Part shown: positions 1 to 64,000 of the stretch, piece after piece
Numbering within the stretch: the first letter of the stretch is position 1
Layout of the letters: each line of letters opens with the position of its first letter
Origin: Polytrichum commune
Lineage: Eukaryota; Streptophyta; Polytrichopsida; Polytrichales; Polytrichaceae
Direction: 5' to 3'
Length of the DNA stretch: 64,000 nt
Assembly: GCA_950295325.1 (NCBI GenBank)
Contig: OX485803.1
Location: 56,311,554-56,375,553, forward strand
Notes under the pieces: generated by a model
Database searches by the model: none
What the model was told of the DNA's origin: nothing
Seen by the model: only the letters and a program-made list of their open reading frames with translations
Position numbers and translations under genes: made by a program

Positions 1-3000
1 CTACATACCTCTCTGAATACAACCTTCCACAATGCAACCCCAAATTGAAAATGATGACGTCAGTTGAAGTCCTCAATATAATATGCCCGCCACAAGAACC
101 AACAAGTATAGGGCAATGTCACTAAAAGAAATGGAAATACATGGTTGATTTTTAATTCTCCACAATGAATTGGCCACATCTAACATATAATCCATCTAGA
201 AGTTTAATATGAGTTTTATATTCCATTTCTATACATGTGGATTGACGTATTGGATTTGAATCAACCCTTCAACTCAAGGGCTGAAATTTGATAGCCCTTC
301 AAAATGAAACTCATATAAAAACCTCAATCTTGAATATTGGTACCGATGAGAGGGACAGTGGTTGAGGCTTTGGGCCTCCACTTTTAAACCATGCCACATC
401 ATTTGCCAATTATGCTCAAGACTAGATAGTGTCAATGGTGTGAAGGGTGTGTTTTTAGAACCAATTTTTAGGCTTACGTAACGTGAAGTGGGAAGGAGGC
501 ATTAGGAATTATCATCTTATGTAAATTCCTTATTAACTTTGAAAACTAATAATTTCATTAACACCAAAATATGAAGAGTTATTGAATAAAAAAACTAGAC
601 AAGAATGATGCATGACGTTGAGCACCACTAAGTTTTATTGTAGGTGGAGCAACATCATCCACATCTACTTATTGTACATCAATATTAAGATCAAAGTCTT
701 ATGTATAATTGGATCCCAAAGAGGCATCAACCAAATTATGTCTATTGTACATTAGACACCCTATTATGAGTAAGTTCCCAACGATAAGTTCTCAATTAGG
801 TGACAAGTGAATTTTGACATATCTCAGATGTACATAATATAAATGTAAGGACTCTAAGTACTAACTACCTCTTGAATATAACAAAATGGAGGTTCCTAAA
901 TGTTGCATTATCGAGTGTCATGGTCATATAAAAACAAATTCTAAACACAAAATTTTGGTCTCAAAAAATGTGTCAAATGTTTACGGTGTCATATAAATGA
1001 ATGTCGTATTAACAAGGTTAGATTGTATGAATTGGCCACAATAATATATTTGTAAATTTTTTAAATGACAACGTAATATATTTTTATCGTTAAATAGATG
1101 GCAATATTTGTAATACATTCATAATATACATATACATAAATATAAACGTCTAAATAAATTCAAATCATCATCATGATTGGTTTTTCAATAAATTATCAAA
1201 TCATGTGCATTTGGCAATTGTATGTGCAACTAAATGATAAATTTATTAAAAAATAATATATTAATAACGACATATAATAGATGAAATAATAAGATCTACC
1301 ATATCATACACTTGGGTTTCTTGCTACCCATGACTCCAAAATTATTGCTCTCATCTGTATTCTAACTACTTTACCAGCGTGACTATTACCAGACAATTTC
1401 ATAGTACCTCCATGCACTTTGATGCAAGGATCGCGACATTGTTCAACAATGAAACTCATTCAAAATGAATCTCATAGAAGTGATAGAGAACACAACATGC
1501 GAGAGTTATTGTGACAACCATGTTCATATTCATGTTGAAATTCTTAAAAATCCTTCATCGATTTTTAAAGGCTCCAAATGTATATTCAATGACAATTCTC
1601 CCGGAATTCATAGACTTGTCAAATCATTTCTTATCATTAAATTTGCATTCAATAACACTAGCATTGTAATTTTTTAACAAATATGGATGGCTAGAATAAG
1701 GTGAAGTATCAAACAAATATAGCCAAACCTCAATCCTACCAATTTTTTAAATTGATTTAGACAATATTCTCATATCTTCAATTGCGAATAAATTCTAGAC
1801 CATGCAAATTCCGCGACATCATATATTCTTCTAAATTATCTTGCACATATAATCTTAAAAAAAAAAATTTGAATTGTACACCGCTTATAAGAGCACACTA
1901 TGAATTTTTTCTTATAAATAAATTCACAAGACATAGGAGTTAAATCCCGTTGGGACCTAAAGGAAAAAAAATAAAAAATAAAAATGTATGTACCATCTAT
2001 GACACCCACCACATTAGACAAACTAGTGAAATTACAAAATTTATGGATAGTATTAGCTAGTTTGTGTTATATAGGTGAGTGACTATATCTTCCAAATAAT
2101 TCATCTTGAGAAGAAAATATACTACAAATAATAAGCGTATATTTTCTGATGGTAGATTCTTTACAACCATACAAATTATTCATAGATTTATAAGAAAAAC
2201 CTTGGGCTAATTGATATACAACCAAGGACACTTACTTCCTAATTGGTATGGAAGGCCTCACAAACATATCAACAATGGGATGTAGAAATGGTGTAAACTC
2301 TGAAATCAAATGCTTAAATGTCAAAAAAATTATTTTATAGTCCTTTCAGTACTTGTGGTTCAACATGTTTAGAGTGGTGTGTCATACATCGCCCTTTACG
2401 ACATTGTAATGAATATTTTATTTTGGCACGATCCATCACAACTATTATGGGAAACATCGCCATCCGGCCGGCCAACCCCCAAGCACAATGCCCAGGGCCG
2501 CTTTATACGTGTTACCTTGCATGAAGACTAACGCATTCTAGTGGGACATACCTCAATATTCAAACTTCTTCTCATTGGATGGAAAAACCACCACAACAAC
2601 CTGAGGAGGGGACCTTCTATCATGAACAAATAGCGGTAATTGGCTTATTTGTACGGGCTCATCATATCTTGAAGCCAAAGTTTGTTCCTTGAGCAATGAT
2701 GAAAAGTTGTTGTTGAAGCCATTTGTATTAAACTAAATTATTGGTTCACGTTTGTTTTCCTTGTTGGACGGTAATATAGTGGTAGATTAGTTTCCATGCC
2801 ACACAAACAACAAGTTCCACTTTCATGTCCTCTTTTGAATCTACCCACCAACAAATTCTATCATCTTCAAGAGCATACCATAGATGGTTTTTTTATTCCT
2901 GCAATCAAGTACCAAAATGATTATGTTCAAAGAAAATATAATTTTTAAGAGATTATCAAGAATTCGGTAATATCTACATCATCATCACTATTGCCAATGA

Positions 3001-4250
3001 TCATAATCAAAACATGATATGTATATGGTATTTGGTAAGGCTAACTATGTGGTGATTTACCACATACCATGTCACCTTTAGTTGGCAGGGTGTGTGGTTA
3101 AGAACTAACACCAAACAAATACATGTTACAATGAGATTAGGCTATGTAATGAAATGAGAGCAGCTAGATTATGACAAGCCCCTATTACCAACATTTTAAG
3201 GCATGTTCATTTTTTGGGGACTTGTTTTAAAGGCCACACCAAACCCCTAAACCATGTTGTACAATACATGTAGTTGTCCAATATATTTTATGTGATGCCC
3301 GAAGGAATGTTTTGGCTACCCGAATGATGTTAGTTGGAGTTAAGTTACATGGTTAGGGTTCATAAGGATTGTGGTTTGAAGTTGGCCTTGATTCTATTTC
3401 ACATAGGACATCTTGGGCCCACAATGATGTCCAACAACAGACAACATGCACTAAAATGAACAACACCAAACAACAATGATGAATGTTCACAACATGCACA
3501 TCCCTAAAGCCCAAAGGCACGACACATATTTTTCACACATAGAATAGTTCACAACAACCAACAACCTCATTGGACTACTATATTGGTCTACAACAAGACT
3601 AGCTCACATTGAACATCTCCAACCCTAAGGTCCAAAATGTTGCTCTCTCACTGAACTCCTAAACCCTAAGCTCTAGCCAGAGATGAAAACTTGAAGATGT
3701 CATGTTGTTGCAGCAACAACCTTAAGAAAATTTCAAACAACCACATCCCTAGTTGATTCTCACCCATTGGGGTAGAATAATTGTAATATTTCAAGTCTTG
3801 CATTTCTTGGTCATAGTTTGGGTTCAACTCCAACTCTCTTCCAAAACTTGCAAACCAAAAATAACAAGATGCATTGTATAATGTTGGTTGGCTTGCATCG
3901 CTTGAAATCGGGCAAGCCACTATGGTTGATTCCTCATCACCCAGCTCCAATCATTGTTCACAAAAACGAAGCTTTGACAATTGAGCCATAACCTCATCAA
4001 ATGTACTCTTCGTAATCACCTTCAAAATGCACTCTATGAAGAGACCATTTAGAATGTGAGGCTAGTCAGAGCCTGTGCTAATACTACTTTGGTGGGCGTT
4101 GTGAGCTTCAGAAAACAAGAGGATGTAGCCAAAGGGAAGAACGAAGCAAAGAAATGTCCACATGTTATTTTAATGAATGCAATTGCCCACTAGCAAAGAC
4201 ATTGTATTGTTCCAAGTCTCCTTACTTTCCACATGTCATTTCTTTTTAAT
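1..4250. other. AT-rich intergenic DNA, no gene seen
   Basis: Only short chance open frames occur on both strands, none with a recognisable domain or a credible set of splice sites. I see no terminal inverted repeats or strong tandem repeats. Probably old, decayed repeat DNA. Confidence 0.5.
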
Positions 4251-4289
4251 TTTTTTTTGGATGCCTCAATACCCCCCCCCCTTTTAGCT

Positions 4290-4610
4290 ACAACTTAAGG
4301 GGCTTTTTGAATTTGCTTGAATCATTTTAGAGTTAGGCTTTCAATGGTTATCACTTTCAAATATTTGCTTCTTGGCTCACATAAAGGTCCCAAGGATTTC
4401 ATGCTCAGGAGCTCAACCCTAGTACTATACACTAATACGATGGAGCTCAAGAGTTAATGTTCTATGATGTTTATTTGGATCCCTCAAGTGCTTTTGTGAT
4501 TGCAACTGGGGAGTTTTATTAATTCTTTGGACCACTTGAGATTTACTTTGGCATTAATTTTTTAGTTTCAAACATTTGCCTATTGGCTCACATAAAGGTC
4601 CCAATGAATT

Positions 4611-4645
<35 letters not shown>

Positions 4646-4780
4646 CCCCCTTCTTCTTCTTCTTCTTTTGGCGTTTGAACCACTCTACAAGTTGGTTGCC
4701 AATGTATTCTAGTTTTGAATATGTGTTTATTGGCTCACATGCAAGATTGAACTAGGATTTAAGCATATTTAGAAATATGC
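4290..4780. repeat. Diverged tandem units with the TTGGCTCACATAAAGGTCCC phrase
   Basis: About three degenerate units follow one another. Each ends in a TTGGCTCACAT phrase (near 4373, 4585 and 4728), followed by AAAGGTCCCAA in the first two. A long T run (about 4614-4645) and a TTC microsatellite (about 4651-4668) lie inside. Looks like an old local duplication. Confidence 0.45.
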
Positions 4781-5009
4781 ATGAATTTTGGACAAATCCA
4801 ACCATCAATATGATGTACACATAAAACTACACAAATATGATGGTTAGTGAACATAAGATACAAACATTTGAAGTTGTTATTGTTGTGTTATTGTTTTTGT
4901 TTTTGTCATTTGATGTTTTGTCCCCAAAAGTGCGCATCCCTTATTATTTTTGGACAAGTGATTTGTCCACATATACTTAAATATCAGTTTGTATAATATT
5001 AATCATATT

Positions 5010-5890
5010 ACAATATTGATGAATCTCTCCTTTACATTTACAGGAGCTTTGCTATATAACACTAGATGTGCAATACGATTGCCAAGCTCAACCCTCAATC
5101 TCCATAATTTATACTAAGTGTAAACAAACTTTGATATCAATTAAAATTTTCAATGTTGGTGAAATTCTCTCTTCCACATTTATAGGAACTTTGTCATTCA
5201 ACACTAGCATTGTGTAATACTAGTGCCAACCTCCAACCCTCAATCCCCATATTTTCATACAAACTGCAAACGAATTCCGATTTCTATTTTTTTTATTACA
5301 CTCCTTTCCATTTAAATGAGTTTTGTCAATCAGCACTAGTACCACACATTACTAGTGATGACCTCAAGCCCTCAATCTCCAAACTTCCAAAAAACTCCAA
5401 ATGAACTCCAATTTTAGTTTTATTTATTTTTTTATCAATATTGATGAAATACTCTCCTCTACATTTATTTGACCTTTGTCATTCAACATTCAAATTGTGA
5501 AACACTAGTGTTGACCTCAAGCCCTCAATCTCCAAAATTTATACAAACTACAAACGGATTGCAATTTTTTATTTATTTTTCAACATTGTTGAAATTCTCT
5601 CTTCTACATCTGAATAGGTTTTATCATTCAACACAAGTACTATGCAGTACTAGTGTGGACCTCAAACCCTCAATCTCCAAAATTTTATACAAAATGCAAA
5701 GTAACATCGATTTCATTTTTTGATTTTTTCAACAATGATGAAATTCTATCTTCTACATTTATGATCTTTTCCATTCAAGACCAATATTTTGAAATACTCG
5801 TGTGGACCTCAAGCCCTCAATCCCCAAAATTTCATATATAAAGTCCAAGGAACTCCAATTCCAATTTTTTTTTAATATACATGAATTTTC
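5010..5890 (+). repeat. Minisatellite of about six diverged 130-160-bp units
   Basis: A composite unit recurs about six times: GAAATTCTCTCTTCTACATT, then CATTCAACACTAG, then CCTCAA(GCC)CTCAATCTCC, then a T-rich spacer. The CCCTCAATCTCC anchor is seen near 5094, 5230, 5360, 5522, 5669 and 5814. The period varies from about 130 to 160 bp and the units are strongly diverged. Short open frames here are repeat by-products, not genes. Confidence 0.75.
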
Positions 5891-6988
5891 TCCTCTACAT
5901 TGATATAAATTTTGCCTCCTTATGACATTGTGGTGATCATTATGAAGGTCCTGGAGATGTGTATTACAAAATGTCTTTATTGTTTGCTTAGACTTCAACT
6001 TGTTGTATCTGCCTCGAGCCTTGTGCTTGTGGCTTGTTTTTTTTCTTCAGAATCTGACCATTAAGTTTTGTGACATTGGATCTTGTTTTGATTTTGGCTA
6101 CATTCTTAAGCCTTGGTCTTGAGTTGAATTTGGTTCTTGGTTGTTGTAACTTTGGTTTTCTAAACATCCATTGACCTTAAGTTTTTTGTTGGTTGCTCTA
6201 GGCCTTGCACTTGAGGCTTTTAGTTTCTGCCCTTTAAGCCAAATTTATCTTATTTATTAATATGATAACATCCATAAGAGATTCATTGGTATGCATCGTG
6301 TCATCGGTACTATGAGTAGAAGATTTGGGATTGGAAATGAATTTTCTAATTTGCACACAATATTTTGTGATATGGGAATTCTTCAAGTGTTGTGTACATC
6401 ACATACTACCCAAAGGATTGATGGATGATTCAATGCATAAGTTTGGATTTGAGGTCCTTGACCATAGGACATGTTCTAATACTCTCCTATTTACAACATA
6501 ACTATTATTTGACATACATGTAAATGCACAATATCTCCATGTAAGGATATGGTATCTTTATCTTTCATTGTGTGTAGATACATGAAGTCCAACGTTATCA
6601 TTAATGTCTTTTCAGAACACTTTGTATGATAAAGATATATATATATATATATAATTTTCATTTGTAATGAAGCAAAGTGCATCATGTACATATGCCCTCT
6701 AATCTAAGCCGTCATTGCATGATGGGGGATTGTCAAGTTCAATAAATATATTTTGAAAGTAATGCTTCATTGTAGATTTGCTAAGTACGTCTTTACATTA
6801 TATTAACTACTCCATACTCAACAATGAACATGATTGGGAGGACCATGTATTTGGTTAAGAAATCAACAAACAAAGCATTATCGTCAATCATAACTAGATT
6901 AGAAGATATCCAGTTTTCAATCCGATTGTTATTGATGCTTCATTGTAGATTTGCTAATGTAACACATGTGATAAGTAGAAGTACATTA

Positions 6989-7597
6989 ATCTCCCACTTA
7001 AGTATGCACTTTGAACCGGGGCCGTTGGTGCGTACTTAGTTGGTAGGTGCTTACTATCTTCATATCACTTTCTAGACCCTTTGATTCGATGAATCGCAAT
7101 GGGAAATGGATGAGACCTAAGGCAACCCGCTTGACTGAAGCCCAACGATGTGAAATCATTGCAAAGTTGAGCAGACCAAAATCGCCGAGCAAGCAGGCAC
7201 TGGGGTGGGAGCATGAGGTCAGCGAAGGCGCCATCCGGAAAGCTTGGGACAATTGGGAGAACGTACTGCAACGAAATCCAACCTATCGAGACATTTGTTG
7301 AATTTGAAAGTGCTACCAACTTCAAAGGCTTTGAAGCTCTACACAACATTTTCCTCGACATCAGCGACCAATTGCTTCGCTCCGATGTTCAATAAGAAGC
7401 TGGACAAACGTATGATGAACTGCAACAACCGTTTGAGACGTTTCAACGACACGTTAACAAACTGACATCGAATGTCAAGCGTATTCACGCATTCTTAGCA
7501 AATGACTATGCATGACATGTTCAAACAATAAAGTACGAACCCTCATTTTTGTCCAAAAAATTGCACACTTAAATGAGTGTTTACTTAAGCGGGAGAT
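6989..7597 (+). mobile_element. Internally deleted Tigger/pogo-like element
   Basis: The ends are inverted repeats: ATCTCCCACTTAAGTA on the left and the complement of ATCTCCCGCTTAAGTA on the right. They are flanked by TA at 6987-6988 and 7598-7599, the target duplication expected of the Tc1/mariner-pogo superfamily. The 609-bp body carries the beginning and end of a transposase coding region with the catalytic middle removed, so it is a non-autonomous deletion derivative. Its tip sequence differs from the CAGTC-tipped Tigger-like copies elsewhere in the window, so it is a separate subfamily. Confidence 0.8.
7089..7515 (+). pseudogene. Tigger-like transposase, N-terminus joined to C-terminus
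   Basis: The frame opening at ATG 7089 encodes a basic psq/CENP-B-type helix-turn-helix: RLTEAQRCEIIAKLSRPKSP, then an EVSEGAIRKAWDNW segment that matches the usual N-terminal recognition helix of jerky/Tigger transposases. This frame stops at about 7301. Another frame then continues with FEALHNIFLDISDQLL, an in-frame TAA at 7393-7395, and QPFETFQRHVNKLTSNVKRI before a TGA at 7513-7515. That tail resembles the coiled C-terminus of the same family. The DDE catalytic core is entirely missing, so the protein is certainly inactive. Identification rests on remembered family patterns rather than a search. Confidence 0.7.
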
Positions 7598-7599
7598 TA

Positions 7600-9199
7600 C
7601 CGTAGGACACACAAATCGAATAACACCCACATACCTTAACACTCAAATATAGATGTCCAGTTCAAAAGAGTGAGTGACCACACGTGTCTTATTACATACA
7701 ATAGGTACGTAAACATGTGCCACGAATCATCATTTACTACTCACATTGAATGCGAACTCGCCATATTTCTTGTCTAATTGTATTAAACACAAAGGGACAA
7801 CCCTTCATCATGTATTAAGACCCCGTTGTGGAAACAAGCGGAAGTTGTGGTTTGGAATGAGCTCATTTGTGCTCCGTGTGGGACACATGGTAAAGCTTTG
7901 TATGTAGCTAGGCAATCATTTTAAAAGGTCCTTGGGATTAGTACATGTGGCGGGCAGGCTTTAAATAAAAAAAGAAAGAATAGGCATGCAGTTAAGTCCC
8001 CTGACATGGGTAACATGGGGACATGACGCGCTCTCCCAAGGGACATGCACTCCAACATCCCCCCACTGCACCTCACTTTTCATAAATGGTTTCGTTCCCT
8101 ATAACACACAAAGAAAACTTCATGCAAGAATGAAGGTAAGTGCATGTAAGGTGAAGTAGAGGCGCCTATTTCCAATCAGGACCCCATCGGCAAAATTTAG
8201 GACACTGGAATTTTAATCAGGTTGGGATTGGAATCATAAGGGTGGGACTGAATTTCAATCACATCGGACCAATAGTGTCATGACACGTGTCTTAGTTTTG
8301 AATGTTAAAATGGGGAGGAGTGAGCGGTTATGGCAGACTCTAGACATTGGTGAAATGCTCAGGCCAATGTTTGGCTTAAATTTTTTACAATAATTTCAAT
8401 TGAAGGAATAAAGTCACCGAAAAAATTGCAATGTTCCTAATTTCTATCTTCCTACACGGGTTGAATTTGCACCGCCTTGTACTTCTCCAAATCTAGTGCC
8501 AAACCTCTTAAGTGATCGGTTATGGGCGCCTCTACTCTAGATGTGCCTAGTTCGGTTACTTATCTTAATAGGACACTTACATTTGAGTGGTATGTGGTTA
8601 AGTGTGGCTCCAAAAATGGATGTAAAAAGACATGTGTCTAGATGAGATTGGACTACATGCTCAAAATACATCAACTATTTAAGATTCAATAGCCAACATA
8701 AATGGGGAGACCTATATGGCTATTTAATGAACACAAAACTCTTCACTTTGACAATGAGTATGAAGAAGAAAAAATGGTCGGCTTATTGCCGACCCGAAGC
8801 TGGCCCATTGGCCATCTCTTTACATATTTGTAAGGAGATGTATGAGGAGGATGGTGTAATGACTATCTTTCGATAGGTGGGCTCGTGTTGTACATCTAAA
8901 TTTACTCAATGGTGATTGGGGCTTGGTGTTTCTCAAGTTTTCTTTTGTTAAGGATGGATGTAGGTAAGGTATTGAATGGCAATAAAGGAAGTACTTTGCA
9001 TAAGTTGTTTTAGTTGAGTGTTTGTAATGTCAAGGTCCTTGAGAATTTCAACTGATGGTTTGTGTATGGTTTGTGATTTGGGATAGGTGAAGGTGTTGGG
9101 TAAAGTCGTGCCAGTCCATGTCGGCTAATTGTGTGGGGGTTGTTTGAGCGCCTTGATGTAATCGACCCTACACAAATATATCTCTATTAAAGTCTATAA
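7600..9199. other. Intergenic DNA with a dispersed-repeat fragment
   Basis: No supported gene. Around 8545-8670 lies a copy of a dispersed repeat (GGTTACTTATCTTAATAGGA, then a TTTGAGTGGTATGTGGTTAAG-like stretch and AAAAGACATGTGTCTAGATG). Related copies occur near 43935, 59665 and 62735. Confidence 0.45.
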
Positions 9200-9518
9200 T
9201 AGAGTTATCCTTTAATTCAAAGGAGTTTGGTAGGGAGTTTCTTACAAAACCATCCATGTTTGGCAAGCTTGAGGTGCATGCGTCGGAGGTCGTGTGAAGG
9301 TTTGAACCAATAACATTCTATATCGGTTCATTGAGGGTCAAACTCATTTTAGCAACGCATGCGGTGCTAAAATGAGTTTGACCCTCAATGAACCGATATA
9401 GATGTTATTGGTTCAAACCTCCACACGGCCTCCGACACATGCACCTCAAGCTTGCCAAACATGGAAGGTTTTGTAAGAAACTCCCTACCAAACTCATTTG
9501 AATTAAAGGATAACTCTA
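9200..9518. repeat. Long-hairpin (foldback) MITE
   Basis: Two arms of about 155 bp are near-perfect reverse complements: 9200-9354 begins TAGAGTTATCCTTTAATTC, and 9365-9518 ends with its complement. A roughly 10-bp loop (ACGCATGCGG) separates them. A transcript would fold into one long hairpin. The target-site duplication is unclear. High arm identity implies a fairly recent insertion or gene conversion between arms. Confidence 0.85.
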
Positions 9519-10190
9519 ATGAGTAGAAGAAGATGAAGTGGGTGTTTGGGTAATGGTTTGTTTGATTGTAAGGACTATATGAATGTCTTCATGGTGAGTT
9601 GGCATATAGATGTGTATAGTAATAATTGATTGTAGGGTTTTATTTTAGACATTTAGAGGTTGAAGGTATGGGAAAGAGTGATGGGTGTGGGTATTTTGGT
9701 GACATTGCATGGGAAGTATATATCCGAGTGGACCAATGTGAAGAGACCACCTCTAGAGGGGCAGTATGGGACATATGGGTGCCATCAACAAGTGGAGGTA
9801 TCAATTGTGTGATTATATATGAATTTGTATTTGGGAAATTTATTAGCAAAGTAACATGTGGATTTGTGTTTGGGTAGCTTTGTCTCTTGCAAGGATATGA
9901 ATGATGGACAATATCTAGGATTTGAGTAAGATATTCATATAAACTCCAAAAACTATGAAGTAAGTGGGTATGCCCTTCATTTGGATTTGCTAACCATCTT
10001 GTACTCATTCTATGTTTTGTATCCTAGGAGAAGTGAACGCTAGGAATGTAATTTCCACATGGGGTACATAAGGTCTCAACCATTGTAGGATTGACATGTG
10101 GCAAAACCGAGGGAAATAAAAATATTTTTTGGTGGGAATAGATAGCCCTCTATGGTGTTGGAAAAGAATACCATTTAAGATCCATTTGCC
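9519..10190. other. Intergenic DNA, no gene seen
   Basis: Open frames on both strands around 9630-10008 have no recognisable domain and no clear splice context. I do not call them genes. Confidence 0.4.
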
Positions 10191-10193
10191 TTA

Positions 10194-11024
10194 GGGCAAG
10201 ACCACTCACCCTGCATCCGCATTTGCATCTGCACTTTTACATCCGCGATGCAGATGCGGATGCAGGGAAGTGCCCCATTCAACCTGGCATAACTCAAATG
10301 TGGATGAAGAAATTTCCAGGAGGTGCATAACTCCCTACATTTCCTCGATTTCTGCAGGGAGCCTGCTATCAACTAAAGACAAACAACTTTATTGATGTTT
10401 TAGAAATAATTGGTTGAGGTTTAACCGGATAGTTACAAATGATCCGGTTTAGGTTGAGAGTTTGATCCATGACCGGGTGAGGTTGATTACGGTGCACGGT
10501 AAAATTCATACTTACAGAATATGACACTTACAAATAATCCGGTTTAGGTTGAGAGTTCGATCCATGACCAGCTGAGGTTGATTAGTGTGCACAGTAGAAT
10601 TCATACTTACAGAAAATGATACTTACAGATGATCCGGTTTAGGTTGAGAGTTTGATCCGTGACCGACTGAGGTTGATTAGGGTGCACAGTAAAAATCACA
10701 CTTACAGAAAATGATACTTATAGAGTTTGATCCGTGACCGGCTGAGGTTGATTAGGGTGCACAGTAAAAATCACACTTACAGAAAATGATACTTATAGAG
10801 TTTGATCCGTGACCGGCTGAGGTTGATTAGGGTGCACAGTAAAAATCATACTTACAGATGTTCATGCCTTCAGAAAATTACTGATCATTTTAGAAGAAAT
10901 CCAAAAGTTAGCATTGATGGTGCAGGATGAGTGGGAGTTTTGCCTGGGTCTGCATCTGCATCCTGGAGGGAGGGAGGCCACTTTTCAATCCTGGATGCAG
11001 ATCCAGGAAAAACTGGGCTTGCTC
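10194..11024. mobile_element. PIF/Harbinger-like non-autonomous element
   Basis: The left end is GGGCAAGACCACTC. The right end is the complement of GAGCAAGCCCAG. A TTA trinucleotide flanks both ends (10191-10193 and 11025-11027), the hallmark target duplication of PIF/Harbinger elements. Inside each end is a CCTGCATCCGCAT / GATGCAGAT-type subterminal motif, and the left one forms its own small hairpin (10208-10268). The 831-bp interior has no transposase and consists mainly of tandem repeats. Confidence 0.8.
10436..10860 (+). repeat. Tandem repeats inside the Harbinger-like element
   Basis: About five units share TTTGATCCGTGACCGGCTGA, then GGTTGATTAGGGTGCACAGT, then a CATACTTACAGAAAATGATA segment. 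The first units are about 95 bp and include ATCCGGTTTAGGTTGAG. The later ones lack that piece and are about 75 bp. This indicates two-stage amplification inside a transposon. Confidence 0.85.
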
Positions 11025-11399
11025 TTAGGTTGTCATGGAAGTCACTTGCTTTACGCAAGATACTTACCTATTAGGCTAATGTAGTCCTATGATTGGGACA
11101 AAATGTCCCAAGCTATGGATAGGTATGGCTGCATGCCATGCCATTGGTACAGCCAATGCCATGATGGCATCCAATTGGCACTCTGGATGATGATGATGAT
11201 GATGATAGTGTCCCCCCATCATACACATCCTCGCATATATGCCCATCATCACACCTGACCCCCTTGCCATGTCACATAATTTTTCAACAACCAACCAACA
11301 AATCATACACTAGGACACTGTATCTTATTCCAAAGCTCTCTTTGTATTCAAAATCATCATTAAACTTTTGTAGGCAATATAGGCACATGTTATTCGAAT

Positions 11400-11720
11400 A
11401 CTTTTTCTCTCTACACCCACTTCTCGTAGGATGTGAAACACCCAATTAGTGTGAGATGATTAGCAATCCAAATCGTGCTCATAGCAATTTGTTTTATTAC
11501 TTTTAGAGAACATATGAATATCATATGGGTCTTCCCAATCATTATGATTATTGAATCTAAAATGCTAATGATTTTTGAGCACATATTCCAATCTCTTTGA
11601 AACACATGTCTTTTTGGTGTTTGTTTTTAGATTCACACCTAAGCACAAACCACTCAAATAGAGTTGTTCACATTATTGTTATGTTCAATTTAGGCACATC
11701 TAACTTATTATATCCTCCAC
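11400..11720 (+). repeat. Dispersed repeat, copy 1
   Basis: Shares the phrases CTCTACACCCACTTCT, GTAGGATGTGAAACA, GAATATCATAT, CCAATCTCTTTGAAACACAT and AGGCACATCTAACTT, in order, with 40840-41220. It is diverged by substitutions and indels. Probably a fragment of an old transposon; the class is not recognised. Confidence 0.55.
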
Positions 11721-14700
11721 ATTTTGAGATCAGGTGACTATAATGTACATTGATATGTGCAATTAGGTTGCCCCGCATTAATATGTCAATGATCCACACC
11801 ATTCTGAACATTTACTACCACACTAGCAAAATGCGTTTTATTGAATTTTTTTTCCCTCTAGTTTCCTATTGGTTGCTATTTGGACGAATAAACAAAGCTA
11901 TAATTTTTGTGAACACAAGGTAAATTTCATAGGTAAAGAGGCACTAATCTCTCTGCAAAGGCACCTTAATTGCACATATCTATGTAGATGGTGCTAAACC
12001 CGTCACTTTAAGCAAACATCCTAGTATTATGAGATTAACAAAAAGTCAAATGATGCTTATTAGCAATGAAGGTGGGATTCCAACTTACCAAAGTATGTCA
12101 TTTTGAGTTACGTTATGCAAAAGCAATAAGGGTTCAAAGTTTTATTGGAGGATGATCCAAAACCAACAAGAGAGCTCGATGTTAAGGTGGTTGTGGATAT
12201 TCTTAGCATCAATAGTGCAAGATTTTAGGGTGTTGGTTTAGCATGCTCTACATTAGGACGTGAACACCTATTGAGGGTCCCTTGGAGGTTTATGGACCTA
12301 ATTCATCCAAATGGAAATTCACTAGATCAATTTGTGATCTTTGACCCTAATTCAAGATTTAATTTGGCTTTATATATATGAGCTTTGTATAGGATTCATT
12401 GTTTTCACCCTCCCCGTCAACAAGTGTTAGAAAACTCTTCCTGAATTGTAGCATAAGCATATGATAACATGCTTGAACATTGATCCAAAAGTTGTACCCT
12501 AACATTCTACTTTTGTGATGTATTTGAAGATGAATTTCAATCATCTCGTGGGTGTGGTTGAATGTGATTACCCTTGAACACAATCACCACCACATTTGGA
12601 GTGTAAGCGACCTTTCAAAGAGATGGAGAAGTTTAAGAACTCTCTATTGGACTCGTTTCAAATGCCATACTAAAAAGAATTTACAAAGTTTGCTATGATG
12701 TTGATGATCTCGGGAATAATAAGGGTGTGGTCCAAGTAAAGTGTGTTATCGAAGTTTATCGTGGTTGAACAGGCTCTCCTCCTCTATGAGAGGGTGGCAC
12801 TATAATAAGAAAAGCGGGATGGAACCGTTATCCAAAAAGCTCTCCGTAAAGGAGCAGGTCGATCCAAACCGGATTTTTTTTTAAGGGCGAGTGCATAAAA
12901 GTGATTCCATTTCTAAAGAGCTTTGTCCTCTTACTCATTGGCCCTTCCGGGGGAGAATGTTTCCCATTTGCCGATCGAGGGGGTGCACCCCACCCTTTCC
13001 CGCGCGCATTAACTCCTCTCTTTCATCTTTCCACCCTTTCCCTACCCGCTTTTGCCATGGAGGAGGAAAGAACTCATTTTCCGTGTTGTTCAATTCTTAC
13101 CACTCCGTACGATGTGGCACTTGTTGCCACATGGCAAAATTGATTCCCTCCACATGCTCCGTTTACATTGCACAACCCCATCACATTCATTCATACACTT
13201 CCGATACTTAGGTTTTATTACATCCATTCTTTTTTGTAAAAAAATACTCTTTGGGTCGACTGCTGTAGTGGACTACAACTAGCAATCGACTTAAGTTTTT
13301 TACCATTAGATCTTGTTAGATGCACCATTTTTTTCTTCAGACTATTTATTTATGTATTTTCTAGAAGTTGAGTGCTAGTAGCAGTTGATTAGCTAGTCAA
13401 CTGCTCCTAGTTGATTGCAACATGCAAATTTGAGCAATTTAGTACTAAACCAAAAATTTAAAATTCTAAAAAAAATCAAATTGTCAGGTCTTGTAGGCAG
13501 CAAGATCTAACGGTCCATATTTTTTGGATTTTTTTCCCTCTTTTGTAGCGGACTATCATGTCGATTGCAAATCAAGAGTCAACTTAACCAGATTGTTGAC
13601 TAGGGGGTTGACCGCGTCAATTTACTCCTTGGGTAAATTGTTGTTTTTCCCCTCCCCCCCAACCAAGTTCGATGTGACATTTATTTGGTCTGGTGATACT
13701 ATTACTATCACAAGACGTGACGTATGTGGTCGTGAAATCCTTGCTGATACTGGCATCAAAGAACCTTTATGTGGGTGTCAAAATTGTCATATCAAGCAAA
13801 TATTGATATTTGGTGGGTATGTCAAGGTGGAGAAAATCTTTGTATATCTAATTCTTTGGGTCAATGCCATTCTAACATATTGATACTAGGACAATTTTTG
13901 CCTAGGTGTATTTGAAGGTTCTTGAATGATATATATTAGACCCAGATGATGTCAAAAACAAAATGTAATCAAATAGCCAACCATACTAGTGTTACAAAGT
14001 GTAAAACTCCTCATTATAGATATTTGAATGGTATACAAAAATGATACTAGACCAACATTAGTTTATATCCCATCAACAAGTTTTACTGCATCATTAATCT
14101 GGGGAACTAAAGGGCCGTTCGTTGTACATGTGGTTGTGCATGGTTGTGGTTTCCACTGAGGAAATTGTCGCATTTGAATACCTCCTTCATTCATCCAACA
14201 TATAAACTTGACCTCATACAGGTTTGTGGTTGAAATTTATACGGTTAAAGTTTGCATCCATGTAGTTGAAATCTTGAATGCCATAGACCCATGTATAAGA
14301 TTTCGATATCAAACCCATAACCAATTTGAATAATAGGAAACATGCAATCAGGAGTACAAATAATGGCTTAGAACACTAGATATTGCTTAGGATAGTACAA
14401 TGAATTTCTTCAGGTATTGTTGTCATATTTGGATCCTATTATCAAAATATGTGTTCAATTGGATAAGATCATTTGAAGTGGTAGATTATTTCAATAAGGA
14501 TCACTTATCTATTAGTGTGGGTGAAGATTGATGTAGCCACACTAATTATCTAATTAGTCTAGCCCGAGACCTTGGTCTTCCCTTAAATCTTCCTGGAGAC
14601 TTCTGGTCAACACCTTAAGTATCGGTTCAAAGAAAAAGTAGCATAAAGTAAAATAGTCATGTAGAGAATTAAATGTGACCCACACTAATTTAGAACTGGA

Positions 14701-14740
14701 CTAGATATATATAACATGGTTGAAAATTCATGCAAGTCCT
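11721..14740. other. Intergenic DNA, no supported gene
   Basis: The frame at 13524-13883 (119 codons) contains CGREILADTGIKEPLCGCQNC but matches nothing I recognise. It sits in a repeat-like context: GTCAACTGCTCCTAGTTGA phrases near 13250-13620 recur in altered form near 35420-35620. I do not call it a gene. Confidence 0.4.
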
Positions 14741-14747
14741 AGAGAAC

Positions 14748-14970
14748 TACACTAAATATTGTATTTAGTGCCACTTACTATTTGGAGTTACACATTGCTA
14801 TATCTTCTAACTATTAATGAGATTTTTTTACCAAGTATAATTGTTAATGTTTTTTAATGTTCAAACAACTATTTTGGCCTCTTTTTTTGCAAAAAATGAG
14901 ATGTACAATAGATAATTATAGTTTTGTGTAATTCCAAACGGTAATTGGCAACTAATACAATCTTTAGTGT
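14748..14970. mobile_element. MITE, CACTAAATA family, copy 1
   Basis: Left end ACTACACTAAATATTGTATTTAGTG, itself a small palindrome, is followed by CACTTACTATTTGGAGTTACA. The right end is a diverged inverted version ending near TCTTTAGTGT. About 220 bp and non-coding. Related copies lie near 45.6, 55.6, 58.6 and 63.7 kb. Confidence 0.65.
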
Positions 14971-15883
14971 GATTTACCATTTGCATCCTCATATTATGGT
15001 CCACATTATACATCATCAGGCATGAAAATAATGTGCATCATTGCTTACACTTGAATCTTCAACCACTCAATTTGTTTTCATTCTTTCACTTCTAGTTGCA
15101 CGTAAGGTATGGATTGAAAGCATCAAAAATGCGAATCCAAGGAGCATATACCATACACTCAACTTCCTAAGTCTAAGAATCAAAGGAGAGATCATCTTAT
15201 CTTTGTATAATCAATGTGCCCAAACTCTTAAGAGATCGGAGGTGGTCTTGGTGTCTCTAGAAGAACATGATAAGCTTTGCACAAGAAACAACACATTTGT
15301 AAAATAAAATAAAAACGAGAAAGATTTGAAGGAGATATATCATTGAAACAAGTGGAGGTGTTTTTTTTTAATTTAAAAAAAATAAAAAAATAATAGATGA
15401 AATGTATACTTGAATGACCATTGTACCAAATGCTAAGGGTTAAGAGACAACCTTATTATATTTAGAAAGTGCATGAAAAGCTTATAAGATAGATTGTTTG
15501 TTTGTGAAGGAACGAACATGATTTGAGAGGATATCACCATTTGCAATAGTTGGAGGTGTTTTTTGAACCTCCAATGTTATATAGTGTGGGTTGGTACTTA
15601 TTGTGCACCCATAATTAATTCTCCCCAATATATCTAGGCCGGGCATCTCATCAAAAATGTGGCCCACAATATCTACCATAGTTAGTGTAATAGCCTTGTA
15701 AGCATGTTCGATATTGTGATGCTCAAAGAGTAAAATTTATGGACTTTGTGTAGGTTTGTTTTGAAAGTTTAGACCAACATGCAAATGACACATCTTGAAA
15801 ACTAAATTATCTTGTTTATACTTGAACCAAAACCAATATTTGGCACATTCTTTCATATTGAGGACAATAGAGTTGGTAGTGTA

Positions 15884-16040
15884 CAATCTACCCTTTATAT
15901 TTGTTACCTCTATAAGTGTTACAATTTCATACGTGTTAGTATTTTTTCTACTCCCTATTTGGAGAGACTACAAAGAAATTTAGTGTTTAGTGTTACATGA
16001 ATGTCTACTCCCCTCTTTGTGTATCATATTCTTCCAAATC
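15884..16040 (+). mobile_element. Left end of a Tigger/pogo-like element (remnant)
   Basis: CAATCTACCCTTTATATTTG, then TTACCTCTATAAGTGTTACA, preceded by TA at 15882-15883. It matches the terminal and subterminal layout of the element at 46147-47130. It is followed by CTACTCCCCTCTTTGTG, also present at the equivalent place there. No matching right end is visible, so it is probably truncated. Confidence 0.5.
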
Positions 16041-18805
16041 AGGGCCACTTCAACCTCTTGTAAGAATTATATTAATCTGGCTATTCTAATTATGAAAGAA
16101 ACGAATGATTTCTTATTGAAATATTTCTTAATGGATGTTGTATGACATTCATATATGTATACACCGGGATTGATTAGATAACAAACTGGTGATGGTGGTT
16201 TTAGCTATAATAAACCATTGTAGCACTGAGGTGAGGGGGAGTGGGTATATCATAAAGGAATTTGGGTTGGGGCGTTGCTCACCATGTGTTAGACTATCTT
16301 CTCTAGTTAGTGCTAAGGTATGTGGATGTTATTCGGCTAGTTTTCCTTGTCCTACTTATTCTACTAAATATATTTACATACTGAAATTATGTTACATTGA
16401 TAAATTTATGATGAAATAAACAAAAACTAGATTGCAAAAGATTGGATCTCCTCTAATTAGGTTATGATTGACGGATCAAGAAAAGTGATTGAATAACACC
16501 TGCATGTCTTAGGTTGTTCATAGAAAACCTTGACTTGTAATGTCACTTTGATAAGACCTAGGATGCTAGCTTAACAAGATTGATCTCAAACATGTTGGGA
16601 GATCCAATGCACCTTCCCTTGGGTTCTTTTGTTGGTGTACTGTGCCTTGTGAGGAGGTCGTTGACCCTTAAATGTCTGCTTCATGTCTCATAGATGGAAC
16701 AGCTTGTAAAATCTTACCATTTTACGCACTCTAATATTCTTAATCATTTTCTGCACCTCTATCGGAACATGATGGGGTCAGGGTGAACATAACATGTCAG
16801 AAACTATTAGAAGAACACACTTTGGAAAGAGAACAACAACTCTCACAAGCTGAATCATGCTATGAAATGTTTCATTTGCATCAATTCTTTCTGTAAACAA
16901 TTTTTTCTTCACACGTTCAGGTAGAGCTGTGGCTACTTTCTACCACACAAAAGATGTCGCAACAACTAGAGAGAGATCTTCCAATCCAGAGAGATAAACA
17001 TTTCCATTTGGAATCACTGCCAACGCATGCGTCCTCATCATCGTCTTGCATCTACGAGAGAGATGCCCGAATCTACCACTATGGTAGATCTGTAAATCTC
17101 TCAACGATGTAAGATGATTTCCCCATCACAACGCGAGTCAACTCCCCTAGACTTGTATGGTTGCGCCTTGCAGTGTGTGACCAATGAGGCAAGCAAGCAA
17201 CCCAAAAACAAATTCAAAATATCAAAAGAAGAAGAAGAAGAAGAGTGCAGTGTAATCTATTCATATCATTTGCCACAGAACGAGCTGCTTCGCTTCATTC
17301 AATTCGTTGGCAGTCTTTGAACTTGTGGAGTTTGATGATTATTGATTGCATTTTTGGTTTGCGAGAGTGGGTTGGTGGTACTGCAGTGGCTCATACATAA
17401 GGGCATGCCTCAATCGATTTGTGAAAGGGTGATGCTCTTTGAGAGCACTGGCAAAGGGCACTGGGTCTTAACTTTGACATGCTCTCTCCCATCATTCCCA
17501 TGTCCCCCAGATTTGCACCAGGGGAATGTAAGCCCCCTGTACATGTCACTGTACGTAACGTGCTCTAATAAACCGAAACCAAGAATTTTCTGGATTCTCT
17601 CAAAGGCCAACTTCGCAGGGCAGGGCAGGCCGGCGTTTAGGTATCATTGCCTTACTTTTTGCCTTTCAAGTTCGCCTTTCACTAGTCCACCCTTTTTGAA
17701 CGTGCACTGAGGGGGGTAATGATTCAAACCCTGGCCTCCAGTCTATCGAATTTTGTGATTCTCAACTTTTGCGCGAGTGCAGAGTTTGAGAGCACAAATC
17801 TTTTGCGTCGTACGGCAATGGCATCCACGAGTAGAAACTATGCTCCTCAAACAACACGGTTCCCGACATGCATGTATAATTGGGGTGACTAAACTATAGA
17901 GGGTCTAGGTAGGGTGAATGGATTTGGTGAAGCGGTTGTTGTTTTGTTTGAGATCATGGTTTCTACTAGTGAGATTCCTCTTGAATTGGGCTTATTGGAT
18001 TTAATAGAGCAATGTGTTGAAATTGTGTTGTGTGGGATCGTGTTTTCTACTAGTGAATCTTGTAGGAGAATCCTGATGTCAAAGTTTGACATGGTGGAAG
18101 GTAAGTGCACTCAACCCAACATTGAACCTAAAACATATACTATCTACCACGATCGTACACTTGAAGTCCTTAAATATGCACAATTGTGATACGTAGTGTT
18201 GTTTTGGGTTTGGTGTTGGTTTTTAGCATACTTACCTTGAGTCTAAAAAAATTGAACATCAAATTCTCGTAAGTGTACCACAAAAAGACAACTCTAGCAT
18301 AATATCACCTATAAATATTGGGTGAGAGGGGGGGGGGGTTGAGGAATATCCTTGCCTTGGTTTAGGTAGGGGACTAGGAGTTCTCTCTACCTCGCTTTCA
18401 CTTGTACACCAATTCTTTCTAAGAGTGTGGACAACGTACTCCACTTATTCTAGGCATCCACACTTTGAATTTAACGTGGATCACAATTTAAGTTTACAAC
18501 CAACACTGATTTTTGCTTACAAAAGGGTGGTGTGTCCCAATGTGTACTACATGAGACATTTTGGTATTCAAATTAAGGTGTATTGTACAAAATCAAAGAA
18601 AAAATTGCTTTCAAGTGCATCGTCATTAAAATGCCAGTTCCTTTTAGTTACCAAACTTTGGGTCATTGGGATCCCCTTCCTCGTCACATGGATTTTGAGC
18701 AAGCAAGATATAACATGTCAACACAACCATGCAAATGTAGGAGAAAGAGACATCATTTCTTATATAGGTCTGAAAAAATAACTCTAGAAAAAAAATATGA
18801 TTCTT

Positions 18806-18846
<41 letters not shown>

Positions 18847-21800
18847 ACTCCCTTGTATTTAGTGGGAACACGCAAGAACACACTGGGACCCCTTCCCACA
18901 TCTAATGCGATGGGACTACAAATCCAACTACAAAGATACATTCATGAGATGTCATCCAGTGGTGCTCATCCATAGTGTGGTGCCCTAATATATATTATAC
19001 TAATTCCCCACCTTGCTGAACCCTATGGTATGTTAGTTTTAGAATTTCTCTAACATGATCAAATTGTAAGCACTTTAATCTATTTATACCATGCAATTCA
19101 ATATATAACCTGCATTTGTTACATATACATGTTTTATAATTTGTAGGTTGCAATTTCAAAGTGGACCCTATATTTTTTCATACATAGTTTTCTATAAAAC
19201 GGGAGTGATTCCCCCCCCCCCCCCTCCTCGGGAGAGAGGGATGTGTTAGGGTGAATGAGGGACGATTCACCGTGATCATAGCTGTTGTGAGCTCGTATGG
19301 GACAAGTACTATTGCCTCATGTTGGAGGTGCTCCCTTTAGGTACCCATGTAAAGAAGGGACCCTGGGAGGGCCCTATGTTGGTCAAGGGTTGTATATTTG
19401 AAAATAATCCACAAGGTTCAATATCAACTCCTAGCAAAGGACTTCATCATTTCTAATTATCAAGATGCTAATGTTGAACGTTTATGCATCAAGCAATCAA
19501 GGGGTAATAATTGAGACATTACCATACATAGTATACATAACATGGTGGTATTGTTTTTTCCCTAGTGCGTACAAATAAAATGGGCACTGAGGACTTTGTA
19601 ATAAACGCATAAATGGGGTCCTAAGGTTTAGAGAGAAGAAAATGATAATAGATGTGCTACTTTCATCTAATTTACATTTTCATACATTGTTTCATTTGGT
19701 TATTGTCCCCAATGACTATCCAATCCATCCTTGTTTGCTTTTGTGTTCTAGATTTTTCCAAATTAAAGGCTCTTTGAGTGTCCTTTGACTCACTTTTGCT
19801 ATGGTTTTCGGATTGTGCCATTGCCGTAGAAGACCGTCTAAATCTACAGAGTCTTTGACTACCATGATTTCATGTATTGGAAGGGTTTATACAATGCGCC
19901 AATTCTATTGGTAATATGTGGGTAGAATTTCAAGAACTTATTGACCTAATACCAACCCACCTTTTGCATATGGATATATGTTGGTATCAAAAGTTAAAAG
20001 GGTCAAAATGTCCATTTATAACTTAAATCTAGATGCTATTATTGTCTTAGCTCCTTATGTATGTTCTAAGATCATATTGTTTATAAGTTATTACATATGA
20101 TATTACATCTTATGAATGTAAAAGTCTTTTATAAATCACACTGGAAAATGAAAGTGTATTGTCTATACGTAATATAAGCCTAGTTGTTTCCCAATTTATA
20201 TTTTGTGTATGCAGTGGAGACATTTATCAAATTAATTTGAAAACCTTGGTACAAGAATATGAGTTTATCATTTAGCATACCATCCATATATACACATTTA
20301 TTTTTCTTTATAAATTTCTTGTATATAACATACATCATTTGAAGAGTCCACTCCCAAGAATCTAGCCTACATTTTTATGCAAAGTCTAGTATTTTTAGCC
20401 AACCATTTTGCACATGATTGAATTTCTCCTCTCTTTCAAACTATGTTGTGCACATAAATTTATTTTTTAGCCTTAAGACTGCTTTCATTATATTTTACCT
20501 CATTGTGATTTTTTTTGTGAACATTTGCAATCAAAATCTTGTGCTTATAATTTTGTCATGTTAAGATGATAAATTTAGCTCTCAAATTCTATGGACAACT
20601 CTAAGTGGTTTTTAACATTTTTCTTCCAAAATAATTTAAGTTTGTGTAATGAAAATCCTTGGGCTTAAGTCATCTTAGTAATTACAAAATAATCTTCAAC
20701 TTTTAAGATTCAACTTATCATAAATTGTAGTGATGATTATGCAATTAAGGGGCCAACCCCATTGCCACTAGCAATTGTCCGGGGGGTGGACTCTTCATTG
20801 GAAACCTAAATGATGTGCACGGGTGACTGTGAAATTAAACCCCCTATACATGAGAAGTTTATAGAGAAAAACAAGTATTTGTACTAATGGCACATTAGGA
20901 AATGGACTCATGTATTTATACTAAGCTTTGATGTGATAAATGCCTCAACTACATACACAAAATAAATCATGAATCAAATAGGCCTTTATCACATATAAAT
21001 TCCATGTTCACTTTCCAATGAGAAAGTTATTGAACATTATTTCATCCAAAGCATGTACCTCAATGATTGTATCAAACAAAAAATAATTTGGAGAGCAAAA
21101 CTCAAGGAAGCCTGGCATGAGTGCTCCAAGAGTGTCTAGGTTGTAAAAGCCTAGATGCAAACCCTAACAAGAACATACATGGTACTCGTTAAAGACTATG
21201 ACCATATGACAATAGTGGATGAAAACGCAAATTGGATGGAACTAACACATCCATCATCAAATTTTCTCTACACCTTAGGGCCCCCTTTCGTACATCTACC
21301 TTTACGTCAAAAACATCAATAGCCTTTCTAGATGTATACTATGTACACTAATGCCTCAAATAACACCCACGGGTAGATCACTTAGTGCATTTTAAAAACG
21401 ACATGCGGCATAATATAGAGAGGATTAAAATCATTTGAAATAAAATTATAAAGGAATTCCAAATAATGAAGGGGCCATTAAATGTAGACAATCCCATTAT
21501 AAGTAAGTTAGATGGACATAAAACGTGGGCCATTATTTTTTTTGTAAAATTAATGTAGGGGCTGAAGATAAGGATCCTAGAAGATATGTTTAGTATGGTA
21601 TGTAAATGGGTTTAGGACTCACGGGGATGGATGATAATTGGTATTACTTTGCTATGGTCTCCTATGTGTTTTCTTCATAACTCTGTTTGCAATGGTATTA
21701 CTGTTTGCACCCTTCTTTGTTTCCATGCTTTCCCTCAACACTCGTCAATTGCGTTAGGAAGTAAATTAGTTTTTATTACTTAAAAGAAATATAGAGTACA

Positions 21801-22338
21801 AAAAATTGCAGTGACTTGGACAATATAAGTAATGGAAGGGCACAAACAAATGGGCCATTTTTGAAATTTAAGTAATTATAGGGAGGCTTTAATTCAACCC
21901 TTGAAGGTAAATAGCCCCAAAACAAAAAACCCCCATCCGCACGTGGTGCACAAAAATGCCTTAGAGTGATCTACCCGTGATAACACCCCTTCTTGAACTC
22001 ACGTTAGTTTGTACATGGTATGAAGAGTCCACCTCCTGGGAGCAATTGCCAGCAGTAGCATGTGACAACAATGGTGAGAGTGATGGAAGTAAAGGTAGAT
22101 GTACAAAAGGACCAAGGGCTAAATTAAAGAAACCGGCACGCGTGCATTTTTGTTGTTGGAAAGAGCGTGGTGAGCAGATTGGAGAGCCAATCACCTTTAC
22201 CGATTAATTTCAAACCAAAACCTTGCAAACTTCCTTGTAATGGTCTTACGATGTCCTTTTCTTTGTGACTAATTCTTGTTGTTGTGTGTGACTGCTCATC
22301 TTGAGAAATGGAGGGTCAAGGTTAAATTGGTCGCTGTA
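16041..22338. other. Long intergenic stretch with simple repeats
   Basis: No supported gene on either strand. It includes a G run near 18329, a GA microsatellite (18808-18844) and a C run (19211-19224). The slightly GC-richer block 16900-17750 has several short frames but no recognisable domain. Confidence 0.4.
18808..18844. repeat. (GA)n microsatellite
   Basis: Uninterrupted alternating GA for about 36 bp. Confidence 0.95.
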
Positions 22339-22348
22339 AACGATGCCC
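22339..22348. other. Left target-site duplication of the composite element
   Basis: AACGATGCCC here is repeated exactly at 34188-34197, just outside the opposite terminus. A 9-11-bp duplication is typical of Mutator-like elements. Confidence 0.75.
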
Positions 22349-22349
22349 T

Positions 22350-22407
22350 GGGAGTGCTATCTTATGAGTGGTGAGCGATGAGCGGTAACTTATGAGCAGT
22401 GAGGAAG
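22350..22407 (+). repeat. Left terminal inverted repeat and subterminal heptamers
   Basis: GGGAGTGCTATCTTATGAG is followed by consecutive TGAGCRR-type heptamers (TGAGCGA, TGAGCGG and, after a TAACTTA break, TGAGCAG). The order mirrors the right end. Such arrays are typical transposase-binding sites. Confidence 0.8.
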
Positions 22408-25400
22408 ATGAAAATTTTGGTAATAGGACCACCAATATCCTATAACCGTGGAATTGTGGCCTTAAAAATGATGATTTTAGGGTTTAGTAATAAGAGGGTT
22501 GAGAAGGATAAACAACATGAAGTCCAAAAATTTATTCATCAGTAGTAGCACTAGACATGAAACTATCTTTTGCCTCGTCATCTATATATATTCGAGCACC
22601 TTTGCATTGCGAATTGATTTTGGAACTATAGCAAGATTCTTCATTTGGATCCGAATCTTCGAGATTCAACATTGCAATTGCAACATTCTCGGCATATGAT
22701 GGGAGACGCGGGCTACGGCTTGGACTTCGTAGGAATTGTCTATATGCCCAAAACGGGAGACATGTCCTCTTTCCAATCGTATTCCTGAAATCAAATCGAT
22801 GAAACATGTAAATAATGTGAAGAAATAAAAATGAACCAATGAATTGAATGAAACGAATGAATTGAATAAAAATTTATTGTATTAAAACTTACTCACACTC
22901 AAATTCAAGCATCTCCTCATCCGAGAGGTCATCATCTTCTTTTGTGAGATCTTGTATATTCTCCTTAGATGACCCCTCTTTCAAAACGTTTTCCAAAAGC
23001 GGTTTCAATATGTGCTCAAATATGTCATTATCACCCTCAAATGCAAGAAGATGTCTGCCACATGCGCGTGTTGCTAGGATAGAAGCTCCAGTGGAACATG
23101 TCAAATCAACAACGCGTCCATTCGACGGTGTAAACAATTCAATAAGATCTTGAAAAAAACGCGGCGATTTTTTATATGGCCCCCTCCAAGGTCTTCCCGA
23201 TTTTTGAAGAAGCATGTTTTTTTCATCCACAAAATTGAAAAGCAAGTTTTTGCTTTTCAATCCAGTGCCAAAAAAAGTGGAGTTTGGTTGTCTCGTGAAT
23301 TTTGTGGTAGTAAAATTCCATACCAAGACATGAGCCATAAATGCCGGAGTCTACAAAAAAATGTAAATTATGTTAAAACTATATAGAATGCAAATAACAC
23401 CAAAATAATTAAATAAAAACAATTGTGATGTGTTATACTTACGGTGTAGGTTGGAGACTCCGGATCCTTGAACACCATGTACGAATTGAGGTAAATAAAA
23501 GTCCTAAGAACTTTCATGTTGCCGTTGTGTAAGGTTGAATTCAAAACCTTCTTGGTTTGCATATCGATAGCAGAAAATACTATGAGGACGCCATCATCAG
23601 ACAAGATGGACTTGCACAAGGACATTGTTGCAACCATCCAGTTCTTGTCATATTTATTCCAAAGAGGAATTTCAGCAGGTCTATTGGAGAGGTTGAAGTC
23701 AAGACCGTCGGGAAATTGGAGAAAAACAAGGTCAACGGCAAAGGGAGTCGGACTTCCCATGACATGAAATTCGCGATTGTCATTGAACTGAAATACCACA
23801 ACATATCACAATATAAGACACAAAATAAAACCCAAATGAAAGTAAGAACATTAGAGAAAATACCAAAACAATAATTATACTTACGTTTTCAATAAATTCC
23901 CGCCATTGGATCCACTTAGGAGGGCCTACATCCACCCCTTCAGACTTGTTCTTGACAGCAGTAGATCAAGCAAATGAGAGCGTGAGAAAGTTCTTCAGTA
24001 TGAATAACTCTTTTCTTAAAATATCCGTTGGCGCACGATGAATAGCGTCATAGGTACTAGAGTAATGAAATTCCAATACATCGCATCTAGACTTTGAACT
24101 TTCGCCTCCAAGTGGATTCTTATCCAAATCATTGGAAAGAACAAGCAATTCTTCATGTTGTGAAATCTCCGATTGATCTTGTATTTTGGTTTCAGGAACA
24201 TGTTTCCTCTTACGATGTTTTGTCTCTTTTGGTTCTGGCTCTCTAAGTTTAAGCTGCACAATTTGTGCTTGCAAAATTGCAGTATCACGAGGATCCACAT
24301 TTTTAGCATCATTTATCTGACAGATTGTTTTCTCACTTCACGGACATACATCCTTAGGACAATCAAAATACCAACCACAATCCTCATAGTGTGGGAGCGA
24401 CGAATCCAAACAAATCTCAGTAGTGAACATGCATGAATCTCCTGCACCAGTGTCATGCCAATTTGGGAAAAAACGAGGTTCCCCTATAACGCATTTATGT
24501 GGAATCAAAACATATCGAAAATACCTACACACAAAAATATTGTAAGTCAAATATTTCATGACAATTTGACAAATGGAATCAAAAAATCAAAAAATAATAA
24601 GATTAGGTTGTACCTGTATAATACACGTTTCATAGCAAGATCAATATTAGGTTGCTCATCCCAACCGTTGTGTTTTTTAACTTTTCCGCTTTGGAATTCA
24701 CGATAGAATATTGAATTGAAAGCCGCAAACTTCCAGGTTTGGATATACTCGGAGAGAGTAGATACATCTGCAGGCAACTGAAGAGGAGATGAAAGAATAC
24801 TTTGAAGCTCTTCGATAGCCTTTTTTTCCAACTGTACCCAATATGTAGATTTTGATAACCAATCATCAAGTGCAGAATCAGAGAGGGGCGATTTCGGAAA
24901 ATGCAATGTATCTTTGTCAAATCTATTGCCATTTCAAAGCTTGAGCCATCCAACTTTGACTTCTGCATCCACATTACTCACAGCAACACGATGAAGTTTC
25001 TCTTATAGCATTTCAGGCACCGAAAATGAACCCCAATGGCGCTTAACTTCTTCAAGGAAAGCAGAGATAAGGTTGATGTCGGCAATCGCTAGTTGTTTCA
25101 TAAAACTAGAAGATAACATTGCACGTTTTTTGTTGACAGCTGCAAACATTGCTTTTGAAACTCCGTCTGATGTCCGTTCAAGAGGATGAGTTTCATTATA
25201 CTGGTTGAGAGCAATATCGTTAGCCTCAGCAAGTTCTTGCTGAAAAATCAAACAAAAGTCAATATTTATAAGTACATATAGATGTAATGTAAAATGAAGA
25301 TGAATAAACATAAGGCACATATTAGCAATGGTAGAAGAACTTACACTGTACATGTAATCCAAAAAAATTGGTCGTCTCAAAGAATACCAAGTTTCGACGG

Positions 25401-26569
25401 ACTTCTCCTCACATCGTTTATAACTCTTTGGATCCAGTTGTTTTCTGAAGGAAGTCAAAGGCATGGTGCCAATACTTTGCATCCGATATAAAGTATGCAC
25501 CAAATTGGTGGATACGTGAGAATTATCGGTTGACATGAAAAAAACATTAAATTGATTAGATTTATGATGATATAATTTGGAAAAAAAAATATAAACTAGA
25601 AATAAGTGTAAAAAATATGTAAGAACATTACTTGTTGATGTCATGTATAGCAGTCAACAAACTTGAAATGTCGTCAGGCTCGGACGCCAAAATGATAAAA
25701 TTCACAAAGACATGACGTTCATAATCTTCGGTATATACGCGGTCAATATAATTTCTCCAAGCAAAAAATCTGTGATTTCCATCCCATATAAAAAACATCT
25801 TGTTCTTGTATGACGTCAATGACAAATCTGTATCCAATTGAGATTCAAACAGGGCATTGGCTTGAGCCCAATTTGGGCTCCAAGATGCGCGAACCTCATC
25901 ATCCACGAATTGAAAGTTTCCCTTAGAATCGGTGGCCGATATATAAAACACACGGTCACCATCACGATAACCATTGAAAAAATCAGCCTCCAATTTAGTA
26001 ATGTCACCCTTCAAAGCAGGACGCACAATCGGCATATGAACCATGCGACATAAGGGTACACGCAAGCGAGCATTAGGTCCAGCACGGATTGAGGAAATTG
26101 TGGAAGTGGAATTGACCTTTCGTTTGTTCGTAAGCTCCCACACTTTCTCTTGATAAGTTTTATTGTCACTATCATTCTCTTCATCCGAGTCAAAATCATC
26201 GAGGGATTCATTTATTTTTTTCTTTTTCTTATTATGAAGATTCAACGATATGTCCTGATGATGATGAACTTGTTGAGATGGACGATCTTAAATTGAATGC
26301 ATTATGGAATCATCATCAGTAGAAATAGGAGTCGTTCTCTCCAAATCCATTGATTGGTCCTAAAACAAATGAAATAAGTTTCATAAATATTTCAAAACCA
26401 GTAGCAACACATTAGCAATAACATTCCAAAAACAACAGCAATAGCAACAACAATAGCAACAGAATACCACGAACACAGGGAAAAATGACAAAAATTATTC
26501 TAGACAATGCCATTTGCACCTTTAAATATTGTACGATTAGGGTGGCCGTTCAACCCAAAACTACAAGGG

Positions 26570-26599
26570 CAGACCCTGTGCGTTAACGCACAGGGTCTG
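26570..26599. repeat. Perfect 30-bp palindrome of the GTGCGTTAACGCAC type
   Basis: Perfect dyad centred on GTTAAC, with arms CAGACCCTGTGCGTT. The same core recurs as a 32-bp perfect palindrome at 27371-27402, in damaged copies at 27436-27505, and in the 64-bp-period array at 27945-28525. Confidence 0.95.
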
Positions 26600-26636
26600 T
26601 GTGTCCAACTACAGGTCTACCAAAGTTGGGTGCGAC

Positions 26637-27139
26637 GTTTGGTTCGAACGACCCAAACTATCCACGCGGTTTCGATCGAGCGACCTAAACCGCCTACAAC
26701 CAGTTTGGGTCGACCGACCCGAACTGTGAGCATGGTTTGGGTCGAACGACCCAAACCATGCTTACAGTTCGGGTCGGTCGACCCAAACCATGCTCACAGT
26801 TTGGGTCGGTCTACCCAAACTAGGCAAACAGTTTGGGTCGTTCGACCCAAACTATGAAGACAGTTTGGGTCGTTCGACCCAAACCATGCTCACAGTTTGG
26901 ATCGGTCGACCCAAACCATGCTCACAGTTTGGCTCGGTCGACCCAAACTAGGCAAACAGTTTGGGTCGTTCAACCCAAACCATGCTCACAGTTCGGGTCG
27001 GTCGACCCAAACCATGCTCAGAGTTTGGGCGGTCGACCTAAACTAGGCACACAGTTTGGGTCGTTCGACCCAAACTATGCAGACAGTTTGGGTTGGTCGA
27101 CCCAAACTATGCTCACAGTTTAGATCGACCGACCCAAAC
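26637..27139. repeat. Array of 16 palindromes, 32-bp period
   Basis: Sixteen 22-bp dyads of the form GTTTGGGTCG-NN-CGACCCAAAC are spaced by 10-bp linkers, giving a 32-bp period (first at 26637, last at 27118). The linkers belong to a few recurring types (CATGCTCACA, TAGGCAAACA, TATGCAGACA). The dyads carry compensating changes: GTTCGGGTCG at 26767 faces CGACCCGAAC at 26715. Units 3-5 (26703-26788) together form an 86-bp near-perfect palindrome. CpG-rich against an AT-rich background. The open frames through it (VWVVRPK-like) are by-products. Confidence 0.95.
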
Positions 27140-27370
27140 TGTCCGCAATTTACGCCTGATTATGCGCAATTACCCAGTCATCACGAAAGTGCAAACAAAT
27201 TTTGTATTGCACCTGTAGATGAGAGAGCTTGCAGCGACGAGCTCAGGTCCGACAGATGAGAGAAAAAAGACTGAATGCTTTGGGGGTGTGGCAATTCATA
27301 CTACTCGTCCCTGCTGCCATATTTAGTGTGGCTCTTCGTGGCCCCGCATAGCCGCTAGAAAATTGCCAGC

Positions 27371-27505
27371 GTAGACCCTGTGCGTTAACGCACAGGGTCT
27401 ACTTGCCTAACTTTGGGAAGCCTCTAGCTAGGCAAGTAGACCCTGTGCGTTAACGCATACACCCTGTGCGTTAGTGCATAGACCTTGTGCATTAACGCAC
27501 ATAGC
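27371..27505. repeat. Perfect 32-bp palindrome plus inverted and decayed copies
   Basis: A perfect palindrome at 27371-27402 (arms GTAGACCCTGTGCGTT) is followed by ACTTGCCTA. An inverted TAGGCAAGTAGACCC copy at about 27429-27457 and two decayed CCTTGTGCATTAACGCAC-like copies follow. Confidence 0.85.
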
Positions 27506-27944
27506 CGAGACATGAATTTGAAAAAAAAAAAAAAAAATTAATTTTTTTTAGAAGTCTGAAATTGGTAGATTTGCCAAAACTTGTAAAATCTGAAAAAAAT
27601 GCTAATGGGGTTACAAAAAAAAAACAATATGCTATATTATCTAAATATCCGTAGCTACAAATTCTTCTCATATTTTGTTTTGGTTTGAAATCATTTTCTT
27701 TTCTAATTCTTCTATCTATTTCCTTCTTTTGGGCCACCTCGTAAATTTTGGGTTTCGGGGCAAAAAAAAAAAATGCTATTTTGTGTCATTTTCTAGCTCC
27801 TATAACGTATTGCATGAATACTTGAATAGACATATTTCTCATTTCTTGCATTCTAACCCCGTTTTCAATAGGTTTTTTTGCTCCTACACTCTGCACATTG
27901 ATTTAAATTCATACAATAGATATTTGTTTTACTTTTAGGCTCTC

Positions 27945-28525
27945 CTAGTCGTTTTACCTCCCAACTTTGGCCTTCCTAAGTTGCGCTTACAAATCCTGTG
28001 CGTTAACGCACATGGTTTATCCTCCCAACTTTGGTCTTCCTAAGTTGCTCTTACAAACTCTGTGCGTTATTGCACAGGGTTTCTCCTCCCAACTTTTTGC
28101 CTCCTAAGTTGCTCTTACAAACCCTGTGCGTTATCGCACAGGGTTTCTCCTCCCAATTGTTTGCCTCCTAAGTTGCTCTTACAAACCCTGTGCGTTATCG
28201 CACAGGGTTTTTCCTCCCAATTGTTTGCCTCCTAAGTTGCTCTTACAAACCCAGTGCGTTAACGCACAGGGTTTCTCCTCCCAACTTTTTGCCTCCTAAG
28301 TTGATCTTACAAACCCAGTGCGTTAACGCACAGGATTTCTCCTCCCAACTTTTTGCCTCCTAAGTTGCTCTTACAAACCCTGTGCGGTAACGCACAGGGT
28401 TTTTCCTCTCAATTTTTTGCCTCCTATGTTGCTCTTATAAACCCTATGCGTTAACGGACAACATTTGTAAGAGCAACTTAGGAGGCAAAAAGTTGGGAGG
28501 AGAAACCGTGTGCGTTCTCGTCTTG
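27945..28525. repeat. Array of 8 palindromes, 64-bp period
   Basis: 28-bp dyads (AAACCCTGTGCGTT and its complement, centred on GTTAAC or TTATCG) start at 27991, 28055, 28119, 28183, 28247, 28311, 28375 and 28439, exactly 64 bp apart. A conserved 36-bp linker containing CTCCTCCCAACTTTTTGCC and TAAGTTGCTCTTAC separates them. A reverse-oriented unit follows at about 28466-28520. The period is exactly twice that of the 32-bp array, although the sequences differ. Confidence 0.95.
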
Positions 28526-28987
28526 ACTTCTAGCCTTCCTAAATTTCTGTTATATACAATGTGCATTAACGTATAGGGTTTCTCCTCTCCAATTTATAAC
28601 CTCTATAAATTGCTACTACATGACATGTGAATGAACGTACAAGGTTCTCTGTCCTAACTTACAACTTATGAACTATCAAATTATGTGAACGTTGAACGGA
28701 CTTACCTTTTTGTTTGTCGTCTTCTTTGAACCCGTCTTCAATTCGGACTCTGATATACGATCGTCTACATCTTTTTTGCTCTTTGCACCTTCATCATCCT
28801 CCACCGCATGAAAATCCAGTGTCTTCACAGTTTCTTCTACCGTACTCAACAAGTTTCTTTTCCCTTCCTTATTTGCATTCTTCTTTCCGACATTCAATCT
28901 GAACCTCTTTTTCTCGGAAGTGAAATACAAAGTTTTCCTACGTCTTCTCTTCGGCCTCACGGGTGTTCTCTCTACATTGTCCACCAT

Positions 28988-29509
28988 CGTTGGTGTCTAT
29001 GATATGTTTTCTATCAGGTACTATCATTTATTCTTTCAATGTATCTATCTCACAAAATCCGGCGTATATTACGATCACATGTTGTAATTGGCGTTCAATG
29101 AACGAGATATTTCGACGCGTTTGTCATTATGTGTTTATTTTTTGTATATCCGCCAAAATTTTCTGACACCTACTTTGTTCTATTCATAATGATCAATAAT
29201 TTATTTTTCCAACCAATTTTAATTCTTTCTACATCTACGTCAGTCCACACATATATATTTTAAATTTCTACCAATACTTTTAGTATTTGACGCCATTTTG
29301 TGTATATCTTGCTCGTAAATATTCTCTGATTATTATTGTGCTTTGTCCACTTCTGTATTATTAGATGTTATGTATCACATGCTTTCATCTCCATCCATTA
29401 TTGTATCACACGTTTTCATTTCCATTTATTTCCTTACACAATTCTATACAAAAGCAACATTCACCCCATATTTTTGTAATGTGTTGTTCATATGTTCTTT
29501 TGATTTTCT
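28988..29509. promoter_or_regulatory. Divergent intergenic region between the two element genes
   Basis: This 522-bp AT-rich gap lies between the two divergent start codons (28987 minus, 29510 plus), so it should hold both promoters. No clear TATA box or repeat stands out. Assigned by position only. Confidence 0.45.
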
Positions 29510-32500
29510 ATGGCTACCATTAGAGCTCATGGATCTTTTGTTCCCTTCATCTTGCCACTCCAAGATGATGGTCATGTGAGTGTTTCAGAGGATTTACTTA
29601 GTTTGAGATTCAACCTCCAGATAGGAACTATGTATTTAGAGCATGAGATGTACTCTGCAGATGGAGAGGTGTATGAAACGATTTTGGTTCCAAAAAATAG
29701 AACTGATGTTGGTTTTATGTGGATCTTAGGACCTGGTTCATTTAGGGTGATAGGACTTTCTGAGTCTCATATGCAAGCTTCAACTGTCATTTTGACAAAT
29801 GAATCCGGTACATCCACAGTTCAAATTCCCTCTATCGCACCTGTTAAGGTGGAACCCCCTTGATGATAGTGTGTTTGTGCTATCAGATTCAGAAGATGAC
29901 ATTTGTGCATTTGTTGATCTTTAAAACACATCGCCATTTCCATTTAGAAGTGTTCATTCTACTCCTTTCCAACTTCCTATACATGTAGCCAAATCCCCTT
30001 GCGGTCTTATGTAAAAGAAGGTGGTTCCCCAAATCTCACCTTCTCAACGTCCTCCACTACACCCTTCACCTTCATTTACAGGGTTGACTATGGTTGATGC
30101 CTTGAAACTGACAAAGTCAAGAAAAAGATCAAAGTCCGATCTTGCATTCATTGATTTTGACAGTATAGATGTTCGTGAAGTCAAGTACTTACCATGTTCT
30201 TTTAATGGTGATGTTTTGTTTCTCTTGCCTCCTGTGGCACTCAAAGCTTCAAGTACGTATGGTCGTTCAATGGACAGCATGGACAAGATGTGCGACGGTC
30301 ACCCTTGGTGCACCACCAAAACCACGAATATCCAAAATGACTTTGGACTGTCCTTCCGGCGCTCTACTTGTGCTGGTCATCTCCAATGTCATAATGACTA
30401 CTGTGATTACATGAATCGCAATGGGGGCCTCCGGAACAACACTGAATGGGCCGGTTCAACTTCTATCCCATTTGTTGTGGGTGTTGTTCCCCCTACTAAG
30501 TCCACTGTCGAGTGTAAGGTATGTCGTTCCACACCTGTGTGCATTGCTTTGTGTAATGCTCGAATCATATACATCCATTCCACATCCGTTGGAATGTCCA
30601 GGGCTTGCATTCATCTTGGTGTACATGATCACCCTGTCGCCATGGCACATGCCGTGAATCATTGGACATGGCATACCAATGCGTTGCAAATGAAGTATTG
30701 AAAACACCCACAACAAAAAATTCAGCCATAGTTATGGCGGCGAGCAAACAATTCTTGGCCGATTACCTTCTCAAATCTCCCGCAAATGTCGAAGGCCATC
30801 ACTTGGTTGGTTCATCCCTAGAGGTCGTCATGGACAAATTTAACACTCTTGCGTCTCCAAATTGTCGTAACTTTGTATCTGGATCAAAGCGTTTTTTGCG
30901 TAGTGAAATGGGAACTATAGATAGTATTATGGCGCTCAAAGACCACTCTGCTTTCAAATTCGTCCATGGTAGTCGGTTCCCAGGGCAGTTAAAGGACAAA
31001 GTGTTTGTTTTCAAGATGTCTGTAGACCTTCCAGGTAGTGGTGTGGAGCTTGTGAAGAGGATGCAAGTCGGTGGGGATATGGAGAATTCATGGATTATGT
31101 TTGACCATGTCAAACGTTTGAAGGATTGGACGACCATGGCTTGCCATGTGTACGACAGTCGATACTGTAAAGTGTTGACTATTGCGTGTTGTGACATGCA
31201 ATCTGAAGATGGCGTAGCACAAATTCTCTTTTGGGAAAATTTGAATGCTGTTATGGCAGAAAATGATGTACCAAACGTAAACTTCAAAGGGTTATAGCTG
31301 ATAGTGCTCAAGCTAATTGGAATGTGGTGAGGGCGATTTACGGGGATGGTGATCCAAGTCTACCCATGGTTGCACGTGAGCGTACATGTCTTTTCCATTG
31401 GTCCGCAAGCTTGAATAAGGTGACCCAAAAGTATATCAAACCATCCTTGCAATTTCAACACAAACAAATATGCAAGGATTACAAAGACGCGAAAACAATG
31501 GACGACGCTGAGACCAAGTACCATGTGATTCGTTCTTGGTGGTTGTCATCTAGAGCTACCTCCGAAGAAGGCATCCTTGGCCTTTCAGAGTAGTTGGGAT
31601 TTTGGCACTTTCGTTACAGATAATGGGGTGGCCATATCCTACTTGTAAGTACATATCAAACTTCATTACTCAATGTAATATATCTTATGTTTTTCTTATC
31701 TTTGTCTTTCTGTGTTCTTCATAGGATATGACAATAGAAGAGCGTGCGGGAATGCCAACATGCAACCTTGCAGAGACTGTATACAACAAACAACAAGCAG
31801 TTTGGGTCGTTCGACCCAAACGTGGCAACCATTTTGGGTCGAATGACCCAAACCTAGATATATAATCTATCTTATGTTTGTCTTATCCTTGTATTTGTAT
31901 GTTGTTCATAGGATATGACAATAGAAGAGCGTGCCGAAATGCCAACATGCAACTTTGCAGAGACTGTACACAACAAATGGCTCCAACAGTCCGGCAACAA
32001 GATGACTTGTTTATATGAAGCTACAGTGGACGACATGATCCGTGCCTTCATGCAAATTGCAAATTACCGGACATGGTTGAAAGGGGGGTATGATGGTAAA
32101 GGTCCTGATTCGGCCTCCTTGAAACTCAAAGCAGCTGCCAGGTGTGGAGATCCAAAAATGTTGGCTGATGCCATGAAGTCTTACCTAGGGGCAGAAGACG
32201 TCAACACTAGAGATTGTGCATTGGAAGGGTCAGAACTCTTTGGTTCCACCAAACGCAAACTCAACCTACCACCGGGTGCTGATTGTGACTCTCATCGACC
32301 CGACAAAGTGAACTATTCCATTCCTCGTCCCAACACTCGAGGAACTCGTCAACGCATAGAGGAATCGTTGAGTTCTGCAATTCATGATGTGGCTCATACT
32401 ACATCCGTGTTAGAGACTGATTGTCTTGCTTCTAAGTGGCACATTGCAAGATTGCCACCCAACTCAGCCAAACGTTGTTGGGCACTGTAGGCCATTACAG

Positions 32501-33280
32501 GGACTATGTGCAATGCGAAAGTCGGGACTGGGAAACATGGCACACCTACTCCAACATACAAAGGGCTCAGGAAGGAATTTTGCTCTCCCAACAATGTGGA
32601 GTATGAATTTTGGTTTTGTTTTGACGACATCAAACGTTGTGTGAGTGGCAGTAAGAAGAAATATATGTTGGATTGGCCTATAGTACCCAACACGTGGCCA
32701 GTGAAGATAGGTACCAATCTATTGAGAGAGGAGGTTTTGGCACTTGAAGATGTTGGATTTCAACTACAGCAGAGGGAGGCATTGTCTCCTCGTCATAGGC
32801 TTTCAACAATTGCAACTCTTCCCATCCCTCGCTCACATTTTTCTATACCACCAAACCCGGACGCCCACCCTACATTCAGATTTGGGAAGACAGTGCATCG
32901 TAATCCAACAGCACCTCTAGCGGATCACAAAAACAAATGGGAGAGCGCCGGACTCATGGAAGGTTACTATGTGGTTGGGGTCACTGCCATTCCATATCCG
33001 GGCTTTGGAGTGATAATCAACATTGTCTCCAAGCAAGATATCACCTACCATGTCACAATTGGCGATATCCCGCATTGCACATGTCTAGATTTCACGAAAA
33101 TGTCCTCTCATACATTGGGAAAAAAAAAGAAAATAGGTGTATTGTAAACATCTTTATTATGTGTTTAGATTTTTGTGCAAGGTGGATTACGAGAGTGATA
33201 AGTTCATTCATGCACCTACATATACCTATAATGAGGTCATGCGACTACTTGAACTTGCTGGTATTGTAGAATGTGAGTAG
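29510..33280 (+). pseudogene. MULE-like transposase with SWIM zinc finger, disrupted
   Basis: ATG 29510 opens a 117-codon frame. A shift in the C run near 29856 leads to DSVFVLSDSEDD (29868-29900), a SUMO-interaction-type motif, then KSRKRSKSD (basic), then a Cys/His-rich block (CDGHPWC, CHNDYC, CKVC, ACIHLGVHDHPV; about 30290-30640). A one-base loss near 30641 shifts to the catalytic domain: YDSRYCKVLTIACC (first D near 31154), IADSAQANWNVVRAIY (second D at 31300, after another shift near 31292) and RTCLFHW, the C..H motif of MULEs. A GTAAGT donor at 31645 and an ATAG acceptor (31911) join it to DMTIEERAEMPTC. The end is a SWIM finger, HCTCLDF (33074) then VYCKH (33137), split by a shift in an A run. 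Stops: 29922, 30012, 31591, 31621 and 32488. Clearly non-functional here. Confidence 0.8.
31681..31977 (+). repeat. 110-bp duplication flanking two 32-bp palindrome units
   Basis: The intron 3' end and first exon codons are present twice (31681-31790 and 31868-31977, offset 187 bp) and are highly similar. The 77 bp between them holds two palindromes of the intron-1 array type (31800-31821 and 31832-31853), exactly 32 bp apart. The upstream copy carries its own acceptor and DMTIEERAG codons but runs into the insert, so the downstream copy is the original exon. Confidence 0.85.
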
Positions 33281-33977
33281 TATTGCAAGTGCTCTATTAA
33301 GCAACATATATTTGAATGTCAATAAATGACATGTTTTGGTTTGGATTATTATAATAAAAATTAGCAGTGGATTGAAAGTATTTCAAATGATTCAGTAACT
33401 TCATTTTTATTTTGACTGCGACCCAACCATGTGTGATTTGATTGATTCACACGGATAAATAATAACACGTTTTCTGAAAATAAAAAATAATTAAGAAGAT
33501 TCTACGCACATCCGCGTAGTAACGTCTTCTTGGTATCCGCCTATAGATTAATCCTGCTTTATCACTAGCTCAATTTGGGATAGCACCAGTCAATGTAACC
33601 AACCGGATTCGAACCCGGGTTGATCCAGACCTAATACCAGTCTCTTACACAACTCGCATCCACAGGCGGATGTCTCAAAACCTAATAGCTACCTACATAT
33701 TCATTATTTCTAATATCTAATTTTCTTTCTTTTGTAGATTCTGGGCCTTTATTCAACCCGTGAGCAGTTTGAGTGGCTCACAATTATGGCACCGACATAT
33801 ATGTATAACGAGGTTATGCACTTACTTGAATTTGCTGGTGTTGTAGAATGTGAGTAGTTGTACAAGTGCTAGTTGTAGCTACATGTATAAGGATGTCAAT
33901 AAATGACAAGTATTGGTTTGAATTATTATAATAAAAATCAGCAATGGATTGAAAGTGTTCTAAATGATCCATGGAGA
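33208..33977 (+). repeat. Duplicated 3' end of the transposase gene
   Basis: The last codons and 3' flank occur twice: APTYTYNEVMRLLELAGIVECE-stop at 33211-33280, and APTYMYNEVMHLLEFAGVVECE-stop near 33787-33859. Similar flanks containing GTCAATAAATGACA and ATTATAATAAAAAT follow each. The second copy is preceded by an open frame (ILGLYSTREQFEWL) behind a T-rich TTTTGTAG acceptor, so it could be an alternative last exon. About 390 bp lie between the copies. Confidence 0.75.
33490..33672 (-). repeat. Hairpin and tRNA-like B-box insert
   Basis: The minus strand contains GGGTTCGAATCCGGTTG, a near-consensus Pol III B box in a small stem. ATCCGCCT inverted repeats enclose it (33535 and 33672 ends). 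Next to it, 33494-33530 folds as AAGAAG..CTACGC/GCGTAG..CTTCTT. I cannot fold a full tRNA cloverleaf. A tRNA-derived SINE or other Pol III-type insertion is possible. Confidence 0.4.
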
Positions 33978-34099
33978 TAGGGCCCTTTCACTTGTGCTTC
34001 ATTTAAAATATTGGCAATTTACAATTGAAAATATGCAATTAATTTGTCAAAAATTTGGTTGTAAACCCTAAACCCGTGTGTCTTTACTAAATTTGGATT

Positions 34100-34187
34100 C
34101 ATTGCTCATATGTTACTGCTCATTGCTCATGTGTTACTGCTCACCGCTCACCGCTCACTGCTCATCGCTCATAAGATAGCTTCCCTC
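34100..34187 (-). repeat. Right terminal inverted repeat and subterminal heptamers
   Basis: Read on the minus strand: GGGAAGCTATCTTATGAG, then five consecutive TGAGCRR heptamers, then further ones spaced by TAACACA and TAACATA (about eight in all). This matches the left end and is followed by the second AACGATGCCC at 34188-34197. Confidence 0.8.
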
Positions 34188-34197
34188 AACGATGCCC

Positions 34198-35005
34198 CAA
34201 CCAAGGGGGGCAACCCGATGACAGAGGTTGGGGCGAACCAACCCGTACACTGGTTCCTTGGAGCATCCAACAAAGAACGAGTGAGTGTTTGGGTTAGTTC
34301 GCCCAAATCCAAGACAAAGAGGTTGGCAAGTTGTTCAATGCTTCCGTGGTGTTGTTTGGGTCCACCGGGTGCTCCCTTGATGAGAGTCCATGATGACCTC
34401 GAATGCGTTTTTTGGCAATGAATTAAGATCTTGTTTCATGTGTCTCAAAAGGGAAAGGAATGAGGGTGGTTTGTCATGGACAAAATTAGGTGCGGACAGG
34501 GAGACCATCCCTATCCGTATATCAATTGTCACCCTAAATAACACGATGGCGTGACTGGCCTCCATCATTCAGCTGCCAGGGATTTTGCCTCAGTCTATGT
34601 TTCTCTCTCTTGTCACCCAGAATTACTACGATTGTCACCACAGGAGCTTCGAAATCATGAGATTTGTCGACCTTTGGCTATGAAACGGAGCTGCTGCTGC
34701 TGGCTTGATAACGTCAAGTTGGAGGATTGTGCATGAAACCGGTGGAGAGGGAAGACAACATTTGAATCCCTTGGTGGGCCATTACCATGTCTGCAAAAGC
34801 TTTTGCAGTGGAAGGTGCGTTCAAGCTGTTGTCATGACACGACGCTCCTCAAGCAGGAACACAAAAGAACTCCTCACGTCACCGTGTTAAAGAGCCGACG
34901 TGCATGAGTGTGCATTTGGCCATCTAATAGTTATGGGCTTTGAATTACCTGCCTTAGGCAAGAACAGTTTTCAGATTGGATTGAGAGGTCATCCTTGAAG
35001 TATTA
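34198..35005. other. Intergenic DNA, no supported gene
   Basis: Flank of the composite element. Short frames only, with no motif or repeat recognised. Confidence 0.4.
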
Positions 35006-35275
35006 GGGCCACTTCACACACAAGACTGGCGACGGCTCGTGACCATTGTATTCTAAGATATCTCATGGGTCCAAACGGCTGCTCAAGACCGTCCATGGTC
35101 ACTTCACAATAGAAGGTTCACGAACGTTCAAAGAAATTGTCATTGATGAAAAGTGTACATGGATCCTTACATGGGAGATTATTGATAATGTTTCATGGTC
35201 TGTTAGAATTTGCATCATGCCCACCTCCAAGAGGTAGGCTTGACCTTACATAAATTTTGGCATATCATGTCCGTA
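35006..35275 (+). mobile_element. MITE, GGGCCACTTC family, truncated copy
   Basis: GGGCCACTTCACACACAAGA is preceded by TA, followed by GTGACCATTG and later CATGGTC and CCACCTCCAAGAGGTAGGC, as in the full copies at 39596 and 47635. The right end is missing. Confidence 0.6.
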
Positions 35276-36190
35276 AAACAATTGATACGGCCTAGGGATG
35301 TGCAAATGGACATGGCGTAGCCCCTCACGGTCATGTCATAACACAAATGATGTGATGGTCATTGACATGGTAATTTTCTTCTACTATAGTAATGATTTAA
35401 GTAGATTTTAATTTTTTAATTTTTTTGGTCAACTGCTCTAGACGACTCTTGTAGATGACTAGCAATCAAATCCTAAAGACATAATTTGCTCTAGGACAAT
35501 TGCAACAATTGATTTAGGATAGTCGATCATCTAGTCAACTGGTAAAGCAAAAATTGAACCGTTAGACCTTGTAGTCATTGGCCAACAAGACAAATAGTCG
35601 CGTAGAATTTATTTATTTATTTATTCCTTTGGCATTCGATTGGACCAGGGTCTGACCATGACAATTTACCCCACTGGCGTGATGTTTTTAGATTCAATGT
35701 CATGTCGATGTCATGTGTCATTACACAACGTGACGGATGTTGACATGAAAGTCCTGATGTAGTTGGATATAACTAAAAGCTGGTCTCATGAAGCTTGTGA
35801 GCAGCCGTGTAACATTATCCATTTGGTGCCACATAGACTCCATGTCATTGTTGATGTCCTTATGAGGAAGACTTATTTCTTCAGTCTTTACTCGACTATG
35901 AGGAACTTCCCAGCAGTCAATGTAACCTTTCTAATTTCTTTGGTCAATCGAAGCATTGGGTGCGATTAGTGACTTTTAAGATACAAAATCCTGGGGCCGC
36001 CATAACTTTATAATACCACGATGTACTAAATATGTGAATAAGGCATTATTCTAAACCAAGATCACGGTTTACTTCGAAAATACATATTTTGGTCTATATT
36101 AAGTGAAAATCTGCTGAAGTAGTGTGGACTACCTTAATTGAAGTAAACAGCATAGTGTGATGCTCTCCATGTAAGTTCATTTTGGTGATG
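35276..36190. other. Intergenic DNA with a TCAACTGCT repeat
   Basis: About 35420-35620 contains GTCAACTGCTCTAGACGACT and GTCAACTGG phrases resembling 13250-13620. No gene recognised. The 68-codon frame at 35763 has no known motif. Confidence 0.4.
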
Positions 36191-36199
36191 AAACATCAA

Positions 36200-36750
36200 G
36201 GATAATCATGAAAGCTTGATGAAAATGAATAAAATTCATTTCAAAGTTCGGGAAGTCAATAGGTTTATGGGAATGAAAGTAGTACATCAAGACAATGACA
36301 AAAAAAAAAAGGCTATTTCCCGAGAGTAACATAGTGGAGTGGCATCCATGATACAAAGGTTTATATCGATTTTATGTTTTAATGGAAAGAAAGGCTTCTA
36401 GCTCTCTGGTATTATAATCTAAAATAGGGAGGGAAGCCTATCCTTGATGGAGTTGTAGAGAGGACATCCTAACACAAAATGTGCTTTCATTTTAACAACA
36501 TTGTATGAACGGATAGTTGACCACCGGCCAATGCTAATGACAAGCCTATGATTTGAGGTGTGGTAAGCAACGATGGTTTGGTGTGGGGTGGTGTTAGTGG
36601 TTGCTTCAAGTATGATTCACATCCATAGTTGAGAAAGTCTTTGAGGGGAGGGAATCTAATCCTTTCTCATAAGATGGTAACAGTTCCACTCCATAGCAAG
36701 AAAGGCATGCTTGAGAGCTTCAAATATGATTTTCAATATGAAGTTAGAGT
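36200..36750 (-). mobile_element. LINE 3' end, truncated copy
   Basis: On the minus strand this matches the end of the LINE at 36975-38990. Shared phrases include TTCGGGAAGTC..GGGAATGAAAGT..ACATCAAGA and GAGGGAATCTAATCC..TCTCATAAGATGG. It ends, like that copy, in a short AATGAAT-type tail. 5' truncation is typical of non-LTR retrotransposons. Confidence 0.6.
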
Positions 36751-36974
36751 CAGCAAGGACCCACAATTGCAATGAAATGGCATTGATTTTCAAATTTGAA
36801 AAGCATTTAAAAAACCAAAAAAATCTATGAAACTAGAAGTATTAAGAAGGTGAAATCAAAGTAGCTGAAGTCCTAGAGTGATGGAGTGTGATGACCTTTA
36901 TCAGATTCCCATTAAAGTCTCTCTAATCAACATGATGATCTTGAGATTGATAGGAAGACTTGAGGGGACCTAGT

Positions 36975-38990
36975 GCTACACTCAATAAATGAATGAAATG
37001 AAATTGATTTTAGGGTCCAGGAAGCCAAAAGGCTAGTGGGACTGAAAGTACATCAAGATGGTTTCAAACCATCTAATTCCCTATAGTGGCAGAGTGTAGT
37101 AGCCTCCGTGAAATAGAGACTAATGTCAACTTGATGATCGAACTCGAAGAAAGACTTCAGGCTCCACAATACTACATCCTTAAATATTGATGGAAATTTA
37201 TCCCTAATGGGGTTATATAAGGAACACTCAAACATAAATTGTGCCTCGTTTTCAACTGCATTGTAAGAGCAAAAGTGACATAGTCTATTATCTCTAGAGA
37301 TAATAGGGATAGTCAACCACCATCCAATTTCAATTGCAAGTCTATGGTTCGTGGTGAGGTAAGCAACAATGATCTTGCGTTTTGGTGGTGTCAATGATTT
37401 CTTCAAGTACAATTCACATTCGTATTTGAGAAAGTCCTTGAGGTGGAGGTAATCTAGTTTCTTCCTAGAGAGATGGAAAGAATTCCACTCTTTGGCAAGA
37501 AAAGCCTCCTTGATATTATCTAATGTGATTTTTGATGTGGTTGGGTTGTTGTGGGTTTCCTAATGAGATAGACCCCATGATGCCTTGCACATGGTTGTCA
37601 ATTTGTGCCAAGTGTTAAATCCTTATTCGGCCAAGTGTTGGCAGAGTGAGGTTGCTTGACTAACTAGCCAAGAGGAGGGTACGTAGGTGAGCAAGTCGTT
37701 GTTGAAAACCCATGGGGAGCTTAAGAGAACATAATTCTATGGGGAGTTCTCCAAATTTGGCCAACAAAATATGATGAGTTGTTGAAGAATGTACTTTGAC
37801 ACGAGAAATTATATGTATTTTCATGCCCTCCCTAAAAGCCTTTTTGATGAGAGTTTTTCAAGTCTCCACCCTAGATTTTAGTACCATATGTGAAAGTTGA
37901 AAGCACTAGAGCTTTGAATAGATTGGATTTGAGTTCCCAACATATGACTTCGACTATTGCTTTTTTCCTCCTTAAAAAGCTCATCAAGGCTTTCATACCT
38001 ATCATCGATGGCTCAAACTAACCATGTGAATATAAATTAATCCCAAGATATTTATACTTATGGATTATCTCAATTTCATCATTGTCTAGGTAAAATGCCT
38101 CTTGGTCTAATTCTTTTTGTTGCGGCCAAAGATCATGATTTTGGTTTTAGATAAATTAACTCCAAGGCTAGATGAGGTGCAAAACTCATGTGCTTTTGTT
38201 AGGAGTCTTTGTAGGCATGCTTTTGATTTAGAGAGCAAAACCACATCATCAACATAAAGAAGAATGGCGACCATTGTATCAAATAAACACGGAGAGTCCC
38301 CTTTGATCTTGTCCAACTATTTTTTCAAGTCATCAATGTACATGCCAAATAGTGTGTGGGAAAGGGGACATCCTTGTTTAACACCTACATCAGACATTAC
38401 TTTGCCATGTGTGAAACCGTTAAATCATACTATTGCATAAACTGTGGTATACACGGCTGGTATGGCTTGTTGTAAATGAAGTGGTATGCCGAATTGTTGA
38501 AGGCGTTCCCAAAGCTTGCCACGTGGAATTGTGTTAGAGGTTCTTTTGAAGTCAACAAAACAAGAATAGAGACATCGACCTACAAATATGTCTTGTTCAT
38601 TTAAAATACATAATGTAAGGATGTGGTCCAGAGTACATCTACCTTCCTTAAAACCTGCTTGGACTCTTGGTCTAACCCCTTTCAATTTTGTCCATCAAAC
38701 AAAAAACAATTCCAAAGCGGAGTCATAGAGCTTGCCAAAGATTATGTCAAGCATTACGGTCCTATAGTTCCCCAAGGAGTTTCTTTGACTAGATTTGAAA
38801 ATCACTTGAATATTGGTAGTCCATGAAGCTAGGAAACCCTCTCTAGCCACTTAATTAAATAACTTTGTGATTGGCTCACATAGATCAATTCCGACCCATT
38901 TCAGAAACTCAAGTTTTAACCCATGAATATCTCATGCCTCGTGATTTGCTAGATCTTGCATATTGACACATGTTTAACCCTATATCAATG
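36975..38990 (-). pseudogene. Non-LTR retrotransposon (LINE), reverse transcriptase remnant
   Basis: On the minus strand, in order: NYRTVMLDIIFGKLYDSALE (about 38790-38730); AGFKEGRCTLDHILTLC and CFVDFKRTSNTIPRGKLW (38640-38500); VKQGCPLS (about 38380), the conserved RT motif; LLYVDDVVLLSKS (about 38260), the catalytic YxDD box; then VNLSKTKIMIFGRN. Further on, 37412-37053 encodes IGWWLTIPIISRDNRLCHFC and AQFMFECSLYNPIRDKF, a zf-RVT-like zinc-binding C-terminus. The 3' end is an ATTTCATTCATT tail. Several stops and frame breaks make it inactive, and no endonuclease domain is visible, so it is 5' truncated. Confidence 0.8.
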
Positions 38991-39595
38991 AAGGGGAAAA
39001 TTGACCGCTTTTGATAGATGAACCGGTTGAGTTTGAAAAACAATTAGGTTGAAGTTGAGGACTTCATGAAAATCACCGATCGTTTGAGAAGAATCTACAT
39101 AATACTACATATCAAGTTAATAAAGAGTAAACCGAAAGATTGCAAAGTTAACTGGTTGGACTTGGAAACACTAGGATTTTGACCGATTATGCCCAAAAAT
39201 CTCCCCACAACGTAGCGGCTACATTATGTATTTGGGAAAAGCCAACTTCCCCCTAATGGAGATGTGAAAGGAGGTTTTTCCCAACTACATTGCCATGATG
39301 AGCCTCAAACGGTGAGGCTCGAGCGGGAACTAGTCTTGTAAAAACTGCTAAAAAGGTAGAGCGGCTTTTTGATTGAATAATTGCAAATCCTCGTCGCGTT
39401 TTGAGTCATCTTATTGGTTGTCAAGTGACTGTGGCACTGGTGCAGTTGACAAGAAGATCATGGCCTTCCAGAACATAAGACAACTCATGAGATCGCCACA
39501 TAGGTTGAGATTGGGTGTTTCCAAGTCACACTAAATTATTCCCAACAAACCTCATTGGATGGACTCAGTCTCATAAGAAATGGTGGGCAAATTTA
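38991..39595. other. Intergenic DNA, no gene seen
   Basis: No motif or repeat recognised apart from the adjoining elements. Confidence 0.4.
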
Positions 39596-40115
39596 AGGGC
39601 CACTCCACACAGGAGACTGAGGGCCCATGACCATTGCACTCTGAGCACTCTCATTGGTGGAAAAGGTGGAGCCGGTCCAAGTTCGCTACTTCACACTACG
39701 CTAGCTTGAGGGACCAATGGAGTAAGTGACTCCGACATGGATGTCAAGTCTACGTGGAGTCCGTCTTACATGGCATCAAATGGATCATGTTTCATGGTCA
39801 CTTGGAGTATTTTCAGAATCCGCCTCTTGGAGGTAGGCCTAACACAAAACCGGGAGACCATGACACTTTGAAATTTCACAACCCTTGATTTATTATATTT
39901 TATCATGTATGAGGACTCTACATGAATACATCGTGAGAAATTCCTTGAAACATCATTTGGTTGAGGGCTTGGTCACATGTAACTTCACTGTACATTTGAT
40001 GGCCCATGATCGCACTATATGATTTTGGAAGTGTCTTGGGACGGCCTTTGGACACTTCTTTTGGGCTCTCACAATTTCATGGTCACGGCTCTTGGTTCGT
40101 GTGTGGAGTGGCCCT
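39596..40115. mobile_element. MITE, GGGCCACTTC family, full copy 1
   Basis: Ends AGGGCCACTCCACACAGGAG and the complement of AGGGCCACTCCACACACGAA form terminal inverted repeats, with TA on both sides (39594-39595 and 40116-40117). The interior shares GTGACCATTGCACT, GGTGGAGCCGGTCCAAGTTC, CATGGCATCAAATGGATCAT and TCTTGGGACGGCCTTTGGAC with 47635-48138. 520 bp, non-coding. Confidence 0.8.
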
Positions 40116-40839
40116 TAGTGTATATACCCAATATGATACATTGTTGATGGCCTAACTTCAATAATTTTCTCTTAGTATAGGCCTTTTTTAGAGTATGTAC
40201 TCCGCTAAACTTGGCTTGGGGTTCACAAAATTTTGTGTAAACTCATCCCTAGATGACGGGGCTCAAGTAAAAGCAAGTTTCCTACAAGGGTGAGGGCCGA
40301 TTTTTTCCAACTGGAATCCACTAGAATAATTTGGGTTCTTTAATGCCATTTTTGGACTTAAAGGATGTTAAAATAGTTTTTAGCACTATAAAATAGTTCG
40401 TTGTGTTTTCACCTTGCTAATGGACGAGTTTACTAGACACCACAAACCTAACCCTAGGTAGGCTTTGTGATGTCTACATGAAGACTTGCTATTTTGTTCG
40501 TTTTTCATGTTCCTCATTTTTACCAATTAGATTTACATAATGAAATTTGTTGTGCATTAGCATATCTATGATGAAGCATCAACAAAGATTAGATTGAAAA
40601 TCGAGCTTCACATTATTTAGTTATGCTTACTGAAAGTGTACGTATGTTGATTATTTGACCGAATGAATGATTATTCCCACTTGTGTTTAAGATTGAATGT
40701 GGAGTAACTTGGGTGTACAAAGACTCTCTCACCATAAGAAGCACCCCTAGTCGGCCCTTAAATTGGCCTTTCGCACAATAGGAAATCCATACCGACACAA
40801 ACAACATGCTCAAGAAAGGTAAGCGGGTCTTAAACGGAC
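40116..40839. other. Intergenic DNA, no gene seen
   Basis: No coding or repeat structure that I can support. Confidence 0.4.
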
Positions 40840-41220
40840 ACTTTTCCCTCTACACCCACTTCTTGTAGGATATGAAACATACAATTACCTAGTGCGAGAT
40901 GATTAACAAATTTGAATCGTGCCCGTAGTCATTTTTTCATCATTTATGGAGCTTATATGAATATCATATTCTTTGAGTTAATAAATGATCATCATATGTA
41001 GATCCCCCTACATTGCGTTGAATATTTAGTACTCATTTAGTATTGTGTCTAGGATGGTTAATATATTTTGAACACATAGTCCAATCTCTTCACAACACAT
41101 GTCTTATTGATGTCTTCTCTTAGATTCATAGCCGATCATAAACCACTCAAATATTGATGTCCAATTAAGATTAAACATTGAATTAGGCACATCTACTTTA
41201 ATCAAATATAACCGCCTCCT
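40840..41220 (+). repeat. Dispersed repeat, copy 2
   Basis: Diverged counterpart of 11400-11720 (CTCTACACCCACTTCTTGTA, GGATATGAAACA, GAATATCATAT, CCAATCTCTTCACAACACAT, AGGCACATCTACTTT). A weaker third copy lies near 43620-43740. Confidence 0.55.
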
Positions 41221-42010
41221 ATTCAAGTTTGTGTTCATGAAATTCATAACTACAGTTACATAAAATCCGAAGCCTATAAAAAAATTAGAATAAAATTAAT
41301 ATCCAAATGTTGTGTGCTGCTTACTTGAGGCCCGTAAGATTAAGCATGATTCATAATCTCTAACGTAATGTTCATTTAACTGTATTTAATTTCAAGAGTG
41401 TGACTTTGATTTTTCTCACAAAATTTCTTTTGCATATCATCGTGAACCAACATTGGTTTCTACAACACCTCACATGAGAGGTGCTCGAATGAAATCCCCA
41501 TGTGATATGGCCACCTTGGTTAATAAATTCTACCCATACACATGCAATTGTTAGTACCCGTCTTGAATTGAGTGCACCGGTATGTGTAATTAGTTGCCTA
41601 TACAAATAGGCGGCCTCTTTACCCATGCAAATTTTTACATGATGTCAAAAGCCGATCACAAAAACCCACAACTTTGATCATCCATCCATATAGCAACCAT
41701 AGTAGGAAAATAATTCAGCTTCTTTTTGTCGATGTGGTAATTTCACAATAATAGTGTGGAATGTCGATATGTTTGCATATATAAGGCAACCTACATGCAC
41801 ATATCAATGTAGTTACCCATAATTAAAATTGGTTTCATGCATTGGACTGAAAGCAACGCAACATTACCAAATGAGCATCTTATCCTTTTTCTTGTAGTTC
41901 CTAGAGAGTGGGAATTATCGTGTATGAATAGACTTGCCGTCCATCCAACAGAACATCTTGATCCCCTACAAGTTTGTTGCTGAATCATCTCAAGTGACTC
42001 TGAGTAGACT

Positions 42011-42920
42011 AAGGGTGAGGTTCCATGTACCGGTCCCGGTCCATTTTTGAAAATAAATGGGTGGACATGTGGAAAAGGGTGGTGCCATGTGCCTATTCTT
42101 CTCACCCAAGGACTAGTTGCCTACATGGATGGGTGTCCCACATTATACGTTGTGCAAGAACGGGCGCCAAAGGACCGGCAGTCGTGATGGTCAAGAGAAG
42201 GACATGTGCCGGTTAGAGACCTCTGGTGACCGGAACGGCCGGTCACCTTGGGTACTAAAGGCCATATTGTTCTTCAAGTCCTTTCTTTTGGGGTACTCCT
42301 AGGGCTCCTTGCTCTTGCATCATGCACTCTTTGAACACTCAAATCCTAGTTGTGAGAAGAAATGAAAAGGAAAGAAGGGATAGAAAATGATTGTATGTTA
42401 AATCGTTGGAGTTCTCATCATGAACTCATGGGAACATGTATCTCATGATGTTTTCGAGAATTCCGATCTTAATAACAAAAAATACATACAAATTAAGCAA
42501 TGTGATAGTAAGTGTTGGGTTTAATAAACAAAAATCAAAATAAAAGACTATTCAAATGTATAAAGAATTCACTTATACACAATGTATTATCACGATTTCA
42601 ACTGAAAGTAAAATATAAAAATATTTATATATTCCCATAGATGGCATCCGTACCAACCTATGGACACCAAGAACACACAATTTTAAATTCATTCAAATAT
42701 CAAAAGTTAAATGATGATGACCCTCATTACCGGTTACGTGTGACATCTTATTATTCATCAAATTCGGTAAGAACGTAGGAAATCAAAATAAACCGGCACC
42801 TCACATAGAAGTACCCCTCCCTGAAATGGGTGACATCACCCAATGTTTTTGACGATGCCACCCGTTTCTCACCCACTTAAAAAATGGACCAGCACTAGCA
42901 CATGGAACTCGACCCTCACT
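42011..42920. mobile_element. Probable MITE with GGGTGAGGTTCCATGT ends
   Basis: Left AGGGTGAGGTTCCATGTACC and right GCACATGGAACTCGACCCT are inverted, each followed inward by a GGTCCATTTTT motif. The target duplication is not clear (TAA versus TCA). The ends resemble the TTA-flanked element at 55257-55420. The interior has an extra CCGG-rich segment (42160-42245) and no transposase. Confidence 0.55.
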
Positions 42921-44249
42921 CAAGGTCTTTAAAACTATTTATGGTGTCACATCGACCAAAAAGGGTAACCTCCAGGCTGCATACTATTTCTGGACTTGTG
43001 TATGCTGGATGAATGAGAGATACGCTCATATATGATAGTTCTCTCTCTTTCTCTCTAATTCCTGGCCCATGAGAGTGATAATGAATCACTCAGGCAGTCA
43101 CAGCAGCAGAGTAGATAGATAGAACTTCATGATGCTGGATGATGGCACCAGGAATTGAAGAAGCCACCACTGTTGCCAGAAATTAATTACTGCAACTCCC
43201 TTCATTCAAGTTTGAGCCCTCTCACTGCACCAGCCCACAGGCGGGCACTCAACTATTAACCTACACCCAGAAGTAAAGTACACGCTTGCATTTGTCATGT
43301 TTAATCATTTTTTTTCTTTTTCCCCTTCACATCCATCTTCCCCAAACTCATCGCCTTGTATTGATTTTGCCAAGTGTGTGTCCATTGTAATTTAAGGTAT
43401 GTGGGTGATATTTGGTTTGTTTCTGATGTTCTCCAACTTCTACCGATGAGATTTACACAACTCGGGTTGCAGTACCGAATCTCTGATGCAACATATGCAA
43501 AAACCGGATTGAACATCAGACCTCCCCCAAATCAGTTATGCTTATCGGAAGTGCATGTTTGTTGATTTCTGAACTAGATACATAGGTCCTCCCAGTTGTG
43601 TTCATTGTTGAGTGTAGAGTTGTTATTAATATTTGACGATGTAGTCCAATCTCATTTAAACATGTGTCTTTATGATGTTTGTTTTTGGATCCTAACCGAA
43701 CCACATGCCAATCAAATAAAGGGGTCCAATCAAGAAAACAAGCCACTTAAGACCCACCTACCTTAGTACAGTATCTTGTAAGGTGTGAGTTCTTGGACCC
43801 ACACTTACACAGATTGTACTCAAATGTAGGTGTGAATTATTGGCATGTTCACCTCACTTGGTTTGAACCCATGTGAGTCTACCAAAAATGTTGCTTCGTA
43901 TACTTTTATGTTTTTGGCAATGAAGACTTCTAAGGTAAGTGGTCCTAATTCAGTCAATTATCTTAATAAAACATTTAATCTTGAGTGGTGAATGGTAAGG
44001 TGTTGAAGTTTAAATTTTGGATAGGAAAAACTTAGGGAAACACTCAAGGATGACTTGAAAGGTGATTTTTGTACCATCTAGGTGTCTTAGATATGTTTAA
44101 TTAGGACAGTCATAGGTTGATTTCAAGTTAGTTATGCTTTAAAGTTGACTTTTCATTTTATTTGTGCAAGGGGATTGGAAATTTCTCAACCGCAGTTGAT
44201 GCGTCCGTGACAATCATTCAATCCCACATTATTAACCAAGGCAATAGTA
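42921..44249. other. Intergenic DNA with dispersed-repeat fragments
   Basis: Near 43620-43740 and 43935-44010 lie diverged copies of the dispersed repeats described at 11400 and 8545. No supported gene. Confidence 0.4.
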
Positions 44250-44505
44250 TCACTATATTCGCTAATTGGAGACTTTTTCATGATTTGGAGACTAATCAAG
44301 AACTTCAAGTCTCATATCATGTTTAGTGCATGTTTTGATTATGATATAGATACTTATTATATTTAGACATATATATACTCCTCATGCATGAATATGTAGA
44401 AAGTTCGTTACCAATGTTCCCCACGTTCACCATATTGCATCCCAGACTATGAGTAAAGTTGATTTTGAGACTTTCCAAAGTCTCCAATTAACAAATATTA
44501 TGATT
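44250..44505 (+). mobile_element. MITE, CACTATATTCG family, copy 1
   Basis: TCACTATATTCGCTAATTGG with an inverted counterpart ending in CCAATTAACAAATATTATGA. The interior (ATGATATAGATACTTATTAT, CATGCATGAATATGTAGAAA) matches 50813-51066 in the opposite orientation. About 256 bp. Confidence 0.8.
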
Positions 44506-44789
44506 AGTTTGGGAGTGAGTTCATTTCCTTGGGACTAGGTGTGATGCACAAGCATAGGCACAACCATTGTCAATAGTCTACATAAAATTGCTAAATTTTC
44601 CTCTTTACCAATAAAAAGCCTAGGGCACTTTGGTGTGGTCAACAATCTTGTGTTAATTAGCATTTTTAATGTAACTTGAAATGCAGTGCAGTCACCCTTA
44701 CAAGAGATCTAGTCTCCTTTGCTTAATTTTTACTTTAACTATGCTATCAGACAATGGCCTTTTGCTCAACTCTCGTCACAAGTGTTAAA
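44506..44789. other. Intergenic DNA, nothing recognised
   Basis: Short gap between two transposons. Confidence 0.4.
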
Positions 44790-44797
44790 CATTCCCC

Positions 44798-45397
44798 CAG
44801 GGTTATTTATCCCGATGTCATGACGGTGTCGTGCCGTCATGACATGTCGTGTCGTGACGGACCCCTCCGTCACGACACAATAGGGTCCACGTAGGGTCAA
44901 CCTAGGGGGAAGCTAGTAGGGTGGGTAAAATACTTACCTTCTTGCCAAGGTGGCGTCCTATGTGGCAGAAAAGGCCGACGTGGACGTGGATATGCCTAGC
45001 GCCAGGTAAACCATTTGGCCATTATGTTTATCATTCTGTCAAAATCAAAGTAGTAAAATATGACTAAGGAGGGTGTGGGGCGGACGGGGGTGGGGGGTGG
45101 GGCGGACGGGGGTGGGGGGTGGGGCGGACGGGGGAGGGGGGTGGGGTGGACGGGGGCGGACGGGCGCTAGTAATTTTTTCCCCACTTTACCTCTACTTTG
45201 CTGACATGTCATCACACGTGGACATCTTACATCCTACGTGTCCGAAATGGGGTAATGTAATTACACACATAATTCGGTAAAATTCAAGTCCGTCAGGATA
45301 AAGACAGCATCCGGCATAATGTCGTGACAGATACGTGTCGTGACGGCACGACATTATGCCGAGATTAGCCTCCGTCACGACACAATAGACAACCCTG
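44798..45397. mobile_element. hAT-like non-autonomous element
   Basis: Terminal inverted repeats CAGGGTTATTTATCCCGATG and the complement of CAGGGTTGTCTATTGTGTCG. They are flanked by a perfect 8-bp duplication CATTCCCC (44790-44797 and 45398-45405), as expected for hAT. Subterminal GTCGTGACGG/CCGTCACGAC palindromes repeat at both ends. 600 bp with no transposase. The CpG-rich ends and the G-rich interior contrast sharply with the AT-rich surroundings. Confidence 0.9.
45070..45172 (+). repeat. G-rich minisatellite inside the hAT-like element
   Basis: About four units built on GGGGCGGACGGGGGTGGGGG, with many G runs of 3-6 on the plus strand. Strong G-quadruplex potential. Confidence 0.9.
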
Positions 45398-45590
45398 CAT
45401 TCCCCATGTAATACAATAGGCCATAACATAGTTAATGTTAGTATTCCATGGTCTTAGTTTCTTCCTTTCGCCTTTAAATTTGGGATAGTGCACTTTCTAT
45501 CACTTAACATCAACTAGAAAAAAGGTAACCAAAGAATATTAAGCTACATATGTTCTTTGATTCACCACTTGATAATTACATTGTTTTTTT

Positions 45591-45808
45591 TCTAATTAGT
45601 GCAAGTTACCATTTGGACTTACACATTGCTATAAAATTGTACTCAGAGCGTCATTTTTTACCCAAGTGACATAAGTAGCTAGTATGCACACCAAAGAACA
45701 TGATATAACTTAGGTGGTAAAAAAGGTAACGTTGATTGAAAAAATAAAAAATAAAAAATAAAAGCTATAGCAATGTGTAACTCCAAATGGTCACCCACAC
45801 TAATTAGA
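45591..45808. mobile_element. MITE, CACTAAATA family, diverged copy 2
   Basis: CTAATTAGTGCAAGTTACCA and TTTGGACTTACACATTGCTATA face GCTATAGCAATGTGTAACTC and ACACTAATTAG. The tips are more diverged than in other copies. Confidence 0.6.
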
Positions 45809-46146
45809 TAAAACAGTGTAGTTTCAGTGTGGACTTGTCTTCTATTCCCCACCGGTCCAATTACTCCCAACAGAGTATAGGGTTATACTTTCATTTCTAA
45901 GTGACAATGAGCAATTGACAATTGGGAAAGGGAAGATTAACCCTCCCTTTTGGTCTCCCTTATTTCTTCTGAAGTCCAAAAGTCTTCTGAGGGTCTTTTC
46001 ACCTCCCCTGTGTTGCCAAAGGGTTCAAGGTAGAAAAATAAGCCTTTGGATTTCTCAATGGCGAACGGTCAGACTATGGTCTCAGCTACTGCCTCAAGTG
46101 CTAGGAAAGGAAGCTCCTCCGATTCTAAAAGGGGACATCTTCCATA

Positions 46147-47130
46147 CAGTCAAGACTCTATAAGTGTTGCCCCTATAAGCGTTATAATTTCATATATGTT
46201 AAGAAAATTTTATTCCCCTACAAAAACACAACTGGTAAGACTAGTGAGTGTTTTGTGTTAAGTGTTATAACATGCTCTACTCCCTTCTTTGTTAACTGCA
46301 CCTTTATGAGTGTTAATTTTGAGAAAATGAAGGTAATAATATATGAGAGGATACATTTTAAACATGTAATCACATTTATCCCATATTCTTTGCGAACAAT
46401 TCAAAATTGTTGGAGGCACACATGTGTTCTTTCGATCTCTATTGAGAGGGAGATAGAGGAAGTTGGGCGCTTGGTAGAGGTTGATGAAGTTGCTTCTCTA
46501 CTTCGTCAACTGACATTGTTGTCATATGATAGTGAGGTGGGTGACGTGGTGAATGCTCATGAATACCTTAATTATGAGGTGAAGTTTGATTTAAACAATC
46601 CCTATGAACCTATCGATGAGGAGTTTTTGGATATGTATTCCTCAAAGCATCAAGAAATTGATGTTGATGAGGTTATGATTAATGTGGTAGAAGAAGTTGT
46701 AGGATTTAGTGTTGTTGAGCGTTCTCTAAAGACTTTGAAGAAATACTTTGAACACAGACCAAACGATGCTCTATCACACATCAGGAGCATTCAAGGACTC
46801 CAGAAGGAAGTTTCATCCTATCATTTGGAAGCTTCTCGTCATACTACTATAGACTCTTTCTTCCGGTTAGTTTAGTTGGAAGAATCTCATCAAGTTACTA
46901 CTATATAAATTATTTCTTTCAATTAGTTTAATTGAATTATGTATTATCATTTGTACTTTTATTTTTTATTTTTATAAAACGTTATGTTCTTCATTTTCAG
47001 AAATTTTAAGTGTTATTTCTATAAATGTTATTAATCATCAGTATGAATTCTAGAAGTGTTACTTGTTATGATTCTATATATGTTGTTTTTTTACTACTCC
47101 CGACCTGTAACATTTATATAGTCTTGACTG
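46147..47130 (+). mobile_element. Tigger/pogo-like element, 984 bp deletion derivative
   Basis: Ends CAGTCAAGACTCTATAAGTG and the complement of CAGTCAAGACTATATAAATG are flanked by TA (46145-46146 and 47131-47132). Subterminal CTATAAGTGTTA-type motifs recur near both ends, like the CTCTATAAA-type termini of plant Emigrant/pogo elements. It contains only the C-terminal part of a transposase, so it is non-autonomous. Confidence 0.85.
46255..46875 (+). pseudogene. Tigger-like transposase, C-terminal fragment
   Basis: One frame, with no credible start, runs through REIEEVGRLVEVDEVASLLR and ends KTLKKYFEHRPNDA, IRSIQGLQKEVSSYHLEASR, HTTIDSFFRLV-stop. The helix-rich end with a TIDSFF motif is typical of jerky/Tigger C-termini. 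The minus-strand remnant at 60660-60884 ends in the parallel RTIDSYF. Helix-turn-helix and DDE parts are absent. Inactive but possibly still expressed from the element. Confidence 0.7.
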
Positions 47131-47132
47131 TA

Positions 47133-47634
47133 ATGCAATGACAATCAGTGTGTATGTTTGACAAAGTTTTTGCAAGTTTTTGACATTTGACACGCAAAAA
47201 CTTGCACAAAAATAAAATGCACGTCAATTGCAAGCACGATTTAGAAGTTGACATGTAGTGTGACTCGTGAAGAAAAAAACCACACGTTAATTGACATTTA
47301 GAAATTGAAATGACACATACCCCTAGGCATGTGACATTGAGGTGACATTTTAAAAGAAAATGTAGATGTCAATTGACATTCATTTTGTGTTTTTGAAAAC
47401 GTCACGTGACACTTTGGATTTGAAGTTGAATGTCAAATGAAATTTGTCAAACATACACACTGATGACAATTCCTTGTAGCTTACAAAGATACAATTCCCA
47501 GAACTGATTTAGCTAGTACTATCTCTGCAACTATCGAAGATTCCCGTTTTAATTCCAATTTGAGCACAGGCTCCTTATTTCTCCTAACAATGCACATCGC
47601 TCCATAATGCATGACCACGAATCCTTCTTCCTTA
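47133..47634. other. Intergenic DNA, no gene seen
   Basis: A small dyad-like block of GACATTTGAC / GTCAAATG phrases at 47155-47465 may be the two ends of an undescribed MITE: ATCAGTGTGTATGTTTGACA at 47143 faces TGTCAAACATACACACTGAT at 47445. It would be about 320 bp, with long internal similarity. Confidence 0.55.
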
Positions 47635-48138
47635 CGGCCACTTCACACATGAGACCGAGAGCCCGTGACCATTGCACTTCAAGCACTCTCATTGGTGGGA
47701 AAGGCGGAGCCGGTCCAAGTTCGCCGCTTCACACTACGCATGAGGGACCAACAGAGCATGTGAATGCAAGATGGATGTAAAGTCTACATGGATTCCTACA
47801 TGGCATCAAATGGATCATAGTTCATGGTCACTTGGACTATGTTCAAAAACCGTCTCTTGGAGATAAACCTAACACAAAATTGGGAGACCATAGCACTCCG
47901 AACGGTTCACAACCATTGATTTATTCTATTTTATCATGTGTGAGGACCCGCATGAATAGAAATTCATTGATATAGCATTTGGTTGAGGGCCCGGTAACAT
48001 ATGACTTCGCACTAAGCTTGAGGGTCCGTGACCACACTACATGAGTTTGGAGGTGTCTTGGGATAGCCTTTGGACGCTTTCTTTTGGGCTCTCACACTTT
48101 CATGGTCACGGCTCCTGGCTCCTGTGTGAAGTGGCCCC
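47635..48138. mobile_element. MITE, GGGCCACTTC family, full copy 2
   Basis: CGGCCACTTCACACATGAGA and the complement of GGGGCCACTTCACACAGGAG, with TA on both sides (47633-47634 and 48139-48140). The interior is collinear with 39596-40115. 504 bp. Confidence 0.8.
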
Positions 48139-48140
48139 TA

Positions 48141-49842
48141 GTCCAGTGGCATGTGATTGGCCATCATCGTTTTTTGCTAACCTGGCCCAGAAGGTGAGCT
48201 GAACTAAAAACTCGCCAACAGTTAACAAAGTATTTGCTCCAACTGTCTAGGTCCGCCTCTCGGGAAAGCTCGCAACGGCCCTCGGAGGCTCAACTTCAAT
48301 TTATTAGCTCAAATTCGACAACACAACCATGTACTTCAAATCGCAACTGGGCATCCGACATCATTCACCGAACTAGCTTAAGACGAGGGAGCTGTGATGC
48401 CATGGACTGGAGGCAGCAATATGTAACCAGGCTGTGCCGGAGAGAGGAAGGCAATCTTCGGAGGTTGGAGTTAACTTGAGGGCAGTGAGGAGAACTCTAC
48501 GAAAGCAGTTCATTTGTCGCCTGCACGCACGCAGTGATGGCGAATCCAGGGCCCATGTGATCGTTCAGGGGAGCACCGATCCCTCCTGCATGCTGCACAC
48601 ACACAAGCACTCCGCCTCAAGGTTAGTGACATTCTGTACTTGAATGTGAATGCATGAGCTCTCGTAGAATCCGATTTGCGGTTCCGAAACATACCCAGCA
48701 TCTCCTAAAGCAATCTCCACCTTCCAGGCTTGTGCCTACCTTACATCCCAACTAAAACCAGCCAGTGTACCGGAGCTTGCATGATTACTCCAGGTAAGCA
48801 ACTTCGCTCCCAAAATTCAAGTACAAGCGTGGGGTTACACTCTGAAATCCAAGCTCTCATTTTCAACAGCTTCAATTCTTCGTATACATTTAGTCGCAGG
48901 CAGGCAGGCAGGGTGAAGGGTAGTGTACATAGTTGAAGCCATTGCAGGCCAGTTCCCAGAACCGAGGTCAGAACTGCGTTTTCAAGTTCAGCTAAAGTAA
49001 TGTTGTGCTGGGGGCTGCCAGAAGCCCACAAGAGGCGCTGTTGCCGAAGCCTTGAGCCCACAAACCTCTTTGCCCATCACCATGCTCTGCCCCTGCCCTG
49101 TTGGTAGGCTGTGGAAACTCACCCTTTGGTTGTAAACAAATCTTAGGGTTCATGGTCACTACATTGGTTTACATTTTCCGCTTTTAATGCGATAATTCCC
49201 TTTTCGTGCATATTTGGATTTTCTATGAATTTTTGGCTTCAAGTTGCTGTAGTTCGCCCAATTGTTTATTACGAGGAAAAAGTGGTTCCTAGTAACATAA
49301 TACCTAGAACAAGTAGTATGCGGGTGCCATCTCTGGCACATACAATCGCTGATAATTCACACAATACTTTGAAATCATGTTGTACTAAAGTAAGGCAGTC
49401 ACCGGTTGCCCATGAAATCTCTTGCCACTATGCAAGTTTTATAGCTCAACAAGTGTTCTGTATGATAGTCGAAACCGTAAAAGTAACTAATACAAACATT
49501 TCGGAACACAACCTCATGGGGGAGCCGTGAGCCAAGTTTAACAAAGTGCATAAAATCCTCACATTGACCGGAATAGCAAGTCTATATCTTGTGTTGCAAC
49601 GTTGGATATGTGGCCGCAATTGATCGGAGAGACGAATGCCCAATGCTTTGGTCATACGAAACAAAGTAAATCCAACGGTCATCTTCAAATTCCTATATGA
49701 CAAATCACGAAAATCAAATCGTTGACCTAGGTTTGACCTAAAATCCTAGGTTAGGGTCATTGGAAATACAATTTTTGATCTATGGGAAGGAATGCAACGC
49801 AATAATGGTTGCATGATTGATGTACATCGTCAATCTCCATAC
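48141..49842. other. GC-richer intergenic block, no recognised gene
   Basis: 48180-49130 is clearly richer in G+C than its surroundings and has overlapping short frames on both strands plus a GGCAGGCAGGCAGG repeat. No domain or exon chain is recognisable. It could be a decayed gene, a non-coding transcript or an old GC-rich repeat. Confidence 0.35.
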
Positions 49843-50097
49843 TCACTATATTCGTTAATTTGGGACTTTTTCGGCATTTCGAGACAGTTACAAATATAAG
49901 AACATGGATAAAATCACACAGATATTGGAGAATGTTGTAAGATGCAAATACTTTGAAGTGGGTATTCATATCAAGAACCCAATTAAGAACTCATATCAAG
50001 ATGGTTTAGGTAGGACGACCCAAACATTAGACCATGTTGTTGTGGTCCATATATTAATTTGAGACAAGAGAAAGTCTCAAATTAACGAATATAGTGA
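49843..50097. mobile_element. MITE, CACTATATTCG family, copy 2
   Basis: TCACTATATTCGTTAATTTG and its inverted counterpart CAAATTAACGAATATAGTGA bound 255 bp. The interior differs more from copies 1 and 3 than those do from each other. Confidence 0.8.
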
Positions 50098-50812
50098 TAT
50101 AGGGGCATCAAGGGAAGACGGCGCTATGCCAAGCAATTGAATGTTGTTGAACACAATGTCTTGGACATTCATAAGTATAATCAACAATGTTGAGACACAT
50201 GCTAATTAACAATACATCAAGGATTCAAGGTCCTCTGAACATGCCATAACTACAAATGTAAAAAATCCAAAAGCACAAAGTTAGACTCTTTTTTACAATC
50301 ACATAACACAGAAACCCTAAAATACCTACAGAGCATCCAAACACAAGGACATTTAAAGTATTGACATTTCACAATGATGGGTGGCGGCCTTAAGCATTGT
50401 GATTATGTCACAGAAGGCTGAAGGACATGATTGCAACAACATTTCTTCTTAAAATTGCATAACAAATATTTGTGGGAATGTATGTTAATTTGAGGATCTG
50501 CAACTTTTTGATTGCCGTGTTTCATTTAGATTTACCACGCTCCTAGTTGTGACATTTTGGATAGACATAATGTCAAAATTTATGAGAGAAGATTTTGGGC
50601 CAGTGCAGGGCCCTCTGCAAAATTCTCTATGTTAGGGGGGCACTTAATAAAATTTTAAAAACCAGTTGGCCTTGGCTTGAGGCATTGGGCTAAGGGCTGG
50701 TAACCAAGTCCTCCCATAAGCCCTGGAATCCTTAAAGCCACAGTGCGAACATACGTCTACCCAGCTGGAGTTGTAGTGGAGAAGAGAGGATGTAATTATA
50801 GAAGAGCAGAAA
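50098..50812. other. Intergenic DNA, no gene seen
   Basis: No coding or repeat structure recognised. Confidence 0.4.
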
Positions 50813-51066
50813 TCACTATATTCGCTAATTGGAAACTTTGGAAAATCTCAAAATAAACTTACCTCATAGTTTGGGATGCAATATTGTGAACGTGGGGAAC
50901 ATTGGTAATGAACTTTCTACATATTCATGCATGAGGAGTATATATATTTCTAAATATAATAAGTATCTATATCATAATCAAAACAGGCACTAAACACGAT
51001 ATCGGACTTGAAGTCCTTGATTAGTCTCCAAATCATGAAAAAGTCTCCAATTAACGAATATAGTGA
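50813..51066 (-). mobile_element. MITE, CACTATATTCG family, copy 3
   Basis: TCACTATATTCGCTAATTGG and CCAATTAACGAATATAGTGA bound 254 bp. In reverse orientation it is collinear with 44250-44505 (TTTCTACATATTCATGCATG, ATAATAAGTATCTATATCAT). Confidence 0.85.
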
Positions 51067-54000
51067 TAGAAACGTGAATTTCACACTGAGACGCCAAACA
51101 TTGAGAATTTGAGTCATGAGGGTACAAGCGCGTATGCAGAGAATTCCACTGGAGCATTGTCTGAACGTTATTCAGAGTTTTCAATGAGGGTTATCACAAT
51201 CGCAAACTCCGACAATGTGGCCACAAATTCAGGCTGTGTGTGTTGTTAGAGTTTTGTGATGCCCTAGGCTGGTGTACTGTAGGGAATTTCGACTATGAGT
51301 GCCTTGAAGGCGTCTGGGTTCTTTGAAAATTGACGTCTTTGCCTCGCAAACTATAGAATCTTTGGTTGCTCCTTAACACGGCTCACTGAATGCGAGAAGT
51401 TGCATCCATCACAAGGGTTGTGCAAAACCTAGAATTGAAATTCTCAAAGGTCTCGGGTTGAAGATGCGTTCCTGGCTATGATCGATCCTTCTGAGTGTGA
51501 GTGATACTTGCTTCAATGAGCGCAGGCACGGATGAGTTCACAAGGGCGGAGGCAGTCGGGAAAGCATACCCGATGACCATGCTCTTGGTTTTGGTGGCGA
51601 GAGAAGAGTGTGAGCTCGACTTGCAGGGTTTAAGGTAGGCCAACGTTTGAAGAAGGTAAGAAGTAAATTTGTAGGAGGTGGTTGTCTCATCATCAGTGGC
51701 ACCAATCTATCTGAAAGCCGATCTCATGTTAAGAAGATCGTAAACCTTAAACCAACGGGCGGGATATCTGGTGATGGGAGGATGTCTACTCTGAAGCTCC
51801 TTGCTGTGTGAACAAGGGGTCTTTTGCTTCTACCGGTTTTTTGTTAAAAGGAGTGAGGTATACAATATAAAGTGAGGTGGGGAGGAGGGTATTAGCCTCT
51901 TTTTCCTTTTTGGGTGGGGCCACCATCTTTTAGGAACTTTTAAGATGAGGATCAATCTTGTTGTAGATGTATTACGCTTGCTTTAATTCACTAGAATAGA
52001 GGAATAAAGAGGGTGTTGATGCAAATGAGGGAGGACTCATCTTAAAGCATAAAGTTGTAATTTTTATTTTTGGGTGTTCTCCGTTAGTATGCAGGTTCAA
52101 GCATATCGTAGACAACATTTACGACATCGCAACATGAGTGATCTTGTTGCCTCTCAATGGAATCCAATGAGTTTGAACTTGAAAAGTCCAGGATGCCAAA
52201 AGGGTTATGTTACTAAGCGAATTTATATAAGTGATTGCTGCTAAGCACTTTCCAGGAAAGAAGTAACTTAGGGTGGGTTGACATTGGGGTCCAAGACCAA
52301 GAAACTCCCAAATTGAGTGTTGAGAGCGACATGTAAACCCAGGGAGTTTACATTATGGTTCGCGTTCAAGGTATGAAAATTTGAAGTGGTGCTAACGTGA
52401 CATCACTTTCTCACCAATTATAGTCAATCTCTGGAACACTCTTAGTTCAAGAAGCCAGTCTTTTAGCTTAGGTCTAATCTTGAGTTCAAAAATGAAGTCC
52501 ATTAAGGGGTGTTTTTGAACCCAAATAATTTTCTTGGGCCCAAACCTTGATGTAAATCCACCCTTGTTGATAATTAAAAACAACCACACATTGATAAGAT
52601 TGTTTCGGAGTTCATTAACACAACCGAAGGACATACGGTGTCAAGAGAAGTTAGAACATGTCATGCAAATTCAGCCACATTTTACTTGAGCACATTTTAC
52701 TTGAGCTCAATGAAATGAAATCGATTTTGAAGTCCGGGAAGCCAAGAAACAAATTACACTAAAAATACAACAGGATGGTTGCAATGGGTAATGGTGGAAC
52801 TTGGAAGTGCCCCTAGTAACTTAGCGGCTTATGATACTGTCACTTTTTATAAGAAAGTGATCTGCTCAATTCATCACAAGAAGAATCTTTTTTCTGAGGA
52901 ATGGTCTTGCTTTTGATTGCAATTGCTTTCTCCATTTAGTAAGACTGAGTGTCCATCATGCGCAAAGGCTGTTGCTATATCCAACCTCACTCAAATCTTC
53001 CGCACCTAGCTTTTCCTTGACCTGCTTCATTATTTGACACATTATGGCAGGCTTTTTGTTCCAGATTTTCAGCAGGGACTGCAAGTTCTAGAGAATTTTT
53101 TCCCTCCAAGGCATTCCTTGAATGTCACAGGGCCATGAAAACATACCAGTATATAGTGATCAACTCGGTGGCACCTATGGTGTTTCATCCTTAAAGGACC
53201 AAGGGTCTCAATGCATGTATGATCATATATTACATAATGTCTACAAGTTCTCATAAAGTCCAAATTTCAGGTTTCGTATAGTTATGGATTTGGAACATCA
53301 TTATTCTATGCATCATCTTCTGTCAAGGAAAAAATGAAAATGTATTCAAATGTGGCATTAATGATCAAAAGACGTAGTATGTAGTTGCATTCAAAGAAAT
53401 CCAACTTTGTCTTTCAAATCAATTATACTAATTACTTTGAAAAATGCATCTAGAAAATTGAGTTCATTTTAGATTGGATCGTTGTGAATATCAATCACTA
53501 AAAATGAAAATGTATAGCTCAAAAACATGTTTTGTGCACAAACGAGGCCCAGATTGAGCCTCTTATGTTTCAAGGTTAACCCTTAAAAGATCACGTCATG
53601 ATTGTTTGAGTTCCATCTCAAATTGTAAGTGGTTAGCGTTCAATGCACATGTACTTCACTATCTCATAGTTTATGAATATATGTGGGTCGAAGTTATTGG
53701 GGGTGGAGGGATATTTATCTTTCTTTCTCTCTTTTCCTAATACCCTTTTTTCTACTCCTACTTTGCCTCATTGTCTTGCACCCTTTGGTAGTTTGAACTT
53801 ATATATTTCCATTCAAACTTAACTCTATCTTAATTCCAAAAATACCTCTTCTGTGTTGCTTAAAATCATCATGTGTGTGGTGTTTTAGGGTACCCTCTAT
53901 GAACATGCTGAGTAATATAAGGCAACCTAGTAACATAAGGTATGGGTTCCCTTATGTTACTAAGGATGTTCACAAAGGGTGGAATATAATAATGACAAGG

Positions 54001-54686
54001 GATTGAGACCCCGAATTATGATAGGGATACAACATGATGAACAAAAACACTACTAAACAATACAATATAAAATAACACTACACTACACTAGCACGATTGA
54101 GCATTATAAGAACACTACTAAATGCTCAAAATTTGAGGTTATGAGTGAAAAATCCTTGTGATCCTCTACAAGTTTATACCATCCTAAACACAATACCCTA
54201 TATGTAGTTCTACAAAAAAATTAAAAATAATAATACATGACATTCTAGGGTACGGTATAATATTTTTAATGTAGTATGTGAATAGAAATGATGCTATATC
54301 ACATTGAATATTCTTCAAAATAAATTGCTTGCAAAACAAAAAAAGAACCCTATATTAGGTCCCACCTTATTTCTAATATTTGCTAGTGAAGTACATGCGA
54401 TTCGATATCTTTACACTTCTAAGTCCAACAACTAGCTTACGAATTAACCAACATTGATTCAACTCATATTCCATTCATATAGATCGTCCAACTATCAAAT
54501 ATGGAACCAATTTTCAAATAGTACAATTCCAAAATTTGCAGGCATTGAATCATTGAAGTTTGGCTTCATTTCATTTCATTGAACAAATTCTCTGCAATAC
54601 TATCCACTTCCAGCCATAAGATCAATATGAGAGGTACATAGGTATTGTGCTCTAAGGACATTTTATAGCATGGAAGAATCAAGGTG
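51067..54686. other. Intergenic DNA with a small LINE scrap
   Basis: 52705-52790 resembles the LINE 3' end (GAAATGAAATCGATTTTGAA, GTCCGGGAAGCCAAGAAA). Otherwise only short frames and AT-rich sequence; no gene supported. Confidence 0.4.
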
Positions 54687-54694
54687 GGTGAGAG

Positions 54695-55242
54695 CCCGGG
54701 TACACAACTCCCATATTATACGCAGGGGGCATCGTACTTAAAACGGCTTAGAGGACGGCTTTTGTAAAAATTATATCAAATTATATCAAATTAAAATGAT
54801 CAAAAAGTTGGGTGAAGACCAAATTAAATAAAATGAGATGAAAAAAAAGTTGGGTAAAGACCAAATTAAATAAAATGAGATGAAAAAAAAGTTGGGTTGC
54901 ATATTTATTAAGCCTCCCATTAAAATTATAAGCCACGAATAGTTGCCTCCCATTAAAATTATAATTCATTCACAATGTTAAAATTTTATTAAAAAGTCCA
55001 AAAAGTTGGGTAGTTTGACCTATGGTACATGTATTTAAAAAATCATATAATTAGGTTTTTAATGCAATTATATGCTTCAAAATATATTCATTTCCTATAT
55101 ATAATTACATTTTTGGATTCCTTGTTAGAATGGCTACAAGGGTTTCCTACATTAAAACAAATTATATCACTCAATATTGGACTAAAACGCATTATAAGTG
55201 ATTATAATCAGGACCATATAATACGGGAGTTGCGTACCCGGG
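54695..55242. mobile_element. MITE with CCCGGGTACRCAACTCCC ends
   Basis: Left CCCGGGTACACAACTCCCAT and right complement CCCGGGTACGCAACTCCCGT form inverted repeats extending into a TATTATAYG motif. GGTGAGAG flanks both ends (54687-54694 and 55243-55250; up to 9 bp if an extra G is counted), which allows either hAT (8) or Mutator (9). The interior has about 51-bp tandem repeats (54790-54900, AAAAAGTTGGGTAAAGACCA). No transposase. Confidence 0.8.
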
Positions 55243-55256
55243 GGTGAGAGGACTTA

Positions 55257-55420
55257 GGGTGAGTTTCCATGTAAGCCACACGCCCACTAGATTCTAGAAA
55301 ATAGTTGGTCGGAGGTGTTAGGACATGCTAAAGCACAAGCCATCATCCCACCACATTTTGGTGGTCCACTAGAATAACACTAGAAGATGGTGGGTGAGTG
55401 GTCAAAATGGAAACTCATCC
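55257..55420. mobile_element. Harbinger-like MITE, 164 bp
   Basis: GGGTGAGTTTCCATGTAAGC and GGTCAAAATGGAAACTCATCC are inverted, with TTA at 55254-55256 and 55421-55423. It sits only a few bases from the previous element. Confidence 0.75.
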
Positions 55421-55608
55421 TTACCACACATGAGCACACCTCGCACTTATCCAACATAAAGGCCTTGAAATAGTATGCAGTTTGGAGGTTATTGTTGGAT
55501 GGATGAGAGGCACGCTAGTATGAGACAATTCCCTCCTGCCTCCAATGTGTCTATTGGCCCTTTTGCATTTCACATGAAGGATGCCCTGGAGTTCCCTCTC
55601 TTGGGAAC

Positions 55609-55828
55609 TATACTAAATATTGTATTTAGTGTCGCTTACTATTTGGAATTATGTAACGTTATAACTATTTATTTTATACCTCATTTTTTGTCAACAAAGG
55701 TCACTTTGATTGTTTGGAAATTATAGAACATTGCCATCTTTACCTAGTAAAAAATGCATCAATAGTAAAATAATATAGCAATGTGTAACTCCAAATAGTA
55801 AGTAACGCTAAATATCATATTTAGTGTA
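55609..55828. mobile_element. MITE, CACTAAATA family, copy 3
   Basis: TATACTAAATATTGTATTTA, then CTTACTATTTGGAATTATG, facing CATAGCAATGTG-like sequence, AACTCCAAATAGTAAGTAAC and GCTAAATATCATATTTAGTG. Terminal repeats are about 55 bp long. About 220 bp. Confidence 0.8.
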
Positions 55829-58617
55829 CTTATATGGGATAGGAAATTCAAACTAATACACTATCACTAAGTTCATTATGGTAAATATTGTGGGCATATG
55901 TGTATTGTGACTCAAAATTGCGTCATTATGGATTGTGGTCATGTGGGATTTTACAAATGTGTGTGTGGGGGGGGGGGGTTAACTTTCTTTTCTTCTTTTT
56001 TTGATGTGATTTGGACCCATGTTCTTCTTCCTAACATTAGTCAGCACTCGATGCTTGTTCAATGGGCTCTCAGAATATAACAGTCATATACTTGAAAAGT
56101 TGTGCAAGGAGATGCGGATTTTAACTAAGCTCCCAACATCCAATTGTTATATTCCAAAGGCCAACATCGCTAAGTAACATTATGTCGGCCCTAGTATAAG
56201 AGATGCATACTATATATCTTATATATGTATCCATGCCAACATTATTATGTTGAAGGTGAGAGATTTCATGGGTCAAGACCTACATGATGCATTCAATGAA
56301 ATTCGAAATGATTTCACAAACATGCGTCCCCATGCACAAGTCGATACCTTCTTTTTGGAATATCTATCCTTTTTTCCCCAAGAAAGCAGTGAGTGGTCAA
56401 AGCCCCCCCCCCCCCCCCCCCCAATTTTAAAGCCATGGCTAGATGTCTTGCACTTTGAGTTGGGCCCACACCAATCTTACCAACGAAAAAAGATTCTAGT
56501 TAAATGTTTAGAATGACAAAGACCCTTTCAATGGTTAGTCACAAAAATTATAACCTCAGCGCTAATGAGGGATTTGTAACATTTTTGACTTCCAAGTTAA
56601 TTACATGTTTTATTGATGGTTTCATCTCAAAAATGAAATCCCAATCATTTGCTTATTTGCTCAATGGAAGTGAACATATATATTGGATTTTGGACCTTGA
56701 AGATGAAGTGCACTCAATATGGGCTATATGGACAAGTGGCCTTCAAGAATGCAAGGACAATTTTATTTTTCAAAGACAGGCGGAGCGGGTAGTGAGCATG
56801 GGCTTCATTCGGGCAATGAAGGAGGCGTGCCCGGGGCGGGGCCCAACCCTGGGCAAATGTGATCTAGCCCGGGGCGTTAAATGGTATCCTCCTTCCTAAT
56901 TGGGTTGTGGTCCTAGAGAAGGCACCCTATAAAAAATTGGCTACACGTGCAAGAACCAAGCATTTGTTTAGTAGTTATTTGTATTTGTCTTAGGAAAAAA
57001 ACTTGGACCCTATAATTATTGAAAATTCTACTTATCACCATTTTCCTCCACCCTGTAGGTAATTATAAATTTCAAAATTGTGCAACAAATTGCACCCTAA
57101 TTTAATTTAAAAAGTAGGGATTGAAAATTTTCCTCATGGTACTGGAGTGGAGTTCCTTCTTTTGTTAATGTTTGGCATGTACAAAAACATAGCAAAATGA
57201 CAAAACGTCCCCGAGGTTGGCACTTAGTGTGACTCATGGGAACCAGATGTGGCAAGGGTATAATTGTTTCAAGGGGTATTATCTTGGTGACAAGGAATCA
57301 AATGACCCATTCAATTAGGAGCTTTTCTAATTATGCATATTTTGTAGTACCTTTCAATGTAATTGAAAGGATGGGGTGAGTCATTTTCATGCGCCATATG
57401 CTTATTTTAAATCAACAAATCGCAAGAGTGCAATGCCTTATGATTATCCTCCACATGTGGCCAATTCTAGTTGGTTGTTTGACTGAGGCCAAACTTTGGC
57501 TCATTCAAAAACCATCTCAAAAGGCAGAGTCAATAATCTCTTGCAATGCGGTTGGACCTCAAAACAATTTCAAAAATACACAATACAAAATAAACATACG
57601 CAAAATAAATATCCACTCAAGAACAACATGAATATCTTTTATTGCGAAACCATAGACCAATGATATATGCTTTCTACCATGATATCTTGGAAATAATACA
57701 AACTTAATTCAAGGAATTTATAACAACCCACATTATTATGAACTTAGAGTCGCATATTGTATGGGGCTTATTTTATTTTGAAGTTGCTTCAATTTTTTTG
57801 ATACCATCAATAAAACAAGACCCCATCTTTGGCCTTATGGAGATTCTAATTTGAAGGAGTTTGAACTCCAAAAAGACGTCTGAACAATATGAAAATGGCG
57901 TGATTAGGTGGCTTGAGGGAGTTTTGCAAAATGACTCTGGAAAGAGAACACTAGCTCAACATGCTTCTACAACAACAACAACAACAATATTGGTTCATCC
58001 ACAACGAACCAAATCTCCTCCATAATCATTGAAAATCCATTCATGTTCCCAACGAACCCCCCTATGTCCAAAAAACATAAATCACCCTCTAAATGTACTC
58101 ATCCTCCAAAAACCATTTTCTCGTTCCAAATGTTTTACAAATAGTAGAAGTAAATTAGCACATTTTATAGTACCATATGCTATATATGATTCACTTATGG
58201 ACATTGAATACAACATAATGTAGTTCTAAACCATAATTCATTAATGAATTAATTTTAAATTTTAAAAATCAACGTCTTATATTCCACCCTACATTTTCTT
58301 GCATGTCGTTTTTATATAAACCTCTAGTGATCTCCCTTAGGTTGTGGTTAATTTAGTACAATTTTGTTCAAAAGTAAACACTAGAAGAAAACTTGTTCAT
58401 TACAACCATCCGTTGTGGCTTGGCCATTACGACTTGGCTAGAGCGACTCATGGCGAGAGAATGCACAAAGAAATGATTATAGTTGTCAACCGAAGGTTTT
58501 TGATCGTAGTCTCTAGACAATTGCCAACGAAAACCTTGAAATACAGTCCAACATTATTGCACCACGTAACTCCTAATAATAACACACATCAATTGGGATA
58601 ATTGGTGTAATTGACGG
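55829..58617. other. Intergenic DNA, no supported gene
   Basis: Includes a G run near 55968 and a C run (56403-56422). The 131-codon frame at 56504-56899 has no motif I recognise and no clear exon context. Confidence 0.4.
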
Positions 58618-58852
58618 ACTACTCTCAATATCATATTTAGTGTCACTTACTTAACAGAATACGCAATACCATGTATATCTTATTACTATATATATATCAT
58701 ATTTTACCAACTAATGTCAATTGGTTGTTTGGACAACATAGAACATTAAGAGCTTGACCTGGTAGGAGAAAAATTACATCAATTATTAAAATAAATTATA
58801 GCATTGTGTAAACTCCAAATAATACGTGACACTGAATATCATATTTAGTATA
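58618..58852. mobile_element. MITE, CACTAAATA family, copy 4
   Basis: ACTCTCAATATCATATTTAG, then TGTCACTTACT, facing AACTCCAAATAATACGTGAC and ACTGAATATCATATTTAGTA. More diverged than copies 3 and 5. Confidence 0.7.
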
Positions 58853-60200
58853 ATCTATGTATTATAATAATCTTTGAACATTAGGTGGGAGCGGTGGGGT
58901 CCACCATAAAGGACAAAGGCCTGTGTATCCCTGGCCCCAGTGTGTATAAGTTGCGAGATAACAAAATAGGAGGGACGACCAACAGGCAACGGCCACATCA
59001 CCTCCCCTCCCAAATATATACACACCCCTTCCCTTTAAGACGCGCATCCAATAATTGGGCTATCATCATATCCACCTTCAGATGCCCCATCACTATGTTA
59101 TTCCCTCCCTCCCAAATTAACCCCAATTGCAACATCCATACAACACTACAGTACTATGGGAAGTTGGGAACATATATATATAGTACTGAAGGGGGAAATG
59201 ACACACTTATATATACGTGTGTGTGTATATATAGAGTGCATGGAAAGAGAGCACCTAAAGCCAAATATGGGCCAATTATGGGCGTTTGGAGGGGTCAATA
59301 AAGAAGGAGGGAAGGGGGGCTCTAAAAATAAAATAAAATAAGTTAATAAGGTTGAGGTGGAGAAGGCTAGGGGTTTTTGTTTTTGTGGGGAGGCCTAGCC
59401 TTCCTAGCTAGCTAGCCAAGGAAATGGAAAAGGAAAGGGAGAAAAGCCTTTCTAGCAGGCTTGCAAGATTTAAGAGAAGGGAGCCCATCCTTAAACCGGG
59501 AATCACGCCTGAAGGGCTCCCATTGGCCCATCTACACCAATCTCCATTGTGGACCTCCATCCGCTTTGGGTATTTAGGGCTATGCTGTCAGGTGTCCACA
59601 TAAGCCTACGCCCAATCCAAATTGCTTTTGTCACCCCCCCCTCCCTTTCTGCGTAAGATAGGCGTGCCTAATTCGGTTACTTGGTCTCAAGCCCCACCTA
59701 TTTTGCTCTAAGAGGGAAGGAATGATGTGGATCCAAGAACGGACACCAAAAATAGATATTGTGGGTATTTTTTGTAAAGAGATTGGATAGCATGCTCACA
59801 ATATGATCTAACCATTCCAAGGGCCACTTCACACACGAGCCAAGAGACAGAAGGCCAACCGCCAACGCCAAAATGAACAAAACCAAGAGAAAAAGAACCC
59901 CCACACCCCACCTCTAGTTCATGGTGTCATGGGCCCCCAATTTAGGTTTACATGAGGGCAATTTTGAGCTACAACCCATAACACTTTTAGTGAATGAAAA
60001 ACCTACATGAAATCCAACATGGCAAGTATAGATAATATTGATCGGGATTGTAGGGGAATTTTTTGGGACAACTCTATCTTGAAGGTAGGCCAAGCCGGAT
60101 GGGCAACGGGCCTTCGGGGACAACCCATGACAACATATTTAAAAATATACGTTATAATACTATTCACCTTTTAATTCGGAATGTGCCTATCGGAGCTATT
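58853..60200. other. Intergenic DNA with dispersed-repeat and MITE scraps
   Basis: 59665-59820 contains CCTAATTCGGTTACTTGGTC, part of the dispersed repeat also seen at 8545, 43935 and 62735. 59821-59850 carries one GGGCCACTTCACACACGAG end of that MITE family. No gene supported. Confidence 0.4.
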
Positions 60201-60261
60201 GTACAAAGGTTGCTTTCATTGTAACTACTATGAAGTATACAAAGCTTATTTTCCTAATGCA

Positions 60262-60267
<6 letters not shown>

Positions 60268-60293
<26 letters not shown>
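60268..60293. repeat. (TA)n microsatellite
   Basis: Uninterrupted alternating TA. Confidence 0.95.
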
Positions 60294-60469
60294 GGTTTGA
60301 ATGTTCAAAACTTGTTGAATTAACATATTCAGTACATAAACAAAGTTGCGAGTGCTTTCTTTCTTCTCTCCTTCATGACGCATTCTCATATCTAATTAAA
60401 ATAATGTGAAGGTTTTTTCATGATCATATTTGAAATTACACTAAGGGCTTGTGACCTCCAAAAACTTTG

Positions 60470-61046
60470 GGTTGTTGTTCATGGGCTTGTCTATGCAACA
60501 TTTTATAGAGGTGTTAACAATTATAAATTTATAAAATTACTTTTTTGAGCATTATACAAATCTTAACATTTATAAATATAAGCAATTGTGAAGAGTCCTT
60601 GTGAGAGAATACCATTCATAAAATTGCAAACCCAATCAAAACTTTATTCAATATCAAGTTTACAAATCACGGGTGAAGTATGAATCAATGGTTCTTTGGT
60701 GAGATTCATTTGCATGCACAACTTGCAAATATTTCTCAATCTGCACCAACAAACCCACATACTTGGACACATCACATGAACGTGATTCCATGTACCTTCT
60801 AATGGTACCAAAACTAGATTGCAAGTCACTATAAGATGAACTGGATGTGTAGTTTTTATCATCCATATTATGGTTGTATTTCATTCGTTAACATTTATAG
60901 AGTCAAATTTACAAAGAAGGGAGTACCATTTTGTTAACATTTAACACGTTTAACATTTATAGTGTGCAATATGTGGGGAGTAGAAGAAAGTTAACATTTA
61001 GAGAGGGTTAACACTTATAGGTGTAACATTTATAGAGGGTGGACTG
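60470..61046 (-). mobile_element. Tigger/pogo-like element remnant
   Basis: The end at 61046, read on the minus strand, is CAGTCCACCCTCTATAAATG with TA outside (61047-61048), followed by repeated CTATAAGTGTTAAC and CTAAATGTTAAC motifs. It encloses a C-terminal transposase fragment. I cannot find the opposite terminus, so the lower boundary is approximate. Confidence 0.65.
60660..60884 (-). pseudogene. Tigger-like transposase, C-terminal fragment
   Basis: The frame contains FGTIRRYMESRSCDVSKYVG, LLVQIEKYLQVVHANE and SHQRTIDSYFTRDL-stop. The RxIxxYLQ..TIDSYF ending parallels the fragment at 46255-46875. No catalytic part. Confidence 0.6.
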
Positions 61047-61048
61047 TA

Positions 61049-63710
61049 ATCCCCAACAATTTCACGGCTAGAACCGGATGGAAATTTCGGTGTGATCGAG
61101 GCATGAGTATGTAAGTTAGTGGCACGGATCCAGATTACCAGCACCTCGGCAGGTGCAAATAAGATAGATGTCGAGAATTGCATTGACTAGCCTGCCTGCC
61201 TGCCTGTCTTTCAGCAATTGCAGAGAGTTGTATTAAAGTCCATTCTATTCAGTCGTGTGCAAAGTGATAGACTGGCATTCCTTGTTGTCACTGGGCAACC
61301 GACATTCCATGTGCCGGAGATTTTGATTTTTGGGCATCATCGGTCGAGATCCGAGTGTTTCCAAGTTCAATCGGCAACATGTTGACATCCTTTGGGTTTC
61401 CTTTATTGATTATATCGAGGTATATTCCCTAGATTCCTCTCAAATGAACGGCAATTTCCCTAAAGTCTTCAACCTGAAACTGGTCAATTCTCAAACTCAA
61501 CTGGTATTGCTGTAACTAGCAGTCAGTTCTCTTCTCCCCGTTCATTGCCGACATTATAAGCTTCGCCCTAGTTAACATGATGGGGTAGGTAAACTAAGGA
61601 TACTATGTGCCTTTGAAAAAGTGATTAACTTAGGTAATCAAGTACTTGGGGAGTTAATCATTAGCATGTAATCAATCAATCAATCAGTGCTTAGCTTAAT
61701 CTCAAAACTACCATATTATGTTTCTTCACTTAGATTCTACAATATTCTCTCAAAACCAAAACTTTGAAATATATCTTTGTTTTGAATTTTCAGGGTTGAT
61801 TTCATTTTATTGTAAAAAACACCTAGGAAGTATGAATAACTGGATATACATAAGAATCCTAGATAATAAGGGGGTATTCTTTAACTCAATCAAAGTGTTT
61901 ATAAGGAGGTTGGTTGTTTTGCATACAATGCTTTCTATGTTTGGTGAGTTTTTGGTCCGTGATTGGAGTTGATGTGTAGCTTTGAACAAAGAACAATATG
62001 TATTGGTTCATTTGGGGCCAAACTCTAAACACCAACTCCAAGCATGCACTGAAGACTTATTGAACATGGAAAGCTTTGTGTGCAAATCAACCAATTCCCG
62101 ATCAAATCTCCAGTTGAATTAAAAGATCTATCTATCTATCTATAGAGGTGGGTCTCATGAATATGATTCTTGAAACCAGAATATTGAACACAATATTGTC
62201 CTACCTTGGCAGTTCAAATCTCATAAGAATATGATATTTAATTTAGTTTGAAGACTAGATTTGACAAATTTGATATCCATATTTTCCCAAGAACTCAATT
62301 ATATGAAGAAAAAAAGTTATGCAAACTTTGGTAGTTTATGAAACAATATACTTTCCATCAAAGTCGCCTAGGTAGGACATGTATATGGCATGATATTATT
62401 TGAAACAAATTTGTCAAGAACAAATGTATAGCATGTTGAATATACAATATAAAAGTTCAGATAGATTTATAAACTTATTATCGGATTAGTGGAACTTCCC
62501 ACATTTGAGTGAAAGCATTTCCCCACTTCATTATTGGGACCCACCTAGGAAGTTTGGGTTGAGGCCATGAGGTGGGAGTGTAAGCTTGGATAGCTCTCCA
62601 ACCTCAACCCCCCTACGAACTTCCTCATTTGCTATTGGGATCGGGGTTCAAGGTTGGGTGCCCTTGCTCTTATACGTCCCCAAATTGGCAATGGCATTTT
62701 GTTGGAAATCATAGTGATGAGTTAACCACAAACATATAAGGTAAGCAAGCTTAATTTGTTTACTTATCTTAATCACATACCTACATGTGAGTGGTGGGTA
62801 GTTAAGCACAAATCTGAGAATGGACAACAAAAAAACATGTGTCTGAAAGATATTTGATTACATAGATCCAATAGTCAACGTAATTGGGGGATCTATGGGG
62901 TCTCCTTGTGGCTCACAATTAGTGGAATTGAGGGAATGTTCAACTTTCAAGTACATATAGGAACTCAAAGACATCTTATGTCATAAGGTTTCCAAGTAGT
63001 ATTGATAAATGACTATAAATCATTGCATGCACTTAAGGTATTGAGGCCAAAAAGCAACACTTCAAGAAACATCTGTTATTTTAAGAAGGTTAAATGGCTT
63101 GGGAAAATTCCAAAAAAAAAAAATCCATAGATTAGCAACTCTATACATAGTCTCCGAATTTATTTTTTAAAGAATTCATAAGCAACCCACAACTTTTTGC
63201 AATATACATTGTTTTGTATAATTTGCATGTGACATATTTTTTTCAAAACTGACTTAATTTCTAGTCTTGTGGAGTGCACTTCAACTTTGGAAGAATTTGC
63301 ATTTTGAAACTAATTTTGTATGGGCACCTATGGTATAAGTTCATAGGGTAAAGAAGAAGTTTCTTTGTATCATGAACATTATGTTTTGATTGCTATCAAG
63401 CGTGTTTGAAGTAACAACGATGAACATACCATTCAAGATATTAAATGACTTCTTCCCTCATTGTAATTTGCACATGCTATTAGCATTTTGTAAATACATC
63501 CAAATGTAATTGGCAAAATCTACCTCCAAAGACCAATTCAAGTCGGCCTTCCTTGTATTCAAGAGAATGGCATTTGTGACATTTTTGTGTGTCATGTGGC
63601 CTTTTCATGAATACCATGTAAATAGTATGAGTTACCATCTGGAGTTACGCAATGCAATAACATTTCTTTGAGAGTAATAGCTTTTTTAACCCAAATAACA
63701 TAAGTCCACT
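61049..63710. other. Intergenic DNA with a dispersed-repeat fragment
   Basis: 62735-62870 contains GTTTACTTATCTTAATCACA, then GTGAGTGGTGGGTAGTTAAG and ACATGTGTCTGAAAGATA, related to 8545-8670. The block 61070-61560 is GC-richer, without a recognisable gene. A half-copy of the CACTAAATA family lies near 63630. Confidence 0.4.
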
Positions 63711-63713
63711 AAA

Positions 63714-63927
63714 TAGGATATTTAGTGTCACTTACTACTTGGAATTATGCAACTCTATAATTGTTTATTGTATATCTCTTTTTTCAACCAACAAAGGTCG
63801 AATTGGTTGTTTGGACATTATAGAAAATTAACATCTTTACTTGGTAAAAAATTACATAAAGAGTAAAGAAATATAGGAATGTGCAACTACGAATAGTAAG
63901 TGACACTAAATATCATATTTAGTGTAG
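63714..63927. mobile_element. MITE, CACTAAATA family, copy 5
   Basis: CCACTAAATAGGATATTTAG, then TGTCACTTACTACTTGGAAT, facing CGAATAGTAAGTGACACTAA and ATATCATATTTAGTG. About 214 bp. The interior closely parallels copy 3 (TCAACAAAGGTC, TTGTTTGGA, CATCTTTAC). Confidence 0.8.
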
Positions 63928-64000
63928 TTAGTATGCACACCGAAGAATATGATACAATTTAGTTAGAAAATGATACTCTTAATAACATGTTATAGCAATG

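Follow-up and report, generated by a model that had tools for sequence, protein, structure and literature searches.

Bacterial ParB-parS partition systems combine a ParB-type domain with arrays of palindromic sites. Fusions of ParB with a methylase are on record (PMC5512222), and one such combination is known from a DNA transposon: Sola1-1_Ec32 of Ectocarpus carries a ParB and N4/N6 DNA-methyltransferase accessory gene, and the same source cites cases from green and red algae (PMC12477816). It has been suggested that the ParB-methylase genes of algal transposons may form a new class of accessory protein, and the consulted portion of that source names no target sites for them (PMC12477816). VANDAL elements carry the anti-silencing protein VANC, and anti-silencing was measured there (PMC5735166). 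Retrotransposons of Symbiodinium and Klebsormidium carry C5-cytosine methyltransferases whose activity was shown (PMC5890265).

Here, we describe an element of 11,839 bp (positions 22349-34187) from Polytrichum commune, located in a window of 64,000 nucleotides, by which we mean the whole stretch of DNA that was analysed. The element is a degraded member of a high-copy family of cut-and-paste DNA transposons, MULE-like in layout, and the second gene of this family encodes a ParB/DNA-methylase-type protein. The features of the window copy are as follows.

22339-22348, no strand: left target-site duplication AACGATGCCC, a perfect match to the right duplication
22349-22403, plus strand: left end, a terminal repeat containing GCTATCTTATGAG as its core, together with degenerate TGAGC heptamers
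22532-22783, minus strand: methylase-like gene, exon 7, C-terminal tail
22895-23350, minus strand: exon 6, SAM-binding half with the motif X and I region, VVDLTCSTG
23443-23787, minus strand: exon 5, motif IV region, with DLVFLQFPDG replacing the usual D-P-P-Y type motif
23885-24524, minus strand: exon 4, linker, with two premature stops in the window copy
24614-25239, minus strand: exon 3, with two premature stops in the window copy
25345-25530, minus strand: exon 2, start uncertain, with no AG there in the window copy or the C6 copy
25634-26350, minus strand: exon 1, with the start codon, one premature stop and the ParB/Srx-like motif W-D-G-N-H-R-x-x-A-W
26574-26595, no strand: one P2 palindrome, CCCTGTGCGTTAACGCACAGGG, with perfect symmetry over 30 bp
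26637-27139, no strand: P1 array of 16 palindromes GTTTGGGTCGNNCGACCCAAAC, with up to 5 mismatches, spaced 31-34 bp and mostly 32 bp apart
27376-27504, no strand: P2 palindromes, the first with perfect symmetry over 32 bp and those after it partial
27994-28463, no strand: P2 array of 8 palindromes, spaced 64 bp apart and with up to 5 mismatches
29510-31645, plus strand: transposase gene, first exon, with D, D and C..H motifs by eye and with shifted frames and stops in the window copy
31673-31977, plus strand: partly duplicated intron and exon start of the transposase gene, with intronic P1 sites between both copies
31800-31853, no strand: two P1 palindromes inside the transposase gene
31912-33277, plus strand: downstream part of the transposase gene, with SWIM-like CxC..CxH
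34103-34187, minus strand: right end, a terminal repeat and heptamers, with edge GATAGCTTCCCTC
34188-34197, no strand: right target-site duplication AACGATGCCC

The matching ends and perfect 10-bp duplication claimed in a preliminary description of this DNA were confirmed. The ends are terminal inverted repeats: an identical 13-bp core (at 22356, with its inverted copy at 34168-34180) sits within 20-bp ends, and imperfect heptamers of the TGAGC type fill the left and right ends besides. The edges at 22349 and 34187, with the duplication outside them, were set by comparing other copies; the left edge reads GGGGAGTGC, where the window copy has T as its first base, and the right edge was obtained from the same comparison. 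A scan for inverted 13-mers with flanking 10-bp duplications recovered the pair of the element in the window, where the remaining matches lay within other repeats; 100 Markov shuffles yielded no pair of this kind.

The element is one among many copies in the 407.8-Mb genome. The genome-wide search of the ends that had been put forward earlier yielded, from 285 candidates for the left end, 40 scored matches (the window copy and 39 others, 97-100% over 71 bp). Searches with a methylase exon and a transposase exon gave 151 matches from 1,387 candidates and 150 matches from 1,623 candidates, respectively. At 85 of the 140 listed methylase-exon places, a transposase exon was found in the same divergent layout (random mean, 0.31; median, 7,586 bp), versus 2 in any other arrangement among the places listed. 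Of 15 other copies with both ends read, 14 had duplications of 9 to 13 bp at the edges (exactly 10 bp in 8), and the copy that we call C6, after its contig, also has a 10-bp target-site duplication. The claim of a single element carrying two divergent spliced genes is thus borne out. We rejected the notion that two elements are nested here or that the ends match by chance: nothing was found in its favour, and it is barely credible against the shuffle scan, the divergent pairing and the duplications.

The plus-strand gene of the window copy is split over frames and has several stops. In C6, the first transposase exon is an open frame of 742 aa, and one stop lies downstream, before the SWIM motif. 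The C..H and SWIM-like motifs reported previously are both present; in C6, CxC..CxH lies in one frame and SWIM PF04434 gives an E value of 0.0074 and 16.3 bits, compared with a curated cut-off of 19.6. The element has the terminal inverted repeats of MULEs and resembles them further in its target-site duplication (10 bp, within the range of 8-11 bp), its candidate SWIM-like motif and its extra antisense gene, but it is unlike them in that the MULE domain was undetected and in having a short identical core plus heptamers rather than long repeats (PMC6446971). A Pfam search of the 742-aa frame returned no MULE domain, and of 142 PF10551 places listed genome-wide, by-eye comparison put none at any of the 150 listed transposase places. 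Profile comparison with hhalign scored 15.7, below the highest score among 30 shuffles (24.2). Thus, the MULE membership asserted in the preliminary description is unproven, and a missing match does not prove missing homology.

The minus-strand gene reads as 7 exons, with 1,074 codons when the final stop is counted. This gene also contains 5 premature in-frame stops, which leaves the window copy broken in both genes. In C6, methylase exons 1 to 6 are open, and a 1-base gap occurs close to the end of exon 7. Exons 4 to 7 are free of stops and frame-breaking indels in 12 of 30 copies. Across these 30 copies, the ratio of nonsynonymous changes (with stops) to synonymous changes per site was 0.31 for changes shared by at least 3 copies, 0.86 for those in two and 0.75 for singletons (Fisher P of 0.003 for shared changes versus singletons). 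The shared changes show that the predicted methylase-like protein is under purifying selection, which argues against a functionless gene that the transposon picked up a single time as a passenger, Pack-MULE style. MULEs do acquire host gene fragments (PMC6446971), but here a ParB-type exon is kept beside the transposase in all 5 relatives fetched, whose transposases are 52-91% alike, making a passenger very improbable. A methylase-domain exon was detected in 3 of these 5 relatives and was undetected in L056 and in L054, where the gene reaches the end of the fetched stretch.

Assignment of the ParB half is based on a conserved motif: all 7 family sequences that were aligned have GNHR..AW, which carries the ParB/Srx signature G-x-H-R..A. 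This half had no match in Pfam and none below an E value of 3 in a phage search, and profiles of ParB in NCBIfam, PHROGs, PADLOC and PDB sequences gave nothing of use. For the other half, matches to the methylase fold included phrog_67 (E value of 2.8e-8) and, in C6, PF01555 (1.5e-4, below the curated cut-off), and hhalign against six prokaryotic methylases gave 96.9%, with 8 shuffles all at or below 0.3%. Matches in phages and plasmids were weak at most (best E value of 0.01), PDB sequences gave no match to the methylase part, and viral contigs held no relatives of the methylase-like protein or the transposase. The motif order, IV and then X and I, is that of beta-class (permuted N4/N6) DNA methyltransferases. 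The catalytic motif IV of this class is (D/N/S)-P-P-(Y/F/W). At this position, all 30 copies have QF[PS][DN], the six prokaryotic enzymes retain D-x-P-Y at the aligned position and three relatives have ADYPDG, ADLPEG and ADLPEG; in motif I, STG stands where GSG is expected. The DNA methyltransferase of the preliminary description therefore holds as a fold family and is unsupported as a working enzyme.

The Sola1 protein of Ectocarpus has been proposed to modify the DNA of its own element (PMC12477816). An equivalent role here, as a catalytically active N6-adenine or N4-cytosine methyltransferase, would agree with the fold, the motif order and the purifying selection. We consider it improbable, given that the catalytic D and the aromatic residue of motif IV are replaced throughout the window family, that the aromatic residue is also replaced in the three relatives and that motif I is altered. 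Because the catalytic motif is changed (Q-F-P-D in the window and D-x-P-D/E in three relatives), DNA binding by the predicted protein is more likely than adenine or cytosine methylation, and bound S-adenosylmethionine would perhaps be a structural cofactor.

The view that a methyltransferase partner gene is new to transposons does not hold: ParB-methylase accessory genes are known from algal transposons (PMC12477816). As in Sola1-1_Ec32, a DNA transposon encodes ParB-like and methylase domains in a gene opposite to the transposase, and the proteins have 1,104 aa in Sola1-1_Ec32 and about 1,073 aa here (PMC12477816). With both domains on the strand opposite the transposase, the gene falls in the ParB-methyltransferase accessory class, the ParB half by motif only and the Ectocarpus protein compared by description (PMC12477816). 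However, Sola1-1_Ec32 is a Sola1 element, whereas the window element makes a 10-bp duplication and has an altered catalytic motif; palindromic arrays, present here, go unmentioned for Sola1-1_Ec32 in the consulted portion of the source (PMC12477816). Like the retrotransposons of Symbiodinium and Klebsormidium, the element has its own DNA-methyltransferase-type gene, but the enzyme and transposon classes are unrelated (PMC5890265).

The rows of palindromes that accompany the ParB/methylase gene suggest that the element may mark or shield its own DNA. P1 units differ per site by 0.085 in the arms, 0.546 in the spacer and 0.663 at the centre (31 units, two copies), and P2 arms are scarcely more conserved than the spacer (0.909 and 0.887). 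We propose, with confidence and doubt about evenly balanced, that the ParB-methylase-like protein is a self-targeting, VANC-like accessory protein predicted to bind its own palindromes. It would recognise those of its own element, intergenic and in the transposase intron, and, once bound, would act in trans, either holding the element open or labelling it as self, as VANC does for VANDAL elements. VANC is another type of protein, the VANC21 motif is a 9-base word compared with a 22-bp palindrome here, and anti-silencing is inferred for the window element (PMC5735166); the repeats here are tandem and lineage-specific, as seen in sequence alone. A ParB-type domain and palindrome arrays likewise recall bacterial ParB-parS, but no ParA was seen here, a partition role is not expected and the ParB similarity is at the level of a motif.

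The P2 core has 490 exact sites genome-wide (reversed control, 0), and among 50 listed P2 sites a methylase exon lies within 6 kb for 42, within 10 kb for 45 and within 25 kb for all 50. Because the palindromes and the methylase gene lie together in one half of the element, much of this association is accounted for by linkage alone. P1 has 9,231 exact sites and is not private to the transposon family; many of those listed are in another element type (L058 and L059), with neither family gene detected in the 10 kb read there. This spread of P1, together with P1 inside the transposase gene as well, would fit palindromes that serve as transposase or host-factor sites, or as promoter or structural repeats, with a different task for the methylase-like gene. 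We find this fairly unlikely in view of a sister lineage that has a similar transposase and a palindrome P3 in place of P1 and P2. The one P3-type copy read, from which alone the ParB-methylase of this type is known, has a transposase 91% alike over the whole frame, no P1 or P2 and a divergent ParB-methylase.

Elements with a window-type methylase exon and elements with P3 do not overlap, and their transposases are much alike: among the best 100 transposase exons, 75 had a window-type methylase, 11 had P3, none had both and 14 had neither. The P3 analysis covers 58 of 61 P3 sites, and 14 of 26 P3 clusters are without a listed transposase exon nearby. Intronic P1 tracks methylase type, being present in the transposase intron of 9 of 9 window-type copies versus 0 of 11 P3-type copies. 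These counts are not independent events, because the P3-type copies are probably one lineage. Among the five relatives, L055 and L056 had no palindromic array of this kind and L057 had only a weak one; no P1 or P2 was found in viral contigs. More tentatively, and with somewhat more doubt than belief, we suggest that a self-recognition module (ParB/pseudo-methylase plus parS-like palindromic arrays) entered a eukaryotic DNA transposon and has been exchanged whole among related transposons, the protein changing in step with the palindromes, which would be a second origin of VANC-like anti-silencing from prokaryote-type parts. With its numerous copies, its open frames, a measurable selection signal and candidate target sites matching the type of protein, the family makes the function of the ParB-methylase directly testable by binding and methylation assays.

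The second P1-bearing element type shows a likeness to ParB (IDGQHSVEAS) that is a lead at most: hhalign did not exceed column shuffles and no Pfam or PHROG family was found. Within the window, a tRNA scan (bacterial settings) and an Rfam scan at gathering scores gave no hits, and the rest of the window held no relatives of either protein at an E value of 0.01. Observed/expected CpG was 0.85-0.91 in the methylase half, 0.57 in the transposase half and 0.42 and 0.50 in the flanks; base make-up and age could explain the milder depletion in the methylase half.

The element is one of a family of transposons in which two divergent genes enclose tandem palindromes of two kinds, P1 and P2. Its parts in the window are as follows.

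22349-34187, 11,839 bp: transposon, with AACGATGCCC flanking it on both sides
Left, minus strand: methylase-like gene of seven exons; the read-through sequence has 1,074 codons, counting the final stop, and contains five premature stops
Right, plus strand: transposase gene, split across frames
Between the two genes: P1, GTTTGGGTCGNNCGACCCAAAC, 16 copies, mostly at 32-bp spacing
Between the two genes: P2, CCCTGTGCGTTAACGCACAGGG, occurring singly and as an array of eight at 64-bp spacing

An inverted pair of 13-mers with a flanking duplication was present at the element edges, whereas a scan of 100 Markov shuffles of the window yielded none; the remaining matches in the real window all lay within other repeats. 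The matching ends and perfect 10-bp duplication claimed in the preliminary description were thus confirmed, as were two divergent spliced genes between them (a seven-exon minus-strand gene and a plus-strand gene within 22349-34187). The start of exon 2 in the methylase-like gene is uncertain: neither the window copy nor the C6 copy, another member of the family on contig C6, has an AG ahead of it. Since the left gene contains premature stops and the right gene is split over frames, the window copy is broken in both. The duplication and ends fit a Mutator-like element (MULE), as had been claimed; however, the transposase of the family was not recognized by a MULE transposase profile test. The SWIM-like motif of the C6 copy scored 16.3 bits against PF04434 (E 0.0074), under the curated cut-off of 19.6. 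Therefore, we call the element MULE-like and do not assign it to the MULEs.

Several minor features were also seen within the element. The last coding part of the transposase is duplicated (33212-33394 and 33789-33971; 83% alike, 577 bp apart). A tRNA-like stretch, GGATTCGAACCCGGG, which we take to be B-box-like, lies near the right end (33571-33690); tRNA gene calling returned no gene there, and a similar translated stretch is found in the C6 copy. In CpG observed/expected ratio, the half with the methylase gene and the arrays (22532-29509) stands at 0.85-0.91, the transposase half (29510-33277) at 0.57, and the flanks at 0.42-0.50.

The genome (407.8 Mb, 64 contigs) was searched for further copies. 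The left end is not unique, with 40 scored matches among 285 candidates; apart from the window's own, these comprise 39 at 97-100% over 71 bp. The exon encoding the methylase motif I region gave 151 matches among 1,387 first-look candidates, and the transposase exon gave 150 among 1,623. After 10 second or adjoining rows were removed from the 150 methylase rows listed, 140 places were left, 85 of which had a divergent transposase exon 3-14 kb away, versus 0.31 under random placement (a control in which two contigs were entered with rounded sizes); any other arrangement of the two exons accounted for 2 pairs. Right ends were fetched for 20 copies, of which 15 were readable at both ends and five at only one. 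Bases common to both edges numbered 9-13 bp in 14 of the 15 (exactly 10 bp in 8), and the other copy had nothing in common at its edges. The C6 copy, which was read whole, is 92-94% like the window copy across three main pieces and is flanked by the duplication ATCCTACAAG. Exons 1 to 6 of its methylase gene are open, with a 1-base gap close to the end of exon 7, and the first exon of its transposase holds a 742-amino-acid frame, with one stop in the downstream part of the gene.

The methylase-like gene had been described as a ParB-methyltransferase. Its C-terminal part has a permuted N4/N6 methylase fold, matching phrog_67 (E 2.8e-8) and, below the curated cut-off, PF01555 (E 3.4e-4 for the window copy and 1.5e-4 for the C6 copy). 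Profile comparison with six prokaryotic methylases gave 96.9% probability over 61 columns, versus at most 0.3% for eight shuffles. In that alignment, each of the six prokaryotic proteins has D-x-P-Y in the motif IV column, where the window protein has Q-F-P-D; the motif is QF[PS][DN] in 30/30 family copies, and three more distant relatives have ADYPDG, ADLPEG, and ADLPEG. Because motif IV is altered in the family and in these relatives, the protein would have either altered chemistry or lost methylation. For the ParB half of the name, an N-terminal GNHR..AW motif is invariant in seven family sequences and is read here as ParB/Srx-like, suggesting a ParB fold, but profile searches of the N-terminal part, including Pfam, did not support ParB. 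Despite its altered motif IV, the protein is under selection. Thirty copies were compared, retrieved with exon 6 as the query, so that exon 6, but not exons 4 and 5, was picked by similarity. With stops counted as nonsynonymous, the nonsynonymous/synonymous ratio per site was 0.31 for changes in three or more copies (counts 36:31), 0.86 for those in two (45:14), and 0.75 for singletons (200:72; Fisher P 0.003, three or more copies versus singletons). Exons 4-7 are free of stops and frame breaks in 12 of the 30.

The P1 palindrome itself is conserved, and not the whole repeat unit, since differences per site and pair of units are 0.085 in the arms versus 0.546 in the spacer and 0.663 in the centre (31 units, two copies). 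P2 had no such contrast between arm and spacer (0.909 and 0.887). The transposase gene holds two further P1 sites; elsewhere in the window, P2 is absent and P1 occurs once, with two mismatches. The 20-bp P2 core has 490 exact genome sites, versus 0 for a reversed control. Of the 50 listed P2 sites, 42 have a methylase exon no more than 6 kb away, 45 have one within 10 kb, and all 50 have one within 25 kb. P1 is not private to the family, because it has 9,231 exact genome sites. Two P1-rich 10-kb stretches belong to a second element type, and no relatives of the family's two genes were detected in them.

G000:C1:616500-626499: L058, second element type, P1-rich
G000:C1:2115500-2125499: L059, second element type, P1-rich

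This type has many small P1 arrays of varied spacing and large open reading frames of no known family, one of which contains an IDGQHSVEAS motif that is possibly ParB-like, though without statistical support.

Upstream of five transposase relatives, the stretches L053 to L057 each contain a ParB exon 37-46% like that of the window family, in the same layout. The transposases are 91, 76, 52, 54, and 74% alike, respectively, those of L055 to L057 being compared over the first half only. Of these stretches, L053, L055, and L057 yielded a methylase-domain exon; none was detected in L056 or in L054, where the gene reaches the stretch end. In L053, the transposase of which was compared with that of the C6 copy (91%), P1 and P2 are absent. 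Its palindrome is a different one, P3, which occurs at 11 sites (allowing 4 mismatches) with 105 bp as the usual spacing. Still other palindromes occur in L054, L057 has a weak array, and none of this kind was found in L055 or L056. P2 and P3 have a common centre, CGTTAACG, and different outer arms.

Accessory protein type and palindrome type go together. P3 has 61 exact genome sites, 58 of which were listed and used. The best 100 transposase exons comprised 75 with a methylase exon of the window type, 11 with a listed P3 site, 0 with both, and 14 with neither; for the best 150, the counts were 85, 12, 0, and 53. Among 26 P3 clusters, 12 were near a listed transposase exon and 0 near a listed window-type methylase exon. 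The copies are related, and such tests therefore overstate independence; linkage also explains part of the pattern. Linkage as the sole cause is best countered by P1 within the transposase gene. These intronic sites, numbering 1 to 8 per copy, were present in 9/9 window-type copies and in 0/11 P3-type copies, even though ten of the latter are 92-97% alike after the array position and 83-86% alike before it; in the eleventh, L088, alignment is confined to the stretch before the array.

The layout of the window family resembles that of VANDAL elements, in which the anti-silencing protein VANC binds the element's own tandem motifs, situated outside the coding sequence, and brings about loss of methylation (PMC5735166). 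The ParB-methylase protein resembles the product of an accessory gene in the Ectocarpus Sola1 element, which has 1,104 amino acids and is encoded on the strand opposite the transposase. Its authors rank it alongside cases from green and red algae and suggest that these may form a new class of accessory protein (PMC12477816). The architecture of the window family fits such a class, the resemblance to published proteins being one of architecture. In the literature searched for such a gene in MULE-type or land-plant elements, we found nothing closer than the Ectocarpus case. From these two likenesses, we propose that the accessory protein is self-targeting and would recognize the palindromes of its own element, with binding likelier than methylation; by analogy with VANC, it might also affect silencing.

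Other repeats lie elsewhere in the window. Direct repeats at 39598-40119 and 47636-48142 (~520 bp, 81% alike, 8 kb apart) are probably an old LTR retrotransposon, and an inverted repeat at 44248-44505 and 50811-51068 (258 bp, 93% complementary, 6.3 kb apart) is possibly another DNA transposon. A near-perfect inverted repeat with 117-bp arms, 85 bp apart, occupies 9200-9518.
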